Below are positions 1-64,000 of a DNA stretch of 64,000 bases, piece after piece. The position numbers and the translations under genes were made by a program. Each line of letters opens with the position of its first letter. The stretch's first letter is position 1. The stretch covers positions 496,001-560,000 of the forward strand of contig NZ_JAQSVC010000001.1 in assembly GCF_029603165.1 (NCBI RefSeq), in the 5' to 3' direction. The notes under the pieces were generated by a model, which saw nothing but the letters and a program-made list of their open reading frames with translations, was not told the DNA's origin and searched no databases. Source of the DNA: Galbibacter pacificus (GTDB taxonomy: Bacteria > Bacteroidota > Bacteroidia > Flavobacteriales > Flavobacteriaceae).

Positions 1-1929
1 AGCGCTACAAACCCATTGGATGTAGACCATGTAATCAATGGAATGTTGCAAAACTCCCAATGGACGGTTCCGGTTTATCCTGACGGGACTTATGGAGTCT
101 CTGCCGATGGTTCCAGCCCCTTGGTAAGGGCAAATCTTGACGGAACGGCCAAGGATTACCAAGATTATTTCTTGGGAAATTTAAAGGGCATATGGGAAAT
201 TGTGGGAGGCTTGAAGTTTACCTTACAGTACAGTCTTCGTGCCACGTTTGATAAAAGCAAGGATTTTTCAAACAAATATCAGGTACTGGACTATTATGAC
301 CCAGGTAAAGTATTGGTCAATAAGCCCATCAATAGTTTAACGGAAGGAAGGTCCGATATGCGGGAGACAACGCTGAACGGGCTTCTTAACTATACCAAAA
401 CCTTTGGGAACCATGATTTTAATGTGCTATTGGGGTATTCGGAAATTGAGAACAAGGCCTCTAATTTATCTGCCTATCGTCAGGAATTTTACAGCAATGA
501 TATTCAATCGATTTCGCAAGGGGCCAATGATGGGACAAAAGATAATTCGGGTATTGATGTGGAATGGAGTTTACGTTCTTATTTTGGTAGGCTAAACTAT
601 TCTTATATGAATAAGTATCTTTTTGAAGCCAATGTCCGGTATGATGGATCTTCACGTTTTGCAAAGGGCAATCAATACAGTACCTTTCCATCCTTTTCTA
701 CGGGTTGGAGACTATCTGAGGAGAATTTTTGGAGCGGTTTAAAAAATACGTTCAATGAATTTAAACTAAGGGGTTCTTATGGTAAATCCGGAAACCAGGC
801 GGTCGATCCCTATAGTTTCCTGGCGACATATAATTTACAGAGCTATTCATTTGGAGAGAACCCTGCCGTTGGCTATAGGCAAACAGATTTGGCCAATAGG
901 GATATTTCTTGGGAAACAACTACACAGACCGATGTGGGACTGGATTTGCAAATGCTGACAAATAGGATTACGCTATCAGTTGACTACTATCACAAAAAGA
1001 CAGAAGATATATTGTTGGAAGTTCCGGTACCGGCAACATTGGGACTGTATGCCTCGGCACAAAATATAGGCAGGGTGGACAATAAGGGATGGGAATTTAC
1101 CCTGGGCCTACGAAACAGTTTTAATGAATTTAATATAAACAGCAATTTTAATTTTTCAATCAATAACAACGAGGTAATTGATTTGGGGGGGACCGGCCCC
1201 TATATATATGGACTGTATGAAGGAAACGCATATCTAGGGGGTGCTAATGAATCCAGAGTGACTACCAGGGTAGGCCTTCCGATCCATTCATGGTGGGGGT
1301 ATAAAACCGATGGATATTTTCAAACCCAGGAAGAAGTCGCCAATTATCCCACTATTATAAGTGATGCCCAACCGGGGGATGTTAAGTTCCTTGACGAGAA
1401 CGGAGATGGAAAGATCACACCGGACGATATGGTTAATTTGGGACAGAGTTTTCCAAAATACAATTTCGGTGCCAATTTTGATTTCTCATATAAGGCATTC
1501 GCTTTAAATATCCAGTTACAGGGAGCAGCGGGCTATAAAGCCCGTGTTGGGGGAGCTTTGGCTGAAATGGGGATATGGGGAGGATTTACCCATAAGGTAA
1601 CCGGGGATTACTGGACCCCCGACAATCCGGATGCGCGATTCCCCAGACCGCTAAAATTTGACCTTAGGAATATAATAATGGCAGATAGGGACCTGCTGGA
1701 CGGAGCATACCTGCGGGTGAAAAACGTACAGTTGTCCTATAAATTGCCTGTAGCCTTCACAAGTGTATTGGGCATAAGGGATGCCAGTTTATACGTCTCG
1801 ACAACCAACCTGTTGACCTTCGCCGCTTTAAATGATTTTGATGTGGATCCTGAAGAAGTTATAGGTGGACGTGCCGAACGTTATCCACAGACTTCATTGA
1901 CTACCTTGGGTGTGAACATTAATTTTTAG
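1..1929 (+). CDS. SusC/RagA-type TonB-dependent outer-membrane receptor, 5' truncated by window
   Basis: C-terminal part of a SusC-family TonB-dependent transporter, which imports oligosaccharides or other nutrients through the outer membrane together with its SusD partner. The frame is open from base 1, so the TTG at 16 is not a real start; signal peptide, carboxypeptidase-like domain and plug lie upstream. The 640 or so residues seen are beta-barrel, with typical SusC phrases: YDGSSRFA, LRGSYGKSGNQ, a DENGDGKITPDD calcium-like loop, YWTPDNPDARFPRP, and a C-terminus ending in LGVNINF. SusD begins 32 bp after the stop, as usual in these pairs. The downstream genes suggest a riboside or ADP-ribose-like substrate; that is inference. 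Confidence 0.95.
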   Translation, partial: SATNPLDVDHVINGMLQNSQWTVPVYPDGTYGVSADGSSPLVRANLDGTAKDYQDYFLGNLKGIWEIVGGLKFTLQYSLRATFDKSKDFSNKYQVLDYYDPGKVLVNKPINSLTEGRSDMRETTLNGLLNYTKTFGNHDFNVLLGYSEIENKASNLSAYRQEFYSNDIQSISQGANDGTKDNSGIDVEWSLRSYFGRLNYSYMNKYLFEANVRYDGSSRFAKGNQYSTFPSFSTGWRLSEENFWSGLKNTFNEFKLRGSYGKSGNQAVDPYSFLATYNLQSYSFGENPAVGYRQTDLANRDISWETTTQTDVGLDLQMLTNRITLSVDYYHKKTEDILLEVPVPATLGLYASAQNIGRVDNKGWEFTLGLRNSFNEFNINSNFNFSINNNEVIDLGGTGPYIYGLYEGNAYLGGANESRVTTRVGLPIHSWWGYKTDGYFQTQEEVANYPTIISDAQPGDVKFLDENGDGKITPDDMVNLGQSFPKYNFGANFDFSYKAFALNIQLQGAAGYKARVGGALAEMGIWGGFTHKVTGDYWTPDNPDARFPRPLKFDLRNIIMADRDLLDGAYLRVKNVQLSYKLPVAFTSVLGIRDASLYVSTTNLLTFAALNDFDVDPEEVIGGRAERYPQTSLTTLGVNINF

Positions 1930-1961
1930 AGAATATTGAAAAAAACATAAACTTTACAAAA

Positions 1962-3542
1962 ATGAAAAACTTAAAATATTTCATACTGATAACCTTTATA
2001 AGTACTTCTTTTTTTAGTTGTGATGATGATTTTTTGGATACCGTCCCCAATGACAGGATTTCTTCGGAACTTTTTTGGCAGACAGATCAAGATGCTGTAT
2101 TTGCAGCCAATGCAGTATACCCATTTTTACTGCAGGATGCCTTTAGTTTTACCATGTGGGATGCCATGTCGGATATTGGGCATGTTACCCTGCAATGGCG
2201 TGATGAGTCCCTTGTTGAAAAGGGCGCGCACAACTCATCAAATGGGAAGGTGGCTTCTGAATGGGCATTTGCTTATAGAGGGATACAGGCAGCCAATATA
2301 TTCATGGGCAATGTTGAAAAAATGACCCCCCAGGATCCAGCTCTGATTGAGCGCTTAAAAGCGGAGGTCAAAGTCATTAGGGCATATTCATATATCCGGC
2401 TGGCCATATTATACGGGGACGTTCCACTTGTGGATCATGAACTGACCTTGGAAGAAAGCAGGGAATTGACACGGACCCCAGTGGAACAGGTTTGGGATTT
2501 TATTTCCGATGAACTCACTGCTTCGGCAGTGAAGCTGCCGAAGGTCCAATCAGATAAGGGTAGAATAACAAAAGGAGCTGCCTTGGCCCTTAAGGCCAGG
2601 GCAATGCTATACGCTGGTCGATATACGGAAGCTGCCCTAGCTGCTAAAGAGGTGATGGATCTTCAAGTATATAGTTTGAACGCGTCCTATAAAGATTTAT
2701 TTAGCTATCAGGCACAAAACACTACCGAGATCATATTGGACCGGCAATTTGCAAAAAATGTCAACAACAACAACATATTCAATTTAACCACGCCCAATAG
2801 TATATGGCCACAAGTAAATCAATTTGTACCCCGTAAAAGGGCCGTGGATGTATACCAGATGGCAAACGGAAAGGATATTACCGATCCCACCAGTGGCTTT
2901 GATCCATATAATCCTTATATAAACAGGGATCCACGGTTAGGTTATACAATATATACTTTGGGGGATACCTTGTTAAACGGCACAATATACAATCCCAAAC
3001 CTACTAGTGGAACCGGTGATGCCATAGGGTCATCTGAAAACTCTACCTTTTCGGGATTCAATGTTAAAAAATATTTGAACCCCGAGGATATGGCCCAACC
3101 TACCAATTGTGGTATAAACATAATTTTATTGCGTTATGCAGAGGTGCTGCTCACTTATGCCGAGGCTAAAATAGAAGCAAATGATATCGACCAAAGCGTA
3201 TTGGATGCCATTAATGAAGTACGGCAACGCCCCGATGTTAATATGCCGCCCATAACCGTTATGGGAGGCCAAGAAGAACTCAGGGAAATCGTGAGGAAAG
3301 AACGCACCGTAGAGTTGGCATTTGAAGGCCTGCGTTATTTTGACATAAGGAGATGGAGGGTTGCAGAAAACCTCACTGGGATTATCAGGGGGATGACTTA
3401 TGAGAACAATAGCGGGGAGCTGGTGACCATAGCGTTAACGGGCTTTGACATTGCATTTGATAAGGAACGCGATTATTTATGGCCTATTCCCAATGATGAA
3501 AGGGTACTGAACCCCAATTTGACCCAAAACCCTGGTTGGTAA
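1962..3542 (+). CDS. SusD/RagB family nutrient-binding outer-membrane lipoprotein
   Basis: SusD-like lipoprotein, the lid of the SusC channel, exposed at the cell surface. The N-terminus is a lipoprotein signal with Cys20 in SFFSC followed by acidic residues (DDD), the usual flavobacterial surface-export signal. TPR-like helices with RAYSYIRLAILYGDVPLV (about residues 145-162), a C-terminal RYAEVLLTYAEAKIEA stretch and the terminal LWPIPNDE...NPNLTQNPGW are family hallmarks. Length (526 residues) is normal. Pairs with the truncated SusC upstream; an 80-bp gap precedes the ADP-ribosylglycohydrolase gene. Confidence 0.95.
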   Translation: MKNLKYFILITFISTSFFSCDDDFLDTVPNDRISSELFWQTDQDAVFAANAVYPFLLQDAFSFTMWDAMSDIGHVTLQWRDESLVEKGAHNSSNGKVASEWAFAYRGIQAANIFMGNVEKMTPQDPALIERLKAEVKVIRAYSYIRLAILYGDVPLVDHELTLEESRELTRTPVEQVWDFISDELTASAVKLPKVQSDKGRITKGAALALKARAMLYAGRYTEAALAAKEVMDLQVYSLNASYKDLFSYQAQNTTEIILDRQFAKNVNNNNIFNLTTPNSIWPQVNQFVPRKRAVDVYQMANGKDITDPTSGFDPYNPYINRDPRLGYTIYTLGDTLLNGTIYNPKPTSGTGDAIGSSENSTFSGFNVKKYLNPEDMAQPTNCGINIILLRYAEVLLTYAEAKIEANDIDQSVLDAINEVRQRPDVNMPPITVMGGQEELREIVRKERTVELAFEGLRYFDIRRWRVAENLTGIIRGMTYENNSGELVTIALTGFDIAFDKERDYLWPIPNDERVLNPNLTQNPGW

Positions 3543-3621
3543 TGGATTTTTGGCACTAAAAAACTATAATTATAAAAAAGTAAAATTTTTATAAACCGAT
3601 TATAAACTTCAAAGATATAAT

Positions 3622-5238
3622 ATGAAAACTATAAAAAAGACCAATAGCAGAATATACTCAATAATCGCTATAAGCTTATTGATGTTGAGTTGTGGCAATG
3701 AAAGTTCGAAAGCACAAGAACTGCCTTCCGTTTCGATGCCCAAAGAAATCACACTGACCAAACAAGAGCTGAAGAATAAAATAAAGGGTGGATGGGCCGG
3801 TCAGACAATCGGGGTAACCTATGGGGGGCCTGCTGAATTTCGATTTAACGGAACAATGATACAGGATTATGTCCAACTCGAATGGAATGATGATTTAATC
3901 AGCTGGTTTTATGATAACGAGCCGGGGCTGTACGATGATATTTATATGGATCTTACCTTTGTCGATGTGCTTGAAAAAAAAGGGTTGGATGCACCCATTA
4001 GTGACTTTGCAAAGGCATTCGCATACGCTGAGTACCCGTTATGGCATGCCAATCAGGCAGCACGCTATAATATTATGAACGGTATAGAGGCCCCTGCTTC
4101 AGGACATTGGAAGAACAGTATGCATGCTGATGATATCGATTTTCAGATAGAAGCTGATTTTGCAGGTCTGATGTCACCTGGGCTTCCTAATGCCGCTTCC
4201 GATATTTGTGACAGGGTAGGACACCTTATGAACTACGGTGACGGTTATTATGCCGGGGTATATGTGGCCAGTATGTATACCCTTGCATTTGTTTCGGACG
4301 ATGTGAACTTCATTGTGACCGAAGCCTTAAAGAAAATACCTTCCGAAAGCAAGTATTACCGTGCAATGCAGGACGTTATCGGATTTCATGAAAAATTTCC
4401 TGATGATTGGAAGCGTTCCTGGTTTGAAATAGAAAGGAGTAAATGGGCCCAGGACCTGCACTGCCCCGATGGTATTTTTTCACCTTTTAATATTGATGCC
4501 ACCGTGAATTCAGCTTATGTTCTATTGGGACTCTTGTACGGCAAGGGGGATATTGCAAAATCTATGGAGATAGCTACCAGGGCAGGCCAGGATGCCGATT
4601 GTAATCCTTCGACCGTTGCCGGGATTTTAGGGACCATGGTCGGATATGACCATATACCGGATAAATGGTTAAAGGGACTAAAGAAGGTAGAGGACAGGGA
4701 TTTTAAATATACAACGATTTCGTTGAACGATGTTTACGAACTTAGTTATAAACATGCCCTGGAGGTTATTGAAAGAAATAATGGTAAAATTGGTAATGAC
4801 GAGATACAAATAATTTGTCAATCCCCTAAAACGCTTCCCTTAGAAGTTGCTTACCCCAATATTGAACCTACAGGAAACCTAAAGAGATCACGGGGTTCAC
4901 TCTTTACGATTAATGACAATAAAGAGCATAGTATCGAATTTAGCGGTACGGGAATCGTTATAAAAGGCGGGATTGCCGGATTAAGCTTTTCCGGAAGCAG
5001 TGAACCTTTTGAAAATTATATCTATGAACTGGAGGTCAATCTGGACGGAAAGGTGGATAAGGTGATGAAACTTCCGGTTGATTACAAAAAGCGATCCGCA
5101 GAACTTTATTGGAACATGGAACTGCCAAAAGGGGACCATGTAATTAAATTAAAGTGGTTGAACCCTATGGAGCAAGGAAAGATAACCATCAATGAGTATG
5201 TGGCTTTTTCAGGCCAAAAAAACACAAATCATAATTAA
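3622..5238 (+). CDS. Exported ADP-ribosylglycohydrolase-family lipoprotein
   Basis: Family enzymes hydrolyse ADP-ribosyl or related N/O-ribosyl bonds using a dinuclear metal site. A lipoprotein signal ends at Cys24 (LLMLSC), so it acts in the periplasm or at the outer membrane, not on cytosolic ADP-ribosylated proteins. Metal-binding acidic clusters are visible: DD at 105-106 with D110 in the N-terminal half, and GQDADC (322-327), the counterpart of the family's G-x-DAD-T motif with Cys in place of Thr. After about residue 395 comes an extra beta-rich domain, possibly sugar-binding. Ribokinase follows, so released ribose is the likely product. The exact substrate (ADP-ribose, NAD, nucleosides or another riboside) cannot be read from sequence. 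Confidence 0.85.
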   Translation: MKTIKKTNSRIYSIIAISLLMLSCGNESSKAQELPSVSMPKEITLTKQELKNKIKGGWAGQTIGVTYGGPAEFRFNGTMIQDYVQLEWNDDLISWFYDNEPGLYDDIYMDLTFVDVLEKKGLDAPISDFAKAFAYAEYPLWHANQAARYNIMNGIEAPASGHWKNSMHADDIDFQIEADFAGLMSPGLPNAASDICDRVGHLMNYGDGYYAGVYVASMYTLAFVSDDVNFIVTEALKKIPSESKYYRAMQDVIGFHEKFPDDWKRSWFEIERSKWAQDLHCPDGIFSPFNIDATVNSAYVLLGLLYGKGDIAKSMEIATRAGQDADCNPSTVAGILGTMVGYDHIPDKWLKGLKKVEDRDFKYTTISLNDVYELSYKHALEVIERNNGKIGNDEIQIICQSPKTLPLEVAYPNIEPTGNLKRSRGSLFTINDNKEHSIEFSGTGIVIKGGIAGLSFSGSSEPFENYIYELEVNLDGKVDKVMKLPVDYKKRSAELYWNMELPKGDHVIKLKWLNPMEQGKITINEYVAFSGQKNTNHN

Positions 5239-5322
5239 GGGAACCGTGCTTGTACAAGGCCGTTTTCTTTATGAAAAATGCTTGGAAAAATTTAAATGAA
5301 GTCAAATTATTAAGAATTATTG

Positions 5323-6267
5323 ATGAGTAAAATAGTAGTAATTGGAAGCTCCAATACTGATTTAATATCGAAAATGGAGCACTTTCCAATCCCCGGTGAG
5401 ACCATAGAAGGAGAATCCTTTTTTCAGACCATGGGAGGAAAAGGGGCCAATCAGGCCCTGGCAGCACATAAACTGGGAGGAAATGTACAGTTTGTAACCT
5501 CTTTGGGAAAAGATTCAAACGGAAAGAGTACTATGAAGTATTATAAACGGGCACAGCTGGATGTGTCTTTATCTTTGGTTACGGATGAAATCCCCTCGGG
5601 CACGGCTATGATATGGGTCGATGGGAAAGGTGAAAATAGTATTGTCATAAATTCAGGAGCCAATAAAATGCTTTCCAGCACCTATATCGATAAGATACAA
5701 AAGGTTATAGCCGAGGCATATATGGTCGTCTTACAACTTGAAATTCCCTATGAGACCGTAAAGAGAGTTTGTGAAATAGCCTCTCGAAACAAAACGAAAA
5801 TATTTTTTAATCCAGCTCCTGCGCAAAGAATTGATGCAGAGATTATAAAGATGACCGATATTCTCGTGGTCAATGAAACAGAGGCCAGAATTATTTCCGG
5901 TGAAAAATCCGGAAAATTAGAACAAGATGAAATGATTGATAGACTGAGGGCCATGGGTGCAAAAACAGTTATATTGACCTTGGGAAAAAAGGGAAGTATT
6001 TTTAAGGATGGCCGAACCGTAATATCCGTACCTGCCTTTTCGGTAAATGCGGTGGATAGTACTGCAGCCGGAGATGTTTTTTGCGGTGCCATAGCAGCAG
6101 AACTCTCCAAAGGAAGCTCATGGGAGAATGCCCTTGAGTTTGCGACGGCAGCATCTGCCATATCGGTGACTAAGATGGGGGCACAACCTTCCATCCCAAC
6201 GGAAAAAGAAGTGTTGGAGTTTTTAAAAAGCAACACCTTAAGAATTAAGGTCAAGGCTGATTTATAA
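5323..6267 (+). CDS. rbsK: Ribokinase (PfkB family)
   Basis: Phosphorylates ribose to ribose-5-phosphate in the cytoplasm. From the chosen ATG (one codon after an alternative TTG at 5320) the protein is 314 residues, the usual ribokinase size. Seen: N-terminal VVIGSSNTD, the GGKGANQA sugar/anion signature (38-45), FNPAPA (162-167), VNETEA (183-188) and the PfkB motif VDSTAAGDVF with catalytic base Asp251. Other PfkB sugar kinases (deoxyribokinase, fructokinase) are possible, but the GGKGAN plus NETEA combination favours ribokinase. It sits between the ADP-ribosylglycohydrolase and a sugar permease, probably in one transcript. Confidence 0.88.
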   Translation: MSKIVVIGSSNTDLISKMEHFPIPGETIEGESFFQTMGGKGANQALAAHKLGGNVQFVTSLGKDSNGKSTMKYYKRAQLDVSLSLVTDEIPSGTAMIWVDGKGENSIVINSGANKMLSSTYIDKIQKVIAEAYMVVLQLEIPYETVKRVCEIASRNKTKIFFNPAPAQRIDAEIIKMTDILVVNETEARIISGEKSGKLEQDEMIDRLRAMGAKTVILTLGKKGSIFKDGRTVISVPAFSVNAVDSTAAGDVFCGAIAAELSKGSSWENALEFATAASAISVTKMGAQPSIPTEKEVLEFLKSNTLRIKVKADL

Positions 6268-6292
6268 AAATAAACCTAAAATATAAACCATT

Positions 6293-7297
6293 ATGTATAT
6301 AGTAGATAATTATCTGGCAGCCATCGTTTTTTGTTTTATCACCATGTTGTGTTGGGGTTCCTGGGGGAATACCCAAAAACTTTCCAGCAAAGAATGGCCA
6401 TTTCAGCTTTTTTATTGGGATTATGCTTTAGGGGTATTTTTAATGACAGTGGCAATTGCATTTACAATGGGTTCGATGGGAGATCAGGGAAGAAGTTTTA
6501 TTCCGGACTTGCAACAAGCCGATGGGCGCTATATTTTTTATGCACTTTTAGGAGGGGTTATTTTTAACCTGGCTAATTTACTCTTGGTCATCGCCATTGA
6601 TATTGCGGGAATGGCCATTGCCTTTCCGATAGGAATTGGCCTGGCGCTTGTCCTGGGAGTCGTCACTAATTATATAGATAATCCGGAAGGAAACCCATGG
6701 CTACTCTCTTCAGGAGTGCTTTTTGTGGTCTTTGCAATTGTTTTGGATGCCATGGCCTACAGGCAGATTTTGGAAAAAGTCAAAAGTGATTCCAGAAAAG
6801 GAATTATTATCTCTTTGTTGGCAGGGATTGCCATGGGATTCTTTTATAAATATGTTGCACTTTCCATGTCCATGGATTTTGTAACTCCTGAGGCCGGAAA
6901 GCTTACTCCTTATAGTGCTTTGGTTATATTTTCCGTTGGACTATTCTTATCGAACTTTGCTTTTAATACCATAAATATGTACCGCCCCATTTCTGGAACC
7001 CCTGTTACGTATAAAGATTACTTTGTACAAGGATCGACAAAGCTTCATATCATAGGAATCCTTGGGGGCGCTATATGGGGGCTGGGGATGTCTTTTAATA
7101 TTATCGCTTCGGAACAAGCTGGTCCTGCCATTGCCTATGGTCTTGGGCAGGGGGCTACCATGGTAGCGGCATTATGGGGGGTTTTTATATGGAAAGAATT
7201 AAAAGGGCTCCCGAAATCTAAAAACTGGTTATTGATATTAATGTTTACCTTTTTCGTAATCGGAATAGGATTGATTATTTATTCAAAAGAAATATAA
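6293..7297 (+). CDS. GRP/RhaT-like sugar permease, about 10 membrane helices
   Basis: A 334-residue integral inner-membrane protein of the drug/metabolite-transporter superfamily, resembling the glucose/ribose porter group. Hydrophobic helices run the whole length, starting with YLAAIVFCFITMLCWGSWGN, a typical N-terminus for this group, with repeated glycine-rich helices (GLALVLGVV, GGAIWGLGMS, GLGQGATMVAALWGVFIWKE). Starting 25 bp after ribokinase, it most likely imports ribose or a riboside from the periplasm. Substrate assignment rests on context only. A strong hairpin terminator lies about 50 bp after the stop and closes the operon. Confidence 0.8.
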   Translation: MYIVDNYLAAIVFCFITMLCWGSWGNTQKLSSKEWPFQLFYWDYALGVFLMTVAIAFTMGSMGDQGRSFIPDLQQADGRYIFYALLGGVIFNLANLLLVIAIDIAGMAIAFPIGIGLALVLGVVTNYIDNPEGNPWLLSSGVLFVVFAIVLDAMAYRQILEKVKSDSRKGIIISLLAGIAMGFFYKYVALSMSMDFVTPEAGKLTPYSALVIFSVGLFLSNFAFNTINMYRPISGTPVTYKDYFVQGSTKLHIIGILGGAIWGLGMSFNIIASEQAGPAIAYGLGQGATMVAALWGVFIWKELKGLPKSKNWLLILMFTFFVIGIGLIIYSKEI

Positions 7298-7346
7298 ACT
7301 AAAAATTCATTTGATTTTTTAGAGTTGTATTAGTTAGCTTTATGTT

Positions 7347-7385
7347 AAAGAGGCGGCCTTTATAGAAGGCGGCCTCTTTTGTTTT
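7347..7385 (+). terminator. Rho-independent terminator of the riboside operon
   Basis: Stem AAAGAGGC-G-GCC (7347-7358) pairs with GGC-G-GCCTCTTT (7368-7379), with one internal G-G mismatch and a 9-nt loop, followed by a T-rich tract TTTTGTTTT. Confidence 0.85.
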
Positions 7386-7556
7386 GCAATATGTTGAAGC
7401 CTTCCATATAGTAGGATGTACTAGCCAAATAGTCTCCCGAGTCCCAAGGTTTTTTTTAGGCAATGATCGTTTTTTTTCACTCCATAGGACAGGAGGTGGC
7501 AGAATCAACCCTTTTGTTAGTCGTTTTCACACCTCTAAGTTACCAATATTTACTTT

Positions 7557-7564
7557 TATCTTTG
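7557..7564 (+). promoter_or_regulatory. Candidate Bacteroidota -7 promoter element
   Basis: TATCTTTG fits the Bacteroidota consensus TAnnTTTG and lies 40 bp upstream of the next start codon. No good TTTG -33 element is seen at the expected spacing, so support is moderate. Confidence 0.45.
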
Positions 7565-7604
7565 GATAGGCATTAAATTCAACTAAAGAAAAGAGGCATC
7601 TAAA

Positions 7605-7895
7605 ATGAAAATATTAAAGACATGCGATAAGGGACATAAATTTTATAAAAGCTCAGATTGCCCCACTTGTCCAATTTGCGAGGCTGAAAGAAAACCTAAA
7701 GATGGGTTTCTTTCACTTCTTTCAGCCCCGGCGAGAAGGGCATTAGAGAATAACAATATTGCCACTTTGGAAGAGCTTGCAAATCATTCAGAAAAAGAGA
7801 TACTCAGTTTTCACGGGTTGGGGAAAAGTTCTATCCCGATATTGAAAAATGCCATGAAAGAACAAGGCCTGTCATTTAAAGGTGCAGAAGGATAG
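7605..7895 (+). CDS. Small RNA polymerase alpha C-terminal-domain-like protein with zinc-ribbon-like N-terminus
   Basis: A 96-residue soluble protein. The N-terminus has a possible zinc site: C7, H11, then C19-x2-C22-x2-C25. From about residue 36 the sequence SAPARRALENNNIATLEELANHSEKEILSFHGLG...ILKNAM is the helix-hairpin-helix fold of the RNA polymerase alpha-CTD, which binds UP-element DNA or activators. It is far too short to be RpoA; stand-alone alpha-CTD-like proteins occur in flavobacteria and their role is unknown to me. Likely monocistronic with its own promoter. DNA or protein binding is inference. Confidence 0.75.
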   Translation: MKILKTCDKGHKFYKSSDCPTCPICEAERKPKDGFLSLLSAPARRALENNNIATLEELANHSEKEILSFHGLGKSSIPILKNAMKEQGLSFKGAEG

Positions 7896-7964
7896 CAATT
7901 TTTAGCTACAATGGATTGAGCATATGGCATATCAAAAATAAAATTGGATTAAAAAGATTTTAAG

Positions 7965-8561
7965 ATGAGAAAAATAACTGTTATATCCATGATTACAATG
8001 GATGGGGTCATGCAAGCTCCGGGCGGGCCTGGAGAAGATACGTCGGGTGGTTTTGAATATGGTGGCTGGGTTGCGACCTATGGCGATGAAACCTACAAAA
8101 AAATATTGCAAGAGGAACTGGAACAAAGGGCCGATTATTTACTGGGCAGAAAAACATTTGAGATTTGGGAGGGGTACTGGCCTGAACATAGCGATTTTTG
8201 GCCAGGTATCAATGAGGGTACAAAATATGTTTTATCCAATACCAGAGGAGACTCACATTGGAAAAATACCGATTTTATAAAAAGTATAGCAGCTATTAAA
8301 AAACTTAAAAACTCGCATGGACCGGATATTCAGGTTTGGGGTAGTAGCAAACTCGTTCAGCTATTACTTAAGAATGACTTGGTGGACGAACTTTGGCTTA
8401 AAATTTTTCCATTGACATTGGGTACGGGGAAGAAACTGTATGGCGATGGAACCGTGCCAGCCGCATTTGCATTAACAGAAAGCACCATTACTTCAAAAGG
8501 AGTATTTATAGCTAAATATGAGCGTGCCGGTAAAGTTGGTACCGGTAGTGTGAAGGTCTGA
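7965..8561 (+). CDS. Dihydrofolate reductase family (RibD C-terminal-like) protein
   Basis: A 198-residue cytoplasmic protein of the RibD-C/DHFR-like fold, NAD(P)H-dependent reductases of mostly unknown substrate. Typical motifs: ITVISMITMDGVMQAPGG (N-terminal strand and loop), YLLGRKTFEIWEGYWP, YVLSNTRGD, the nucleotide-binding IQVWGSSKLVQLLLKNDLVDELWLKIFPLTLGTGKKLYGDG, and a C-terminal GVFIAKYER. It is not classical FolA. The first gene of a run of small accessory genes on the plus strand, 69 bp from its upstream neighbour. Confidence 0.85.
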   Translation: MRKITVISMITMDGVMQAPGGPGEDTSGGFEYGGWVATYGDETYKKILQEELEQRADYLLGRKTFEIWEGYWPEHSDFWPGINEGTKYVLSNTRGDSHWKNTDFIKSIAAIKKLKNSHGPDIQVWGSSKLVQLLLKNDLVDELWLKIFPLTLGTGKKLYGDGTVPAAFALTESTITSKGVFIAKYERAGKVGTGSVKV

Positions 8562-8679
8562 AAATAAGTAAAATTTTTCAGCTGCCATATTGGGAATTAC
8601 TATATAACCATAAAAAGGGCAGAATCTTATATTTTAAAGATTGTTGGTTTTTATTAATATAAACTTAAATAAAGAACCT

Positions 8680-9156
8680 ATGAAGTTTAACATAGTTATA
8701 GCTATAAACCTAATATTGTCAATGTTGGTTACCGGTGTTTTCTGGGGTACATGGTTTACATTGACCCGCTCTATAGACCAATTTTCAGCAGCAGAATTTA
8801 TACATATTGGCAAGGTCATAATTGCGAATGTTGCCAATCCCATGAAAATACTAATGCCGCTGACCATTTTATGGTTAATTGTTCTAACTGGCATGAAATA
8901 CCCTACAAAGGGCAAGGATTTTTATTTGTTTTTTGGTTCGCTGTTGTTAATGATAACTACTTTATTGATAACTTTATTGGTTGAAGTTCCTATTGATGAT
9001 GAAATTAAGACTTGGACAGTGAACAATATTCTCAATAATTGGGAATCCATTCGTGAAAAGTGGGCATGGTATCATGGACTGCGTACCGTAACCTCAATTT
9101 TTTCATTTGTTGTGCTATGTGTAGGCTCGGTTTTATGTAATAAAAGGCCTGTTTAA
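8680..9156 (+). CDS. DUF1772/anthrone oxygenase-like membrane protein
   Basis: A 158-residue membrane protein with four predicted helices: an N-terminal helix with GVFWGTWFTLTR, a second around MKILMPLTILWLIVLTG, a third FLFFGSLLLMITTLLITLL, and a last in VTSIFSFVVLCVGSVL. The segment VPIDDEIKTWTV, then W-x-WYHGLRTV, fits the DUF1772 family, in which the Pro/Asn-rich loop and W..H.R motif are typical. The ATG at 8680 is chosen over a TTG at 8641 because the added residues are unlike the family. Function unknown. Confidence 0.7.
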   Translation: MKFNIVIAINLILSMLVTGVFWGTWFTLTRSIDQFSAAEFIHIGKVIIANVANPMKILMPLTILWLIVLTGMKYPTKGKDFYLFFGSLLLMITTLLITLLVEVPIDDEIKTWTVNNILNNWESIREKWAWYHGLRTVTSIFSFVVLCVGSVLCNKRPV

Positions 9157-9200
9157 ATTCAACAGCTAGTGGGTTCTTTTTAAAGCGTTTAATTTTTCAT

Positions 9201-9689
9201 ATGAGAAATTTGAATGATATAAGAAAACCTTATAAAGGATTCCATACCAATAATCTGCTAATGCTTTCATTCTTGATGGGAACACTGGATATTTTGGCGG
9301 CTGTTTTATTAACGCTGTATTATGGTGGAGACCCCATAAAAATGCTCGGTTATATTGCAAGTGGCGCCTTAGGCACGAAAGCTTTATCGGGAGCTTTATA
9401 TTATGTAGTTATCGGGTTGTTCTTTCACTATGGAATTGCCTTTGTATGGACCGTGATTTTTATGTGGGGATATAAAAAAGTTCCATTTCTGTCACAACAC
9501 AGAATTTTAACGGGCATGGCATACGGACTTATTATTTGGTCGGTAATGGACCTTATAATTATACCTTTATCATTAATCACCCCAGGTCCGTTTAATATTG
9601 CCCGCGCCATAACCGGAGCCTTAATACTTATATTGGCCATAGGGCTGCCACTTTCCTTTATAACAAAAAACAAATTTCCAAAGGGTTAA
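9201..9689 (+). CDS. Uncharacterised four-helix membrane protein
   Basis: A 162-residue integral membrane protein I do not recognise with certainty. Four hydrophobic segments: around residues 19-42 (LLMLSFLMGTLDILAAVLLTLYYGG), 63-90, 104-127 and 135-155. The glycine- and proline-containing helices recall YagU/DUF1440-like proteins. It lies 44 bp downstream of the DUF1772 gene and may be co-transcribed. No catalytic motif is visible. Confidence 0.65.
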   Translation: MRNLNDIRKPYKGFHTNNLLMLSFLMGTLDILAAVLLTLYYGGDPIKMLGYIASGALGTKALSGALYYVVIGLFFHYGIAFVWTVIFMWGYKKVPFLSQHRILTGMAYGLIIWSVMDLIIIPLSLITPGPFNIARAITGALILILAIGLPLSFITKNKFPKG

Positions 9690-9833
9690 AGCCAATGTTA
9701 CTAAAAAGTTGACCTATTTGGTTTAAGATGACGCAATTGACCCTTTTATTGTGCGTAATCGCAACCCTTTAATTCCATGAATCCGTCTTAATTTTGGAAT
9801 ATAAAACAAGTCGAATTTAAAAATTAAACAATC

Positions 9834-10283
9834 ATGTCAAAAAACACTGTAACATTACACCGTATTCTGGCCACTTCGCCAGCGAAAGTTTTTCGTGCAT
9901 TTTCCAATGAAGATGCCTATGCATCATGGCTTCCTCCTTATGGTTTTGTCTGTAAGGTCCACCAAATGGAATTCAAGGAGAAGGGCAGCTATAAAATGTC
10001 TTTTACAAATTTTTCAACTGGTAATGGACATTCATTTGGGGGAGAATTTATAGAAATAAAAGAAGCAACACTGATTAAATATACGGATAGGTTTGATGAC
10101 CCCAATTTACCAGGGGAAATGATCACTACCGTGCGGCTATCAAAAGTTTTATGCGGAACAGAACTGCACATTACACAAGAAGGTATTCCCGATGCCATTC
10201 CAGTGGAGATGTGTTATTTAGGCTGGCAGGAATCACTGGAGAAATTGAAAAAATTAGTAGAACCAGAAATACCAGACGCATAG
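9834..10283 (+). CDS. SRPBCC/AHSA1-domain protein
   Basis: A 149-residue cytoplasmic protein with the START-like helix-grip fold. It opens with VTLHRILATSPAKVFRAFSNEDAYASWLPP, the family's first strand and helix, continues with a beta-sheet region (GGEFIEIKEATLIKYTDRFDD, ITTVRLSKVLCGTELHITQEGIP) and closes with the long C-terminal helix CYLGWQESLEKLKKLVEPEI. Such proteins bind hydrophobic ligands or act as Hsp90-ATPase-activator homologues; the ligand is unknown. Often found near DoxX and DUF1801 genes, as here. Confidence 0.85.
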   Translation: MSKNTVTLHRILATSPAKVFRAFSNEDAYASWLPPYGFVCKVHQMEFKEKGSYKMSFTNFSTGNGHSFGGEFIEIKEATLIKYTDRFDDPNLPGEMITTVRLSKVLCGTELHITQEGIPDAIPVEMCYLGWQESLEKLKKLVEPEIPDA

Positions 10284-10417
10284 AGCGGGGATGATGAATA
10301 ATCATACTTCATTAAATAATACATCCAAATCCAATACGGTTAGGTAGGAAAGATAGTTCGAGTATTGGGCAAATTATTAAGCAAAAGTAACATGAAACAA
10401 TTAAAACAAGGAAAACA

Positions 10418-10834
10418 ATGAAAACTCAGGTGATAGAAAACAAGAATAATAAAAGCATTCATACAAAAAATAAAATAGTCTTTTGGATAGCTACAAGCAT
10501 TATATTTTTATGGGAAGGATTAATGCCATTGGGCACGCTCTTGTTTGCCCATGAATATTTTAACGCTGGTACCAAACCATTGGGCTATCCCGATTATTTT
10601 GCCTATTCACTAATTGTTTGCAAAATTATAGGGGCAACTGCCTTAATGTTGCCAAAACTGCCCATAAAGCTTAGGGAATGGGCATACGCAGGACTGACGT
10701 TTAATCTAGTTTTTGCGGTCATTAGCCATCTAGTGGTAGACAAAAACATCGGTTATATTTTAATGCCTGTTGTAATTGGGGTAATACTTTCAGTATCTTA
10801 TTATCAAAACCAAAAAATTCAAAACAATGGCTAA
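10418..10834 (+). CDS. DoxX-like membrane protein
   Basis: A 138-residue membrane protein with four helices typical of the DoxX family: IVFWIATSIIFLWEGLMPLG, then YFAYSLIVCKIIGATALMLPKLPIKLREWAYAGLTFNLVFAVISHLV, and a final YILMPVVIGVILSVSYY. The KIIGATAL...P....REWAYAG segment is the family core. The last 8 nt overlap the following DUF1801 gene, implying translational coupling. Role unknown, possibly redox or membrane stress. Confidence 0.82.
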   Translation: MKTQVIENKNNKSIHTKNKIVFWIATSIIFLWEGLMPLGTLLFAHEYFNAGTKPLGYPDYFAYSLIVCKIIGATALMLPKLPIKLREWAYAGLTFNLVFAVISHLVVDKNIGYILMPVVIGVILSVSYYQNQKIQNNG

Positions 10835-11186
10835 AACTAACTACCAAACAATTGATGAATACCACAGCACATTCACTGGAGATGTTCTTAAAAGAATGCA
10901 GCGCATCCGGGAATTGGTGCATAAAGTTGCACCCGAGGCCAAAGAAGTGATAAGTTATCAAATACCCGCCTTTAAGATAGACGACAAGTATTATTTAATT
11001 TATTATTGCGCATTTAAAAATCATTTAACGCTTTCCAGTCCATGGTCGGAGGCTATTTTAAAGAAATTTGAAGCAGATTTAAAAGGAATGAAAGTATCAA
11101 AATCTGCAATACAATTTCCACATAATATGGAATTACCGCTCGATTTAATAGAAAGAATTTTGAGATTTAGAAAGACCGAGATTTAG
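10827..11186 (+). CDS. DUF1801/YdhG-like (iron chaperone-fold) protein
   Basis: A 119-residue soluble protein of the DUF1801 family, whose fold resembles frataxin-type iron chaperones. Motifs: TIDEYHSTFTGDVLKRMQRIRELVHKVAPEAKEVISYQIPAFKID near the N-terminus and SAIQFPHNMELPLDLIERILRFR at the end. Overlaps the DoxX gene by 8 nt. No direct evidence for iron binding here; biological role uncertain. Confidence 0.85.
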   Translation: MAKTNYQTIDEYHSTFTGDVLKRMQRIRELVHKVAPEAKEVISYQIPAFKIDDKYYLIYYCAFKNHLTLSSPWSEAILKKFEADLKGMKVSKSAIQFPHNMELPLDLIERILRFRKTEI

Positions 11187-11328
11187 GCCACTGTTCAAAG
11201 ATCATCTTTTTCTTCATTTGGGTTTAATGAAAAAAATAAAACCATCAGCATAAAGTATTAACTTTAGTTTACAAATGAAAAACGAAGGAAGGTTTTAAGC
11301 ATATTTACTAATTAATTACACCAATTCT

Positions 11329-11781
11329 ATGGTAAAAAGTAAATTATTAAGAATGGATAACGTAGGCATCGTGGTAGAATCTCTCGAGGATGCCATCACT
11401 TTTTTTACCGAAATGGGTCTAAAATTGGAAGGGCGGGCCACAATTGAAGGAGAATGGGCGGGGCGAGTTACCGGATTGGGCGATCAACGAGTGGAGATTG
11501 CCATGATGGTTACTCCCGACGGCCATAGTAGACTTGAACTTTCACGATTTCTTACCCCGCCAATTGAATCAGACCAGAGGACAGCCCCTGTAAACGCTTT
11601 GGGTTATTTACGGGCTATGTTTACCGTGCAAAATATAGATAATACGCTCGAAAGGCTCTATAAGTTGGGGGCAGAACTTGTAGGAGAAGTTGTCCAGTAT
11701 CAGGACTCCTATAAGCTTTGCTATATCCGTGGTCCAGAAGGGCTTCTTATTGGCTTGGCAGAAGAGCTGGGCAATATATGA
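11329..11781 (+). CDS. VOC-family (glyoxalase/bleomycin-resistance fold) protein
   Basis: A 150-residue cytoplasmic protein with two paired beta-alpha-beta-beta-beta modules. It begins LLRMDNVGIVVESLEDAITFFTEMGLKLEGR, the standard first module, and the second includes YLRAMFTVQNIDNTLERLYKLGAELVGEV and CYIRGPEGLLIGLAEELG, whose Glu is a usual metal ligand. The first-strand metal His is replaced by Asn (DNVGI), so metal dependence is unclear. Substrate unknown. Confidence 0.85.
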   Translation: MVKSKLLRMDNVGIVVESLEDAITFFTEMGLKLEGRATIEGEWAGRVTGLGDQRVEIAMMVTPDGHSRLELSRFLTPPIESDQRTAPVNALGYLRAMFTVQNIDNTLERLYKLGAELVGEVVQYQDSYKLCYIRGPEGLLIGLAEELGNI

Positions 11782-11945
11782 ATTTTGCCCATGGCCGGTT
11801 ATCTAGCCCATAGTTCATTCCATTAGATTGTCTCAAACCTATGCTTTTTAAAATGGATTATGTATCTTGGAACATGAAACATCCTTCAAGATATACACCG
11901 CACCCTACACAAAACGTTGTAGAATATCAGTATAAGAACTTAATT

Positions 11946-13079
11946 ATGAGATTGTTATTTGCTTTTGTTAGTTGTCTTTTTTTTGATACATTATCTTTAG
12001 CGCAAGAAAGCGGTACCCATATCAACATTGGGGTTAATCATGTAATTAAGTCTTCCATATTAAAAGAAGATAGGGTAATTCAGATTTATACGCCTGATGG
12101 ATATTCAGGCTCAAAACAAAAATATCCCGTGCTTTATATCCTGGACGGACAATGGTATTTTTTAAGCGGTGTGGCAATTCAAAAAGCCTTTCATAATAGC
12201 CCCCGTGCTATTCCGGAAATGATTGTAGTAGGCATCAATACTAGTAATCCATTAAGAAGAAAGCTGTTTGGAACTGAAAGCGAAAAATTTACTGATTTTT
12301 TAATGAATGAAGTCATTTATTACATAGAGTCCAATTATAGGATAAATGAAGAACGTGTCATTTTTGGGTGGGAAGATGCTGCATATTACATAAGCGGATT
12401 AATTTTGGAAAAGGGGAATGTTTTTGATGGAGCCATTATTTCTGATGGCGGATATGCTACTGAAGACCAAGTCAATGGGTTTGCTTCAAAGAAAGATGTT
12501 TATCTATTTATGGCTAACTCCAAAAAAGATATATATTATATCGATTCAACGGAAGCATTTCATGAAATATTGAAAGAGGCCAGCCCCGAGCGTCTTATTT
12601 GGAAATATGATTTATTTAATGATGAGGTGCATGAATCCCTGGCACATTTGGCAATCTATAAAGGATTGAAATACTATTATTATAATTATAACTCACCGGT
12701 TTTTAAAAGTATACAGGAGTACGTCGACTTAGGCGGAATGGATTATTTGACTGCCTATTTTAAAAAACGGGCAAAACGATTTGACTTTGATGATCAAATA
12801 GATAATGATACAAAAAATATGCTCATCTGGTTGGCATGGAAAAGGAACAATTTCGAATACTTCAATTTTTTCATGACCAAATTTGAAGATGTTTTAGCCA
12901 CCCAAAGATATGCTTCAGCATATTGGCAAAATCGTCTTGGCCAGTTTTACTTAAAACATAATGATTATGAAAATGCCATTAAATATTTCAATGCCGGACT
13001 AACCAGGTATCCCAACTCAAAATTTGAAGAACAAATGCAAAAAGGCCTTACGGTTGCTAAGGACAAAAAAATTAATTAA
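11946..13079 (+). CDS. Exported esterase-fold protein lacking the serine nucleophile, with TPR-like tail
   Basis: A 377-residue secreted protein. The ATG at 11946 is chosen because it gives a clean signal peptide (MRLLFAFVSCLFFDTLSLAQ); a longer frame opens at 11841. The enzyme-like part has the putative-esterase (feruloyl/enterochelin esterase) layout: VIQIYTPDGYSGSKQKYPVLYILDGQWYF, IVVGINTSNPLR, FTDFLMNEVIYYIESNYRI. Where the family carries G-H-S-x-G, this protein has G141-W-E-D-A, so the catalytic Ser is gone. From about residue 318 there is a TPR-like helix pair (YWQNRLGQFYLKHNDYENAIKYFNAG). Probably a binding or scaffold protein rather than a hydrolase. Confidence 0.75.
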   Translation: MRLLFAFVSCLFFDTLSLAQESGTHINIGVNHVIKSSILKEDRVIQIYTPDGYSGSKQKYPVLYILDGQWYFLSGVAIQKAFHNSPRAIPEMIVVGINTSNPLRRKLFGTESEKFTDFLMNEVIYYIESNYRINEERVIFGWEDAAYYISGLILEKGNVFDGAIISDGGYATEDQVNGFASKKDVYLFMANSKKDIYYIDSTEAFHEILKEASPERLIWKYDLFNDEVHESLAHLAIYKGLKYYYYNYNSPVFKSIQEYVDLGGMDYLTAYFKKRAKRFDFDDQIDNDTKNMLIWLAWKRNNFEYFNFFMTKFEDVLATQRYASAYWQNRLGQFYLKHNDYENAIKYFNAGLTRYPNSKFEEQMQKGLTVAKDKKIN

Positions 13080-13235
13080 AATGAAATACTCCAAGCCTTA
13101 TCGGTTATAGAAAAAATGCATGCAAGCCCGTGCTTTATACTAAAAATCAAACTATTTTAAAAGCGGAACGGATTTTGAAATAGGCTGGTTACACAATTAA
13201 CAATCCAGTAATAGAACAGGAAAAAGAAGCAGAAG

Positions 13236-13979
13236 ATGGAATTTAACCCAAACAACCCTATTGTTAAACTTTGCATCCAGGCCATGGAAATGGAAGGAAA
13301 AGGCAAAACTGAAGAAGCATACAGCTTATTTCTTCAAGCTTGGAATGAAGCAACAAATGATTTTGAAAAATTTCTTGCCGCTCATTATATGTCCCGGTAT
13401 CAAAAAAATAGTTCCGATAACTTGAAGTGGCTCGAAACGGCCTTACAATTCGCCTTAAAAATAAATAATGCATCTGTTCAGAGTGCTTTTCCAGCGCTTT
13501 ATATAAATATAGCCAAATGCTACGAAGATTTAAAAGATCCCGATAATGCAAAAAAGAACTACGAATTAGCTATTTCATATAAAAATAACCCTATCGACAA
13601 AGGCCCTTTTTATCATGGAACAAAAGCAGCTTTGCAAACAGGAGATCTATTAATGGCTGGAGGGAGTTCCAACTACAAGCCAGACCTTAAAATGAATCAC
13701 ATTTACTTTACGGCCCTGGTTAACGGTGCAGGACTTGCAGCCGCATTGGCAAAAGGCGCCGGACGTGAACGGGTTTATACTGTTGAACCGACCGGCAGTT
13801 TTGAAAACGACCCGAACGTTACGGATAAAAAATTTCCCGGCAATCCAACGCGGTCATATCGCTCTACGGACCCACTTAAAATTGTTGGCGAAGTAACTAA
13901 TTGGGTAAAACAAACCCCTGAGGAACTTCAAAACTGGCAAAAAAAATTGGCTAATTCTAAGCGAGATATCATCAATTAA
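13236..13979 (+). CDS. arr: Helical-repeat protein fused to rifampin ADP-ribosyltransferase (Arr) domain
   Basis: A 247-residue protein with two parts. Residues 1-120 are alpha-helical and TPR-like (AYSLFLQAWNEATNDFEKFLAAHYM, INIAKCYEDLKDPDNAKKNYELAIS). Residues 124-247 are a complete Arr domain, which transfers ADP-ribose from NAD to rifamycins: FYHGTK (His127), HIYFTA (Tyr157), and VEPTGSFENDPNVTDKKFPG then NPTRSYR (Asp197), matching the H-Y-D triad of Arr. Stand-alone Arr is about 140 residues, so the N-terminal half is an addition. Rifampin resistance is the family function; the native substrate here may differ. Followed by a 126-bp gap. Confidence 0.88.
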   Translation: MEFNPNNPIVKLCIQAMEMEGKGKTEEAYSLFLQAWNEATNDFEKFLAAHYMSRYQKNSSDNLKWLETALQFALKINNASVQSAFPALYINIAKCYEDLKDPDNAKKNYELAISYKNNPIDKGPFYHGTKAALQTGDLLMAGGSSNYKPDLKMNHIYFTALVNGAGLAAALAKGAGRERVYTVEPTGSFENDPNVTDKKFPGNPTRSYRSTDPLKIVGEVTNWVKQTPEELQNWQKKLANSKRDIIN

Positions 13980-14104
13980 TCTCCGAACGATTTTTTTGAT
14001 ATTTATTTATAGTTGAGCCATCTTTTTTATAATTGGTACTTATTTATAAGCAAGCTATTAGTATCTTTATAATCTTAAGATGCATTAAAATTTAAAATTT
14101 TCTT

Positions 14105-14977
14105 ATGAACAGAAGGAATTTTGTTAAGCAGACAGGCCTGCTTACGGCCGGTGCCATGGCCTTAAGCCATACCAATTTAATGGCACATGTTTTAAACAGC
14201 AGATCAATCAATCCGTTCGGGGTACAATTGTATAGCGTTCGGGATGTTTTGCCAAAGGATCCCAAAATGGTTATGAGGCAATTGGCAAAAATGGGATACA
14301 GGCAATTTGAGAGCTATAGCGGTCCGGAAGGATTTTTGTGGGGGCTTTCACCAAAAGAGATGCGATCATTTTTAAATGATATAGGGGTAAATATGGTAAG
14401 CACCCATTTTAATTATATGGAAGTTGCCAACAAACCGGATAAGTTGAAAAAAAATATTGAAATGGCCCAAGAAGCAGGCCTAAAGTATTTATTGTGCCCA
14501 TATATAGGTGCACAGAAAACTTGGGATGATTGGAAAAGGATTGCCGAACAATTGAATAAAGTTGGTGAACAGGTAAATGAAAGCGGACTGAAATTCGGGT
14601 ACCATAACCACGATTACTCATTCAAACCACTGGAGGGGGAGCTGCCCCAAGACTATTTAATTGAAAACACGGACCCCGAGTTTGTTATGTTCGAATTAGA
14701 CCTCTGCTGGATCGATGTAGCAGGTGTGGATACAGCATTACATTTGCAAAAATATGGGAACCGATATGAATTATGTCATATAAAAGATTACACAATAATA
14801 AACGGTAAGCCTCATCAAAATGATCTGGGCCAAGGGAATGTTGATATTAAAAAAACGCTCAAAGCAGCCTTGGAAAGTAATATCAGGTATTTTATTGTAG
14901 AACAGGAGGAATATCCAAAAACGTCGCTGGAAAGCCTGGCATATGATGCAACTTATATGAAGGAACTTCAACTGTAA
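14105..14977 (+). CDS. Tat-exported sugar phosphate isomerase/epimerase-like TIM barrel
   Basis: A 290-residue xylose-isomerase-like TIM-barrel protein. The N-terminus MNRRNFVKQTGLLTAGAMAL is a twin-arginine signal, so it is folded in the cytoplasm and moved to the periplasm. Motifs: FGVQLYSVRDVL, STHFNYMEVANKPDKLKKNIEMAQEAGLKYLLCPY, GLKFGYHNHDYSF, EFVMFELDLCWIDVAG (metal Glu/Asp), YELCHIKDY, DLGQGNVDIKK and YFIVEQEEYPKTSLES. Family members isomerise, epimerise or act on keto-sugars; this periplasmic subgroup lacks a settled reaction. Terminator follows at 15051. Confidence 0.85.
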   Translation: MNRRNFVKQTGLLTAGAMALSHTNLMAHVLNSRSINPFGVQLYSVRDVLPKDPKMVMRQLAKMGYRQFESYSGPEGFLWGLSPKEMRSFLNDIGVNMVSTHFNYMEVANKPDKLKKNIEMAQEAGLKYLLCPYIGAQKTWDDWKRIAEQLNKVGEQVNESGLKFGYHNHDYSFKPLEGELPQDYLIENTDPEFVMFELDLCWIDVAGVDTALHLQKYGNRYELCHIKDYTIINGKPHQNDLGQGNVDIKKTLKAALESNIRYFIVEQEEYPKTSLESLAYDATYMKELQL

Positions 14978-15284
14978 AGAACTTTTATGTTTCATAAAGA
15001 CGGGTTGATTGTTTTACTTCAATACTTGTGAAAAAATAATATAGCCAAAGAGGTTATTCCATATATGATGGGATAGCCTTTTTTATAAAACAAACATATC
15101 TGAAACACTTAATGTCCCTAACTTTTTACCCCTGGAAATTTATAGGGATGGTTTTTTTATATTTTGTGAACATGATCATGTAATTTATAATGGTAATATG
15201 GTATTATTATAAGAGGTTTTTTCATAGAAACATATTTTTTGTATAAATTTATTGCGATTTATATAAAAATAAAAGGTTGTTGCA
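14978..15284. other. Intergenic region: terminator, then AT-rich leader of sigma factor gene
   Basis: About 307 bp. The first third contains a hairpin terminator for the TIM-barrel gene; the rest is very AT-rich and must hold the promoter of the sigma/anti-sigma operon, though I see no exact TAnnTTTG box. Confidence 0.5.
15051..15084 (+). terminator. Rho-independent terminator
   Basis: AGGTTATTCCA (15051-15061) pairs with TGGGATAGCCT (15069-15079) with two G-U pairs and a 7-nt loop, followed by a T6 run. Located 74 bp after the TIM-barrel stop. Confidence 0.8.
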
Positions 15285-15845
15285 TTGGAAAAAGCAAATC
15301 TAAACATACATAAAACTTCAGCAGATAGTGATAACGACAGTTTATTTGATCATGTTTTCCGATTGTACTATGATAAATTGCTCCATATTGCTCTGGGATA
15401 TTTGAATTGTAAGGAAGATGCCGAAGAGATCGTGCAGAACACCTTTTTAAAGTTATGGGAACGTCGGAAACAAATTGACAAAATAGCAAACCTGAACAAT
15501 TATCTTTATACGCTAACAAAAAATGGTTGTCTGGATCTTGTAAAGCACCAGAAAATTAAAATAGGGTATTCCAGACAACATCAAACCATGCAACAGGAGT
15601 TCATCAACGATCAGGCAGCTTCGCTACTTATTGAAAATGAACTTAAAAGTAAAATAGATCAAAGCATAGAGCTTCTTCCGGAAAAATGTAGGCAAGTGTT
15701 CTTGAAAAGTAGGGTTGAAGGGTTGAAAAGAAATGAAATTGCAACCGTTTTAAATATTTCCCCAAGGACCGTAGATAACCATATAGCGAATGCCCTTAAA
15801 CATATGAAATTTCATTTAAGGGACTTTATATCCTTTCTTTTTTAA
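15285..15845 (+). CDS. FecI-like ECF RNA polymerase sigma-70 factor
   Basis: A 186-residue ECF sigma factor of the Bacteroidota FecI group that drives expression of the linked SusC/SusD operon. Region 2 is at residues 20-85 (FDHVFRLYYDKLLHIALGYLNCKEDAEEIVQNTFLKLWERR) and region 4 at 125-175 (LLPEKCRQVFLKSRVEGLKRNEIATVLNISPRTVDNHIANALKHMK). The start is a TTG: an in-frame TAA at 15270 leaves no upstream ATG and the next Met is inside region 3, so TTG seems real. FecR anti-sigma starts 70 bp downstream. Confidence 0.9.
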   Translation: MEKANLNIHKTSADSDNDSLFDHVFRLYYDKLLHIALGYLNCKEDAEEIVQNTFLKLWERRKQIDKIANLNNYLYTLTKNGCLDLVKHQKIKIGYSRQHQTMQQEFINDQAASLLIENELKSKIDQSIELLPEKCRQVFLKSRVEGLKRNEIATVLNISPRTVDNHIANALKHMKFHLRDFISFLF

Positions 15846-15915
15846 TTTTTTAGAATTCTTTTTTAGGTAATCTTAACTTTTGAATCGTCTATATAATACT
15901 AAGGCATAGAATGGC

Positions 15916-17061
15916 ATGGACGATTTAATATGGAAATACGTTAAGGGGGAGACCAATACACTCGAGTCGGAGCAGGTGGAAAACTGGATCAATGCCTCTG
16001 AAGGGCACCGCAAAAAATATCATTTGATAAAGGCAAAGTATGTATTGGGGACATTTGATGTAACCCAGGGCAATATCGATGTCGAAGCTAGGTTGACGAG
16101 TTTTAAAACTATGGCAACTAAACAACCAGTTCCATCTCTTAAGCCTTTGTTTAGGTATGCTGCGGTCTTTATTGTATTAATTGGTCTTGGTACGCTGTTT
16201 TTACTGATGAAGGGCGGCGATGTCAATATGACCGCACCTGATAATGCAATAGTGCTTGAGATGGAAGATGGCAGTACAAGGGTAGTAACGGAAAATAATA
16301 AAGAAATTCTTAGAAATAAACAGGGTGAGGTAATTGGGGTACAACAAGAAAACGAACTGGTTTATACGAAGAAGGAAACAGCCGTCGGTACTGATCAGGT
16401 AAACTATAATACCCTTAAAGTCCCTTATGGGAAACGTTTTAATATAACATTATCAGACGGATCCAAGGTATATTTAAATTCAGGGACCTCCATGAGGTAC
16501 CCGACTCAATTTTCCAATAAGGGGAACAGGGAGGTATATTTACAGGGGGAGGCTTTTTTTGAAGTAGCCAAGGATTCTAAACATCCATTTATAGTATCCT
16601 CTAACAATCTGAATGTTCGGGTTTTGGGAACTAAGTTCAATGTGTCCTCTTATGAAGAAGATAGTTCTGTGCAAACAGTTCTGGTAGAAGGCGAGGTAAG
16701 CTTGTATAATAGTAACGATAGTTACGATACTTCCAAAAAAACATACCTAACACCGGGACATAAGGCAATATGGGATAAAAAGCAACATGATATACAAGTT
16801 GAACAGGCCGATGTGTCCATATATACTTCTTGGATGGACGGTCAAATGGTTTATAGACATATGGCCCTTAAAAATATTTTGAAAAAGCTGGAGCGCCAAT
16901 ACAATGTAACGATTGAAAAGCCTTCCGATTCCTTGGGGAATCAAAAGTTTACTGCCACTTTTGACGGTACACAGTCGATTTATGAAGTATTGAAGACCTT
17001 TAAGAAGCACTATGGAATACAATATCGTATGGAAGGAGGAAAATTTATCATTAATAAATAA
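15916..17061 (+). CDS. FecR-family anti-sigma factor / signal transducer
   Basis: A 381-residue inner-membrane protein that receives a signal from the STN domain of the outer-membrane receptor and controls the adjacent sigma factor. Cytoplasmic N-terminal part with VENWINASEGHRKKY (about residues 21-35), one membrane helix near 74-94 (FRYAAVFIVLIGLGTLFLLMK), then a periplasmic FecR domain: VPYGKRFNITLSDGSKVYLNSGTSMRYP, VYLQGEAFFEVAKDSKHPF, LGTKFNV. C-terminal secretin-like lobe around MVYRHMALKNILKKLERQYNV. Complete and of normal length. Confidence 0.93.
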   Translation: MDDLIWKYVKGETNTLESEQVENWINASEGHRKKYHLIKAKYVLGTFDVTQGNIDVEARLTSFKTMATKQPVPSLKPLFRYAAVFIVLIGLGTLFLLMKGGDVNMTAPDNAIVLEMEDGSTRVVTENNKEILRNKQGEVIGVQQENELVYTKKETAVGTDQVNYNTLKVPYGKRFNITLSDGSKVYLNSGTSMRYPTQFSNKGNREVYLQGEAFFEVAKDSKHPFIVSSNNLNVRVLGTKFNVSSYEEDSSVQTVLVEGEVSLYNSNDSYDTSKKTYLTPGHKAIWDKKQHDIQVEQADVSIYTSWMDGQMVYRHMALKNILKKLERQYNVTIEKPSDSLGNQKFTATFDGTQSIYEVLKTFKKHYGIQYRMEGGKFIINK

Positions 17062-17155
17062 ATATCAATTAACCTTTAAATAAAAATACAATGGATACAA
17101 ACTAACTTTAAAAAGATCAAAAAACACTCACAACGATAGTTACTTCTATAAAAGA

Positions 17156-17187
17156 AAATCGGAAAATGCGGCAACATTTCCCGATTT
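17156..17187 (+). promoter_or_regulatory. Leader hairpin upstream of susC
   Basis: AAATCGG-A-AAATG (17156-17168) pairs with CATTT-C-CCGATTT (17175-17187), one mismatch and a 6-nt loop. No T run follows, so it is not a standard terminator. It ends 44 nt before the SusC start, nearly the same position as a different hairpin before the SusC gene at 46746. Confidence 0.6.
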
Positions 17188-17231
17188 AGAAGTGATTAAA
17201 TTTTATTAACCACAAACAGATTTATAAAAGT

Positions 17232-20200
17232 ATGAAAAAACTACCTAATATAAGGGAAGAAATTCCCTTAGTTTTAAGTTATAGCTTAAAAATGAAACTT
17301 TCCGCCATACTGTTTTTCTTTATTCTCATCCAGGCAAACGCTAATTTAACTTATGGGCAGAAGGATAAAATATCATTACAGCTCGAACAAGTAAGCTTGG
17401 ATAAAGTACTGACCAGTATTGAAAATCAAACCGATTACCGGTTTATTTATAAAGACGATGAAATTAATTATTCCCATTTGGTATCGGTACATGCAGATAA
17501 GCTGCCCTTGAGAAAGGTGCTGCCTAGGCTTTTTAAGGGCATGCAGATCGATTTTTATATAATGGATAATCAAATAGTCTTAAAACCAAGAAAGCCTGCC
17601 GTTCATAAGGGTTCGCTGCTAAAGCAGGTTCAGGTTAACAATATGCAGCAGTCCGTTAAGGGCACCGTTGTCGATGAACAGGGACAGCCACTTCCCGGTG
17701 CAAGTATTATTGAAAAGGGTACCTCAAATGGGGTGGTGACCGATTTTGACGGAAATTATTCAATAACGGTATCGGGGCCAGCATCTATATTGGTATTTAG
17801 TTACGTGGGATTTGAAACCCGTGAAATGACCGTAGGAACTCAGACCACTATGGAAGTCTCCCTTTTGGCAAGTTCCCAAGGTCTTGAGGAGGTGGTTGTT
17901 GTAGGCTACGGGTCCGTTAGTAAGAGTGATTTAACGGGGGCGGTTTCAACTGTTGACTCTGAAACGATTAACGCCTTTCCTACAACCGATGTTCAACAGG
18001 CATTAAAGGGAAGATCGGCCGGTGTCAGAGTAGTACAGAATTCCGGACAGCCCGGCTCGGGAGTGCAGGTACAGGTACGCGGAGGAAATTCCTATTTAGG
18101 GAACAACAATCCTCTGTACGTAGTTGACGGGTTCCCGATTACCGGCGGGATTGATTTTTTGAACCCTACCGATATCGAGAGCATTAATATCCTAAAAGAC
18201 GCTTCTGCAACGGCTATTTATGGCTCCAGGGGCGCCAATGGCGTAGTGATGATTACCACCAAGGGTGGGAGCAAGGGACGACGGGGTAATATTAATGTTC
18301 AAAGTTATTACGGGATACAGACCGTTATTGATACCTATGAGCTGCTCAATAACAGGGAATTTGCCCAAGTTGCGAATGCGGCAGCGGCGAATGAAGGAAT
18401 CTCGGCGCCGTTCGACCTGAACAATTTACCAACCGTTGAAACGGATTGGCAAGATATAATTTTTAGGGAAGCGGCCATTCAGAGCCATACTATTACTTTT
18501 TCCGGAGGAAGTGAGTCGTCTTCCTATTCTGCCTCTGCAAATTATTTTGAAAACGAAGGTATCATCATAGGAACGGGACAGAAACGGGGATCGGCCAGGC
18601 TTACTTTAGATCAAAAAGTGAACGATTGGGCGCGCATAAATGCCAACACCGTGGTAACACGGTTACAAATCGACGATGCAAATGTCAACAACGGCAATAG
18701 CGGAAGCAATATTTGGTCTGCCGCATTACAGGCCCCGCCAATGGTGCCCCCTTATGATGAAGCAGGGGGCTATAGCCCTGTCGATAGCTATCCTTTTAGT
18801 CCTGTGTCCATAAACAACCCATTATTGTACAATGAGGTGAAAAATCAAGTACTTTCTTCTAAAATGTTGGCCAATATGGCATTGGAACTAAGTTTTAACG
18901 AAAACCTAAAATTAAAAATCCAAGGTGGTACCGAGCAGGAATTTAGGGAACGGAATTACTATTCGCCGTCCATTTTAGTGAAAACGTCCCCTCAGGGTAA
19001 TGCCGCTACCGATATTACCAGAGATGTATCTTACCTAAATGAAAATATACTTTCTTATGATAAAAATATAGGTGAAGACGATAAATTGTCAGCAATTGCA
19101 GGTTTTACCTATCAAACTTTTAAAAGGAGGTATAACCGTTCAAGTGCCACGGGTTTTCCAAACGATATTTTAGAAAATAATGCATTGGGAGGAGCAGAAA
19201 ACACCAATCCTAATGAGTCTTCTGTGACGGATTGGAAATTACTTTCATGGTTGGGGCGTATAAATTATAACCTGGATAATAAATACCTTTTTACGGCCAG
19301 TATCCGTGCCGATGGTTCTTCCCGATTTGGAGAAAATAATAAATGGGGGGTATTCTCTTCCGGGGCCTTTGCATGGCGGCTCAGTAATGAAAATTTCCTT
19401 AAGGATTGGGAAAGCCTTTCTGATATGAAATTGAGAATAGGGTATGGGCAAACCGGGAGTACTGCAATCAATTCTTACCAGTCTTTAAACACCCTTGGGC
19501 AGGTAAGGGCTACCTTTGGGAAATCCGATGCTATTGGTTATGCCAGTGTTTCGGCACCAAATCCGAACTTAAAATGGGAGACAACGACACAATTGGGAAT
19601 AGGTTTGGATATGGCCTTTTTAAACAATAAATACAGATTTACGGTAGATTATTATAAAAAGAACACCAAAAACTTACTCGCCATTATCCCATTGCCCGGT
19701 TCTACTGGTTTCACCTCTCAGATTACCAATCTGGGGGAAATACAGAACACCGGGATGGAGTTTAGCCTCGGGGCCATTTTTGGGAAAAATGATTTTACCT
19801 GGGACGTTTCCGGGCAATTGTCTTATAACCGGAACGAAGTTATTACCATTGGCCAGGATATTTTGGGGGCGCCTTTGGACATTCCCTTTAGTTCTTCGGT
19901 AAATATCGCCAGGGAGGGAGAACCCTTGGGGATGTTTTATGGATTTCTTGAGGATGGATACGACGATCAGGGAGTCATTAAATACAAAGACTTAAATGAA
20001 GATGGCGTTATCAATAACGACGACCAGACTATTTTGGGAAATCCATATCCCGATTTTGTATTTGGGCTGAACAGTACATTGGCTTATAAAGATGTTAGTT
20101 TAAATATATTCCTTGAAGGATCGCAAGGGAACGAATTGTTCTGGGCAACCGGGGGCTATATAGCCAATTCATTTAGCACCGGCGGTAACCAACTGGTAGA

Positions 20201-20549
20201 TGTATATAAGGATTATTGGACACCCGATAATACCGATGCTGCTTATCCGGCCCCCAGTGAAAATAGGTCCCAATTGCGTACATCGGACCGTTTTGTGGAG
20301 GATGCTTCATATATCAGGCTTAAAAATGTGAAATTGGCATATGATTTACCAGTGGATAAATTGGATGTTGGCATTTCGGCCTTGCAATTATATATCAGTG
20401 GACAAAACCTATTCACCATTTCAGATTTTCCGGGCCTGGACCCTGATGTTAATACGCGGGCTTCCACCGGGGACCTAAGAATAGGGATTGCACAAACGCC
20501 CTATCCGAATGCCAAGACTTTTACCTTGGGATTAAATATCAAACTATAA
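17232..20549 (+). CDS. SusC-type TonB-dependent receptor with N-terminal STN signalling domain
   Basis: A 1105-residue outer-membrane importer that also signals to FecR. Order: signal peptide (about 1-43), STN domain (about 48-118: ISLQLEQVSLDKVLTSIENQ ... KPRK), carboxypeptidase-like domain (about 140-215: VKGTVVDEQGQPLPGASIIE), TonB-box-like EEVVVVGYGSVSKSDLTG, plug (VQVQVRGG, PLYVVDG, ILKDASATAIYGSRGANGVVMITTK), then a 22-strand-type barrel with DLNEDGVINNDD. STN plus upstream sigma/anti-sigma indicates substrate-triggered induction. SusD follows after 23 bp. The ATG at 17232 was kept; a second Met at 17292 would shorten the signal region. Confidence 0.95.
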   Translation: MKKLPNIREEIPLVLSYSLKMKLSAILFFFILIQANANLTYGQKDKISLQLEQVSLDKVLTSIENQTDYRFIYKDDEINYSHLVSVHADKLPLRKVLPRLFKGMQIDFYIMDNQIVLKPRKPAVHKGSLLKQVQVNNMQQSVKGTVVDEQGQPLPGASIIEKGTSNGVVTDFDGNYSITVSGPASILVFSYVGFETREMTVGTQTTMEVSLLASSQGLEEVVVVGYGSVSKSDLTGAVSTVDSETINAFPTTDVQQALKGRSAGVRVVQNSGQPGSGVQVQVRGGNSYLGNNNPLYVVDGFPITGGIDFLNPTDIESINILKDASATAIYGSRGANGVVMITTKGGSKGRRGNINVQSYYGIQTVIDTYELLNNREFAQVANAAAANEGISAPFDLNNLPTVETDWQDIIFREAAIQSHTITFSGGSESSSYSASANYFENEGIIIGTGQKRGSARLTLDQKVNDWARINANTVVTRLQIDDANVNNGNSGSNIWSAALQAPPMVPPYDEAGGYSPVDSYPFSPVSINNPLLYNEVKNQVLSSKMLANMALELSFNENLKLKIQGGTEQEFRERNYYSPSILVKTSPQGNAATDITRDVSYLNENILSYDKNIGEDDKLSAIAGFTYQTFKRRYNRSSATGFPNDILENNALGGAENTNPNESSVTDWKLLSWLGRINYNLDNKYLFTASIRADGSSRFGENNKWGVFSSGAFAWRLSNENFLKDWESLSDMKLRIGYGQTGSTAINSYQSLNTLGQVRATFGKSDAIGYASVSAPNPNLKWETTTQLGIGLDMAFLNNKYRFTVDYYKKNTKNLLAIIPLPGSTGFTSQITNLGEIQNTGMEFSLGAIFGKNDFTWDVSGQLSYNRNEVITIGQDILGAPLDIPFSSSVNIAREGEPLGMFYGFLEDGYDDQGVIKYKDLNEDGVINNDDQTILGNPYPDFVFGLNSTLAYKDVSLNIFLEGSQGNELFWATGGYIANSFSTGGNQLVDVYKDYWTPDNTDAAYPAPSENRSQLRTSDRFVEDASYIRLKNVKLAYDLPVDKLDVGISALQLYISGQNLFTISDFPGLDPDVNTRASTGDLRIGIAQTPYPNAKTFTLGLNIKL

Positions 20550-20572
20550 CAAAATATATAAACAACGAAGAC

Positions 20573-22051
20573 ATGAAAAAACTATTCATACTTCTGATCA
20601 TTGCAACGGTCAGCAGATCGCTTGTTCAGTGCGAAGGGGCATTGGAGGAATCTCCCGAGAGCCTTCTTGTCAAAGAAAATTTTTATCAAAACGAAGCAGA
20701 TGCTTTTGCCGCTTTAACGGCCGTTTACGGTACTTTTAGTTCAGCCGGGGATTATCCTACCATCTATTATATGGCTCTTCTGGAGAACAGGGCGGATTAT
20801 TCTAATGGAAGGGGGAGCCAGGCCGGGATCAGTAAATACGACGTTCCTTTGGACAATACGACCCAAAGCAGGGTCTTTAATGCCTATAACGACCTGTATT
20901 TAGGGATTAACCGGGCCAATGCAGTTATCGGTAATTTACCGGGTATCGAAGCTATGAGTGCCCCTGTAAAAGCACAATATATTGCTGAAGCCAAGTTCCT
21001 AAGGGCTTTTTTTTACATGAACCTTGTTAAGTACTGGGGGGGAGTGCCCATTCGTTTGGAGGAATTTACCTCACTGGATCAAATAGCCGCCCCAAGGGCT
21101 TCTGCACAGGAAATATGGGACTTGGTAATTAATGATTTAACGGAAGCGCTTCCGGATTTGGCGGATTCATTTCCCGAATCAGAGAGCGGGCGTGCTACGG
21201 TATGGGCGGCAAAGGCAGCTTTGGCCGATGCCTATTTAAATACTGAAGATTGGGCCAATGCGAAGGAAATGGCCAATGATATTATAGATAACGGTCCATA
21301 CACACTGGTAGAGGTAGGACAGGCCAACGATTTTATGAAAATCTATGGCCCCGATGTCGTAACGCATGCCGAAGATATTTTCTCGGCACACCAAACAGCC
21401 ACTAACGGAAATGCCATAGCCTTATATATTCACAGGGCCAATACCGGGTATTCGGTCGGGGGTTATCATGCATGGCTTCCCGCTGAAAATTCAGTAATCG
21501 GTACCAGTTGGGATACGGCCGATCTGAGGCGTCAATTTAGTATCTATACCGAATATACCGATGTAAATGGGGTTGTACAGCCTCTTCCGGATGACTCCCC
21601 GATGCTTTTTAATAAATATAGGGATCCTGGTGCTACCAATGGTTTTCAGGGGAGGAATAATGTGCCTTTTTACCGTTTGGCGGAAATGTACCTCATTTAT
21701 GCGGAGGCATCTAGCGAAGAAGCCGGAGGGCCCGATGCTCTGGCCACCGAACGGTTGAATATTGTACGGAGAAGGGGATATGGGTTGCCGCTCAATAGTC
21801 CGTCCGCTGAGGATTATCCTGAGGGGATGAGCGCTACTGCTTTCAAGGATGTGGTCTTAAAAGAGCGGGCTTATGAATTAAATTTGGAAATGAAGCGTTG
21901 GAACGATCTCTTGAGGACCGGGAGGGCACAACAGGCAATTGAAGCAACGGGAAAGGCATGGAACGATACAAGCTTGTTGTTCCCATTGCCCGTGGATGAA
22001 ATTAATAACAATCCCGCATTAAGTCCCAGTGATCAAAATCCGGGGTATTGA
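20573..22051 (+). CDS. SusD/RagB family lipoprotein
   Basis: A 492-residue partner of the upstream SusC. Lipoprotein signal with Cys20 (SLVQC) followed by E-G-A. TPR-like body including AEAKFLRAFFYMNLVKYWGGVPI and AKAALADAYLNTEDWANAKEMA; C-terminal AEMYLIYAEASSEEAGG, ERAYELNLEMKRWNDLLRTGRA and the closing LFPLPVDEIN...NPGY. Normal length, no anomalies. The sulfatase gene begins 65 bp on. Confidence 0.95.
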   Translation: MKKLFILLIIATVSRSLVQCEGALEESPESLLVKENFYQNEADAFAALTAVYGTFSSAGDYPTIYYMALLENRADYSNGRGSQAGISKYDVPLDNTTQSRVFNAYNDLYLGINRANAVIGNLPGIEAMSAPVKAQYIAEAKFLRAFFYMNLVKYWGGVPIRLEEFTSLDQIAAPRASAQEIWDLVINDLTEALPDLADSFPESESGRATVWAAKAALADAYLNTEDWANAKEMANDIIDNGPYTLVEVGQANDFMKIYGPDVVTHAEDIFSAHQTATNGNAIALYIHRANTGYSVGGYHAWLPAENSVIGTSWDTADLRRQFSIYTEYTDVNGVVQPLPDDSPMLFNKYRDPGATNGFQGRNNVPFYRLAEMYLIYAEASSEEAGGPDALATERLNIVRRRGYGLPLNSPSAEDYPEGMSATAFKDVVLKERAYELNLEMKRWNDLLRTGRAQQAIEATGKAWNDTSLLFPLPVDEINNNPALSPSDQNPGY

Positions 22052-22116
22052 GTTATATTATGTAATAGGGGGAATTGAATAATTTTTATTTGATCCCCTT
22101 TTAAAAGGATTTAATA

Positions 22117-23718
22117 ATGAAAACATTATATCGAAAAAGGGAAAATACCTGCTCATGGAATTTTCTGTTAAAACAGATGTCCCTATATATTGGGTTTTAT
22201 TTTATGTTGGGATGTACGGGCATTCCTGACGAAAAGTCCATCGAATCGGATATCAGCTCAAAACCAAATGTATTGATAATATTGGCAGATGATTTGGGAT
22301 ATGGAGACTTAGGGGCCTATAATGAACAATCTTTGGTACCTACACCAAATTTGGATACCTTGGCCTTACAAGGTGTTAAGTTTGTCAATGCCTATTGTCC
22401 CATAGCTGTTTGTTCTCCTAGTCGTTATGCCCTGATGACCGGTACTTACCCATGGAGGAGCTGGAATGTTTCCGGGGTCATGCGCAATTATGAGCGGTCC
22501 ATGATGGCACCAGGACAGTTAACCCTGCCGGCCATGTTTAAGGCCTCGGGATATACCACTGCCGGTTTTGGTAAATGGCACCTAGGGGCTTCTTTTCCCA
22601 CAACCGACGGAAAAAAACCAATAGGACATGGTAAATTTTACGACCCGGATAATGGCGCTAATATTGATTTAACGGGCGCTGTCCATGACGGGCCTATAGA
22701 TCATGGTTTTGAGCAATGGTTGGGCTTTAGTTGTGCCAGTGAATGCTGGGTTTTGAAAGATAAAACCATTATAGGTGCTATGCAGCACGATTATTATACG
22801 GTAGAAAAGCATCCACAAGCAGGAAAAATAAAACAAATTCCCATGGATAGTTATCTTCCCATGATTACAAAGGCCTCACAAAACTTTCTAAAAGAAAAAG
22901 CTTCCAAAAAGGGAAAGCCGTTTTTTTTGTATTACGCGCCCTATGTTCCCCATGTTCCTTTAGCTGTTAGTAAGTCTTTTTTAGGAAGAACCCCGGCCGG
23001 GGCATATGGGGACTATGTTCATGAACTTGATTTCTATATTGGCGAATTGCTCCATACATTGGACAGTTTGAAATTGTCTGATAACACTGTCGTACTCTTT
23101 GCCAGTGACAACGGTTCGGCATTTAGAACTACCTATCAAGGGATGAACGCCTCAAATGCAGCCAATAAACTGCCAGGGCATTTTCGTGACACCATGGGCA
23201 TTTATAAGGCACCTGCCAGTTCTTCTTTATCAGAAAAAGTACATAGCCCTAATGGGGCGCTTCGCGGTATTAAGAGCACAGCCTGGGAAGGTGGCGTAAG
23301 AAGCCCTTTAATTGTACGTTGGCCGGGGCATTTCCCTAAAGGGCTAACAACAGCAGCGCTTTTTGGCATGAACGATGTTATGGCAACCCTAGCACCGCTT
23401 ACTGGATATATATTAAAAGGGGGCGTAACTACAGATGGAATGAACTTATTGCCTGTGTTTTACGGGAAAGGAACAAAGAGTCGTAAATCCATAGTAGTTC
23501 AATCGGGAAACAATATTTATGGGTTGCGTAATGAAAAATGGAAATATATTGAAATGCCATTAAAAGAAGGAGGGACTTATGATGAATTGTACAACCTCGA
23601 AGAAGATCCTTCTGAAAATCATAACCTGGCAACTGTATATCCCGAACGGTTAGAGCAGATGAAAAAAGAGTTAGAGCAAATATTACAGGGGCAATCCACA
23701 ACTGTAAAAACAAATTGA
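22117..23718 (+). CDS. Exported S1-family sulfatase (Cys-type)
   Basis: A 533-residue arylsulfatase-fold enzyme removing sulfate esters from glycans. A lipoprotein-like Cys33 (MLGC) ends the N-terminal hydrophobic stretch. Catalytic features: N-terminal metal DD in NVLIILADDLGYGDLG, formylglycine Cys99 in C-S-P-S-R followed by YALMTG, FGKWHLG, and FASDNGS for the second metal site. FGly formation needs a maturase not encoded here. Extra segments near 155-180 and 330-375 may shape substrate choice. Sulfate position and sugar cannot be told from sequence. Part of the sigma-controlled locus. Confidence 0.93.
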   Translation: MKTLYRKRENTCSWNFLLKQMSLYIGFYFMLGCTGIPDEKSIESDISSKPNVLIILADDLGYGDLGAYNEQSLVPTPNLDTLALQGVKFVNAYCPIAVCSPSRYALMTGTYPWRSWNVSGVMRNYERSMMAPGQLTLPAMFKASGYTTAGFGKWHLGASFPTTDGKKPIGHGKFYDPDNGANIDLTGAVHDGPIDHGFEQWLGFSCASECWVLKDKTIIGAMQHDYYTVEKHPQAGKIKQIPMDSYLPMITKASQNFLKEKASKKGKPFFLYYAPYVPHVPLAVSKSFLGRTPAGAYGDYVHELDFYIGELLHTLDSLKLSDNTVVLFASDNGSAFRTTYQGMNASNAANKLPGHFRDTMGIYKAPASSSLSEKVHSPNGALRGIKSTAWEGGVRSPLIVRWPGHFPKGLTTAALFGMNDVMATLAPLTGYILKGGVTTDGMNLLPVFYGKGTKSRKSIVVQSGNNIYGLRNEKWKYIEMPLKEGGTYDELYNLEEDPSENHNLATVYPERLEQMKKELEQILQGQSTTVKTN

Positions 23719-23752
23719 AAATCTAGTATAGGATAACTGAAAAAAATAAAAT

Positions 23753-25435
23753 ATGAACACAAAAAAGTACATAAGAGTATTGGCAATATTTTTACTGGTA
23801 ACTACCAGTTGTAGGTCGAAACAAATGGAAGACAAAACAGGAATTGGGTCCCCACAAACAGCCGATGTTATTGTTTACGGCGGGACCTCTGCGGCTATTA
23901 CAACCGCAGTCCAAGTAAAGAAAATGGGAAAATCGGTCATAGTGATCTCGCCCGATAAACATCTGGGCGGATTGTCTTCTTCCGGATTGGGCTATACAGA
24001 TACCGGAAATAAAGAAGTTATAGGTGGGCTCTCAAGGGAGTTTTACCAGCGCATATATAATTACTATGCAAAAGATAGCGCATGGAAATGGCAGACCAGG
24101 AAGGATTATGGAAATGTAGGACAGGGAACACCGGCCATTGACGGTGCCAATAGGACTATGTGGATATTTGAGCCTCATGTGGCCGAGCAGGTATTTGAAG
24201 ATTTTGTTTCAGAGTACAATATCCCGGTTGTTCGCGATGCTTATTTAAATAGGGAAAGTGGTATTGTTATAAAAGACGGGAACATTCAAAGTATTACGAC
24301 TACAGATGGTCAAAGATATTCAGGGACTGTTTTTATCGATGCTACCTATGAAGGCGATCTTATGGCATTGGCAGGAATACCTTACACTGTGGGAAGGGAA
24401 TCCAATACAACCTATGGGGAACGATGGAACGGGGTACAAACCAATGTTTTTCAGCACCCCCATAATTTTGGGGATCTGCATGTCAGCCCATATAAGGTGC
24501 CGGGAGATCCCAATAGCGGTTTGGTAATGGGGGTCTCGAAAGAAGGGCCCGGAAATTACGGGGAGGCCGATGACAAAGTACAGGCATATAATTTTAGAAT
24601 GTGCCTTACGCAATTGGACGAAAACAAGGTTCCTTTTAAAAAACCTGCCAATTATAATCCAGAACGCTATGAACTTTTGGCAAGGGTGTATGCAAAAGGC
24701 TGGGATCAGACCTTTCAAAAATTTGACCCAATACCGAATTTAAAAACCGACACCAATAATCACGGTCCTTTCAATACCGATTATATCGGGATGAGCTATG
24801 ATTATCCGGAAGCGGGTTATAAGCGTCGTAAGGAAATTGTAAAGGAGCATCGGGAATACCAACAGGGGCTTATGTATTTTATAGCTACAGATCCCCGTAT
24901 TCCGGGGAAAGTCCGAGAAGAATTTAAAAAATGGGGATATGCAAAGGATGAATTTCAGGACAATGGAAATTGGCCCTATCAGATATATGTAAGGGAGGCC
25001 CGTAGGATGTTAGGGCAGTTCGTAATGACAGAGAACGAGATCTTGGGTAAAAAGAAAGTTGAAAAATCTATCGGTATGGGGTCTTATACAATGGATTCTC
25101 ATAATGTACAACGGTACATTACCAAAGATGGGTTTGTGCAAAATGAAGGGGATATCGGTGTGCATCCCCACGAACCCTATAAAATTGATCTGGGTACCAT
25201 ACTCCCCAAGAAAGGTGCATGCACTAATTTGATTGTGCCGGTAGCGGTGTCGAGCTCTCATATCGCCTTTGGTTCTATCCGTATGGAACCGGTATTTATG
25301 ATCCTAGGGCAAAGTGCAGCAACACTAGCGGTGATGGCTATTGAAACAAGCAAAGCTGTTCAGGATATAGCCTACGCAGATTTGAAAGCACAGTTGCTCA
25401 AAGATGGGCAACGCCTCGAGTTGGAAAAACATTAA
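23753..25435 (+). CDS. Lipoprotein FAD-dependent oxidoreductase
   Basis: A 560-residue flavoprotein of the FAD_oxidored type (pfam12831-like). Lipoprotein signal with Cys20 (VTTSC). FAD-binding: DVIVYGGTSAAITTAVQVKK (GGTSAA at 43-48), LGGLSSSGLGYTDTGN, a second contact FIDATYEGDLMALAGI, and the C-terminal LIVPVAVSSSHIAFGSIRMEPVFMILGQSAATLA. Members occur in many polysaccharide loci; the reaction is undefined, probably sugar oxidation in the periplasm. Starts 34 bp after the sulfatase and is separated from cstA by 8 bp. Confidence 0.88.
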   Translation: MNTKKYIRVLAIFLLVTTSCRSKQMEDKTGIGSPQTADVIVYGGTSAAITTAVQVKKMGKSVIVISPDKHLGGLSSSGLGYTDTGNKEVIGGLSREFYQRIYNYYAKDSAWKWQTRKDYGNVGQGTPAIDGANRTMWIFEPHVAEQVFEDFVSEYNIPVVRDAYLNRESGIVIKDGNIQSITTTDGQRYSGTVFIDATYEGDLMALAGIPYTVGRESNTTYGERWNGVQTNVFQHPHNFGDLHVSPYKVPGDPNSGLVMGVSKEGPGNYGEADDKVQAYNFRMCLTQLDENKVPFKKPANYNPERYELLARVYAKGWDQTFQKFDPIPNLKTDTNNHGPFNTDYIGMSYDYPEAGYKRRKEIVKEHREYQQGLMYFIATDPRIPGKVREEFKKWGYAKDEFQDNGNWPYQIYVREARRMLGQFVMTENEILGKKKVEKSIGMGSYTMDSHNVQRYITKDGFVQNEGDIGVHPHEPYKIDLGTILPKKGACTNLIVPVAVSSSHIAFGSIRMEPVFMILGQSAATLAVMAIETSKAVQDIAYADLKAQLLKDGQRLELEKH

Positions 25436-25443
25436 AACAGGCT

Positions 25444-26898
25444 ATGATTTCATTTTTGATATCCATCGCGGCATTAATCCTAGGTTATTTTTTATATGCC
25501 ACTTTTTTGGAAAAAGTGTTCGGCATCGATAGGAACCGGACCACGCCGGCTTACCATTTAAAAGACGGCGTGGATTTCATTCCCCTCCCTACTTGGAAGA
25601 TTTTTATGATACAGTTTCTTAATATTGCAGGGCTTGGGCCTATTTTTGGCGCTATTGCAGGTGCCATGTTTGGACCATCGGCCTTCTTGTGGATTGTACT
25701 GGGGAGTATTTTTGCAGGCGCGGCTCATGATTATTTCTCCGGGATGCTGTCCGTTAGGCATAATGGATTGAGCATTAGTGAGATTTCCGGAATTTATTTA
25801 GGTTCTTGGTCCAAACATTTAATGCGGTTCTTTACCATCATCCTTTTATTATTTGTAGGGACTGTTTTTATGATGGGGCCTGCTAAAATTATCGATGGAA
25901 TGAGTAGCCATATCCTGAATTTCTGGATATGGGTGTTTATTATTCTCTGTTATTATTTTTTCTCTACATTGTTGCCGATAGATAAGCTTATCAGTAAGTT
26001 ATATCCAATATTTGGTATTGCGATGTTTGTAATGACCATTGGCTTGATCTTGGTGCTCCTTACCGGAGAGTACCATGTTCCCGAAATTAAATGGGGAAAT
26101 TTGCACAATATGACAAGTTATCCGGAACAAACCCCAATGTTTCCGATATTATTTGTAACAATTGCCTGCGGTGCGATTTCAGGTTTCCATGCCACCCAAT
26201 CCCCTTTAATGGCCCGTTGTATCAAAAGCGAGAGAAATGGAAAATTTGTTTTCTCTGGTGCAATGATTACCGAAGGTGTCGTTGCCTTGGTTTGGGCGGC
26301 CGTATCGATGGCTTATTTTGGCGATGTTAGAGGATTGAACATAGCTATGGAAACCCATGGCCACAATACTGCTTGGGCGGCTAATGAAATTTCCTTGAAT
26401 ATGTTGGGGGGAATTGGCGGGGTATTGGCACTAATAGGTATCGTAGCTGCCCCCATTACCTCTGGTGATACAGCCTTTAGGTCCTGTAGGTTGATTCTGG
26501 CAGATATTTTTAAGTTGGATCAAAAGAAAGTCAGTAAAAGACTTTATATAAGCATTCCTTTATTTATAACGGCTTTTGTGCTTACCCAAATAGAATTCGA
26601 TATACTATGGCGTTATTTTGCATGGAGTAACCAAACATTGGCGGTGGTGGTACTTTGGACCATTACGGCCTACCTTATCAGGGAACAGAAATTGGCTTGG
26701 GTGACCTATGTCCCTGCCGTTTTTATGACCATGGTCAGTGCCACATATATCTTAATAGCCCCTGAAGGTTTTGAGTTGCCCAATATCTATGCCTATATAG
26801 GTGGAGCCTTTTTAACGTTGTTGGTTATACTGTTGTTTCAAAATTATGTCAACAACAAACAGGGAAATATTTTAAAAGCCATAAACATATGGAAATAA
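25444..26898 (+). CDS. CstA-family (carbon starvation) transporter
   Basis: A 484-residue polytopic inner-membrane protein of the CstA family, known for pyruvate or peptide uptake. Typical pieces: ILGYFLYATFLEKVFGID, PLPTWKIFMIQFLNIAGLGPIFGAIAGAMFGPSAFLWIVLGSIFAGAAHDYFSG, GAISGFHATQSPLMARC, and GIVAAPITSGDTAFRSCRLILAD. Shorter than E. coli CstA (about 700), as common in Bacteroidota. In this operon it could import the product of the neighbouring enzymes; that is inference. The stop overlaps the next start (TAATG). Confidence 0.9.
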   Translation: MISFLISIAALILGYFLYATFLEKVFGIDRNRTTPAYHLKDGVDFIPLPTWKIFMIQFLNIAGLGPIFGAIAGAMFGPSAFLWIVLGSIFAGAAHDYFSGMLSVRHNGLSISEISGIYLGSWSKHLMRFFTIILLLFVGTVFMMGPAKIIDGMSSHILNFWIWVFIILCYYFFSTLLPIDKLISKLYPIFGIAMFVMTIGLILVLLTGEYHVPEIKWGNLHNMTSYPEQTPMFPILFVTIACGAISGFHATQSPLMARCIKSERNGKFVFSGAMITEGVVALVWAAVSMAYFGDVRGLNIAMETHGHNTAWAANEISLNMLGGIGGVLALIGIVAAPITSGDTAFRSCRLILADIFKLDQKKVSKRLYISIPLFITAFVLTQIEFDILWRYFAWSNQTLAVVVLWTITAYLIREQKLAWVTYVPAVFMTMVSATYILIAPEGFELPNIYAYIGGAFLTLLVILLFQNYVNNKQGNILKAINIWK

Positions 26899-27629
26899 TG
26901 TCAAAAAGGGTAGGCGTTAGAAAATACCTGTTAGCAATCAGTAGTTTTTTAGTTGTAGCGTGTTCCAGTAATTCCCGGCAGGTAAAAGTGATTAATGCCG
27001 GGATTCCTGGAAATAATTCCGAAGAATTACTAAACCGTATACGGACCGGATTTCCTTTGCCAATACCTGATATTGCAATAATTATGGTAGGAACAAACGA
27101 TATGCTGAATACCGGTAAAATGTTGACCTATCATGATTATGAACATAATTTAAAGCTTTTGGTAGCATATTTTCAAAGAAAAGGGTCAAAAGTTATTTTG
27201 GCAAGCCCACCGCCTATAGACAGCATTTATTTATTTGAAAGACATGACAAAAAGGATTTTTTGCAATCACCAAATGTGAAGCTCGATTCTGTTAGAGAAA
27301 AAGCAAGACAAGTAAGTGCGGCCCTTAAAACGGGATTTGTGGATGTTTTCAAAGAGTTTAAAAACAAAAAAATCCCCGATCACAATCGGGATATTTTTAT
27401 CCAGAATCCCATTAATACGGGTCAAAGGGATGGTGTGCACCCGACAGCCGAAGGAGCCAGGTTGATAGCCAGGTTGATAGCCGGTTATATACAAGACAAT
27501 GGACTATGCCGGTCCGGGTGCAGTATATATTGTTTGGGCGATTCCATTACCTATGGGAAAGGGCTCAAAGGTGAAGGGTCAACCAATGGCGAGACGTACC
27601 CGGCTTTTTTGTCAAGGCTGCTGCACTAA
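26898..27629 (+). CDS. SGNH/GDSL hydrolase with circularly permuted catalytic blocks
   Basis: A 243-residue exported lipoprotein (lipobox VVAC at about residue 22). The ATG overlapping the cstA stop is preferred; ATG 26889 would add 3 residues. SGNH enzymes normally run block I (GDS), II (G), III (GxND), V (DxxH). Here the order is II (VINAGIPGNNS, near residue 33), III (MVGTNDM, near 66), V (DGVHPTAEGARL, near 180), then block I at the very C-terminus: YCLGDSITYGKG (near 215), followed by ETYPAFLSRLLH, which normally precedes block II. All catalytic residues (Ser, Gly, Asn, Asp, His) are present. Likely a carbohydrate esterase. Confidence 0.85.
   Translation: MSKRVGVRKYLLAISSFLVVACSSNSRQVKVINAGIPGNNSEELLNRIRTGFPLPIPDIAIIMVGTNDMLNTGKMLTYHDYEHNLKLLVAYFQRKGSKVILASPPPIDSIYLFERHDKKDFLQSPNVKLDSVREKARQVSAALKTGFVDVFKEFKNKKIPDHNRDIFIQNPINTGQRDGVHPTAEGARLIARLIAGYIQDNGLCRSGCSIYCLGDSITYGKGLKGEGSTNGETYPAFLSRLLH
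27459..27482 (+). repeat. 12-bp perfect tandem duplication inside SGNH gene
   Basis: AGGTTGATAGCC occurs twice head to tail, encoding RLIARLIA in the helix after the catalytic His. A replication-slippage insertion of four residues, in frame. Confidence 0.8.
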
Positions 27630-27712
27630 AAACAAGGGGGATGAAGGCCCTTTTGCATATAATTTAAATACAACAGGGACATTGTATAAGGGATTGTGCC
27701 ATTGCACTTAAT

Positions 27713-28510
27713 TTATATCGGATCGGGCTCAAAGGCATTGTTTGTATTTATTTTAATCCCGGCACCACTTTTTGCATCTAAGTATAATATGGCATGTTCC
27801 TTGTTTCGGAGAATTGTAGAGGGCCATTCTTCGGTAATTTCAGAAAAAAGGGTCTTTTTAACGGCCTTTGCCTTTGTTTTACCCGGAACCACACAAAACA
27901 TATACAGGGAAGAGAGCAATGTGGGAATTGTGACCGTAATGGCCTGTTCGGGAACCGATGCCATGTCGGGAAAACAACCGTCGTTAACCTGTTGCATTTT
28001 ACAATCAGCGTCCAAGGTTACAATTTTCACCGCTTTGCCATCTTTAAAATCCGCAGTATGCGGATCGTTAAATGCCAAGTGGCCATTTTCACCGATACCC
28101 AGACAGGCTATATCGATAGGGAAATTCGATAATAACCGTGCGTATCTATGACATTCAACCTCAAGGTCTTTTGCCCGTCCATTGATGTAATGAACACTTT
28201 TAAAATTAACTACGCCAAAAATACGTTCCTTTAGATAGTACCCAAAACTTTGTGGGTCCTCCATGTTCAGCCCAATATATTCGTCCATATGGAAGGCATT
28301 CACCCTGCTCCAATCTATGTCCTGATTGGAAACTAATCGATTTAAAAGCTCATTTTGGGAAGGAGCTGCTGCAAAAACCATGTTTATTTCCTTTTTTACG
28401 GTCAATAATTCCTGGATTTTATTGGAAACATCAAGTGCTGCAGCAATTCCGATTCCACTTCTATCTAATAACAAATTGATTTTAAGTTTATCTTTATATA
28501 TAGGGCTCAT
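27713..28510 (-). CDS. nagB: Glucosamine-6-phosphate deaminase
   Basis: A 265-residue NagB/6-phosphogluconolactonase-family enzyme converting glucosamine-6-phosphate to fructose-6-phosphate and ammonia. Motifs: MVFAAAPSQNELLNRL, NAFHMDEYIGL (catalytic Asp76), LGIGENGHLAFNDP (His144), ITVTIPTLLSSLYMFCVVPGKTKAKAVKKTL, and a C-terminal LYLDAKSGAGI. Compared with E. coli NagB, the Asp before Gly-His is Asn and the later Glu is Asp, a pattern seen in other family members, so strict NagB activity is likely but not certain. Last gene of the minus-strand arm; converges with the SGNH gene. Confidence 0.88.
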   Translation of the reverse strand: MSPIYKDKLKINLLLDRSGIGIAAALDVSNKIQELLTVKKEINMVFAAAPSQNELLNRLVSNQDIDWSRVNAFHMDEYIGLNMEDPQSFGYYLKERIFGVVNFKSVHYINGRAKDLEVECHRYARLLSNFPIDIACLGIGENGHLAFNDPHTADFKDGKAVKIVTLDADCKMQQVNDGCFPDMASVPEQAITVTIPTLLSSLYMFCVVPGKTKAKAVKKTLFSEITEEWPSTILRNKEHAILYLDAKSGAGIKINTNNAFEPDPI

Positions 28511-28513
28511 TAA

Positions 28514-28738
28514 TTACCTTTCTTTATATTCGTTTACCGGATCCGTTATGGAGCCGTATTTTGTTTTATCGTATGTTTTTACATCTTCAAAAGAAATAAA
28601 TTCAAACCTAACTCTGTACTTAAAACACGTATTGTAAACCTCAAAAAACGTATATTTTCGGTTATGTTTTGAAAGGTGTGTTTCTTTTGGATTATACCCA
28701 TAAAAGAGAAATGCCTTTTTATCAAAGAGTAGGGGCAT
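28514..28738 (-). CDS. Possible small protein between regulator and nagB
   Basis: A 74-codon frame whose stop lies 3 bp before the nagB start and whose ATG is 39 bp after the regulator stop, an operon-like fit. The product is hydrophilic, basic and aromatic (FFEVYNTCFKYRVRFEFISFEDVKTYDKTKYGS), which could form beta strands. I do not recognise it and no domain is visible. It may equally be a chance frame in a 267-bp gap. Confidence 0.35.
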   Translation of the reverse strand: MPLLFDKKAFLFYGYNPKETHLSKHNRKYTFFEVYNTCFKYRVRFEFISFEDVKTYDKTKYGSITDPVNEYKER

Positions 28739-28777
28739 CTATTTTTTGATATTTCAGCCTAGGTTCCATATAAGGGG

Positions 28778-29953
28778 TTAAAGGCTATTTTCATCGCCAC
28801 GGTGAAAATGCATTTTTCTGTATTGTCCGGGACTCATGTTTTTAAATTTCTGAAAAATCCTAAAGATGTTTTTATAATCGCTGAAGCCTACCATCCTAGC
28901 GGCTTCTATAAGGGATAGTTCGGTAGTGATCAGCAGTCTTGAAAATTTTTCGACCCGCACCAGTTGGATGTATTGATAAATGGTGGTACCGGTTTCCTTT
29001 TTAAAGGTCTTTTCCAGGACACGCCTGGACATGGGAACCATATCGATGATTGTTTTTACGGAAATGGATTCGGCATAATTTTTTTCGATGTATTGAATTA
29101 TCTGCCCAACATATTTATTGGAGACCACAAGCCTTTCGGTCGATTCCCTGGTAACGATGCTAATAGGTTTTATAATGACGTCAACAGGGGGGATTACTTT
29201 TTTGTTAAAGAAAGAATTTAAAAGCTCCCCGGTTAAAAAACCACCGTTGACAACGTCCAATTCAATAGACGACAGTTTGGGATCGGATATGTTGCACAAC
29301 AGGTCATCGTTGTCCACTCCCAATACCGAAATCTCATTAGGGATATGGATTCCGGAGATTTTGCACAGTTCCGTGATGTGCAGTGCATGCTGATCGTCGC
29401 ATGCAAACAGTGCAATGGGCTTTGGCAGATTTTCCAGCCATTTTCTTAAATTCTTATGGTTGACCTCCAACTTTTCATTTTGTTCCTCTTCGCTTGAATT
29501 GTACAGAATTACCTCGCCCCCTTTTTTTTCAATAGTGGAGATATATCCTTCGCCCCGCTCGCGCATCCATACTGTTTTTTTTACGTCATAATAAGCAAAT
29601 TGACGATACCCTTTCCTGTAAAAAAAATTGGCGGCCATGACCCCCGCATTAAAATAATCACCTGTAATATTGGAAGTTTGCTTGTTTCTCTCTTTATAGT
29701 TTTGGGCAATGATGGGAATGTTTAATTCCGTCAGCAAATGAATGTCTATTTCGTCGAATTGAGAGATAATGGCATCCGCTCCCCATTTTTTAGCCCATTT
29801 TATAACCCCTTCGGCTCCATAGAGCTCTTTATAGTACAATGGAAGCCTATAGAAATTCCACAAACAGGATTCTTTGGAGTAGTGTACGATCCCTTTCAGT
29901 AATTTCCTATTGTAATCACTGGACAAATCTGTTAATAGGAGTATTTTTTTCAT
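28778..29953 (-). CDS. XylR-like transcriptional regulator: periplasmic-binding-like sensor plus AraC HTH
   Basis: A 391-residue cytoplasmic regulator. Residues 1 to about 275 form a LacI-type sugar-binding domain (KKILLLTDLSSDYNRKLLKGIVHYS, ADAIISQFDEIDI, PIALFACDDQHALHITELCKISGIHIPNEISVLGVDND). The last 105 are an AraC/XylS double helix-turn-helix (IIQYIEKNYAESISVKTIIDMVPMSRRVLEKTFKKETG, AARMVGFSDYKNIFRIFQKFKNMSPGQYRK). Same layout as E. coli XylR. It lies between the SusC/SusD pair and NagB, so it probably senses an amino sugar derivative and controls both arms of this locus. Confidence 0.9.
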   Translation of the reverse strand: MKKILLLTDLSSDYNRKLLKGIVHYSKESCLWNFYRLPLYYKELYGAEGVIKWAKKWGADAIISQFDEIDIHLLTELNIPIIAQNYKERNKQTSNITGDYFNAGVMAANFFYRKGYRQFAYYDVKKTVWMRERGEGYISTIEKKGGEVILYNSSEEEQNEKLEVNHKNLRKWLENLPKPIALFACDDQHALHITELCKISGIHIPNEISVLGVDNDDLLCNISDPKLSSIELDVVNGGFLTGELLNSFFNKKVIPPVDVIIKPISIVTRESTERLVVSNKYVGQIIQYIEKNYAESISVKTIIDMVPMSRRVLEKTFKKETGTTIYQYIQLVRVEKFSRLLITTELSLIEAARMVGFSDYKNIFRIFQKFKNMSPGQYRKMHFHRGDENSL

Positions 29954-30020
29954 AGGTGTTTTTTCATTGGAACGATAGTTTAAACTATGTATTTATGTGT
30001 GTCTATCAAGGGGTTATGGG

Positions 30021-30028
30021 CAAATATA
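30021..30028 (-). promoter_or_regulatory. Candidate -7 promoter element for the XylR-like regulator
   Basis: On the minus strand the sequence reads TATATTTG, an exact TAnnTTTG match, 67 bp before the regulator start and just beyond the SusD-side hairpin. The -33 element is not clear. Confidence 0.5.
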
Positions 30029-30034
30029 GAGATA

Positions 30035-30073
30035 ATCCTGCAAGTTGCCTGTATCGGCCTTGCAGGATTTTTT
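30035..30073 (-). terminator. Hairpin terminator after minus-strand susD
   Basis: ATCCTGCAAG (30035-30044) pairs perfectly with CTTGCAGGAT (30059-30068), and an inner GCC/GGC extends the stem. It follows the susD stop by about 25 bp in the direction of that gene. The strong T run is on the plus strand, so it may work better against antisense transcripts, or in both directions. Confidence 0.65.
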
Positions 30074-30093
30074 CAGCTAACTCAACATGATTT

Positions 30094-31704
30094 TTATTGT
30101 TCCACGTCCCACCAAACACGCTTTAACCAGTCGTCTTCACCTATTCTGGAAACAGCTTCTTCATAACTGCTTGTGTTTAGTTCCGCCTCTTGGCTCGGGT
30201 ATTCCATCCTGCGGGGCATTTGTCCATTGGATTGGTTAAGGGACGGGACATAATTATGAAAAGTAACCTCGGGCATGCCGGAACGGCGATAGTTCGACCA
30301 GGCTTCCATGGGGTCCAATATATGCAATACCCATAGTTGTGTATTGATGTCCATAAGCTCTTGCCCGGGGGTGAGCGGGTTGGCATTGCTAAAGGCCGTA
30401 ACATCGCTTTCATTTACTTCGGCGCCAAATATACGCCATTGCCTTACGGAGGCTTCTAGCCCATTCTTGTAATGTTCTGCGGCCGAACCCGGAACGTTCC
30501 AGCCCCTAAAAGCAGCTTCGGCCAGTAAAAACTCGACTTCGGCATAGCCAATATTGATAAAGGGCGCATCAAAAGCCTGAATGTATTTTGATGCACGCAG
30601 CAGGCTGTACCGGTATTCAATGGCCACTTCTTCGCCATTATAATTTATAGTCACCGGACCGCCGGGATATTTTGAGTTGGGATCCCAGGCATACCTTTGT
30701 GCCTGCATGGTGGAGGCAGCATAGGGTCCGCCACGTTCATTTAAGACCAGATCGGTAACATCGGTCCGGTTTTCATCCCTTAATTGAATGGTAGCATAAT
30801 ATCCATTGAGCAACCGCGGATCGTTCATGGCCTCCATGACTTCCACGATTTCGGTTGTAAGCCAAAACTCGCTCCCCCTGTCCGCACTGGACCCATATAT
30901 TAAGTTTGCCACTCCATTTCCTTTTCCTATGCCCGTGGATGGGTTGCGGAAATCTTCATAGGTAACTGCGCAAATGTCTTCATTTGAAGTAAATACACCA
31001 GCTGCAACGGCCGTTTCAGCTTCTTGTTTGGCTTTTGCAGGATTAACCTTTACCAGCCGCATGGCTATGCGGAGCCGCAATGAATTTGCATATTTTTTCC
31101 ACTCATTGATGTCGCTGTCGTATATGGCATCGTATTTGGCCAGTGGCTTGGAGGCGTCCAAAGCCTTGGAAGCTTCATCGAGTTCTTTAAAAAAATCATT
31201 GTAGATATCTTCCTGCCGATCGTATTGGGTAATGAGCTTATCTTCCAGATATCCCTTTCCTGCGTCAAAATAGGGGATATCACCATAATAATCGGTCAAC
31301 CTTAAAAAGCACTGTACTTTTATTATCCTGGCCATGGAATTTATATTAACAAGTGCCGGATCATCTTTGGTCGCATCGATTAAGGTGATGGTTTTATTGA
31401 TGACATCCGGATAGTATTTCAACCATAGCCGTGACATTTCGGGCGCACTTTTTTGTGCGTTTCCACCATATTCTACCATTCCCCATAGCCCGGTCCACTG
31501 ATTCATAAAACCGCCCGGATAATAAAAATATCGTGTTTGATCTTGCCAATTGGCGCCGGGTAGAAACTCAATGGTGGTTAGCATAATTTCTGGGTCGATT
31601 GTAGCTGAGGTATTCGGGTTGGTGTTCAGGTCATCAAAATTGGAACATCCCAACCACGATAGGCTCGCTATAATGAGGATGGAATATGTTTTTATATTTT
31701 TCAT
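30094..31704 (-). CDS. SusD/RagB family nutrient-binding lipoprotein (SusD_2-like)
   Basis: A 536-residue lipoprotein (Cys20 in SWLGC followed by SNFDD). It belongs to the SusD_2-like branch: FDDLNTNPNTSATIDPEIMLTT near the start, ARIIKVQCFLRLTDYYGDIPY, DIYNDFFKELDEASKALD, WKKYANSLRLRIAMRLVKVNP, IGYAEVEFLLAEAAFRGWNV and WSNYRRSGMPE. Partner of the SusC gene 12 bp upstream. By location it binds oligosaccharides of the amino-sugar locus. Confidence 0.93.
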   Translation of the reverse strand: MKNIKTYSILIIASLSWLGCSNFDDLNTNPNTSATIDPEIMLTTIEFLPGANWQDQTRYFYYPGGFMNQWTGLWGMVEYGGNAQKSAPEMSRLWLKYYPDVINKTITLIDATKDDPALVNINSMARIIKVQCFLRLTDYYGDIPYFDAGKGYLEDKLITQYDRQEDIYNDFFKELDEASKALDASKPLAKYDAIYDSDINEWKKYANSLRLRIAMRLVKVNPAKAKQEAETAVAAGVFTSNEDICAVTYEDFRNPSTGIGKGNGVANLIYGSSADRGSEFWLTTEIVEVMEAMNDPRLLNGYYATIQLRDENRTDVTDLVLNERGGPYAASTMQAQRYAWDPNSKYPGGPVTINYNGEEVAIEYRYSLLRASKYIQAFDAPFINIGYAEVEFLLAEAAFRGWNVPGSAAEHYKNGLEASVRQWRIFGAEVNESDVTAFSNANPLTPGQELMDINTQLWVLHILDPMEAWSNYRRSGMPEVTFHNYVPSLNQSNGQMPRRMEYPSQEAELNTSSYEEAVSRIGEDDWLKRVWWDVEQ

Positions 31705-31716
31705 CTTTTATTTTTA

Positions 31717-34700
31717 TTAGAATTTAACGTTTAATCCAAAACCGATAGTCCTTCTGGATGGCAGGGAGCCGTATTCGAATCCTTGACCGTTTGAAGAATT
31801 ATATCCGGATTCCGGGTCTATGTTCTTAACCTTGGAATATAAAGTTGCCAAATTTCTGCCATAAAGAGATAGGGATACGCCCGTTAACGGGGTCTTGTCC
31901 AAGATCCTAGATGGAATGTTGTACGAAAGGTTCAATTCCCTTAATTTAATATAGGAGGCATCATCGATAAAAGGCTCGGGGGAATTGGAGGCTACGTTCG
32001 TCCAATAATCCTGGGGGTCTACATATACGTCATTGGCGACATATTCCGGGGCTTCTTCAGTACCGATATTTTTAACCCCTTGACCTATATATCCGCCTGT
32101 GGGAACCCAATCTTCGGTAGTTTCCCCGGCGGCAATACGCGCTGCTTCCGAAGCATACCACCCGGCACGCCCTTCAAGGGTTTCTTTGGTGGTCCCCATT
32201 TGATTGGAAAGCATGTGGCTCATGGAAAAAATATCCAATCCCCATTTCATGTCAAATAAGACCCTTAGACTAAAATCCTTGTACCTGAACAATTGATTAA
32301 GTCCCGCGGTGAAATCGGGGACCCCATTTCCCAGAATTTCATTTTCGCTTTCGTAGGTGGGCATCCCGTTTTCAAAGATAACCGCACCATCTTCATTGCG
32401 TTTAAAAGGTTTGCCCACAATGACCCCGTAATTTTCACCTTCCATAGCATAGATATAAGTGTCCAACCACCGTGCTTCTGCCAGGGTATAGGTTTTTATG
32501 TCGGGGTGCAATGCCACGACCTCATTGTTGTTATTGGCATAGGTCAGGGTAGCGTCCCAATGAAAGTCCCTGGTCTCTACCGGGGTTACCGATAGGGCCA
32601 CCTCAAAGCCCTTATTGACGATTTTTCCAGAATTAATGGAAGCGCTATTATATCCGGTGGTCGTGGAGGTGGTAAGTTCCAGTATCTGGTCCACGGTTTC
32701 CTGATTGTAATAACTTACATCCAGTTTGATCCTGTTTTTGAAAAACCGCAGGTCGGTTCCCACTTCATAGGAGTTGGTGCGGGTGGGTTTGAGGTTTTTA
32801 TTGGGAACCACCGCAGATTTGATTTCCCCCAAAGAATAATCGTTAAAGGTAAAATCGTACAGGCCATAATTCAGTCCCAATTTATAAGGATCGGTGTCCC
32901 CACCGACCTGTGCCCATGAGGCCCTCAATTTTCCAAAAGAAAGGAACCCTTTGTCCATATTAAATAGGCTTGAAAAAACCAAACTTCCGGATAGGGATGG
33001 GTACCAATAAGAACGGTTGTTGGACGAAAGCGTTGATGAAACATCGTTTCTCCAGGTAAAATCCAAATATGCAAAATCGTCGTACCCAAGGTTCACGGCA
33101 CCGTACACCGAGTTTACCTGCTTTCTGTATAAATCGTTGGAGAGGGTATAGGTGCGGTAGTTCAGTATGGATTTAAGTCCGCTTAGCACTTCGTTAACCC
33201 CGCTGTTTACATAGGTCTCACTTTCGTTGTACCGAATGTTGCCGGCAATGAGCGAAGAAACGCTAAGTTTGTTAAATTTCTTATCGAACCGGAGCATTGC
33301 CTCAAAATTATTTTCAACTACCGAGACCTGCCTGTGGACAAAGCTGCCATCCAATTGTGTAGGGGAATGCCTGGGTGTAAAATCATCCGACTTAAAGGTA
33401 TAAAAGTCTGTTCCTCCATTTAGGCGCATGGAAAGAAAAGGAAGGATCTGATAATTTAATTGGAGGTAGCCCATGACCCGTTTCTTCTCGGAGTTGTTGC
33501 TCATTTCATTGATGGTCCAATAGGGGTTTATACGGTAGATATTCCCCCCGTTCCAGTCCACATACCTGCCTTCTTCGTCTTTGTAATTTTCGGAAAGCCA
33601 TTTTTGATTAAAATTGGGGGCAATACCGATAATGGCATTGCCCACATTATTTGGGTGGTCGGACAATGCCGGTCTGTTTTTTACATCTTCAATGGTATAG
33701 TTGACCCTTCCCTGTACGGTCAGCTTTTCCCCAAAATCCGACTTTCCATTGAGCATGAAGGTAGTGCGCCTCATATCGGAATTGGGGACGATATCATTAT
33801 AATTCATATCCGAAACAGAGGCCCTAAAACCATTTCCGCTTGAAAAAGAAACGGAGTTGGTGGTGGTCCCACCGGTTCTGAAAAAGGATAATATATTGTC
33901 CGGAACATTCTGGTAAGGCTTCAGTTCGCCATTGTAGATATATGTGCTTAGGGAAGGGTCCAGTTTTGCGCCCCAGGCCGCTTGTGTTGTTGTTTGCCCA
34001 TCATCTAAAGTAATGGGCGCCTCACCATTGCGGCCTTGTCCGTATTCCCTTTGGTAATCGTCAAAGTTCGAGGCCAGTTTTACAAAATTAAACCTCGAAG
34101 AAAATTCAATGCCCAAACCGGTTTTCTTTTTCCCCGATTTGGTGGTTATCAATATTACGCCATTGGAAGCCCTGGATCCGTAGAGTGCGGAAGCCGAGGC
34201 GCCTTTTAATACAGAAATCGTTTCTATGTCTTCCGGGGAAATAGCACTTAGTCCGTCCCCATAATCATAGCCTCCCCATTTATCGGCTTGCCCCAATTGT
34301 GTATTGTCCATAGGAACCCCGTCAATTACATATAAGGGGGTGTTGTTTCCCGTAAGTTGTGAATTTCCCCTGATTACCACCCGTGTACTTCCGGCAGGCC
34401 CTGCTATTGTAGGCGAAATGTCAACACCGGCCACTTTGCCGGTCAATGCTTTCATGGCATTGTTCTCGCCACCTGCATTTAGGTTATCACTTTCTACCTC
34501 GGAGATGGCATAGCCTACGGCCCTGGACTCTCTTTTAATACCAAGGGCGGTTACCACCACCTCCTTTAAATTTGTGGCATCTTCCGTTAATTGAACATTT
34601 ATCGATGAACGGCCATGTATGTTAATTTCTTTCGGGAGGAAACCTATGTACGAGATTACGATCGTTGCATTTTCATCGGAACAGCTAATGGTATACTTTC

Positions 34701-34932
34701 CGTCAAAATCGGTTGCAACACCGTTTTGGGTCCCCTTTTCGGTCACGGTGGCCCCTATCAAGGGAATATTATCGGATGCCGATGTAACGGTACCGCTAAT
34801 GGTCTTTGTGTTTTGGGCTGTTGCCGGGATACTCATTATCGCAAATAAGAATATCAAAATGCAACGGGCTGCTGTCTTTTGAATTTTTTTATTCAAATAC
34901 AGCTTTTGTTGTATGATTTTAAGTTTAGCCAT
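31717..34932 (-). CDS. SusC/RagA-type TonB-dependent receptor
   Basis: A 1071-residue outer-membrane importer. Signal peptide to about residue 40 (ILIFLFAIMSIPATAQ), carboxypeptidase-like domain about 43-120 (ISGTVTSASDNIPLIGATVTEKG), LKEVVVTALGIKRESRAVGYAIS, plug with RVVIRGNSQLTG, PLYVIDGVPMDN, SVLKGASASALYGSRASNGVILITTK, then the barrel. No STN domain, in keeping with control by the XylR-like regulator rather than a sigma/anti-sigma pair. First gene of the minus-strand arm, divergent from GH18. Confidence 0.95.
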   Translation of the reverse strand: MAKLKIIQQKLYLNKKIQKTAARCILIFLFAIMSIPATAQNTKTISGTVTSASDNIPLIGATVTEKGTQNGVATDFDGKYTISCSDENATIVISYIGFLPKEINIHGRSSINVQLTEDATNLKEVVVTALGIKRESRAVGYAISEVESDNLNAGGENNAMKALTGKVAGVDISPTIAGPAGSTRVVIRGNSQLTGNNTPLYVIDGVPMDNTQLGQADKWGGYDYGDGLSAISPEDIETISVLKGASASALYGSRASNGVILITTKSGKKKTGLGIEFSSRFNFVKLASNFDDYQREYGQGRNGEAPITLDDGQTTTQAAWGAKLDPSLSTYIYNGELKPYQNVPDNILSFFRTGGTTTNSVSFSSGNGFRASVSDMNYNDIVPNSDMRRTTFMLNGKSDFGEKLTVQGRVNYTIEDVKNRPALSDHPNNVGNAIIGIAPNFNQKWLSENYKDEEGRYVDWNGGNIYRINPYWTINEMSNNSEKKRVMGYLQLNYQILPFLSMRLNGGTDFYTFKSDDFTPRHSPTQLDGSFVHRQVSVVENNFEAMLRFDKKFNKLSVSSLIAGNIRYNESETYVNSGVNEVLSGLKSILNYRTYTLSNDLYRKQVNSVYGAVNLGYDDFAYLDFTWRNDVSSTLSSNNRSYWYPSLSGSLVFSSLFNMDKGFLSFGKLRASWAQVGGDTDPYKLGLNYGLYDFTFNDYSLGEIKSAVVPNKNLKPTRTNSYEVGTDLRFFKNRIKLDVSYYNQETVDQILELTTSTTTGYNSASINSGKIVNKGFEVALSVTPVETRDFHWDATLTYANNNNEVVALHPDIKTYTLAEARWLDTYIYAMEGENYGVIVGKPFKRNEDGAVIFENGMPTYESENEILGNGVPDFTAGLNQLFRYKDFSLRVLFDMKWGLDIFSMSHMLSNQMGTTKETLEGRAGWYASEAARIAAGETTEDWVPTGGYIGQGVKNIGTEEAPEYVANDVYVDPQDYWTNVASNSPEPFIDDASYIKLRELNLSYNIPSRILDKTPLTGVSLSLYGRNLATLYSKVKNIDPESGYNSSNGQGFEYGSLPSRRTIGFGLNVKF

Positions 34933-34996
34933 ATTAAATTAGTTTAATTTGTTGGTTTTTAGAATGTTATGAATTGATTAAAAAATTGGGATTTCA

Positions 34997-35004
34997 CAAA
35001 TATA
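34997..35004 (-). promoter_or_regulatory. Candidate -7 promoter element for minus-strand susC
   Basis: TATATTTG on the minus strand, an exact TAnnTTTG match 64 bp upstream of the SusC start; identical to the box before the regulator gene. Confidence 0.5.
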
Positions 35005-35371
35005 AAAGAGAAGAAATGTGTTTTATTGGGCTATATGCGTATAAAAAACCTCAAAATACGTCAGTTGTATTAACGGTAGCCTTTTATGGTTATAATACGC
35101 GGTCCTTGTTTTTTTATAAGAAGAGCGCATCTGTTTTTAAGGTATGGTCGGAAAAGGAATAATTAGGGAATTATAATGGAATTGTTTGCCTAAATGACTT
35201 TTAAAGTGTATTAATTTGAACTAATTAACTATTTTATTAAATAATCTATAGCCATTACAACTTCATCTCCTTATTGAAAAAGTGAAATTTTAGACTTTGG
35301 CATACTTCCGTCTATCGAATATTATGAAGTGAACATAAAATTATCTTGACGCTTTTTGAAGTAAAACAACC

Positions 35372-35418
35372 GCTTTTAGCCATTATTTGAGAGCTAAAGC
35401 CAACTTACTTTTATGGCT
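35372..35418. promoter_or_regulatory. Nested inverted repeats, possible operator
   Basis: GCTTTTAGC (35372-35380) faces GCTAAAGC (35393-35400), and AGCCAT (35378-35383) faces ATGGCT (35413-35418). The two alternatives overlap, so they could be a regulator site or alternative RNA folds. Weak evidence. Confidence 0.3.
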
Positions 35419-35542
35419 GAGTTCATATACTGCATTTTAAGGGTCTTTTGGCTGTTCATTTTTTATTGAATATGATACTTGAAATAGCTGTTTGCCTTAA
35501 ATGCGGATATGATTCTATTAACTAACCTAAATTTCAAGAAAG

Positions 35543-37618
35543 ATGAAACAGAAAGCAAACTTTTGGTTGATGGTTTCCTTATGGGGATGTATTCAACTTC
35601 TGTCGGGATGTAATTTTGAAAACCTACCTGAAGAATCGTATGAGAGCATACATTTCATTTCAGGGGATGACAAGGTGGTAATCGGGTATATTCCTACTTA
35701 TGTGGATATGGAAAGCACCATTGATAGTACAGATCTGGATATTCTAACACATATAAACATAGCATTTATGAACCCTGACGCATCTGGTACATTTTTATCG
35801 GGTGGTGAACCCGTTTGCAGCAATGCCTCGGCTTCTGATATTAATTATGTAGTAAACAAAGCACATCAGGAAAACGTAAAAGTCCTTGTTTCTTTAGGAG
35901 GAGGATCGGTCCCTGGTTGTTCGGGCGATTGGGAGACTTTATTGCAATCCTCTAATAGAACAACTGTAGTGAACAATCTTTCTGCACTTGTACAATATTT
36001 TAACCTCGATGGGATTGATGTAGACATAGAAGGCGCATTATTATCGTCTATTAGCAGTGCTGGAAATTACACTCCTTTTATTCAGGAATTAAGAAATGCA
36101 CTTAACCCTCAGGGAAAACTGGTTACCTGTGCCACGGCAACATATACTGGTGGGCGCATACCTACTTCGTCCATAGCCTATTTTGACTTTATCAATATTA
36201 TGTCATACGACAATGGTTGGGGAGGTACCGGGAATCACTCTACATATGCCGATGCGGTAAGCCATATGCAAACCTGGCTTGGACTTGGATGTCCCGCAGA
36301 AAAGTTGGTATTGGGAGTACCGTTTTATGGTTATCAGGGCACAGTGGGGAGTGGCGATGTTTCTTACAGCGATATTATAGTTCTGGATCCCAGTGCTGCT
36401 TATATGGATGAGTATCAAGGGTATAAATATAACGGAATTCCGACTATTGAGGCAAAAACGGCATATGCGCTGCAAAATGGTGCAGGCGTAATGATTTGGG
36501 AGCTCTCCCAAGATACTTTTGATAGCCTGAGCTTGCTCCAGGCCATAGGTAGAAAATTGTCTGAAGCGCCACCAGTTGGTGGCGGAGATGGGGAGATCCT
36601 TGGCTATTATACGGAAAGATCGGTTACCGATGATGTTTTCTCCATTGTCAATTTAAATACAAGCTCCATGACGGCCAACACTGCCTACCCCGATGCAGGA
36701 ACCGATGGCGGAAGCACGGTCATCGAGGCCAAGGCCACGACCGGAGGTTCGGCTACCAATTACGCCACTTATTTTAACTATCCGGGAAGCCCTAACCAGG
36801 ATTTAAGTTCATACAGTGTTTTCCACCTTTCCCTAAAGTCGTCCAGCCCCGACGAGACCGTTATCAGGCTGGAAGATGCCAACGGGCAACAAATAAACCT
36901 GGACCCCACGACATATGGCTTTTCCTATGACGGAAACTGGCACGCCATGAGCATCCCCTTTACGGATATGTACACACAGAACCCGAGCTTTGATTTTACC
37001 GATGTAAATGATGTGGTAGTGGTAAAGAGTATTCCCGGGATGGCCGCAAGCATCAACCCGGCAACCTATGTTTTTTATGTAGATGATGTATATTTTTCCA
37101 CAGGGGAACGTCTTGGCTATTATACGGAAAGATCGGTTACCGATGATGTTTTCTCCATCGTCAATTTAAACACAAGCTCCATGACGGCCAATGCCGCCTA
37201 CCCCGATGCAGGAACCGATGGCGGAAGCACGGTCATCGAGGCCAAGGCCACGACCGGAGGTTCGGCTACCAATTACGCCACTTATTTTAACTATCCGGGG
37301 AGCCCTAACCAGGATTTAAGTTCATACAGCGTTTTCCACCTTTCCCTAAAGTCGTCCAGCCCCGACGAGACCGTTATCAGGCTGGAAGATGCCAACGGGC
37401 AACAAATAAACCTGGACCCCACGACATATGGCTTTTCCTATGACGGAAACTGGCATGCCATGAGCATCCCCTTTACGGATATGTCCACACAGAACCCGAG
37501 CTTTGATTTTACCGATGTAAATGATGTGGTAGTGGTAAAGAGCATTCCCGGCATGGCCGCAAGCATCAACCCGGCAACCTATGTTTTTTATGCAGATGAC
37601 GTGTATTTTTCGTATTGA
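35543..37618 (+). CDS. GH18 chitinase-type lipoprotein with two near-identical C-terminal modules
   Basis: A 691-residue surface lipoprotein (Cys23, LLSGC). The GH18 barrel (about 44-345) has KVLVSLGGG and the catalytic motif D156-G-I-D-V-D-I-E163, where Glu163 is the acid and the acetamido group of GlcNAc is the helper nucleophile; also FINIMSYDNGWGG and GVMIWELSQD. Two about 167-residue beta-sandwich modules follow (about 353-519 and 524-690), starting LGYYTERSVTDDVFSI and ending YVFYVDDVYFS; they look carbohydrate-binding. Endo-acting cleavage of chitin or another GlcNAc polymer is likely; an endo-N-acetylglucosaminidase acting on glycans is an alternative. First gene of the plus-strand arm. 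Confidence 0.9.
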   Translation: MKQKANFWLMVSLWGCIQLLSGCNFENLPEESYESIHFISGDDKVVIGYIPTYVDMESTIDSTDLDILTHINIAFMNPDASGTFLSGGEPVCSNASASDINYVVNKAHQENVKVLVSLGGGSVPGCSGDWETLLQSSNRTTVVNNLSALVQYFNLDGIDVDIEGALLSSISSAGNYTPFIQELRNALNPQGKLVTCATATYTGGRIPTSSIAYFDFINIMSYDNGWGGTGNHSTYADAVSHMQTWLGLGCPAEKLVLGVPFYGYQGTVGSGDVSYSDIIVLDPSAAYMDEYQGYKYNGIPTIEAKTAYALQNGAGVMIWELSQDTFDSLSLLQAIGRKLSEAPPVGGGDGEILGYYTERSVTDDVFSIVNLNTSSMTANTAYPDAGTDGGSTVIEAKATTGGSATNYATYFNYPGSPNQDLSSYSVFHLSLKSSSPDETVIRLEDANGQQINLDPTTYGFSYDGNWHAMSIPFTDMYTQNPSFDFTDVNDVVVVKSIPGMAASINPATYVFYVDDVYFSTGERLGYYTERSVTDDVFSIVNLNTSSMTANAAYPDAGTDGGSTVIEAKATTGGSATNYATYFNYPGSPNQDLSSYSVFHLSLKSSSPDETVIRLEDANGQQINLDPTTYGFSYDGNWHAMSIPFTDMSTQNPSFDFTDVNDVVVVKSIPGMAASINPATYVFYADDVYFSY
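36599..37099 (+). repeat. Tandem module repeat, copy 1
   Basis: About 501 bp encoding the first beta-sandwich module of the GH18 protein. Aligned by eye to copy 2 at a fixed offset of 513 bp (171 codons) with about 14 mismatches and no gaps. Confidence 0.9.
37112..37612 (+). repeat. Tandem module repeat, copy 2
   Basis: Second copy, differing from the first at about 14 positions by my reading, most of them silent. A 12-bp linker (encoding part of TGERL) separates the two. Confidence 0.9.
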
Positions 37619-37637
37619 TGATCAATAAAAAAGAAAT

Positions 37638-37689
37638 GTCAATTAAGTGATGCTCCCTTTTTATCGGGGGAGCTTAATTGACGTTTTTT
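37638..37689 (+). terminator. Hairpin terminator after GH18 gene
   Basis: GTCAATTAA ... GCTCCC pairs with GGGAGC-TTAATTGAC, with a 5-nt bulge on the left arm, followed by a T6 run. It could limit read-through from the GH18 gene into the GH5-GH20-SSS-nagA genes. Confidence 0.75.
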
Positions 37690-37827
37690 GAGGCTATAGT
37701 TCAGGGAACGACCCTTTTTCGGAAATAAAAATTCATTTTTTTTTGTCTTTAAAAGTATAGAAGGATTGCATCTCAGGCTTATATTTTAAATAAAAGATTC
37801 AGGGATTTATTGTTAAAAAAACGATAT

Positions 37828-38910
37828 ATGTTTATCACTATTAAAAAGTGGCGCAATGGTATACTAATGGTATATGCTTTTTGTATGCATTCTTATGCAT
37901 TAATGCCCAATACAACGATTTGCTTTTCCCAAAGGGATAATGATACCATTGGGCAGGATCATTCTATAACAAAGGTCAGTCCTTTTAAGGCCAATGGGGA
38001 ATTGCAGCTAAAAGGTACCCGGATTTGCAATAAAGACGGAGATCCGATTCAGCTCAGGGGGATGAGTACCCATGGATTGCAGTATCGTGGCAACTGTTAC
38101 AATGATGCTTCATTGGACGTTCTGGTAAATAATTGGGGGGTTGATATTATCCGGTTGTCCATGTACGTTCAAGAAGGGGGGTATGCATCAAATCCCGAAT
38201 ACTGGACGCAATATGTGGATACGCTGATAGAGAAGGTTTCTAGTCTTGGGGCCTATATCTTACTGGATTGGCATATGTTGCATCCGGGCGATCCAAATGC
38301 AAATACAATACTCGCAAAGAAGTTTTTTGAACACATGTCAAAACGCCATGCGGAAAAAGCGAATATTATTTATGAAATATGTAATGAACCGAACGATGAC
38401 AATCATGAAGTTACATGGGCACTTATTAAAAGATACGCTGAAGAAATAATTCCAGTGATAAGGAAGAATGCCCCTAATTCCCTAATCGTTGTGGGAACCC
38501 CTAAATTTTGTTCAAGGCCCAATGATGTTATCGGAAATGAATTAAAATACCCGAATATACTGTATACCGCCCATGTATATGTGGGGGATGATGATCAGTT
38601 GCAGCGAATGGAAAATACCAAGGAGGCCCTAGCGGCAGGGGTGCCGATTTTTGTCACCGAATGGGGCACGCAAAACGGATGGGGGGACGGGGCCAACGAC
38701 TTTGCAAAGGCACTGAAATGGATCGATTTTATGAAAGAAAATAAAATATCATGGTGTAACTGGAATTATTCAGATAGTCCGTTAAGCGGGGCTTCCTGGA
38801 AAAATGGCACTTGCCCTGATGGTCCCTGGAGCGATGAAAACCTGAAAGAGTCGGGAAAATGGATAAAAAACCACATTGATACCCCCATGGATTCATGGGC
38901 AAGAGAATAG
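37828..38910 (+). CDS. GH5 endoglucanase-family glycoside hydrolase
   Basis: A 360-residue exported GH5 enzyme resembling subfamily 2. ATG 37828 is chosen over TTG 37810. N-terminal signal (about 1-35), then LQLKGTRICNKDGDPIQLRGMSTHGLQ, DIIRLSMYV, AYILLDWHML, acid/base Glu187 in IYEICNEPN, HVYVGD, and nucleophile Glu278 in IFVTEWGTQ. All conserved GH5 residues are present. GH5_2 members are mostly cellulases, but some cleave chitosan; in this amino-sugar locus a chitosan- or mixed-linkage activity deserves thought. 25 bp precede the GH20 gene. Confidence 0.9.
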   Translation: MFITIKKWRNGILMVYAFCMHSYALMPNTTICFSQRDNDTIGQDHSITKVSPFKANGELQLKGTRICNKDGDPIQLRGMSTHGLQYRGNCYNDASLDVLVNNWGVDIIRLSMYVQEGGYASNPEYWTQYVDTLIEKVSSLGAYILLDWHMLHPGDPNANTILAKKFFEHMSKRHAEKANIIYEICNEPNDDNHEVTWALIKRYAEEIIPVIRKNAPNSLIVVGTPKFCSRPNDVIGNELKYPNILYTAHVYVGDDDQLQRMENTKEALAAGVPIFVTEWGTQNGWGDGANDFAKALKWIDFMKENKISWCNWNYSDSPLSGASWKNGTCPDGPWSDENLKESGKWIKNHIDTPMDSWARE

Positions 38911-38934
38911 TGATGGAAAATTAGTATATTTCAA

Positions 38935-40503
38935 ATGATGAACAAAAATAAACAAGGCTTACTTTTATTGGTTACTTTTTTAGTGGTATCCGTTAATATA
39001 GGGTTCTCCCAAACTCAACAAAAAAAGGAAAAAGATTTTGAAATTGTAGGGTTTCATCTGGACCTGCGCATACAGGTAATGAAACCAAAGGCCCTAAGGG
39101 AACTTGTGGATGAACTGGCATATTTTGGGGTCAACACCCTTATTATGGAATGGGAAGGTACTTTTCCCTTTCAGACCAATCCCGTAATTGCCAATAAATA
39201 TGCCTATACAAAAGAAGAAATCAAGGACTTTATAGCGTATTGCGGTCAAAAGAACATAGAAGTAATACCCCTTCAACAAAGTTTGGGGCATTTAGAATAT
39301 GTTTTAAGGAATTATAGATATGCAGAACAAAGGGAAGACCAAAAAGATGTTTCCCAAGTTTGTCCCATGGAATTTGCATTGAACAAAAAATTGTTTACCG
39401 AGCTCATTACCGAAATGGCCGAAATACATCCATCAAAATATTTTCATATTGGCGGTGATGAGGCCTATCTGTTGGGCCATTGTGATAAATGCAAGGAAAA
39501 GATAGCTAAGAGCGGGAAAGCGGCCCTGCTGGCCGACCACCTTAAAATGATTACCGATATTGTGGTATCACTTGGGAAAATACCGGTCATATGGTCTGAC
39601 ATAGCGACCAGTTATCCCGGAGAATTGAACAAATTGCCCAAGGAGACCATATTCATTGTTTGGAATTACGGTTGGGACGTAGACCGGTTTGGTATCGTGA
39701 ACGAACTTACCAAAAAGGGGTTTGAAGTATGGGGTTCACCGGCCTTAAGGAGCAATCCGGATAATTATTTTTTAACGGATTGGAAAAATCATTTTGACAA
39801 TATAAAAGATTTTATCCCTTTTTGCAGGGAAAGCAACTACAATGGAGTCGTGATGACCTCTTGGTCCACTTCCGGGATTTATTCTCCCGTCTTTGAAGAC
39901 CATCATACAATTACCGATTTAGTACCTGTTAGACGTGTTTATCCGCTTTCCGGTTTTAGGATACTTTTGGCGGCATATTCCCAGAGCATGCAGCAAACGG
40001 CACCTTTAAATGCAAAACGGTTTATCGTTTCTTATGCTGAAAAGCGTTTTGGGTTTAACAAAAGAGAATCCCGTGAGTTTTACAGGGCACTTTTGGGGAG
40101 CCCGTACCAAGTTATCAATGGGGAAGTAGAAAATCATTCCGAATTGACAGTGCCCATGTTGTACGATTCTGTCAAAGGATACCAAATGGTTTTTAACAAG
40201 TTGCGACCAGAAAGAAATCAAAAGGAATTTGAACATATAAGGCTTATGAAAGATATAAGGGAGAATTATATGCATTTCAAAAAAGTGGAGGGAAGAGTGA
40301 ACAGTGATTCTTTTACCAAAGCCATGTTTCCACAAGTGATTTCGGAATTAGCTGAAATTATAAAAAAATACGATAGCCTGGGCCAGCGGTATACCAATTT
40401 AAATAGCGGATATTTATACCCCGAGGCCATTGATGAAGAAAATTACACACGTACAGTGCCCGTTAAAATACTGTATGAACGTTTAAAGGGACAAAAAAAA
40501 TAA
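38935..40503 (+). CDS. GH20 beta-N-acetylhexosaminidase-family enzyme
   Basis: A 522-residue exported enzyme with signal peptide ending near GFSQ (residue 26). GH20 catalytic motif HIGGDEAYLLGHCDKC with Asp175-Glu176; family phrases LIMEWEGTFPF, VIPLQQSLGHLEYVLR, IWSDIA, VWNYGW, GVVMTSWS. It resembles the hexosaminidase-D-like branch (HxGGDE..xLG.C..C) rather than classical exo-chitobiases. Expected to release terminal GlcNAc or GalNAc. The C-terminal 120 residues are helical. A second Met (residue 2) is an equally good start. Confidence 0.88.
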   Translation: MMNKNKQGLLLLVTFLVVSVNIGFSQTQQKKEKDFEIVGFHLDLRIQVMKPKALRELVDELAYFGVNTLIMEWEGTFPFQTNPVIANKYAYTKEEIKDFIAYCGQKNIEVIPLQQSLGHLEYVLRNYRYAEQREDQKDVSQVCPMEFALNKKLFTELITEMAEIHPSKYFHIGGDEAYLLGHCDKCKEKIAKSGKAALLADHLKMITDIVVSLGKIPVIWSDIATSYPGELNKLPKETIFIVWNYGWDVDRFGIVNELTKKGFEVWGSPALRSNPDNYFLTDWKNHFDNIKDFIPFCRESNYNGVVMTSWSTSGIYSPVFEDHHTITDLVPVRRVYPLSGFRILLAAYSQSMQQTAPLNAKRFIVSYAEKRFGFNKRESREFYRALLGSPYQVINGEVENHSELTVPMLYDSVKGYQMVFNKLRPERNQKEFEHIRLMKDIRENYMHFKKVEGRVNSDSFTKAMFPQVISELAEIIKKYDSLGQRYTNLNSGYLYPEAIDEENYTRTVPVKILYERLKGQKK

Positions 40504-40529
40504 TCTAACCGACTATAACCAACTAAATT

Positions 40530-42002
40530 ATGACGCTTAAATTATGGGACTGGATGGTCATTATTGCTTTTTTTATGGCAATGGTTGCCATTGGTGTATG
40601 GGCACATTTTAAAAATAAAGATTCCAGTGATTATTTTATTGCCAGTGGAGGGCTTCCCTGGTGGCTGTCCGGCATTTCACATCATGTTTCCGGTTATAGT
40701 GGAGCTGTATTTGTCGCCTATGCGGGACTGGCCTATACACATGGTTTTTCAATTTATGTTTGGTGGGCAATGACGGTGGGGATTTCCATTTTAATGACCA
40801 TCAATGTTTTTCCTGTACGTTGGGTTCGGTTAAGAAAAAAGTTTGCCATACAATCTCCCTTGGAATACCTTTCTGTTCGTTATGGCATTAAAACGCAACA
40901 GGTAATGGCATGGAGCGGGGTACTCCTTAAATTATTCGATGTGGCTGCCAAATGGGCCGCCATCGCTATTTTGTTGCGGGTATTTACCGGGGTGCCTATA
41001 CTTTACGGGGTGCTTTTCTCAGGCGGGATTTCCATCATCTATATTACCATTGGCGGGCTTTGGGCGGTAACCATAAGCGATTTTATTCAATTTATCGTTC
41101 AAATTGGAGCCGGTATCGCGCTGTTTATCGCGACCATTACCAAGCTAGGCGGTATAGAAAGTGTTTTTACCATCTGGGACCAGTTGCCGGAAAGGAACAG
41201 CGAGTTTTTTGCCGAGCCGTATACCGTTGGTTTTGCCCTTGCATTTTTATGTATAAATACATTTAGTTATAATGGGGGGACATGGAATCTGGCCACCAAG
41301 TATATATCCTCCCCCGATGAATCCAACACAAAAAAAGCGGCGATTTTATCTGGGACATTGTATTTAATCTGGCCGTTGATCTTATTTTTCCCCATGTGGG
41401 CGGCTCCTGTATTATTGCCGGGCCTGACCGATCCTACGGAATCGTACGGACTGTTAACAATTCACCTTTTGCCTCCAGGGGTGGTCGGTTTGGTCCTGGC
41501 ATCTATGTTTGCCACGACCATGTCCATGACTTCCAGTGATGCCAATACCATTGCCGCTGTTATTATACGCGATATATTACCGGTACAGTTAAAGAAATAT
41601 AAGTTGATAAAAAGCATAAATTCGTTACAGATAGCAAGGTGGGTTACCTTCGTATTTGTGTTTTTCACCATTGTCATTGCCACCCAGTACGAATCTTTTG
41701 GTGGAATTTTAGGATTGATAGTTTCATGGTTTGCAGCCCTTGTTGGGCCTATTGCCGTTCCCATGCTGTTGGGTATGCTCCCAGCATTTAAAAAATGTGG
41801 AGCCGTTGCAGCATTATGTGCTATTTTTTTAGGATTTTTAAGCTTTATTTTTACAAAAATATATGCTGCCAATCTTTCATATACCCTAGAAGTAGGCTTG
41901 CCATTATTTATTTCATTATTGGTATACGTGGGAATAGGATTTTTAAATTATAAAAAGAAAGTCTCCAAGAAAGTGATCGATTTGTTGAAGGCTATCGATT
42001 AA
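40530..42002 (+). CDS. Sodium/solute symporter (SSS family), probably sugar
   Basis: A 490-residue inner-membrane carrier with about 13 helices. SSS features: DYFIASGGLPWWLSGISHHVSGYSGAVFVAYAGLAYTHG (first helices), AKWAAIAILLRVFTGVP, GGLWAVTISDFIQFIVQIGAGIALFI, and the sodium-site helix LVLASMFATTMSMTSSDANTIAAVIIRDI. SGLT-like members move glucose, galactose, N-acetylneuraminate or GlcNAc; placed between GH20 and nagA, GlcNAc or a GlcNAc-like sugar is the best guess. 27 bp after GH20 and 23 bp before nagA. Confidence 0.9.
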   Translation: MTLKLWDWMVIIAFFMAMVAIGVWAHFKNKDSSDYFIASGGLPWWLSGISHHVSGYSGAVFVAYAGLAYTHGFSIYVWWAMTVGISILMTINVFPVRWVRLRKKFAIQSPLEYLSVRYGIKTQQVMAWSGVLLKLFDVAAKWAAIAILLRVFTGVPILYGVLFSGGISIIYITIGGLWAVTISDFIQFIVQIGAGIALFIATITKLGGIESVFTIWDQLPERNSEFFAEPYTVGFALAFLCINTFSYNGGTWNLATKYISSPDESNTKKAAILSGTLYLIWPLILFFPMWAAPVLLPGLTDPTESYGLLTIHLLPPGVVGLVLASMFATTMSMTSSDANTIAAVIIRDILPVQLKKYKLIKSINSLQIARWVTFVFVFFTIVIATQYESFGGILGLIVSWFAALVGPIAVPMLLGMLPAFKKCGAVAALCAIFLGFLSFIFTKIYAANLSYTLEVGLPLFISLLVYVGIGFLNYKKKVSKKVIDLLKAID

Positions 42003-42025
42003 AATGATAAATCAAATTTTGAAAG

Positions 42026-43159
42026 ATGAAAGAAGTCATTTACTGTGCTGACTGTTTTACAAATGAAAATTTTCAGATAACCCTGAAAAATGGACAGGTT
42101 GTTTCTATGGCCAAGGTTGATTCGCACGATCGCAAGGTGCTGTACATGGCCCCGGGATTGTTCGATATTCAGATAAACGGTTTCCTCCATACCGATTTCA
42201 ATTCTTTTCCCATACTTGAGAACGATTTTTTAAAGGTCATTGACCAGATGTCAAAACAAGGGGTATTGTTCTTCCTTCCAACGGTAATTACGAATTCCGA
42301 TTCCAATATGATATCCCTTTTGGAAAATATAAATGAATTATGTCTGAAAAACCCTGTTATCCAATCCTATGTCGCCGGGATTCATTTGGAAGGACCTTTT
42401 ATTTCACCGGACTCGCAGGCAAGGGGTGCTCATGACGGTGCTCATGTTAAAGCCCCCGATTGGGAACTGTTTACCGCATTTCAAAAGGCTTCCGGAAATC
42501 GCATAAAGTTGGTTACTTTGAGCCCGGAATGGGAAAATTCCGTCGAATTTATAAAAAAATGTGTACAGGACAATGTAAAAGTTGCCCTTGGACATACCAT
42601 GGCCACCGATGAACAAATTGAAGAAGCCGTCCTGGCAGGGGCATCCCTATCTACTCATCTTGGGAATGGTGCCCCCTTGTTCCTCTCCAGGAACAAGAAC
42701 ATAATCTACGATCAGTTGGCAAACGATTTGCTTGTGCCCAGTTTGATAACCGACGGATTTCATTTGCCGGTTAATTTTATAAAGACCGTTTTAAAAGTAA
42801 AGAAAAACCAGATTATTTTGGTAAGCGATGCTACGATGTTTGCAGGCATGGCGCCCGGGGTATACAACTCACATATTGGCGGTAAGGTAAGACTAGACGG
42901 TAAGGGGAGGCTTTCCCTGTACGAACATAAAGAATTGCTTGCCGGATCGGCAGCTTCCCTTTTGGATTGTATTAATTTTTTACTCAAACAAGGTTTGTCC
43001 ACGTTTGAAGAAGCCTGGGAAATGGCATCCAATATCCCCTATAAACTTATGTATCCTGAAAGAGAAAATACCGATCTGGTCTTGTTTGGCTTGGCTGACG
43101 GGGAAATTGTCATCCATAGTGCCTTTAAATCGGGTAAGCGGGTATATAAAAAGTATTGA
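42026..43159 (+). CDS. nagA: N-acetylglucosamine-6-phosphate deacetylase
   Basis: A 377-residue amidohydrolase-fold enzyme removing acetate from GlcNAc-6-phosphate. Motifs: YMAPGLFDIQINGF, HLEGPFISPDSQARGAHD (metal Glu), VALGHTMATDEQIEEAVLAGASLSTHLGNGAP (metal His residues), LITDGFHLP, and ILVSDATMFAGMAPGVY with the catalytic Asp. Together with NagB on the opposite strand it links this locus to fructose-6-phosphate. A GlcNAc kinase is needed before this step and is not in the window. Terminator 57 bp downstream. Confidence 0.92.
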   Translation: MKEVIYCADCFTNENFQITLKNGQVVSMAKVDSHDRKVLYMAPGLFDIQINGFLHTDFNSFPILENDFLKVIDQMSKQGVLFFLPTVITNSDSNMISLLENINELCLKNPVIQSYVAGIHLEGPFISPDSQARGAHDGAHVKAPDWELFTAFQKASGNRIKLVTLSPEWENSVEFIKKCVQDNVKVALGHTMATDEQIEEAVLAGASLSTHLGNGAPLFLSRNKNIIYDQLANDLLVPSLITDGFHLPVNFIKTVLKVKKNQIILVSDATMFAGMAPGVYNSHIGGKVRLDGKGRLSLYEHKELLAGSAASLLDCINFLLKQGLSTFEEAWEMASNIPYKLMYPERENTDLVLFGLADGEIVIHSAFKSGKRVYKKY

Positions 43160-43215
43160 TGGGACACAATTAGTTTTTTTTTAGATAGTTAGCGTTTAGC
43201 GGCGTTAAAGAAAAT

Positions 43216-43247
43216 CGGACAGGGAGTTTTTTCCTTGTCCGTTTTTT
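43216..43247 (+). terminator. Rho-independent terminator of the GH5-GH20-SSS-nagA operon
   Basis: CGGACAGGGA (43216-43225) pairs with TCCTTGTCCG (43232-43241) with one G-U pair and a 6-nt loop, followed by T6. Confidence 0.87.
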
Positions 43248-43422
43248 AATTGCATTCATTAATCAATAATTGTAAATAATTACAATGAAATGTAAAACAA
43301 TGGGGTATTGCTAAATAATTGGCATTAAAATTAGTGAAAAACAAATTTTAATTCAGGTAAATTTTACTTTTATTATTTTTTTAAGTATTATTGTCACTAC
43401 AAAACTAACTGAAAACCCAATA

Positions 43423-44016
43423 ATGAAGGATACCGACGATCATTTTCTTTTCATTAAATTGAAACAGGATGATATAGCGGCTTTTGAGGCCATATTCTCC
43501 CATTATAGGCTTCCCATACTCAAATTCATTGTAAGTTATGCCAAATCCGTTGAAGTAGCGGAAGAATTGACCCAGGAAACATTTATCAGGTTATGGGAGT
43601 CCAGGGCGACTCTCAATGCCCAAAAAAGTTGCAGGTCTTTTTTGTATACCATTGCCAAAAACCTTTCGCTTAATTATTTAAGAAGTAACACAAAAGAAGA
43701 AATCCTTAAACAAGAATTATGGGACCGGGTAAAAATGGCACAGGCCAATCCCGAAGAACGTATTGTCTTTGAGGAATACCAAACTATCTTTAATCAGATT
43801 CTTGAGGAACTTCCCCAAAAGAAGCGGACGATCTACATTATGTCCAAATATGAAGGGAGGAGCAACGAAGAAATTGCAACTACATTGGGCGTAACAAAAA
43901 AGACGGTAAAAAACAACCTATGGGAGACTTTACGGATTATTAAAGACCGCTTGGAACCCTATTTGGAATACACCATCAGAATCGTGTTGATTTCTTTTTT
44001 TTCTACCTTTTTTTAA
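43423..44016 (+). CDS. FecI-like ECF RNA polymerase sigma-70 factor
   Basis: A 197-residue ECF sigma factor controlling the following locus. Region 2: FEAIFSHYRLPILKFIVSYAKSVEVAEELTQETFIRLWESRATL (about 22-65); region 4: ILEELPQKKRTIYIMSKYEGRSNEEIATTLGVTKKTVKNNLWETLRIIKDRL (about 126-178). A hydrophobic C-terminal tail (IRIVLISFFSTFF) is common in this Bacteroidota group. ATG start clear. FecR follows after 69 bp, nearly the same spacing as in the first sigma locus. Confidence 0.92.
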   Translation: MKDTDDHFLFIKLKQDDIAAFEAIFSHYRLPILKFIVSYAKSVEVAEELTQETFIRLWESRATLNAQKSCRSFLYTIAKNLSLNYLRSNTKEEILKQELWDRVKMAQANPEERIVFEEYQTIFNQILEELPQKKRTIYIMSKYEGRSNEEIATTLGVTKKTVKNNLWETLRIIKDRLEPYLEYTIRIVLISFFSTFF

Positions 44017-44085
44017 ATTTTCAATCGATTTCGTCGGGACTTTTTCTAATTCCCGTGTATTATAGGTACAGCGCAATTGCTATTT

Positions 44086-45075
44086 ATGGCCCAGGAAGAA
44101 AGAATAAAATATTTAATTGAAGTTTACCGGAACAATTCAATTTCCAAGGATGAATACGAAGAATTTGTTGCCTACCTTCAAGATCCCGTTTATAACGACC
44201 TTATTTTATTTTTGATGGACGATGGTACCGCACCGGAAATCAATATAAGTGAAAGGACTGAAAGCAAAACAGTTGATTTTAACCGTTTTGTCCGATCCCG
44301 GACCGGCCGTAAGCACTTTAAAAGGGCAATGCCATGGATCATGGCCACAGCTGCCGTTTTGGCCGTATTGATGATAGCCCGTATATATCCCGAACTAAGG
44401 GCCATGAAGGAGCAGCGGTTGGTAACCATGACCACCCCTATGGGAGAGAAGCGCAATATAACCCTTCCCGACGGCTCCTCCGTATTTTTAAACGCAGGTT
44501 CCAAACTGGTATATCCTCGGGAATTTAAAAAAGAACAGCGTGAAGTACGGCTTGAGGGCGAGGCATTTTTTGAGGTAGTGCACCGACCGGAACATCCGTT
44601 TGTGGTTTTAGCGGGCAATGTAAGGACCGAGGTGCTAGGAACTTCTTTCAACATACGATCTTACAAGGGCGATGCACAGGAACGGATAAGCGTGGCAACG
44701 GGAAAGGTGATGGTTTCTTCAAATGAGCTGAAAAAAGACAGGCAAGTGGTTTTGCTCCCCAATGAGCAGGCCATCTACCAAAGTGGCCATATGGACAAAA
44801 AGAAAGTAAATATCTCGAGGGCCCTGGCATGGAAAAATGGAATTTTGGTATTTGAACAAACCCCTTTGGATCAAGCTGCAATAATGTTGGAGCGATGGTA
44901 TGGAGTACGTATTGTCATAAAAAATAAAGCACTCAACAAATGTACCGTTACCGGTGAGTTTTACAAGAAGGCCAGCTTAAAACAGATTTTGGAAAATTTT
45001 AGATATGTACTGGATGTAGATTATGAATATGTATCGGCCAATGTAGTGGAAATTGATGGAAACCCGTGTCATTAA
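44086..45075 (+). CDS. FecR-family anti-sigma factor
   Basis: A 329-residue inner-membrane signal transducer for the upstream sigma factor. The ATG 44086 is preferred to TTG 44077. Cytoplasmic N-terminal part, one membrane helix near residues 81-101 (AMPWIMATAAVLAVLMIARIY), then the FecR domain: TPMGEKRNITLPDGSSVFLNAGSKLVYP, VRLEGEAFFEVVHRPEHPF, VLGTSFNIRSYKG, and C-terminal LAWKNGILVFEQTPLDQAAIMLERWYGV. Somewhat shorter than the FecR at 15916 but complete. Confidence 0.92.
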   Translation: MAQEERIKYLIEVYRNNSISKDEYEEFVAYLQDPVYNDLILFLMDDGTAPEINISERTESKTVDFNRFVRSRTGRKHFKRAMPWIMATAAVLAVLMIARIYPELRAMKEQRLVTMTTPMGEKRNITLPDGSSVFLNAGSKLVYPREFKKEQREVRLEGEAFFEVVHRPEHPFVVLAGNVRTEVLGTSFNIRSYKGDAQERISVATGKVMVSSNELKKDRQVVLLPNEQAIYQSGHMDKKKVNISRALAWKNGILVFEQTPLDQAAIMLERWYGVRIVIKNKALNKCTVTGEFYKKASLKQILENFRYVLDVDYEYVSANVVEIDGNPCH

Positions 45076-45197
45076 AAAAATATTTAAAAAACTAAAACGA
45101 TTAAGTATATGAACCTTATAAAAACTTCCGTGAAGCGATGATGCCATTAAAATATGTAATAATGCCTAATCCGGATATTAATTTTATATAATTCAAC

Positions 45198-46592
45198 ATG
45201 AAAAACTTTCATATAAAAATGCTCAAGCTACTTTTAATAATGGGAGTCCTGCTTTTTAACATCGCTGGATTTTCACAGGATAAACCAAATATTATCGTTA
45301 TTCTTACAGATGACATGGGGTTTAGCGATATTCAGACTTTTGGGGGTGCCGGCATACCCACGCCTAATATAGACCGTTTGGCAAAAGAAGGTACTAAATT
45401 TACCCAATATTACAGTGCGGCCCCTATTTGTAGCCCGTCGCGAACCAGCATTTTAACCGGTATGTTCCCCGCAAAATGGAACTTTACCACTTTTTTAAAT
45501 GACAGAAAGAGTAACGGGGCCGCAGAACAGGCCAATTATTTAAATGTAAATGCACCTTCCATGGCCAAAATATTGAAGCGGGGAGGGTATGTTACCGGAC
45601 ATTTTGGAAAATGGCACATGGGCGGCGGCCGCGATATTAAAAATGCACCCAATTTTGATAAATATGGTTTCGACGAGCACATAAGCACCTATGAAAGCCC
45701 GGATCCAGATCCCATTATCACTGCCACCAATTGGATATGGTCTCCTGAAGATAGCATAAAACGTTGGGATAGGACAAGGTATTTTGTTGATAAAACCCTG
45801 GATTTCCTTAAAAGGCACAAGGGAAAACCCTGTTTCGTAAATCTATGGCCAGATGATATGCATACGCCTTGGGTGCCGGAAGTAGATTTTCGTTTTACGG
45901 GCAAATTTCCCATGGACCCGGAAGAGGAAAAAGCTTTCCAAATGGTGCTAAAGGAATACGACAAACAAATTGGTAGGCTCCTTGACGGAATAAAAAAAAT
46001 GGGGATCGAAGATAATACCATTATTATTTTCACCAGTGACAATGGGCCCCTGCCGAGTTTTAGGGGCAGCCGTTCGGGAGGACTTCGCGGTACAAAGTTG
46101 TCCCTTTATGAAGGAGGGATACGCATGCCGTTTATCGCCAAATGGCCCGGGCATATACCGGCAGGTAAAGCCGATGATGTTTCGGTATTGAATTCTACAG
46201 ACCTGTTGCCTACATTGGCCGATATTGCTTCGGTAGAATTGCCCAGTAATTATCAGGGAGATGGAGAAGTCAGGACATCGGTATTGTTGGGCAGTCCGTC
46301 CCAACGCAAAAAGGATATGTACTGGGAATACGGAAGGAATCAACATGCCTTTAACTATCCGAAGGGAAAGGACAAGAGCCCGAACCTTGCCATAAGGTCC
46401 GGAAAATGGAAGTTGCTGGTCGATTACCTCCGTAACAATGCCGAACTTTATAATATGGAGAAGGATAAGTTTGAAACCACTAACCTTGCCGGACAATATC
46501 CGGAAATAGTAAAAGAATTGAAACAAAAAGTAATCACCTGGAGGACATACTTACCCGAATTAACACCAGAACGGGCCAATCCTGCCAGATAA
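45198..46592 (+). CDS. Exported S1-family sulfatase (Cys-type)
   Basis: A 464-residue arylsulfatase-type enzyme. Signal peptide ends near GFSQ (residue 27). Catalytic features: NIIVILTDDMGFSDIQTFG (metal Asp pair), formylglycine Cys78 in C-S-P-S-R, TGHFGKWHMGGG, DDMHTPWVP, FTSDNGPLPSFRG and GGIRMPFIAKWPG. Compact, without extra domains. It sits unusually between the fecR and susC genes, so it may be expressed with the signalling genes. Sulfate position unknown. Confidence 0.93.
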   Translation: MKNFHIKMLKLLLIMGVLLFNIAGFSQDKPNIIVILTDDMGFSDIQTFGGAGIPTPNIDRLAKEGTKFTQYYSAAPICSPSRTSILTGMFPAKWNFTTFLNDRKSNGAAEQANYLNVNAPSMAKILKRGGYVTGHFGKWHMGGGRDIKNAPNFDKYGFDEHISTYESPDPDPIITATNWIWSPEDSIKRWDRTRYFVDKTLDFLKRHKGKPCFVNLWPDDMHTPWVPEVDFRFTGKFPMDPEEEKAFQMVLKEYDKQIGRLLDGIKKMGIEDNTIIIFTSDNGPLPSFRGSRSGGLRGTKLSLYEGGIRMPFIAKWPGHIPAGKADDVSVLNSTDLLPTLADIASVELPSNYQGDGEVRTSVLLGSPSQRKKDMYWEYGRNQHAFNYPKGKDKSPNLAIRSGKWKLLVDYLRNNAELYNMEKDKFETTNLAGQYPEIVKELKQKVITWRTYLPELTPERANPAR

Positions 46593-46660
46593 TATGTAAA
46601 CAATGAAACGATAACTAACCAAACTAAAACAATTAGAACATATGAAGACCTAAAAAAAAT

Positions 46661-46700
46661 GGCCTTCCGTTAATTGGTGACGCAATTAGCAGGGAAGGCC
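46661..46700 (+). promoter_or_regulatory. Leader hairpin upstream of susC
   Basis: GGCCTTCC-GTTAATTG (46661-46676) pairs with CAATTAGC-(AG)-GGAAGGCC (46683-46700) around a GTGACG loop, giving about 16 pairs with a 2-nt bulge. No T run follows. It ends 45 nt before the SusC ATG. Confidence 0.7.
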
Positions 46701-46745
46701 TTACTGAAACTTAAAATACGTTCCATAAATCAATTACACAAAATT

Positions 46746-49700
46746 ATGAAAAATAATCTTATTAAGACGTGTGTATCTATGACTATACGCTCATTAATAA
46801 TCTGTATCTGGGTGTTTTCAAACTTCACCCTGGCCAATAAGGCAAAAGCCCAGGACCTTAATCAGGTGTACCTGTCCATGAATGTTACCGAAGCAACTTT
46901 GCAACAGGTAATCCATCAAATACAGCAACAAACGGTATTTACTTTTTTTTATCAGGACGGTTTGTTGGATACTAAAGGTAAAAAAGTATCCATTTCCGCA
47001 GGAAATGTTCCGCTAAGGGACATCCTAGATGAAATTGCCGATCAGTTGCAGCTTAGTTACAAGCAGACCAATAATACTATTGCACTTAAAAAACGGGAAG
47101 AAAAACCGGAAATAACAGAGCAATCATATTTAGAACTTCCCCAGACGGGCATAACGGGAACCGTATCTGATGATACCGGTCCGTTACCGGGCGTTAATAT
47201 TGTAGTTAAAGGGACTTCCATAGGAACGCAAACCGATTTTGACGGTCATTATAGCCTGACGGATGTTCCAGATGATGCCATTTTGGTATTTAGTTACATA
47301 GGTTTTGTAACCCAGGAAATCAAGGCGGCCAACCAGACCACTATCGATGTTACCTTAAGGCAAGATGCTCAGGCCCTGGATGAAGTAGTGGTTATAGGTT
47401 ATGGTACCCGTAAACGAAAAGATGTGACTGGAGCCGTGGGAAGTGCAAACCTTGAAGATTTTAGACAAGTTCCCGTAAGTAATGTCGGGCAATTATTGCA
47501 AGGAAATTTACCGGGACTCAATGTAGGCCCGGTAGTGAGCGCAGGGTCAACACCTTCTATTTCGGTAAGGGGCAGAACCACCATATCGGGAAATCAAAAT
47601 GTGTTGATTATCTTGGACGGAATACAATACAACGGTTCTCTGGAATCTATTAATCCAAATGATATAGAATCCATGGACGTATTGAAGGATGCAAGTTCAG
47701 TAGCTGTTTATGGTGCTCAAGGGGCAAATGGCGTAATTCTCATTACCACAAAACAGGGAAAGAAGAATCAACGGCCAAGAGTAACAATTTCTACTTCGTA
47801 TGCAACTCAAGAGCCTTCCAAGGATTTAAGTCCATTAAATCGTGATGATTATTTAGAACATATTAGAAAGCTTCAATATGAAAATGCTTATTTGGGGCCC
47901 GATTATATAAACCCGAACCCCGATTTCGATCTGGCCGATTATATAGATTCTTCCATGTTGGACGAAAATGGAAACATTGTAGATACCAATTTCAATTGGT
48001 GGGATGAAGGAACCCAACTCGGTTTTATAAACGAGCAAAAAATAAGTGTTTCGGGCGGATCAGAAAAAATAAGGTTTTTAATATCCCTTGACCATACCAA
48101 TCAGGAAGGGTTTATTGTAAACGATAAATTTCAGCGTAAAGGAGCAAGGATTAACCTTTCTACCAATGCAACAGATTGGTGGGAAGTAGGCGTTCAAAGT
48201 TTTGCTTCCTTTGTAAATAAAGACGGCGCCGAGCCAAGTATTACAGATTTGGTGCGTACTTCCCCCTTATTAAAACCTTTTGATGAAGAAGGAAACTTAA
48301 TCCCAAACCCTGCCAATACAGCAGTACAGAATCCATTTATTCCTTATTATGTGGACAATTATGAGCGGCACGATTATTTCTTTGCCAACTTTTTCTCGAA
48401 AATCGATTTTCCATTTTTAGAAGGGCTTTCGTATAGGGTAAATTTTGGTAATAATTACAGGATCAATAAAAATTACGGTGCCAGCGAATATGGCTCGGGC
48501 TTAACGGGGTCCGCTTATAAAAACCATGATTTTTATTATGATTATAATTTGGATAACATAATAAATTACAACAGGACTTTTGGCAAGCACGCTATAGACC
48601 TGACTTTATTGTATGGAGCTATAGAAAGAAAATTTGAATATACAGGTGCAAGCGCAAATGATTTTGCAAGGTTGGACCTTGGATATAACAGCCTTGAACA
48701 GGGCGTCAACCAGTTTACCTACTCAGATGCTTGGCGGGAAGCGCTAAATTATCAAATGGCAAGGCTTGATTATAGGTTTGATGACAGGTACCTGTTAACG
48801 GCCACCATTAGAAGGGACGGCTTTTCAGGATTTGCTGCCAACAATAAATACGGTTATTTTCCATCGGTTGCACTGGCCTGGAATATAAACAATGAAAACT
48901 TCTTTAAGGCAGATTGGGTAAGCAATTTAAAGTTGCGTGTAGGTTACGGGACCAGTAGTAACCAGACCAGTAGATATAGTTCTTTGGCAGGTGTAACAAC
49001 CCGAGCTGCCTATGTTTTTGGCGATGGTGGAAGTACGGTGTTTGGGCAACAGCTAACCTCGTTGGCAAATCCCAACCTGAGGTGGGAACGAACCACAGGT
49101 ATTAATCTAGGGCTGGAATATGGTTTTTTAAACGCTAGGATAAATGGCACTGTTGAATATTATTATACCAGGACCAATGATTTACTATTTGATGTTGCCA
49201 TCCCGGATATTACAGGTTTTGAAACCATAAGGACCAACATTGGTGAAATTGAAAACCAGGGGTTTGAATTTGCTATTAAAAGCCTGAATATTGGTACGGA
49301 TAATTTTAAATGGAACACTACCGTTAACTTCGCTACCAATACTACCGAGGTCTTGGAATTAATAGGACGGGATAACGATGGAGATGGTGTAGAAGACGAC
49401 CTTACCGCTAGCAATTTGTTTATTGGCGAACCATTGGGGGTTATTTATGATTATGAGACCGATGGGATCTATCAAATCGGAGACGATATACCCGATGGCT
49501 ATTTCCCTGGGAGTTATAGAATAATAGACCAAAACGGGGACGGTGAAATTACCCCGGCCGACGATAGGGTTATTTTAGGGCATTCCAACCCGGCATATCG
49601 ATTCAGTATCTTAAATACTTTTAAATACAAAGGCATAAGCTTAAGGGTATTTATAAATTCCATACAGGGTGGTAAAAATGGCTACATGCAAAACAACATT

Positions 49701-50063
49701 TACCCCATAACCCTCGACGATAACAATATTAGATGGAATTATTTAAATGACAGGGATTTATGGCAACCAAACCACCCGGAGGGCATAGATCCTGTATTTC
49801 CCGGAAAGAACCCACGGGTTTCCCCAGCTGTATATGGCGACCGCAGTTTTGTTAGGTTGCAGGATGTTAGCCTTAGCTACGACTTTGATAAAGACTTGGT
49901 GAACAAACTAAAAATGGAAAGTTTACAAGTGTTTATAAGTGGGAAGAATATCGCTACATGGACCAAATGGAGGGGGTGGGACCCCGAAACAGGTGTTGGA
50001 TTGGGATCTGGTGGCAGGCCACTTCTTAGAAGCTATTCCCTTGGCCTAAATGTAACCTTTTAA
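46746..50063 (+). CDS. SusC-type TonB-dependent receptor with STN signalling domain
   Basis: A 1105-residue outer-membrane importer and signal receiver. ATG 46746 is chosen over TTG 46674, whose frame would cover the leader hairpin. Order: signal peptide (to about AKAQ, residue 38), STN domain (about 45-112: VYLSMNVTEATLQQVIHQIQ ... NNTIALKK), carboxypeptidase-like domain (ITGTVSDDTGPLPGVNIVVKG), VVVIGYGTRKRKDVTGAVG, plug (ISVRGRTTISG, NVLIILDG, DVLKDASSVAVYGAQGANGVILITTK), barrel with DQNGDGEITPADD. STN plus FecI/FecR implies ligand-induced expression. Confidence 0.95.
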   Translation: MKNNLIKTCVSMTIRSLIICIWVFSNFTLANKAKAQDLNQVYLSMNVTEATLQQVIHQIQQQTVFTFFYQDGLLDTKGKKVSISAGNVPLRDILDEIADQLQLSYKQTNNTIALKKREEKPEITEQSYLELPQTGITGTVSDDTGPLPGVNIVVKGTSIGTQTDFDGHYSLTDVPDDAILVFSYIGFVTQEIKAANQTTIDVTLRQDAQALDEVVVIGYGTRKRKDVTGAVGSANLEDFRQVPVSNVGQLLQGNLPGLNVGPVVSAGSTPSISVRGRTTISGNQNVLIILDGIQYNGSLESINPNDIESMDVLKDASSVAVYGAQGANGVILITTKQGKKNQRPRVTISTSYATQEPSKDLSPLNRDDYLEHIRKLQYENAYLGPDYINPNPDFDLADYIDSSMLDENGNIVDTNFNWWDEGTQLGFINEQKISVSGGSEKIRFLISLDHTNQEGFIVNDKFQRKGARINLSTNATDWWEVGVQSFASFVNKDGAEPSITDLVRTSPLLKPFDEEGNLIPNPANTAVQNPFIPYYVDNYERHDYFFANFFSKIDFPFLEGLSYRVNFGNNYRINKNYGASEYGSGLTGSAYKNHDFYYDYNLDNIINYNRTFGKHAIDLTLLYGAIERKFEYTGASANDFARLDLGYNSLEQGVNQFTYSDAWREALNYQMARLDYRFDDRYLLTATIRRDGFSGFAANNKYGYFPSVALAWNINNENFFKADWVSNLKLRVGYGTSSNQTSRYSSLAGVTTRAAYVFGDGGSTVFGQQLTSLANPNLRWERTTGINLGLEYGFLNARINGTVEYYYTRTNDLLFDVAIPDITGFETIRTNIGEIENQGFEFAIKSLNIGTDNFKWNTTVNFATNTTEVLELIGRDNDGDGVEDDLTASNLFIGEPLGVIYDYETDGIYQIGDDIPDGYFPGSYRIIDQNGDGEITPADDRVILGHSNPAYRFSILNTFKYKGISLRVFINSIQGGKNGYMQNNIYPITLDDNNIRWNYLNDRDLWQPNHPEGIDPVFPGKNPRVSPAVYGDRSFVRLQDVSLSYDFDKDLVNKLKMESLQVFISGKNIATWTKWRGWDPETGVGLGSGGRPLLRSYSLGLNVTF

Positions 50064-50074
50064 AGAAAGAAAAA

Positions 50075-51730
50075 ATGAGAAAAATAATACTAATAGTTTC
50101 AACAATACTTTTGGCAACAACTTCTTGCAATGATGATTTTTTAGAAGAGAAGCCATTGGATTTTTTAAGTAATGTAAATGCTTATGATACCTACGAGGGC
50201 TTAAATGCCACCGTTAATAATTTATATTGGTTTTCCAGAAGAATTTTTTTCGACAGGGACGAACACCGCCCTTTTGACTTTATTTATGGAACCGATTTGG
50301 TTTACGATGGGCAGTCGAGCACCGATAGGCATACCAATATGATCGCAGCCTACGACCCCAATAGCGGTATCCCTGCTACACATTGGGACAATCTTTATAC
50401 AATGGTTGTCGAGTCTAATATTGTTATCAGTAGGGCGCCGGTTGCAGATATTACGGAAGAACAACAAATAGAAATATTGGCCCAGGCAAGGTTTTTTAGG
50501 GCATTTGCATACAGGGCATTGGTGTATATATGGGGCGGGGTGCCTTTGGTAACAGAAGAGATTACCGAACCGCGAACAGATTTTGTAAGGGCTTCAAAAG
50601 AAGAAGTTTTAAACCAGATAATTGAAGACTTAAATTATGCTGCCAATAACCTGCCCGGTATTACCGAAGCAAAAGATGGCAAACTTAACAATCTTGCTGC
50701 ACAGCATTTATTGTCTGAAGTGTACCTTGCCGCAAATCGGCCACAAGATGCCGTAAATGCTGCCTCGGTGGTCATTAACGATCCTGCGACGGCTTTAATG
50801 CAAAATAGATTCGGGTCAAGGGCCAATGAAACGCCGGGCGATGTATATTGGGACCTGTTCAGGATGAACAATCAAAATAGGGGCTCTGGAAATACAGAAG
50901 CACTTTGGGTGATTCAGTTTGAAACTGATGTATTGGGAGGAAGTACCGTATCTGGAGGCAGAGGTGGTTCGTATATGTTGGAAAGACACCACGCACCCTT
51001 TATAAGAAATGTCAAAGTTAATGGAGAGTCTCCCTTTTTGTGGCCCAAGAGCGATTATACAGGTGGCCGTGGAATAGGTTGGGCCGTTCCTACTTATCAT
51101 TTTACCAACGAAATATGGGAAAGCGATTTTGACAACGATATCCGAAATGCAAACCATAACTTTGTGAGGGAATTCACGGCCGATAATCCAAATTCATCTT
51201 ATTATGGGCAGGTTTTTTCAACGGAAAACCCTCCAGAAGGGGTTGATACCACCCGCGATTTTTATGCTTATCAATCTAAGGTTACTACCCCCATGAACCA
51301 TCCCGATGGACTTTATGACGATAAGGAACTTGGTACCTTAAAGAGTTCCGCGGGAGCGACCTATACCGACCAATATATGTTCCGGATGGCAGAAACATAT
51401 CTCTTAAGGGCAGAAGCATATATGGACCTTGGTAACAATGCCAAAGCAGCAGCAGATATTAATAAGGTTAGGGAAAGGGCACATGCCAATCCAGTGGCTG
51501 CCGGCGATGTTGATATTGACTATATTTTGGATGAGCGGATGAGGGAACTGGGCGTGGAAGAAAAAAGAAGGCTTACCCTAATGAGGCTGGGATTGCTATA
51601 TGATAGGGTAAAAAGGTTTAACCCCTATTATGCAGATGAAATTTTGCCCAAATATAATCTTTGGCCTATTCCAGCTGCTGAAATAGAAAGGAATATTGAT
51701 GCGGAATTGGAACAGAATCCCGGCTATTGA
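50075..51730 (+). CDS. SusD/RagB family lipoprotein
   Basis: A 551-residue SusC partner. Lipoprotein signal with Cys18 (LATTSC) and acidic NDD. Family features: LAQARFFRAFAYRALVYIWGGVPLVTEEI, LAAQHLLSEVYLAANRPQDAVNAA, FRMAETYLLRAEAYMDLGNNAKAAADINKVRERA, LDERMRELGVEEKRRLTLMRLG, and terminal LWPIPAAEIE...NPGY. 11 bp after SusC. A sulfatase follows after 53 bp. Confidence 0.95.
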   Translation: MRKIILIVSTILLATTSCNDDFLEEKPLDFLSNVNAYDTYEGLNATVNNLYWFSRRIFFDRDEHRPFDFIYGTDLVYDGQSSTDRHTNMIAAYDPNSGIPATHWDNLYTMVVESNIVISRAPVADITEEQQIEILAQARFFRAFAYRALVYIWGGVPLVTEEITEPRTDFVRASKEEVLNQIIEDLNYAANNLPGITEAKDGKLNNLAAQHLLSEVYLAANRPQDAVNAASVVINDPATALMQNRFGSRANETPGDVYWDLFRMNNQNRGSGNTEALWVIQFETDVLGGSTVSGGRGGSYMLERHHAPFIRNVKVNGESPFLWPKSDYTGGRGIGWAVPTYHFTNEIWESDFDNDIRNANHNFVREFTADNPNSSYYGQVFSTENPPEGVDTTRDFYAYQSKVTTPMNHPDGLYDDKELGTLKSSAGATYTDQYMFRMAETYLLRAEAYMDLGNNAKAAADINKVRERAHANPVAAGDVDIDYILDERMRELGVEEKRRLTLMRLGLLYDRVKRFNPYYADEILPKYNLWPIPAAEIERNIDAELEQNPGY

Positions 51731-51783
51731 TACTGTGAACACAGTAAAGTTTATATGCAAATGAAGTTTTTAAAAAGTAGACC

Positions 51784-53259
51784 ATGAGGTACCTTGTTTT
51801 TTTAGCATTCTTATCCTTTTTTAAGGTTTTCTCTTTTCAGGCAAAAAATGACACGCCACCCAATGTCCTGTTTATTTTTGTGGACGACTTACGTCCTGAA
51901 CTTGGGTGTTATGGTACTAAAATAATAAAAACGCCAAACATAGACCGGTTGGCCTCACAAGGGAGTGTTTTTAACAAACATTATGTACAGGTGCCAACTT
52001 GCGGTGCTTCAAGGTATGCCCTGCTTACCGGTTTATTGCCAAAAGCAAAGAACCAATTGAGTAATGAGGCTATTAGGACCTATATTTCCGGTCAACCTGA
52101 AAAGGACACACCGGAGACTTTTATTCATCAACTAAGAAGAAATGGGTATTTTACCGTGGGGATAGGTAAAATAAGCCATTATATCGATGGGCTCTATGGT
52201 TATGCTGAATCCTCTATAGGTGCAAAGCCCGAACTTCCCTATAGTTGGGATAAAAATTTATTTGATCCGGGGAAATGGAAAGATGGCTGGGATGCATTTT
52301 TTGCTTATGCCGATGGCAGTAGCAGGATAACAAAAAAACGGCAGGTGAAACCCTATGAAAATGGAAATGTAGGGGATGAAGGATATCCTGATGGGCTTTC
52401 GGCGAAATTGGCATTGCATCAACTGGATTCCCTGTCAAATTCAAAAAGGCCCTTTTTTCTTGCAGTCGGGTTTTTTAAACCGCACTTGCCGTTCAATGCT
52501 CCAAAAAAATATTGGAACATGTATCGGGAAGACAGTATTCCCCTGACTCCTTCACCAGAGATCCCTGAATATATAAATCTGGCCAGCCTTCATAATAGCC
52601 CGGAATTTAACAGGTATGCACTGGGAGAAGAAAAGCCAGATTTAAATACCCCCGCTTCAAGGGCATATGCACAAAAAATAAGACATGCATATTATGCCGC
52701 GGTAAGCTATATGGATGCCCAAGTGGGTAAGCTTATAGAAAAACTTAAAGAAAAGGGGCTTGATAAAAATACCGTTGTAGTACTCTGGGGAGACCATGGC
52801 TGGCAACTTGGCGACCATAGGGTATGGGGCAAGCATACTTTGTTTGAAAGGGCACTCCGCAGTCCATTGATTATTGTGGATCCCAGGATTAAGGAGCAGA
52901 AAAAGAAAATTGACAAAATTGTTAGCTCTATAGATGTTTATCCTACTCTCATGGAGATGTGCAATGTAGAAATGCCCTATAAAACCAAGGGAAGAAGCAT
53001 GATAGGCCTACTTTACCAAAACGAATTGGATAAGGCATGGAAGGAGGCTTCATACAGTTATTTCAACAAGGGAATATCCGTAAGGGTACCCCGTTATAGA
53101 TATACAAAATATTTTAGGGATGAATTTCCTGTCGTTGAATTATATGACCATACTGTCGATCCCAATGAAAATGTCAATATTGCGGCAACCAAGCCTCACC
53201 TGGTAAAAAAGCTGGATAGTATATTAGAAGAAGGAGATACAGGGCTTTATTTAAAATGA
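51784..53259 (+). CDS. Iduronate-2-sulfatase-like S1 sulfatase
   Basis: A 491-residue exported sulfatase. Signal peptide about residues 1-20. The N-terminus NVLFIFVDDLRPELGCYG is characteristic of the iduronate-2-sulfatase-like group, and the active-site motif is C73-G-A-S-R then YALLTG, with Ala replacing the usual Pro, a variant found in this group. Also GIGKISHY (Lys), FFLAVGFFKPHLPF, WGDHGWQLGDHRVWGKHT (metal DH and His) and VVELYDHTVDPNENVN near the end. Iduronate specificity is not proven: bacterial relatives act on several 2-O- or other sulfates. Confidence 0.92.
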   Translation: MRYLVFLAFLSFFKVFSFQAKNDTPPNVLFIFVDDLRPELGCYGTKIIKTPNIDRLASQGSVFNKHYVQVPTCGASRYALLTGLLPKAKNQLSNEAIRTYISGQPEKDTPETFIHQLRRNGYFTVGIGKISHYIDGLYGYAESSIGAKPELPYSWDKNLFDPGKWKDGWDAFFAYADGSSRITKKRQVKPYENGNVGDEGYPDGLSAKLALHQLDSLSNSKRPFFLAVGFFKPHLPFNAPKKYWNMYREDSIPLTPSPEIPEYINLASLHNSPEFNRYALGEEKPDLNTPASRAYAQKIRHAYYAAVSYMDAQVGKLIEKLKEKGLDKNTVVVLWGDHGWQLGDHRVWGKHTLFERALRSPLIIVDPRIKEQKKKIDKIVSSIDVYPTLMEMCNVEMPYKTKGRSMIGLLYQNELDKAWKEASYSYFNKGISVRVPRYRYTKYFRDEFPVVELYDHTVDPNENVNIAATKPHLVKKLDSILEEGDTGLYLK

Positions 53260-53295
53260 GAGTAAAAGGAAAGGTATAAATACTAAAAACCACTT

Positions 53296-55161
53296 ATGAA
53301 TCTGAATCTTAAATTTCAACCCGTTTCAAGAAATGTACTGTGGGTATTCCTCTTAACGGCCTGTGTTTTACAGGCTCAAAAATCAAAACCGAATATTATA
53401 ATTTTTATCAGTGATGACCAGAGCCAAATAGATGTTGGCTGTTATGGAAATACCGATGTTTATACCCCAAACATGGACCAGCTCGCCATGGAAGGGATGC
53501 GGTTTACTGCTGCTTATGCGGCAACTCCCATGTGCGCTCCTTCCAGAAGTAATATGTTAACCGGTCTGTATCCTTTTCGGAATGGTTCGCAAATGAATCA
53601 TTTTGCCTTAAATCCCGAAACCAAGACCTTGCCCGATTATTTAAAAAAGCTGGGCTATTATGTGGCCATAGCCGGAAAGGTCGATGTATATCCCAAGCCT
53701 GATTTCGACAGGCACATTGGTGAATACTTTGGTAAATATTTTCCGGTAGAAAATAGAAACGACCCCCGAAATGCCACGACAGAATTCATAAATGGTTATT
53801 TTAAGGGCGAAAATAAAAATAAGCCCCTGTGCCTGATTGTAGCTACTTGGTTGCCCCATGTGCCATGGCAGGAAGGGGACAACTATGCCCCCGAAAAGTT
53901 AAAATTGCCCGATTATTTGGTAGATACCCCCCAGACCCGAAAAGCTCTGGCGGCTTATTACCAGAGTATTGCCAAGGCCGATAAAATGCTTGGGAAAATA
54001 TTGGAGTCGGTTGACCAGAGCGGAGAAGGGGACAATACCGTTTTTATGTTTTTTTCCGATCAGGGCACGCAATTTCCGGGAGCCAAATGGACCACTTACG
54101 ATCAAGGCCTGAACGTTCCCTTCGTGGTGCGGTGGCCCGGAAAGGTAAAAGCGGGCACAACCACCGATGCCCTTATTTCCTTGACCGACCTCACCCCGAC
54201 CTTGATAGACTTGGCAGGAGGGGAACCGATAGAAAATTTGGATGGAACAAGTTTTAAAGATGTCCTGCTGGGTAAAAAAGAGCAACACCGTGACTATGTT
54301 TTTGGAGAGACCTCGATGGAACCTCAATATTGGTATAATTATACCCCTTCCAGAACCGTTATCGATGCCAATGGTTGGCAGTATATTAAAAATTACCACC
54401 CCGAGAGACGTTTTATAACCCATATAGATAAAGTGGAACAGAATATGTTTTATTTTGATTCCTGGGTGGAAAAAGCTAAGGCCAGTGACCGCGCCAATTT
54501 CCTTTTGAACAGGTACAGTTACCGTCCGCCGGAAGAATTGTACAACCTAAAGACCGATCCCTGGGAAACGGAAAATTTAATTAAAGGACATAAATTTTCC
54601 CGCAAGGAAGAACAATTGAAACGGCAATTGAACAACGAACTCTTAAGGCAGGGTGAAGGCATGGCCACGATCCTTCAAGGAGATTTGCCTGTTTTTCACA
54701 GCAACTCATATAGCGTATCACAGGGGATGAGCGTAAGCGACCTTTCTTTTGAACGGGATAGATGGTCCCCAAAGACCCTTATCATGAATTTGTTTATTGA
54801 CGGAACCGGGAACAACGGTGTGCTTTGCGAATATTTTAACCAGTTTAGGCTCATCTTAAAAAATGGGAAGCTCGGCATTGTTTTACGGGACGGGCGTGAA
54901 TTTTTTAGCGATATTTTATCAGATGTAAACGGGCACCTTTTGTTTCAGCTTTCAAATAAAGGGAAATTGTCGGTTTCCTTTAACGGAGCCGACATAGTAA
55001 ACCATTCCCTTGAAAAAGATTTTACGGCTGTTAATTCGGGTTATTTTTCATGTGGGCTAGCCAGAATGCAGCAATTAAACCAGGGAGAACAAAATTACTT
55101 TAAGGGAAAAATAAGCGGTATAACAGTTTCCATGAATAAATTGATCCGAGAGCCCCGTTAA
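53296..55161 (+). CDS. Heparan N-sulfatase-like S1 sulfatase with C-terminal lectin-like domain
   Basis: A 621-residue exported sulfatase. Signal peptide to about residue 28. Features: NIIIFISDDQSQIDVGCYGN, formylglycine Cys80 in C-A-P-S-R then SNMLTGLYPFRNGSQMNHF, CLIVATWLPHVPW, FFSDQGTQFPGAKWT, GLNVPFVVRWPG, ELYNLKTDPWETENL. The RNGSQMNH segment recalls N-sulfoglucosamine sulfohydrolase-like enzymes. From about residue 465 a beta-rich region follows (MNLFIDGTGNNGVLCEYFN, LGIVLRDG, LSVSFNGADI, KGKISGITV) resembling a concanavalin/laminin-G-type sheet, possibly glycan-binding. 36 bp after the previous sulfatase; last gene of the locus. Confidence 0.92.
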   Translation: MNLNLKFQPVSRNVLWVFLLTACVLQAQKSKPNIIIFISDDQSQIDVGCYGNTDVYTPNMDQLAMEGMRFTAAYAATPMCAPSRSNMLTGLYPFRNGSQMNHFALNPETKTLPDYLKKLGYYVAIAGKVDVYPKPDFDRHIGEYFGKYFPVENRNDPRNATTEFINGYFKGENKNKPLCLIVATWLPHVPWQEGDNYAPEKLKLPDYLVDTPQTRKALAAYYQSIAKADKMLGKILESVDQSGEGDNTVFMFFSDQGTQFPGAKWTTYDQGLNVPFVVRWPGKVKAGTTTDALISLTDLTPTLIDLAGGEPIENLDGTSFKDVLLGKKEQHRDYVFGETSMEPQYWYNYTPSRTVIDANGWQYIKNYHPERRFITHIDKVEQNMFYFDSWVEKAKASDRANFLLNRYSYRPPEELYNLKTDPWETENLIKGHKFSRKEEQLKRQLNNELLRQGEGMATILQGDLPVFHSNSYSVSQGMSVSDLSFERDRWSPKTLIMNLFIDGTGNNGVLCEYFNQFRLILKNGKLGIVLRDGREFFSDILSDVNGHLLFQLSNKGKLSVSFNGADIVNHSLEKDFTAVNSGYFSCGLARMQQLNQGEQNYFKGKISGITVSMNKLIREPR

Positions 55162-55249
55162 ACTCAGCTAATAAAAGGATAATCAACATATAAAAGAAGA
55201 GTAGATTAGTTTTAATTTAGTTAGCAGTTTAGTTTTAACTTGTCTGAAG

Positions 55250-55290
55250 ATCGTTCGGGGTTATCAATAGCCCTGAACGATTCTTTTTTT
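55250..55290 (+). terminator. Rho-independent terminator of the sulfatase locus
   Basis: ATCGTTCGGGG (55250-55260) pairs with CCCTGAACGAT (55271-55281) with one G-U pair and a 10-nt loop, followed by TCTTTTTTT. Confidence 0.88.
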
Positions 55291-55540
55291 GAATTAGTTA
55301 AGACTTTCAAAAAACATTATCCTAAAACAAAGTTCATAGCAATTGTGTACTTTCAATATTGTATAAATACCGGCGTTGGTATCACAAAAAAATGTCACAA
55401 ATACAAGTTTTACAGGGTACATATAACTTCAATATATAAATATTTGTACTTCCATATGATATTACAGAGAATCTAATCATGAAGTTTCAAGAATATTAAA
55501 TTCCTAACAAAGAAAATTATTTTTATTAAATCTAAATAAA

Positions 55541-55548
55541 TATATTTG
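55541..55548 (+). promoter_or_regulatory. Candidate -7 promoter element for siderophore receptor gene
   Basis: TATATTTG, an exact TAnnTTTG match, 38 bp before the receptor ATG. No clear Fur box seen by eye. Confidence 0.5.
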
Positions 55549-55586
55549 TGCCGATTTATAACTGATCACGATACAAACTAAAAACT

Positions 55587-58088
55587 ATGAAAAATATATA
55601 CATAGCACTTACCTGCTTAGTCTTTGCATTTGCATCATTGCCTACACATGCATCCTACCGTATAATAGCACCCAACAATGATATACAAGAATACTTTAGG
55701 GTAGCGGGAAGTGTTTTGAATGAGTCTCAAGCCCCGGTTGCCAATGCATCGATTATGATAAGGGAATTGCAAAAAGGTACGGTAACGGACAGCAATGGAA
55801 ATTATGTATTTGAACAAGTGCCAACTGGAAATTATACAATAGAAGTGCGTTATGTAGGAAAAAAAATGGTTTCTAAAAAAATAACGGTTAATGACAATTC
55901 CGTTTTTGATATAGTACTTTATAATGAAAATGAAGAATTAGAAGAAGTTACCCTTGAAGGGCAGACAAAAAATAAATTTGAAGCATCCAAAGAGACCAGC
56001 TCTGTTGGTAAAATGCCGTTAAAGGCGATAGAAACCCCACAGGTTTATACATCTATTGATGGCGAGGTATTAAAAAATCAATTTATTTTTACCGTAGACG
56101 ATGCCTACCGGAACATTACGGGGCTCCAAAAAATGTGGAGTGCTACCAATAGGGCCGGAGACGGGGGAGCATTTGTAAACTTAAGGGGCTTTATTGTTAA
56201 CAATCCATTGAGAAACGGACTTGTAGCTCCGGTAACAACTACGATCGATGCTATTAACATTGAAAAACTGGAAGTTTTAAAAGGTCCGTCTGCAACGCTT
56301 TTTGGTAGTAATGTAACCTCCTATGGCGGGATTATTAACAGGGTTACCAAAAAACCCAATGAAAATTTTGGGGGCGAAGTGGCAGTGGCCGGTGGAAGCA
56401 ACAATTATTACAGGGCCCAGGCCGATATAAATACCCCACTAACAAACGACAAAAAACTTCTTTTTAGGGTAAATACGGCATATACCAATAGCGGAAACTT
56501 CCAAAAAAAGGATGCTGAAAATTCATTTTTTGTATTTATACCTTCCCTTACCTATAAGTTTACGGAAAACCTGGACGTTAACCTGGAGTTTGAAATGTTG
56601 GACACCGATGCGGTACCCGACCAGTTTTTATTTTATTTGAGCCCGGCCTTAGGGGTGGATAATATAGAAGCTATTGAAGATTGGGGGTTGGACTATAAAA
56701 ATTCTTATATGGGAGACGGTCTGAAGACCAAATCTAAAACACGAAACCTGTACGGTGCCATAAATTATACCATTAGCGATCATATTAAGTCATCGACCAA
56801 CATCAATTCTTCGTATTCACAATCAAACGGATATAACCCCTATTTTTATATAGCACCAGAATCTACATTTACACAGGATCCTGCCGATACGGAAATGGGC
56901 GTAATACGCTCCGACCAATCTACGGTAGATAGCAAGCAAAAATATTTTCAGGTTCAGCAAAACTTTAATTTCGATTTCCATTTATTTAATATGAGAAACC
57001 GCACGGCCGCAGGTTTTGATTACTTAAGAAGGGAAGACGAACAGATGTTTATTTTTCTAAGCGCATTCGACTGGGTTCCGTTTGCCGGAGGCAATTATGA
57101 TTCTTTAAATGCGGAAAGCTTGGAAACAACTTATGAAACTTTACGAAATACACCGGGTTACGATTTTGATGCGAATAATACCTACCCCATAACCGGGGTT
57201 TTAAATACGTATAGTGGGTATATTTCCAATGTTTTGACTCCTGTGCCGGGATTAAATGTACTGACATCCCTTCGCTATGAAAGTAATAATTTTGAAGGTG
57301 GTAAAAGCGGTCAGGCAGCTACTCCCGAATACACTCAAGGTGCATGGTCGCCAAAATTTGGGCTAGTCTATGAACTGGTAAAGGATAAGGTTTCTGTTTT
57401 TGGGAACTATCAAAACAGTTTTACCAGCAATGGATATATTTTAACAAGTAGCGACGGCGAATTTGTCCTGTCCGATCCCGAAAGGGCCAATCAGTGGGAA
57501 GGTGGTTTTAAAACCAATCTCATGGACGGAAGGGTGAATGCCACGATAAGTTATTATAACATTGATGTGAAAAATTCACTGCTAAACACCGGTGAGTATG
57601 TAGGTGCCCAAGCTGTACAGAAACAATCGGGAAGCCTAACGAGCAAGGGGGTGGAATTTGAAGTAAGTGCATTTTTGGCAAAAGGCTTTTCTTTAATAGC
57701 AGGAACCAGTTATAACGACTCAAGATATACCAGTAAAGATGAACTTGATGCCGATGTTTATAATAGACGCCCCACAACGGCTTCTTCGCCTTGGTTGACC
57801 AATTTTAATGCCAGTTACCGTTTTATGGACGGCAAACTAGAAGGTCTTGGCTTTGGTGTTGGGGGCAATTATGCGAGCGATAATAAAATTGTTAACTCAA
57901 ACTCGCAAGGAGTATTTATACTGCCTTCTTATTTCGTGTTGAATGCAAATGCCTATTACGATATACATAAATTCCGTTTTTCAATAAAGGCAGACAACCT
58001 TACCGATGCGCATTATTGGACCGGATATACCACGGCTAACCCACAATCGCTTTTGAGCGTGGTAGGAGGAATTACCTATAGGCTGTAA
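55587..58088 (+). CDS. TonB-dependent siderophore-type receptor
   Basis: A 833-residue outer-membrane receptor for ferric chelates, not SusC-like in length or partner. Signal peptide about 1-22, carboxypeptidase-like domain about 35-112 (VAGSVLNESQAPVANASIMIRE), LEEVTLEGQTKNKFEASKETSSVGKMPLKAIETPQVYTSI, plug with FVNLRGFIVNN, INIEKLEVLKGPSATLFGSNVTSYGGIINRVTKKP, and the barrel ending in SLLSVVGGITYRL. KGPSATLFG and GGIINRVTKKP are typical of FhuA/FepA-like siderophore receptors. Followed 65 bp on by a PepSY protein, the usual partner for iron release. Confidence 0.92.
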   Translation: MKNIYIALTCLVFAFASLPTHASYRIIAPNNDIQEYFRVAGSVLNESQAPVANASIMIRELQKGTVTDSNGNYVFEQVPTGNYTIEVRYVGKKMVSKKITVNDNSVFDIVLYNENEELEEVTLEGQTKNKFEASKETSSVGKMPLKAIETPQVYTSIDGEVLKNQFIFTVDDAYRNITGLQKMWSATNRAGDGGAFVNLRGFIVNNPLRNGLVAPVTTTIDAINIEKLEVLKGPSATLFGSNVTSYGGIINRVTKKPNENFGGEVAVAGGSNNYYRAQADINTPLTNDKKLLFRVNTAYTNSGNFQKKDAENSFFVFIPSLTYKFTENLDVNLEFEMLDTDAVPDQFLFYLSPALGVDNIEAIEDWGLDYKNSYMGDGLKTKSKTRNLYGAINYTISDHIKSSTNINSSYSQSNGYNPYFYIAPESTFTQDPADTEMGVIRSDQSTVDSKQKYFQVQQNFNFDFHLFNMRNRTAAGFDYLRREDEQMFIFLSAFDWVPFAGGNYDSLNAESLETTYETLRNTPGYDFDANNTYPITGVLNTYSGYISNVLTPVPGLNVLTSLRYESNNFEGGKSGQAATPEYTQGAWSPKFGLVYELVKDKVSVFGNYQNSFTSNGYILTSSDGEFVLSDPERANQWEGGFKTNLMDGRVNATISYYNIDVKNSLLNTGEYVGAQAVQKQSGSLTSKGVEFEVSAFLAKGFSLIAGTSYNDSRYTSKDELDADVYNRRPTTASSPWLTNFNASYRFMDGKLEGLGFGVGGNYASDNKIVNSNSQGVFILPSYFVLNANAYYDIHKFRFSIKADNLTDAHYWTGYTTANPQSLLSVVGGITYRL

Positions 58089-58153
58089 CTATTGTATGGT
58101 TCAATTAAAAAATAGTATTGTTTTTAATTGAAGCAACAGCAAAAAAAAGAAAA

Positions 58154-59281
58154 ATGAAACTTAAAACTGCAAAACGTTGGTTTTCATGGCATAAATGGAC
58201 AAGTTTGATTTGTACAATTTTTCTCCTATTGCTATGTTTAACGGGACTGCCACTTATCTTTCATGAAGAAATTGAGCATCTACAGGAGAATTTTACCGTA
58301 GAAACCATCGAAGGGCAGCAAAGGTTGAGTTATGACAAACTGGTTGAAATTGCAGAATCCAAGAATCCCGGAAAACATGTAAGGTATGCTTTTTGGGAAA
58401 AAGATGAGCATCCAAACCAAGTGCTTTTTGATGTTGTTGAACATCCTGACGATCATTTTGAAAAGAGCAAATATGTTTTGATAAATGAGTACACGGGAGC
58501 GGTTTTAAGCGAACCCGAAAACGAAGGGTTTATGTACATAATGCTCCGCCTGCATACCGATATGTTTGCGGGAATCCCTGGAAAATTGTTTATGGGGCTT
58601 ATGGGGATCCTCTTTATTATTTCGATTGTTTCGGGCATTGTACTTTACGGTCCCATCATGAAGAATTTTGACTTTGGGATGGTAAGGAAGCATAAATCTA
58701 AAAGGTTGCAATGGCTGGATACCCATAATTTACTGGGAATTGTAATGGTGGTATGGTTAACGGTCGTAGGCTTGACCGGTATTATAAATACCTTATCCGA
58801 TGTAGTTTTGGGGCTGTGGCAACAGGGACAACTTGCAGAAATGACGGCCCCCTATAAAAATGAAAAGCCAATAGAAGGAAGTTTAAGTTCTCTGGAAGCT
58901 GCTGTAAATGTAGCCGAAAATAAAATACCCACCATGGATGTTTCTTTAGTTGCCTATCCTGGTACCCCTTTTACAAGCAAGCACCATTATGCCGTGTTTA
59001 TGAAGGGAAATACAGAACTTACCTCCAGACTGCTAATGCCCGTACTTATTGATGCAAAATCGGGCACTATTACAGACGCACGTAAAATGCCGTGGTATGT
59101 GAATACACTTTTTATCTCACAGCCACTCCATTTTGGCGATTATGGCGGGATAACCTTAAAGATAATCTGGGCTGTTTTTGATGTATTGACAATCGTAATC
59201 CTTATAACAGGACTATATCTATGGTTTGAAAGAAGAAAGTCTAAAATAACTTTTTCAAAAAATAACAGTAAAGTTAAATGA
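58154..59281 (+). CDS. PepSY-associated membrane protein (iron-uptake reductase type)
   Basis: A 375-residue inner-membrane protein with four helices. ATG 58154 is preferred to TTG 58118. Motifs: KRWFSWHKWTSLICTIFLLLLCLTGLPLIFHEEIEHL (first helix), LMGILFIISIVSGIVLYGPIM, WLDTHNLLGIVMVVWLTVVGLTGIINT, and LKIIWAVFDVLTIVILITGLYLWFERRKS. Conserved His residues in or near the helices may bind haem. Family members next to siderophore receptors are thought to reduce periplasmic ferric siderophores. The stop overlaps the next ORF by 4 nt. Confidence 0.9.
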   Translation: MKLKTAKRWFSWHKWTSLICTIFLLLLCLTGLPLIFHEEIEHLQENFTVETIEGQQRLSYDKLVEIAESKNPGKHVRYAFWEKDEHPNQVLFDVVEHPDDHFEKSKYVLINEYTGAVLSEPENEGFMYIMLRLHTDMFAGIPGKLFMGLMGILFIISIVSGIVLYGPIMKNFDFGMVRKHKSKRLQWLDTHNLLGIVMVVWLTVVGLTGIINTLSDVVLGLWQQGQLAEMTAPYKNEKPIEGSLSSLEAAVNVAENKIPTMDVSLVAYPGTPFTSKHHYAVFMKGNTELTSRLLMPVLIDAKSGTITDARKMPWYVNTLFISQPLHFGDYGGITLKIIWAVFDVLTIVILITGLYLWFERRKSKITFSKNNSKVK

Positions 59282-59460
59282 TGATGCGAAATAAACGATT
59301 TAAACTTTGGGGAATACCAATTGTTTTGGCAATCATTTCGTTATATGCTCTGATATCTGCCTTGGTAGGGGGATGGGTTGCCGATATCATTGCAAGTATA
59401 TTATTGGCCATTCCAATCTATATTATGTTTAAAAAATACATATGGCATTCGTCAAAATAA
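59278..59460 (+). CDS. Small two-helix membrane protein of the iron module
   Basis: A 60-residue protein overlapping the PepSY gene by ATGA, strongly indicating coupled translation. Two hydrophobic segments, LWGIPIVLAIISLYALISALVGG and IIASILLAIPIYIMF, with a basic C-terminus. Similar small proteins often trail PepSY genes in Bacteroidota; function unknown, perhaps an accessory subunit. Three Met codons in a row leave the exact start open. Confidence 0.8.
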   Translation: MMMRNKRFKLWGIPIVLAIISLYALISALVGGWVADIIASILLAIPIYIMFKKYIWHSSK

Positions 59461-59644
59461 CAGGAAACTGTGAAAACTACTTCGATCCCTTATGTTCGCT
59501 TATGATGCCTGCTAAAAAGCTAGCTATAAAAATCCGCAGCAATCCCATATGGTTAATGTGACGAAGTATAAGAAAGCATTAAACTTCCACAAAATAAAGA
59601 ATACCGAAGCTGAGCAACGCCTTTGTTGGACATAAGGAACATAC

Positions 59645-60301
59645 TTATTTTAAAACTTTAAGGATACCTTCTAAATCCATGACCTTGGCATACCCTTTTC
59701 TTAATACCTGCAATTCCGGTTCTTGCATTTCAGGATTGTCGGTTGAGGTGACATCACTTCCAAAAATGACTTTAAATCCCCTTTCATATCCCTGTCGCGC
59801 TGTCATTCCACAGCAATAATTAGTCAATGTGCCACAAATTATAATGGTGTCCTTTTTAAGGTTTTTAAGTATTGTCTCCAAAGGGGTATCGTAAAAGGCC
59901 CCATAAGAGGGTTTAGAAATGACGATTTCATTTTCCATAGGCTTTATCTCATGCCATATCCTACCTTCTTCAAACCATGTAGGGTCCGAACCTATATGGG
60001 GATATCTATTGGGCATCAATTCTCCTGAACGGGGTCTGTCCTTAAAGAAATGTGTTTTTCTAAAGGCCGTATAAAGTACTGGAATATCGGTTTTTCTGCA
60101 ATGTTCAATCAACTTTTTTATTTTTGGGACTTGTTTTGTAGCTTCGGGTATCCATGAAGAGGTCCACTCCGGTTTTACAAATTCATCTTGCATGTCAATT
60201 ACGATCAAGGCGCAATTTTTACTATCGATGTCAAATTGGACATCTCCATGGTTATATGCATCGGTTGCTGCTTTGAGTAGAATTTCTTCTGTGTATCTCA
60301 T
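59645..60301 (-). CDS. Isochorismatase-family cysteine hydrolase
   Basis: A 218-residue cytoplasmic hydrolase with the Asp-Lys-Cys triad: Asp36 in ALIVIDMQDEFVKPEW, Lys130 in VISKPSYGAFYDT and Cys163 in ICGTLTNYCCGMTARQGYERGF. The family includes nicotinamidase, carbamoylases and isochorismatase; the residues here do not settle which. Monocistronic on the minus strand and convergent with the iron module. Confidence 0.88.
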   Translation of the reverse strand: MRYTEEILLKAATDAYNHGDVQFDIDSKNCALIVIDMQDEFVKPEWTSSWIPEATKQVPKIKKLIEHCRKTDIPVLYTAFRKTHFFKDRPRSGELMPNRYPHIGSDPTWFEEGRIWHEIKPMENEIVISKPSYGAFYDTPLETILKNLKKDTIIICGTLTNYCCGMTARQGYERGFKVIFGSDVTSTDNPEMQEPELQVLRKGYAKVMDLEGILKVLK

Positions 60302-60572
60302 TTTTAATTTATTTTTATTTAATACTGCCTATTTAAAATGGCAGGGTACAAGTACTTGCATGATTAAATGGTACAACGTCCCTGTACTTTGCAATAGGTT
60401 GAACATTCTTAATTCACTGCTTAGTATTCTACGTTACTGCCTTTAATAATTTCTCTGTGCATCTTGCAAATTAGTAAAAGAGGGACATTTTGCCAAAAAT
60501 AAATAGTGGTCCAGTAGGGCCTATGGGACAACCTGGATTGGCCCGTTGAAAGTGACCGCTCCATGCTATTTT

Positions 60573-61778
60573 TTATTTGAATTTTATGACCGCGTTTGGT
60601 TTCGGGCGTTCTTCCTTTCGGTCTGATTGCGTTAAGTCATGTATTGGGGTCCAGGGCATTTTACCGAATTTTCCAAAATCTTCATAAGCCCCTAAGAATT
60701 GAAATTTCTCAAACACAAAAGGAATTCCCTCTGCACCCAATGGCGAGTTGGTATCCGCGACATGAAAATGTAGATGTGGTCCTGTTGTTTGCCCTGTAAA
60801 ACCAAGGGATGCGATGAGCTCACCTTTCTTTATTTTTTGACCAACTTTTACTTTAATGCTTCCCGGTCTTAGGTGTTCGTAAAAAGCAAACTGACTATCC
60901 CCGATTTTAATCGAAATATAATTGCCAGTTGCTTGGTCCGCACTGTGTCGAGGATGGTCGGATATGGTCGGGCTTTCAAGGAAATCACTACCTACCGCGG
61001 AGACGATACCGTCTGCAACGGCAAACACATCCGCTCGGTATCCCAACCAATTCGCGACGATATTTTCATCACCGGTTGCATACGTGCCATTTTTGTCTAC
61101 CTTAATAAAGTCAATCGCATACCGTCCGGGGATACGCGCCTTCCCATTTAACGTATAGATGACCCTGCGGTGTCCCCTTTCCCAGGAGGGCTCATATACC
61201 GTTGTCCAGTAACCGCCCTTTAAGGGTGCGCCCAGGACCAATTGATTGTTTGATATACATTTTATAGGTGAGGTATGAACAGAAATCTGGCTTGCCTTAT
61301 TTTTGTGAATTGCTTCAAAAATAATTTGATGGGCTATGTTTTCGGGCTGTTTTTTCTGTGTGTCCAGGTCAATGTAAACTACAGCAGTGTTTCCGGGGGG
61401 CAACTGCATATCCGAATCTTTTTTTGAAGTCCCAATCCTAATATAATTGTTTTTTAAGCTATTTTTTTGAAGACTGAGCAATATCGAGCCATCCCTGCCA
61501 TTTGTTATACGTATTTCTTTAATAGTAAAGGTATCCGTTGAAAAATTGGTAAGGTAGAGCTCATAATATGCTATTTTATTACCGTTTATACCTATTAAAT
61601 TAATGGTGTCGGGGAGTTTTATATCCAGTGTTTCTCTATAGGACTGCCCGAAGGTCAAGGAGCCGGTCAACAAAAGGGATATAAGTGTTGCGATATTAAT
61701 AAGGGATAGGTTTATTTTTAAACTTCGCTTATTCAGGATACGGATATATGTTTTGGAAAGGAAAAGGGAGAACATCAT
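60573..61778 (-). CDS. M23-family peptidase-like exported protein, first metal His absent
   Basis: A 401-residue secreted protein. Long N-terminal region with signal helix about 24-44 (LSLINIATLISLLLTGSLTFGQ), a beta-rich domain to about 175, then an M23 (LytM) fold. It has G-x-x-VFAVADGIVSAVG, YISIKIGDSQFAFYEHL (His302), VKVGQKIKKGELIASLGFTGQTTGPHLHFHVAD (HLHFH at 335-339). The first zinc motif H-x3-D is R219-YAI-D223, so the zinc His is missing. It may be a binding or regulatory protein rather than a peptidase. Not obviously part of an operon. Confidence 0.85.
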   Translation of the reverse strand: MMFSLFLSKTYIRILNKRSLKINLSLINIATLISLLLTGSLTFGQSYRETLDIKLPDTINLIGINGNKIAYYELYLTNFSTDTFTIKEIRITNGRDGSILLSLQKNSLKNNYIRIGTSKKDSDMQLPPGNTAVVYIDLDTQKKQPENIAHQIIFEAIHKNKASQISVHTSPIKCISNNQLVLGAPLKGGYWTTVYEPSWERGHRRVIYTLNGKARIPGRYAIDFIKVDKNGTYATGDENIVANWLGYRADVFAVADGIVSAVGSDFLESPTISDHPRHSADQATGNYISIKIGDSQFAFYEHLRPGSIKVKVGQKIKKGELIASLGFTGQTTGPHLHFHVADTNSPLGAEGIPFVFEKFQFLGAYEDFGKFGKMPWTPIHDLTQSDRKEERPKPNAVIKFK

Positions 61779-61888
61779 GGTTGGTGATTTTTATTTTATC
61801 GGATTGTGAACAGGCCGATTCTTATTGAGTAATTCAGCCTGCATAATTTTTATATTGGTTATAGTCCTATAAATATAAGTATTGGCTG

Positions 61889-62359
61889 TTAATTATATTT
61901 TATCACGGCAACGGCATTAATTTCGATCATAAAATCTTTATTGATCAGTCTATTGATTTCAACTGCGGTACTTGCCGGTGGATTTTTTAGGTTAATAAAT
62001 TTATCCCGTGCGGTTCTAAATTTCCCAATCTTTGATATATCTGTAAAATAACAATCGAGATTAACTATATCATCCATTGTACCGCCGGCTTTCTCCACCT
62101 GTGATTTTATATTTTTAAAGACCTGTTCTGTTTGTAGTCCTAAATTGTTATATCCAACTAATTTTCCATCTGGATTTACAGGGACTTGTCCTGAAATGTA
62201 TATTGTTTTAAAATGGCGAGGGTTGACTTCAATGCTTTGAGAATATCCTCTTTGGGATATGTCATTGAATTTTACATGCGTTTTATTATGTTGTTTGGAA
62301 CAGCCAAATATAAAAATCAAAACCCCGAGTATTACTGTTTTTTCCATTGTTTTCTTCAT
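61889..62359 (-). CDS. Exported RidA/YjgF-family lipoprotein
   Basis: A 156-residue Rid-family protein with a lipoprotein signal (Cys20, IFIFGC), so it lies in the periplasm, unusual for a family best known for cytoplasmic enamine deaminases. Motifs: TIYISGQVPVNPDGKLVG, QTEQVFKNIKSQVEKAGGTMDDIVNLDCYFTDI, NPPASTAVEINRL. The RidA deaminase Arg (P-A-R) is replaced by Ser130, placing it among the non-deaminase Rid groups. Role unknown. Confidence 0.88.
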   Translation of the reverse strand: MKKTMEKTVILGVLIFIFGCSKQHNKTHVKFNDISQRGYSQSIEVNPRHFKTIYISGQVPVNPDGKLVGYNNLGLQTEQVFKNIKSQVEKAGGTMDDIVNLDCYFTDISKIGKFRTARDKFINLKNPPASTAVEINRLINKDFMIEINAVAVIKYN

Positions 62360-62609
62360 AATTGTTGGGTCTATGTAACTTCGCAGGTGTTATCTCAGAA
62401 AATGTTCAACCTAATCTTTCCATGGCAGCTTAAACATAACAAATTATATTGAATCCCGATTAGTGCTACATATGAAATATTGCCATTTTTTCTTTTGTAG
62501 CTTCGGATATGCTGGAAATGAATTTCCTATATTTTTATCACCGGCCCTGTATGGCAAACCATAGGGCAACCTCTATCGATAAAAACATTATAATTTTCAA
62601 AATCAGATG

Positions 62610-63473
62610 TTAATAGAGGGCTTTCTTTTCTTGTCTGTATTTGCTTGGGCTCATACCTTTGTATTTTTTAAATTGGCGACTGAGATGACTTTCGTCGGTA
62701 AAGCCCAATTCGTCCGAAATTTGACCGATAGTATAATCACTGTATAGCAATCGTTGTTCTATATATTTCATTTTGTATAGGGATATATAGTGTTGTAGGG
62801 TTTCTCCAGTCAATTTTTTAAAATATTCACCAATATAATTTTTTGAAATATTAAAGGTTTTTGCTAGGGTAGTGGTCTTTAATTGTCCTGGATTTCCTAT
62901 ATTTTTTTTTATGTGCGTTAATATTTTATTGATTAACGGTTCATCATTCAGCAGGATTCCCGGATTAGGTTTAGTTGTAAGGTTTCTTGATAAAATATTT
63001 AATATCAATGTGATATACTGTTGCGTATGTTGTTGGGAACATAGCCCTTTTTGATCGTGTTCAATAATGATATTTGAAATAAGGTTTGTGATCATTTGAC
63101 AGTCCTCAATACTTTGAATAACGACCGATTCATACCTGTTATGGTTATAAAAAATCTGTTCTAACTGTTTTAACCAGGAAAGTCTATTGTTTTGAAATGT
63201 AGGATTAGTTTCTGATGTCAGGAAAACTTCTGAAAAACGGATGGAACAGAATTTGGTGGGTTCCCTGCTTTTAAACCCTCTGCAATCCATGGGAGTGAAC
63301 AAGAAAATATCTCCTTTCCCGTAGGTATGATTATTTTCGTTTACGATCCTCTGCCCACTCCCATCCATAATTTGAAGAATCTCAAAAAAATGATAAATCA
63401 ATGCACTCTCTTGCCAATTTTCATTTTCTGAAATAAACAATTCCATGGGCTGGTACAATTGTTTTCTTTTCAC
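62610..63473 (-). CDS. AraC-family transcriptional regulator
   Basis: A 287-residue regulator. The N-terminal half is a cupin-like ligand-sensing domain (LIYHFFEILQIMDGSGQRIV, GKGDIFLFTPMDCRGF); the C-terminal 100 residues are the AraC double helix-turn-helix (LINKILTHIKKNIGNPGQLKTTTLAKTFNISKNYIGEYFKKLTG, IGQISDELGFTDESHLSRQFKKYKGMSPSKYRQ). It is divergent from the alpha/beta hydrolase 131 bp away and may control it; the inducer is unknown. Confidence 0.9.
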   Translation of the reverse strand: MKRKQLYQPMELFISENENWQESALIYHFFEILQIMDGSGQRIVNENNHTYGKGDIFLFTPMDCRGFKSREPTKFCSIRFSEVFLTSETNPTFQNNRLSWLKQLEQIFYNHNRYESVVIQSIEDCQMITNLISNIIIEHDQKGLCSQQHTQQYITLILNILSRNLTTKPNPGILLNDEPLINKILTHIKKNIGNPGQLKTTTLAKTFNISKNYIGEYFKKLTGETLQHYISLYKMKYIEQRLLYSDYTIGQISDELGFTDESHLSRQFKKYKGMSPSKYRQEKKALY

Positions 63474-63534
63474 AAACCTCAGATTTTACATTATTATCCT
63501 CTTATTTTAAAAGTACAGGGAATGCGGTACCGCT

Positions 63535-63542
63535 TACTTTTG
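63535..63542 (+). promoter_or_regulatory. Candidate -7 promoter element for the alpha/beta hydrolase gene
   Basis: TACTTTTG fits TAnnTTTG and lies 62 bp before the hydrolase start within the 131-bp divergent region. Confidence 0.4.
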
Positions 63543-63604
63543 TCCTCAATATACAAATTGCTTATTCAAAACCATAAAATTTTAATGAACAAAAAGATAT
63601 AAAA

Positions 63605-64000
63605 ATGGAAAACAATACAAATATGACTTCGGGCATATCATTCTTTACAACAGGCGATGGATGTAGAATCGCATACAAGGTCGATGGTGATTTTTCCCTC
63701 CCTGTTTTAGTTTTATCGAACTCTATAGCTACCGATTTTAGCATGTGGGATGGACAGATTGACAATTTTAGCAAATATTTCACAATACTGCGTTTTGATA
63801 CAAGGGGGAATGGTCTGTCGGATGCTCCTATAGGGGATTATTCAATAGATAGGATGTCACTTGATGTGGTAGCGCTTTTAGATTATCTGAAAATTGAAAA
63901 AATTCATTTTCTCGGTCTGTCACTGGGAGGATTTATCGGGCAATGGTTGGGTATCCATAGCCCGGAAAGAATACATAAGTTGATATTGGCAAACACATCA
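63605..64000 (+). CDS. Alpha/beta hydrolase, 3-oxoadipate enol-lactonase-like (3' truncated by window)
   Basis: The N-terminal 132 residues of a protein running off the window. Start ATG 63605. It begins with a beta sheet, then VLVLSNSIATDFSMWDGQ (oxyanion region), LRFDTRGNGLSDAP, and the nucleophile elbow G-L-S-L-G-G in HFLGLSLGGFIGQWLGIHSPERI. The DTRGNG and GLSLGG patterns resemble the PcaD-type enol-lactonases of aromatic-acid degradation, but general esterases share them. The remaining catalytic residues lie outside. Confidence 0.85.
   Translation, partial: MENNTNMTSGISFFTTGDGCRIAYKVDGDFSLPVLVLSNSIATDFSMWDGQIDNFSKYFTILRFDTRGNGLSDAPIGDYSIDRMSLDVVALLDYLKIEKIHFLGLSLGGFIGQWLGIHSPERIHKLILANTS

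Follow-up and report, generated by a model that had tools for sequence, protein, structure and literature searches.

The window, i.e., the whole stretch of 64,000 nucleotides from Galbibacter pacificus analyzed here, carries a run of forward-strand genes encoding a SusC-like receptor, a SusD-like protein, a sulfatase, a FAD-dependent oxidoreductase, a CstA-family transporter and an SGNH (GDSL) esterase whose sequence blocks are circularly permuted (Table 1). The esterase reading frame contains an alternative in-frame ATG at position 26898, which overlaps the stop codon of the upstream CstA-like gene and is likely to be the translation start, in agreement with the start given by the initial annotation. 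Judging from the N-terminal sequence, the protein is probably exported as a lipoprotein. The esterase gene is followed by a convergent glucosamine-6-phosphate deaminase-like gene (27713-28510, reverse strand), scoring above the Pfam cut-off and below the NCBIfam nagB cut-off. Beyond it come a regulator gene (28778-29953), whose product has periplasmic-binding-like and AraC domains, and another SusD/SusC-like pair (30094-34932). Further downstream (35543-55158), GH18, GH5 and GH20 genes, an SSF transporter and three further sulfatases are found.

Table 1. Features of the permuted esterase gene and of the genes upstream of it (window coordinates).
Feature	Position	Strand	Basis or remark
SusC-like TonB-dependent receptor (Plug, CarbopepD_reg_2, STN)	17232..20549	+	Pfam
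SusD-like protein (PF07980, PF14322)	20573..22051	+	Pfam
Sulfatase (PF00884)	22117..23718	+	same gene cluster
FAD-dependent oxidoreductase (PF12831)	23753..25435	+	apparent lipoprotein signal, by eye
CstA-family transporter (PF02554)	25444..26898	+	overlaps esterase gene
Circularly permuted SGNH (GDSL) esterase gene, block order II-III-V-I	26889..27629	+	246 aa open reading frame
Signal peptide ending in probable lipobox (LVVAC, Cys25)	26898..26963	+	by eye from translation
Block II, NAGIPGNN (residues 36-43), first SGNH block of the esterase	26994..27017	+
Block III, GTND (residues 68-71)	27090..27101	+
Block V, DGVH (residues 181-184)	27429..27440	+
12-bp tandem repeat, 2.8 copies, in helix after block V	27455..27486	+
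Predicted strand before block I (residues 212-217)	27522..27539	+	AlphaFold model
Block I and alpha-1 helix (YPAFLSRLLH), extreme C-terminus	27537..27626	+	sequence, model, rotation test, pattern

The esterase scores above the Pfam cut-offs of the SGNH superfamily (PF13472/PF00657). Lipase_GDSL_2 matches it with a whole-protein E-value of 7.8e-19 in two stretches, the better of which begins at model position 32 and thus past block I, and the model of the acetylxylan esterase AxeA1 shows weak similarity (28.2 bits, cut-off 700). As the initial annotation had noticed, all SGNH blocks can be read in the translation, with block I at the C-terminus behind block V: GDSIT occupies residues 217-221, including the catalytic Ser219, YPAFL follows at 237-241, and the chain stops five residues later, so that block I takes up the last 30 residues. 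The canonical order I-II-III-V is replaced by II-III-V-I, and the protein is a permuted rather than a canonical member of the SGNH hydrolase superfamily. By analogy with known SGNH enzymes, Gly41 and Asn70 would be the oxyanion residues and Asp181 and His184 would be catalytic. All four blocks, the residues Ser, Gly, Asn and Asp-xx-His and, over the part from block II on, a similar predicted fold are shared with canonical acylhydrolases such as E. faecalis 1yzf and the acetylxylan esterases AlAXEase (7ddy) and Axe2, in which block I comes first, whereas it comes last in the esterase described here. The initial annotation had additionally taken the tandem repeat behind block V as a sign of recent slippage. 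The repeat is present, but there is no support for slippage with a gain of residues, since the linker between blocks V and I (32 residues in the window) is of usual length (30-32 residues across the 31 pattern-matched sequences described below) and the protein has no extra residues at the repeat relative to its relatives.

A scan of genome contigs, the only search that reached other phyla, yielded seven relatives, all from Bacteroidota: Cellulophaga baltica, Maribacter aquimaris, Algibacter miyuki, Membranihabitans marinus, Echinicola pacifica and metagenome-assembled genomes named Paludibacteraceae and Bacteroidales. In six of them the alignment begins at query residue 10-34 and ends at 241-245; the seventh aligns in the same way, beginning at residue 25. 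Within the genus of the window, the permuted gene was found in one of seven genomes, namely the window's own. Searches with an alignment of the permuted proteins (A1) gave matches in 16 of 397 genomes of the window's family at an E-value of 1e-20, of which four (G192, G202, G362, G380) turned out on reading to hold canonical proteins. At 1e-40, matches were found in 4/395 genomes of the phylum and 3/395 of the class, and at 1e-30 in 1/92 genomes of the family and 1/244 of the class of G501, in 8/117 of the family of G685 and in 3/120 of that of G552; all these counts include the window's own or the respective centre genome and stem from overlapping samples. The permuted gene is thus sparse, yet present in several Bacteroidota families.

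The window and 31 relatives, together 32 loci from 30 genomes (three loci stem from G327), were then compared by pattern. The order II-III-V-I was matched in 31 of them, including the window, with near-constant spacing; in the remaining locus (L028/L045) the same order is seen by eye, with a shortened block I loop. The 31 pattern-matched sequences, whose reading frames end 5-18 residues after YPxxL, have a median pairwise identity of 42% (minimum 29%) and include two near-identical pairs (95% and 93%). Across this alignment, 25 residues of the window protein never vary, among them N36, G38, G41, N70, D71, D181, H184, G217, D218 and S219, so that the complete SGNH catalytic set, i.e., Ser of block I, Gly of block II, Asn of block III and Asp-xx-His of block V, is conserved without exception. 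Arg118, Asn173, Asn176 and Cys215 are invariant as well; lying outside the named SGNH blocks, these might possibly be substrate-site or core residues.

Taken alone, the unusual order could also stem from faulty assembly, from a frameshift or from the remains of another, truncated hydrolase at the 3′-end of the gene. This explanation can practically be dismissed: the same order, spacing and stop position recur in the independent genomes of several Bacteroidota families, none of 20 proteins inspected has a block I motif ahead of block II, and the frame ends shortly behind YPxxL in all 31 pattern-matched sequences, while the 32nd has a region with a C-terminal T9SS sorting domain instead of a second hydrolase. 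In line with this, omega was low for both body and tail in the pair L005/L007 (0.13 and 0.09); for L018/L020, values of 0.31 and 0.51 were obtained from few changes, and several further pairs with saturated dS yielded no value. Hence neither a faulty assembly nor a second hydrolase, the two findings named beforehand as speaking against a permutation, was encountered. The domain also occurs in larger proteins. In two relatives (L021/L043, L027/L042) it is located behind about 460 residues, which in the one case tested (L021) gave a sub-threshold Pfam beta-helix match, and in L045 it precedes the T9SS-tailed region. Since it is found singly as well as in these two contexts, the permuted domain acts as an autonomous domain. 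Larger proteins (694-1133 aa) belonging to the same cluster as the fusion proteins were also observed in L038 and L042.

A profile of canonical SGNH proteins was built from 23 Bacteroidota sequences, namely those among 41 loci that matched the canonical-order pattern (two of the 23 are near-copies). The initial annotation had proposed that joining the C-terminus to the N-terminus restores an ordinary SGNH esterase. In accordance with this, moving block I to the front raised the best-domain score of the window protein from 66.8 to 92.2, and improved the score of all 31 aligned sequences by 20.9 to 42.5 bits. Among 215 rotations of the window protein, the eight best cut the chain 6-13 residues before GDS, and 300 shuffled tails all stayed below the un-permuted score (highest value 76.2). 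Conversely, when the 23 canonical proteins were rearranged to the order II-III-V-I, each of them lost 33-61 bits, which is expected for proteins from which the profile itself was built. Against PDB sequences (E-value 1e-10), 23 of the 30 matches to the un-permuted profile begin inside block I; 1yzf and 7ddy align from block I to the last helix, 1yzf in a single stretch covering profile positions 3-214. With the native profile, the 25 best stretches all lie between positions 9 and 196 and stop short of the C-terminal block. The gain in score is small (1yzf 87.0 vs. 84.6 bits with the native profile) and some matches score lower when un-permuted (3p94 72.4 vs. 75.6, 4hf7 59.3 vs. 63.3), with the two profiles resting on partly different sequences. 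No solved member of the permuted group was apparent among the PDB sequence matches.

It was also checked whether such an order is a common artefact of annotation. PF13472 was matched in 46 of 61 genomes at an E-value of 1e-10, and the 19 loci, apart from the window, whose match did not begin before model position 18 were inspected by eye. Seventeen of these have a block I-like motif upstream (GDS, GSS, GNS or GGS) and two a motif lacking the serine (L092, GDE; L103, GDA), whereas none of the 19 contains block I at the C-terminus, which speaks against such an artefact. A chance GHSL is present in the helix after block V of L103.

AlphaFold models, each computed from eight input sequences, were obtained for the window protein (pLDDT 84.6, pTM 0.81) and the Echinicola relative (pLDDT 81.7, pTM 0.81). 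The former shows a strand at residues 212-217, predicted to be the counterpart of beta-1 of the ordinary SGNH fold, followed by the GDS helix (219-222) and a last helix (237-245), and the latter contains corresponding elements. Confidence of the C-terminal strand is high, with 10-residue means of 92 in the window protein (around residues 211-220) and 89 in the Echinicola protein (around 201-210); past GDSIT it drops in the window model (67 and 78), and in the Echinicola model lower means begin with the GDS region (73 and 55, with residues 219-226 below 50). Most of the Foldseek matches listed from the PDB carry names of GDSL/SGNH lipases, acylhydrolases or acetylxylan esterases, and the alignments usually span 160-180 columns; as this alignment is sequential, the resemblance covers the part from block II on and not the packing of the C-terminal strand. 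An SGNH-like fold is thus predicted for the permuted esterase.

In principle, the C-terminal block I could complete a neighboring subunit instead of its own chain, which would make a domain-swapped dimer or ring the functional unit. The order of the blocks fits completion within and between chains equally well, and the confident placement of the C-terminal strand in both monomer models speaks slightly for the former; we regard the swapped arrangement as improbable. As for the permutation as such, its conservation in the window and 31 relatives, the rotation tests, the alignments of the un-permuted profile and the two AlphaFold models support a real circular permutation and not the loss of a domain, as the initial annotation had argued.

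Permutation of the SGNH core is not without precedent. AlgX and AlgJ (PMC9487903, PMC4148444), PatB1 (PMC9487903, a review of SGNH proteins) and WssI (PMC10302187) are described as permuted proteins that begin with block V and deviate in their motifs. With the esterase they have in common that the SGNH core is circularly permuted and belongs to an exported protein related to carbohydrates. According to the same sources, their order is V-I-II-III (H-S-G-N, with Tyr or Asp replacing Asn in some), in contrast to G-N-H-S (II-III-V-I) with canonical motifs in the esterase. AlgX/AlgJ contain GTSYS, a Tyr in block III and DxH, where the esterase has GDS, GTND and DGVH. Similarly, the DHHW/PatB1 motifs KDS, DxRY and TDHHW, as given in these sources, are absent by eye at the positions concerned of alignment A1. 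Literature searches, which mostly covered non-subscription papers, yielded no description of the G-N-H-S order with its cut separating block I from block II, and in this respect the esterase appears to be new.

Circular permutations are expected to arise by tandem duplication followed by trimming. No intermediate with block I at both ends was present among the 20 proteins inspected. A tree was calculated from 70 sequences, comprising 30 permuted ones (the near-duplicates L007 and L020 were left out) and 40 canonical ones remaining from 56 canonical-type loci after removal of 10 without the block II pattern and six with a low score or no match. It placed a long-branched canonical clade inside the permuted group; constraining the 30 permuted sequences to group together was not rejected (p-AU 0.464). 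After removal of four canonical sequences the tree required three changes, and a single change was sufficient in 0% of the bootstrap trees. A single origin of the permuted group is therefore neither shown nor firmly rejected by the trees. A search for a canonical sister with the un-permuted profile in 167 genomes gave only two other matches (77.3 and 71.8 bits).

The permuted genes are mostly found among genes for carbohydrate uptake and degradation. By protein clustering, the series SusC, SusD, sulfatase, FAD oxidoreductase, CstA and permuted esterase is shared by the window and L039, L040, L041 and L044, and L037 contains the same series without the sulfatase; as in the window, the oxidoreductase and esterase genes of five related loci flank a CstA-like gene that falls into the same protein cluster. 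In L037, L039, L040, L041 and L044, genes for a SASA esterase, adjoining the permuted gene, a GMC oxidoreductase and subunit 3 of gluconate 2-dehydrogenase follow, as assigned by clustering and additionally by Pfam for all three in L039 and for two in L037 (the SASA assignment in two loci). SASA-type (PF03629) sialic-acid acetylesterases are likewise carbohydrate esterases, yet they belong to a separate family and are different proteins. Each of these five loci contains two esterases and two flavoenzymes. Near other permuted genes, Pfam matches to GH95, alpha-L-fucosidase, GH88 and PF06439 were obtained, and one of two tested heparinase II/III-like genes exceeded the cut-off.

Among the neighbor families profiled, the PF12831-type FAD oxidoreductase is the most frequent one beside the permuted esterase. 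It was detected in 24 of the 32 permuted stretches (4.3-20 kb; three loci share one genome and two pairs are near-copies) and was not found in the other eight, compared with none of 20 stretches around canonical SGNH genes (11.7-20 kb; only five stem from a genome known to carry a permuted gene). The profile used for this had itself been derived from genes of 15 of the 32 loci. Among the later-fetched loci (L116-L124), eight of nine contained it. SusC was present in 17/32 permuted stretches vs. 9/20 controls. In 23 loci, i.e., all with the oxidoreductase except L121, both genes are on the same strand, being adjacent in 11 cases, separated by one gene in 11 and by two genes in one, and all 23 oxidoreductases match PF12831 at an E-value of 1e-20. 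Two of the 23 tested carry a golvesin C-terminal domain, and two or three FAD oxidoreductase-type genes per 20-kb stretch occur in L117, L119, L120 and L121. The oxidoreductase of the window had no match among PDB sequences at E-values up to 0.001. Genes of the 3-keto-disaccharide hydrolase family PF06439 lie near esterase and oxidoreductase in L033 (12227-13048, reverse strand) and L038 (6359-7186, reverse strand), hinting at an oxidative glycan route. Literature searches for FAD-dependent oxidoreductases together with CstA and polysaccharide utilization, or together with 3-keto-disaccharide hydrolases, found nothing.

Taken together, the computed block order, conservation of catalytic residues, SGNH-like fold prediction and gene linkage indicate that the protein is probably an exported, permuted SGNH serine esterase that O-deacylates carbohydrate alongside a PF12831 partner. 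The chain is permuted between blocks I and II, with beta-1, carrying Ser219, and alpha-1 coming last; in this scheme the C-terminal strand would become part of the sheet and bring Ser219 together with Asp181-His184, Gly41 and Asn70 in an ordinary SGNH active site. On the basis of established SGNH chemistry and the conservation observed here, Ser219 would attack the ester with the aid of His184 and Asp181, while Gly41 and Asn70 would contribute to the oxyanion hole. O-acyl (acetyl) groups would probably be removed from polysaccharide fragments outside the cytoplasm, as part of a SusC/SusD-type locus. The gene context points to a partnership with the oxidoreductase, which in most relatives would, in the simplest scheme, oxidize the hydroxyl uncovered by the esterase; we infer the esterase activity, the cell location and this order of the two reactions. 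The protein might alternatively be an acyltransferase, since the permuted AlgJ/AlgX, WssI and PatB1 are O-acetyltransferases or serve O-acetylation according to the respective reports (PMC9487903, PMC4148444, PMC10302187). However, the cut differs from theirs, the canonical GDS, GTND and DxxH are kept where AlgJ/AlgX, as described there, deviate at blocks I, III and V, and the loci look catabolic, with SusC/D, sulfatases and glycosidases, which makes a transferase very unlikely. For the esterase reading, a farther-reaching but rather doubtful extension would be that a separate SGNH permutation founded an esterase clade in fixed pairing with the PF12831 flavoenzyme, serving the cleavage of glycans by an oxidative route via keto-sugars in Bacteroidota.

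For the annotation of such proteins, the example illustrates that profiles can report an SGNH match that starts past the nucleophile block. The finding also flags a pair of esterase and flavoenzyme in carbohydrate-utilization loci. The esterase group is a naturally occurring and conserved case in which a very widespread enzyme fold has been permuted at a site unlike that of earlier permuted SGNH proteins. Because the canonical catalytic motifs are kept, this family allows direct tests of how the order of the chain influences folding and activity.
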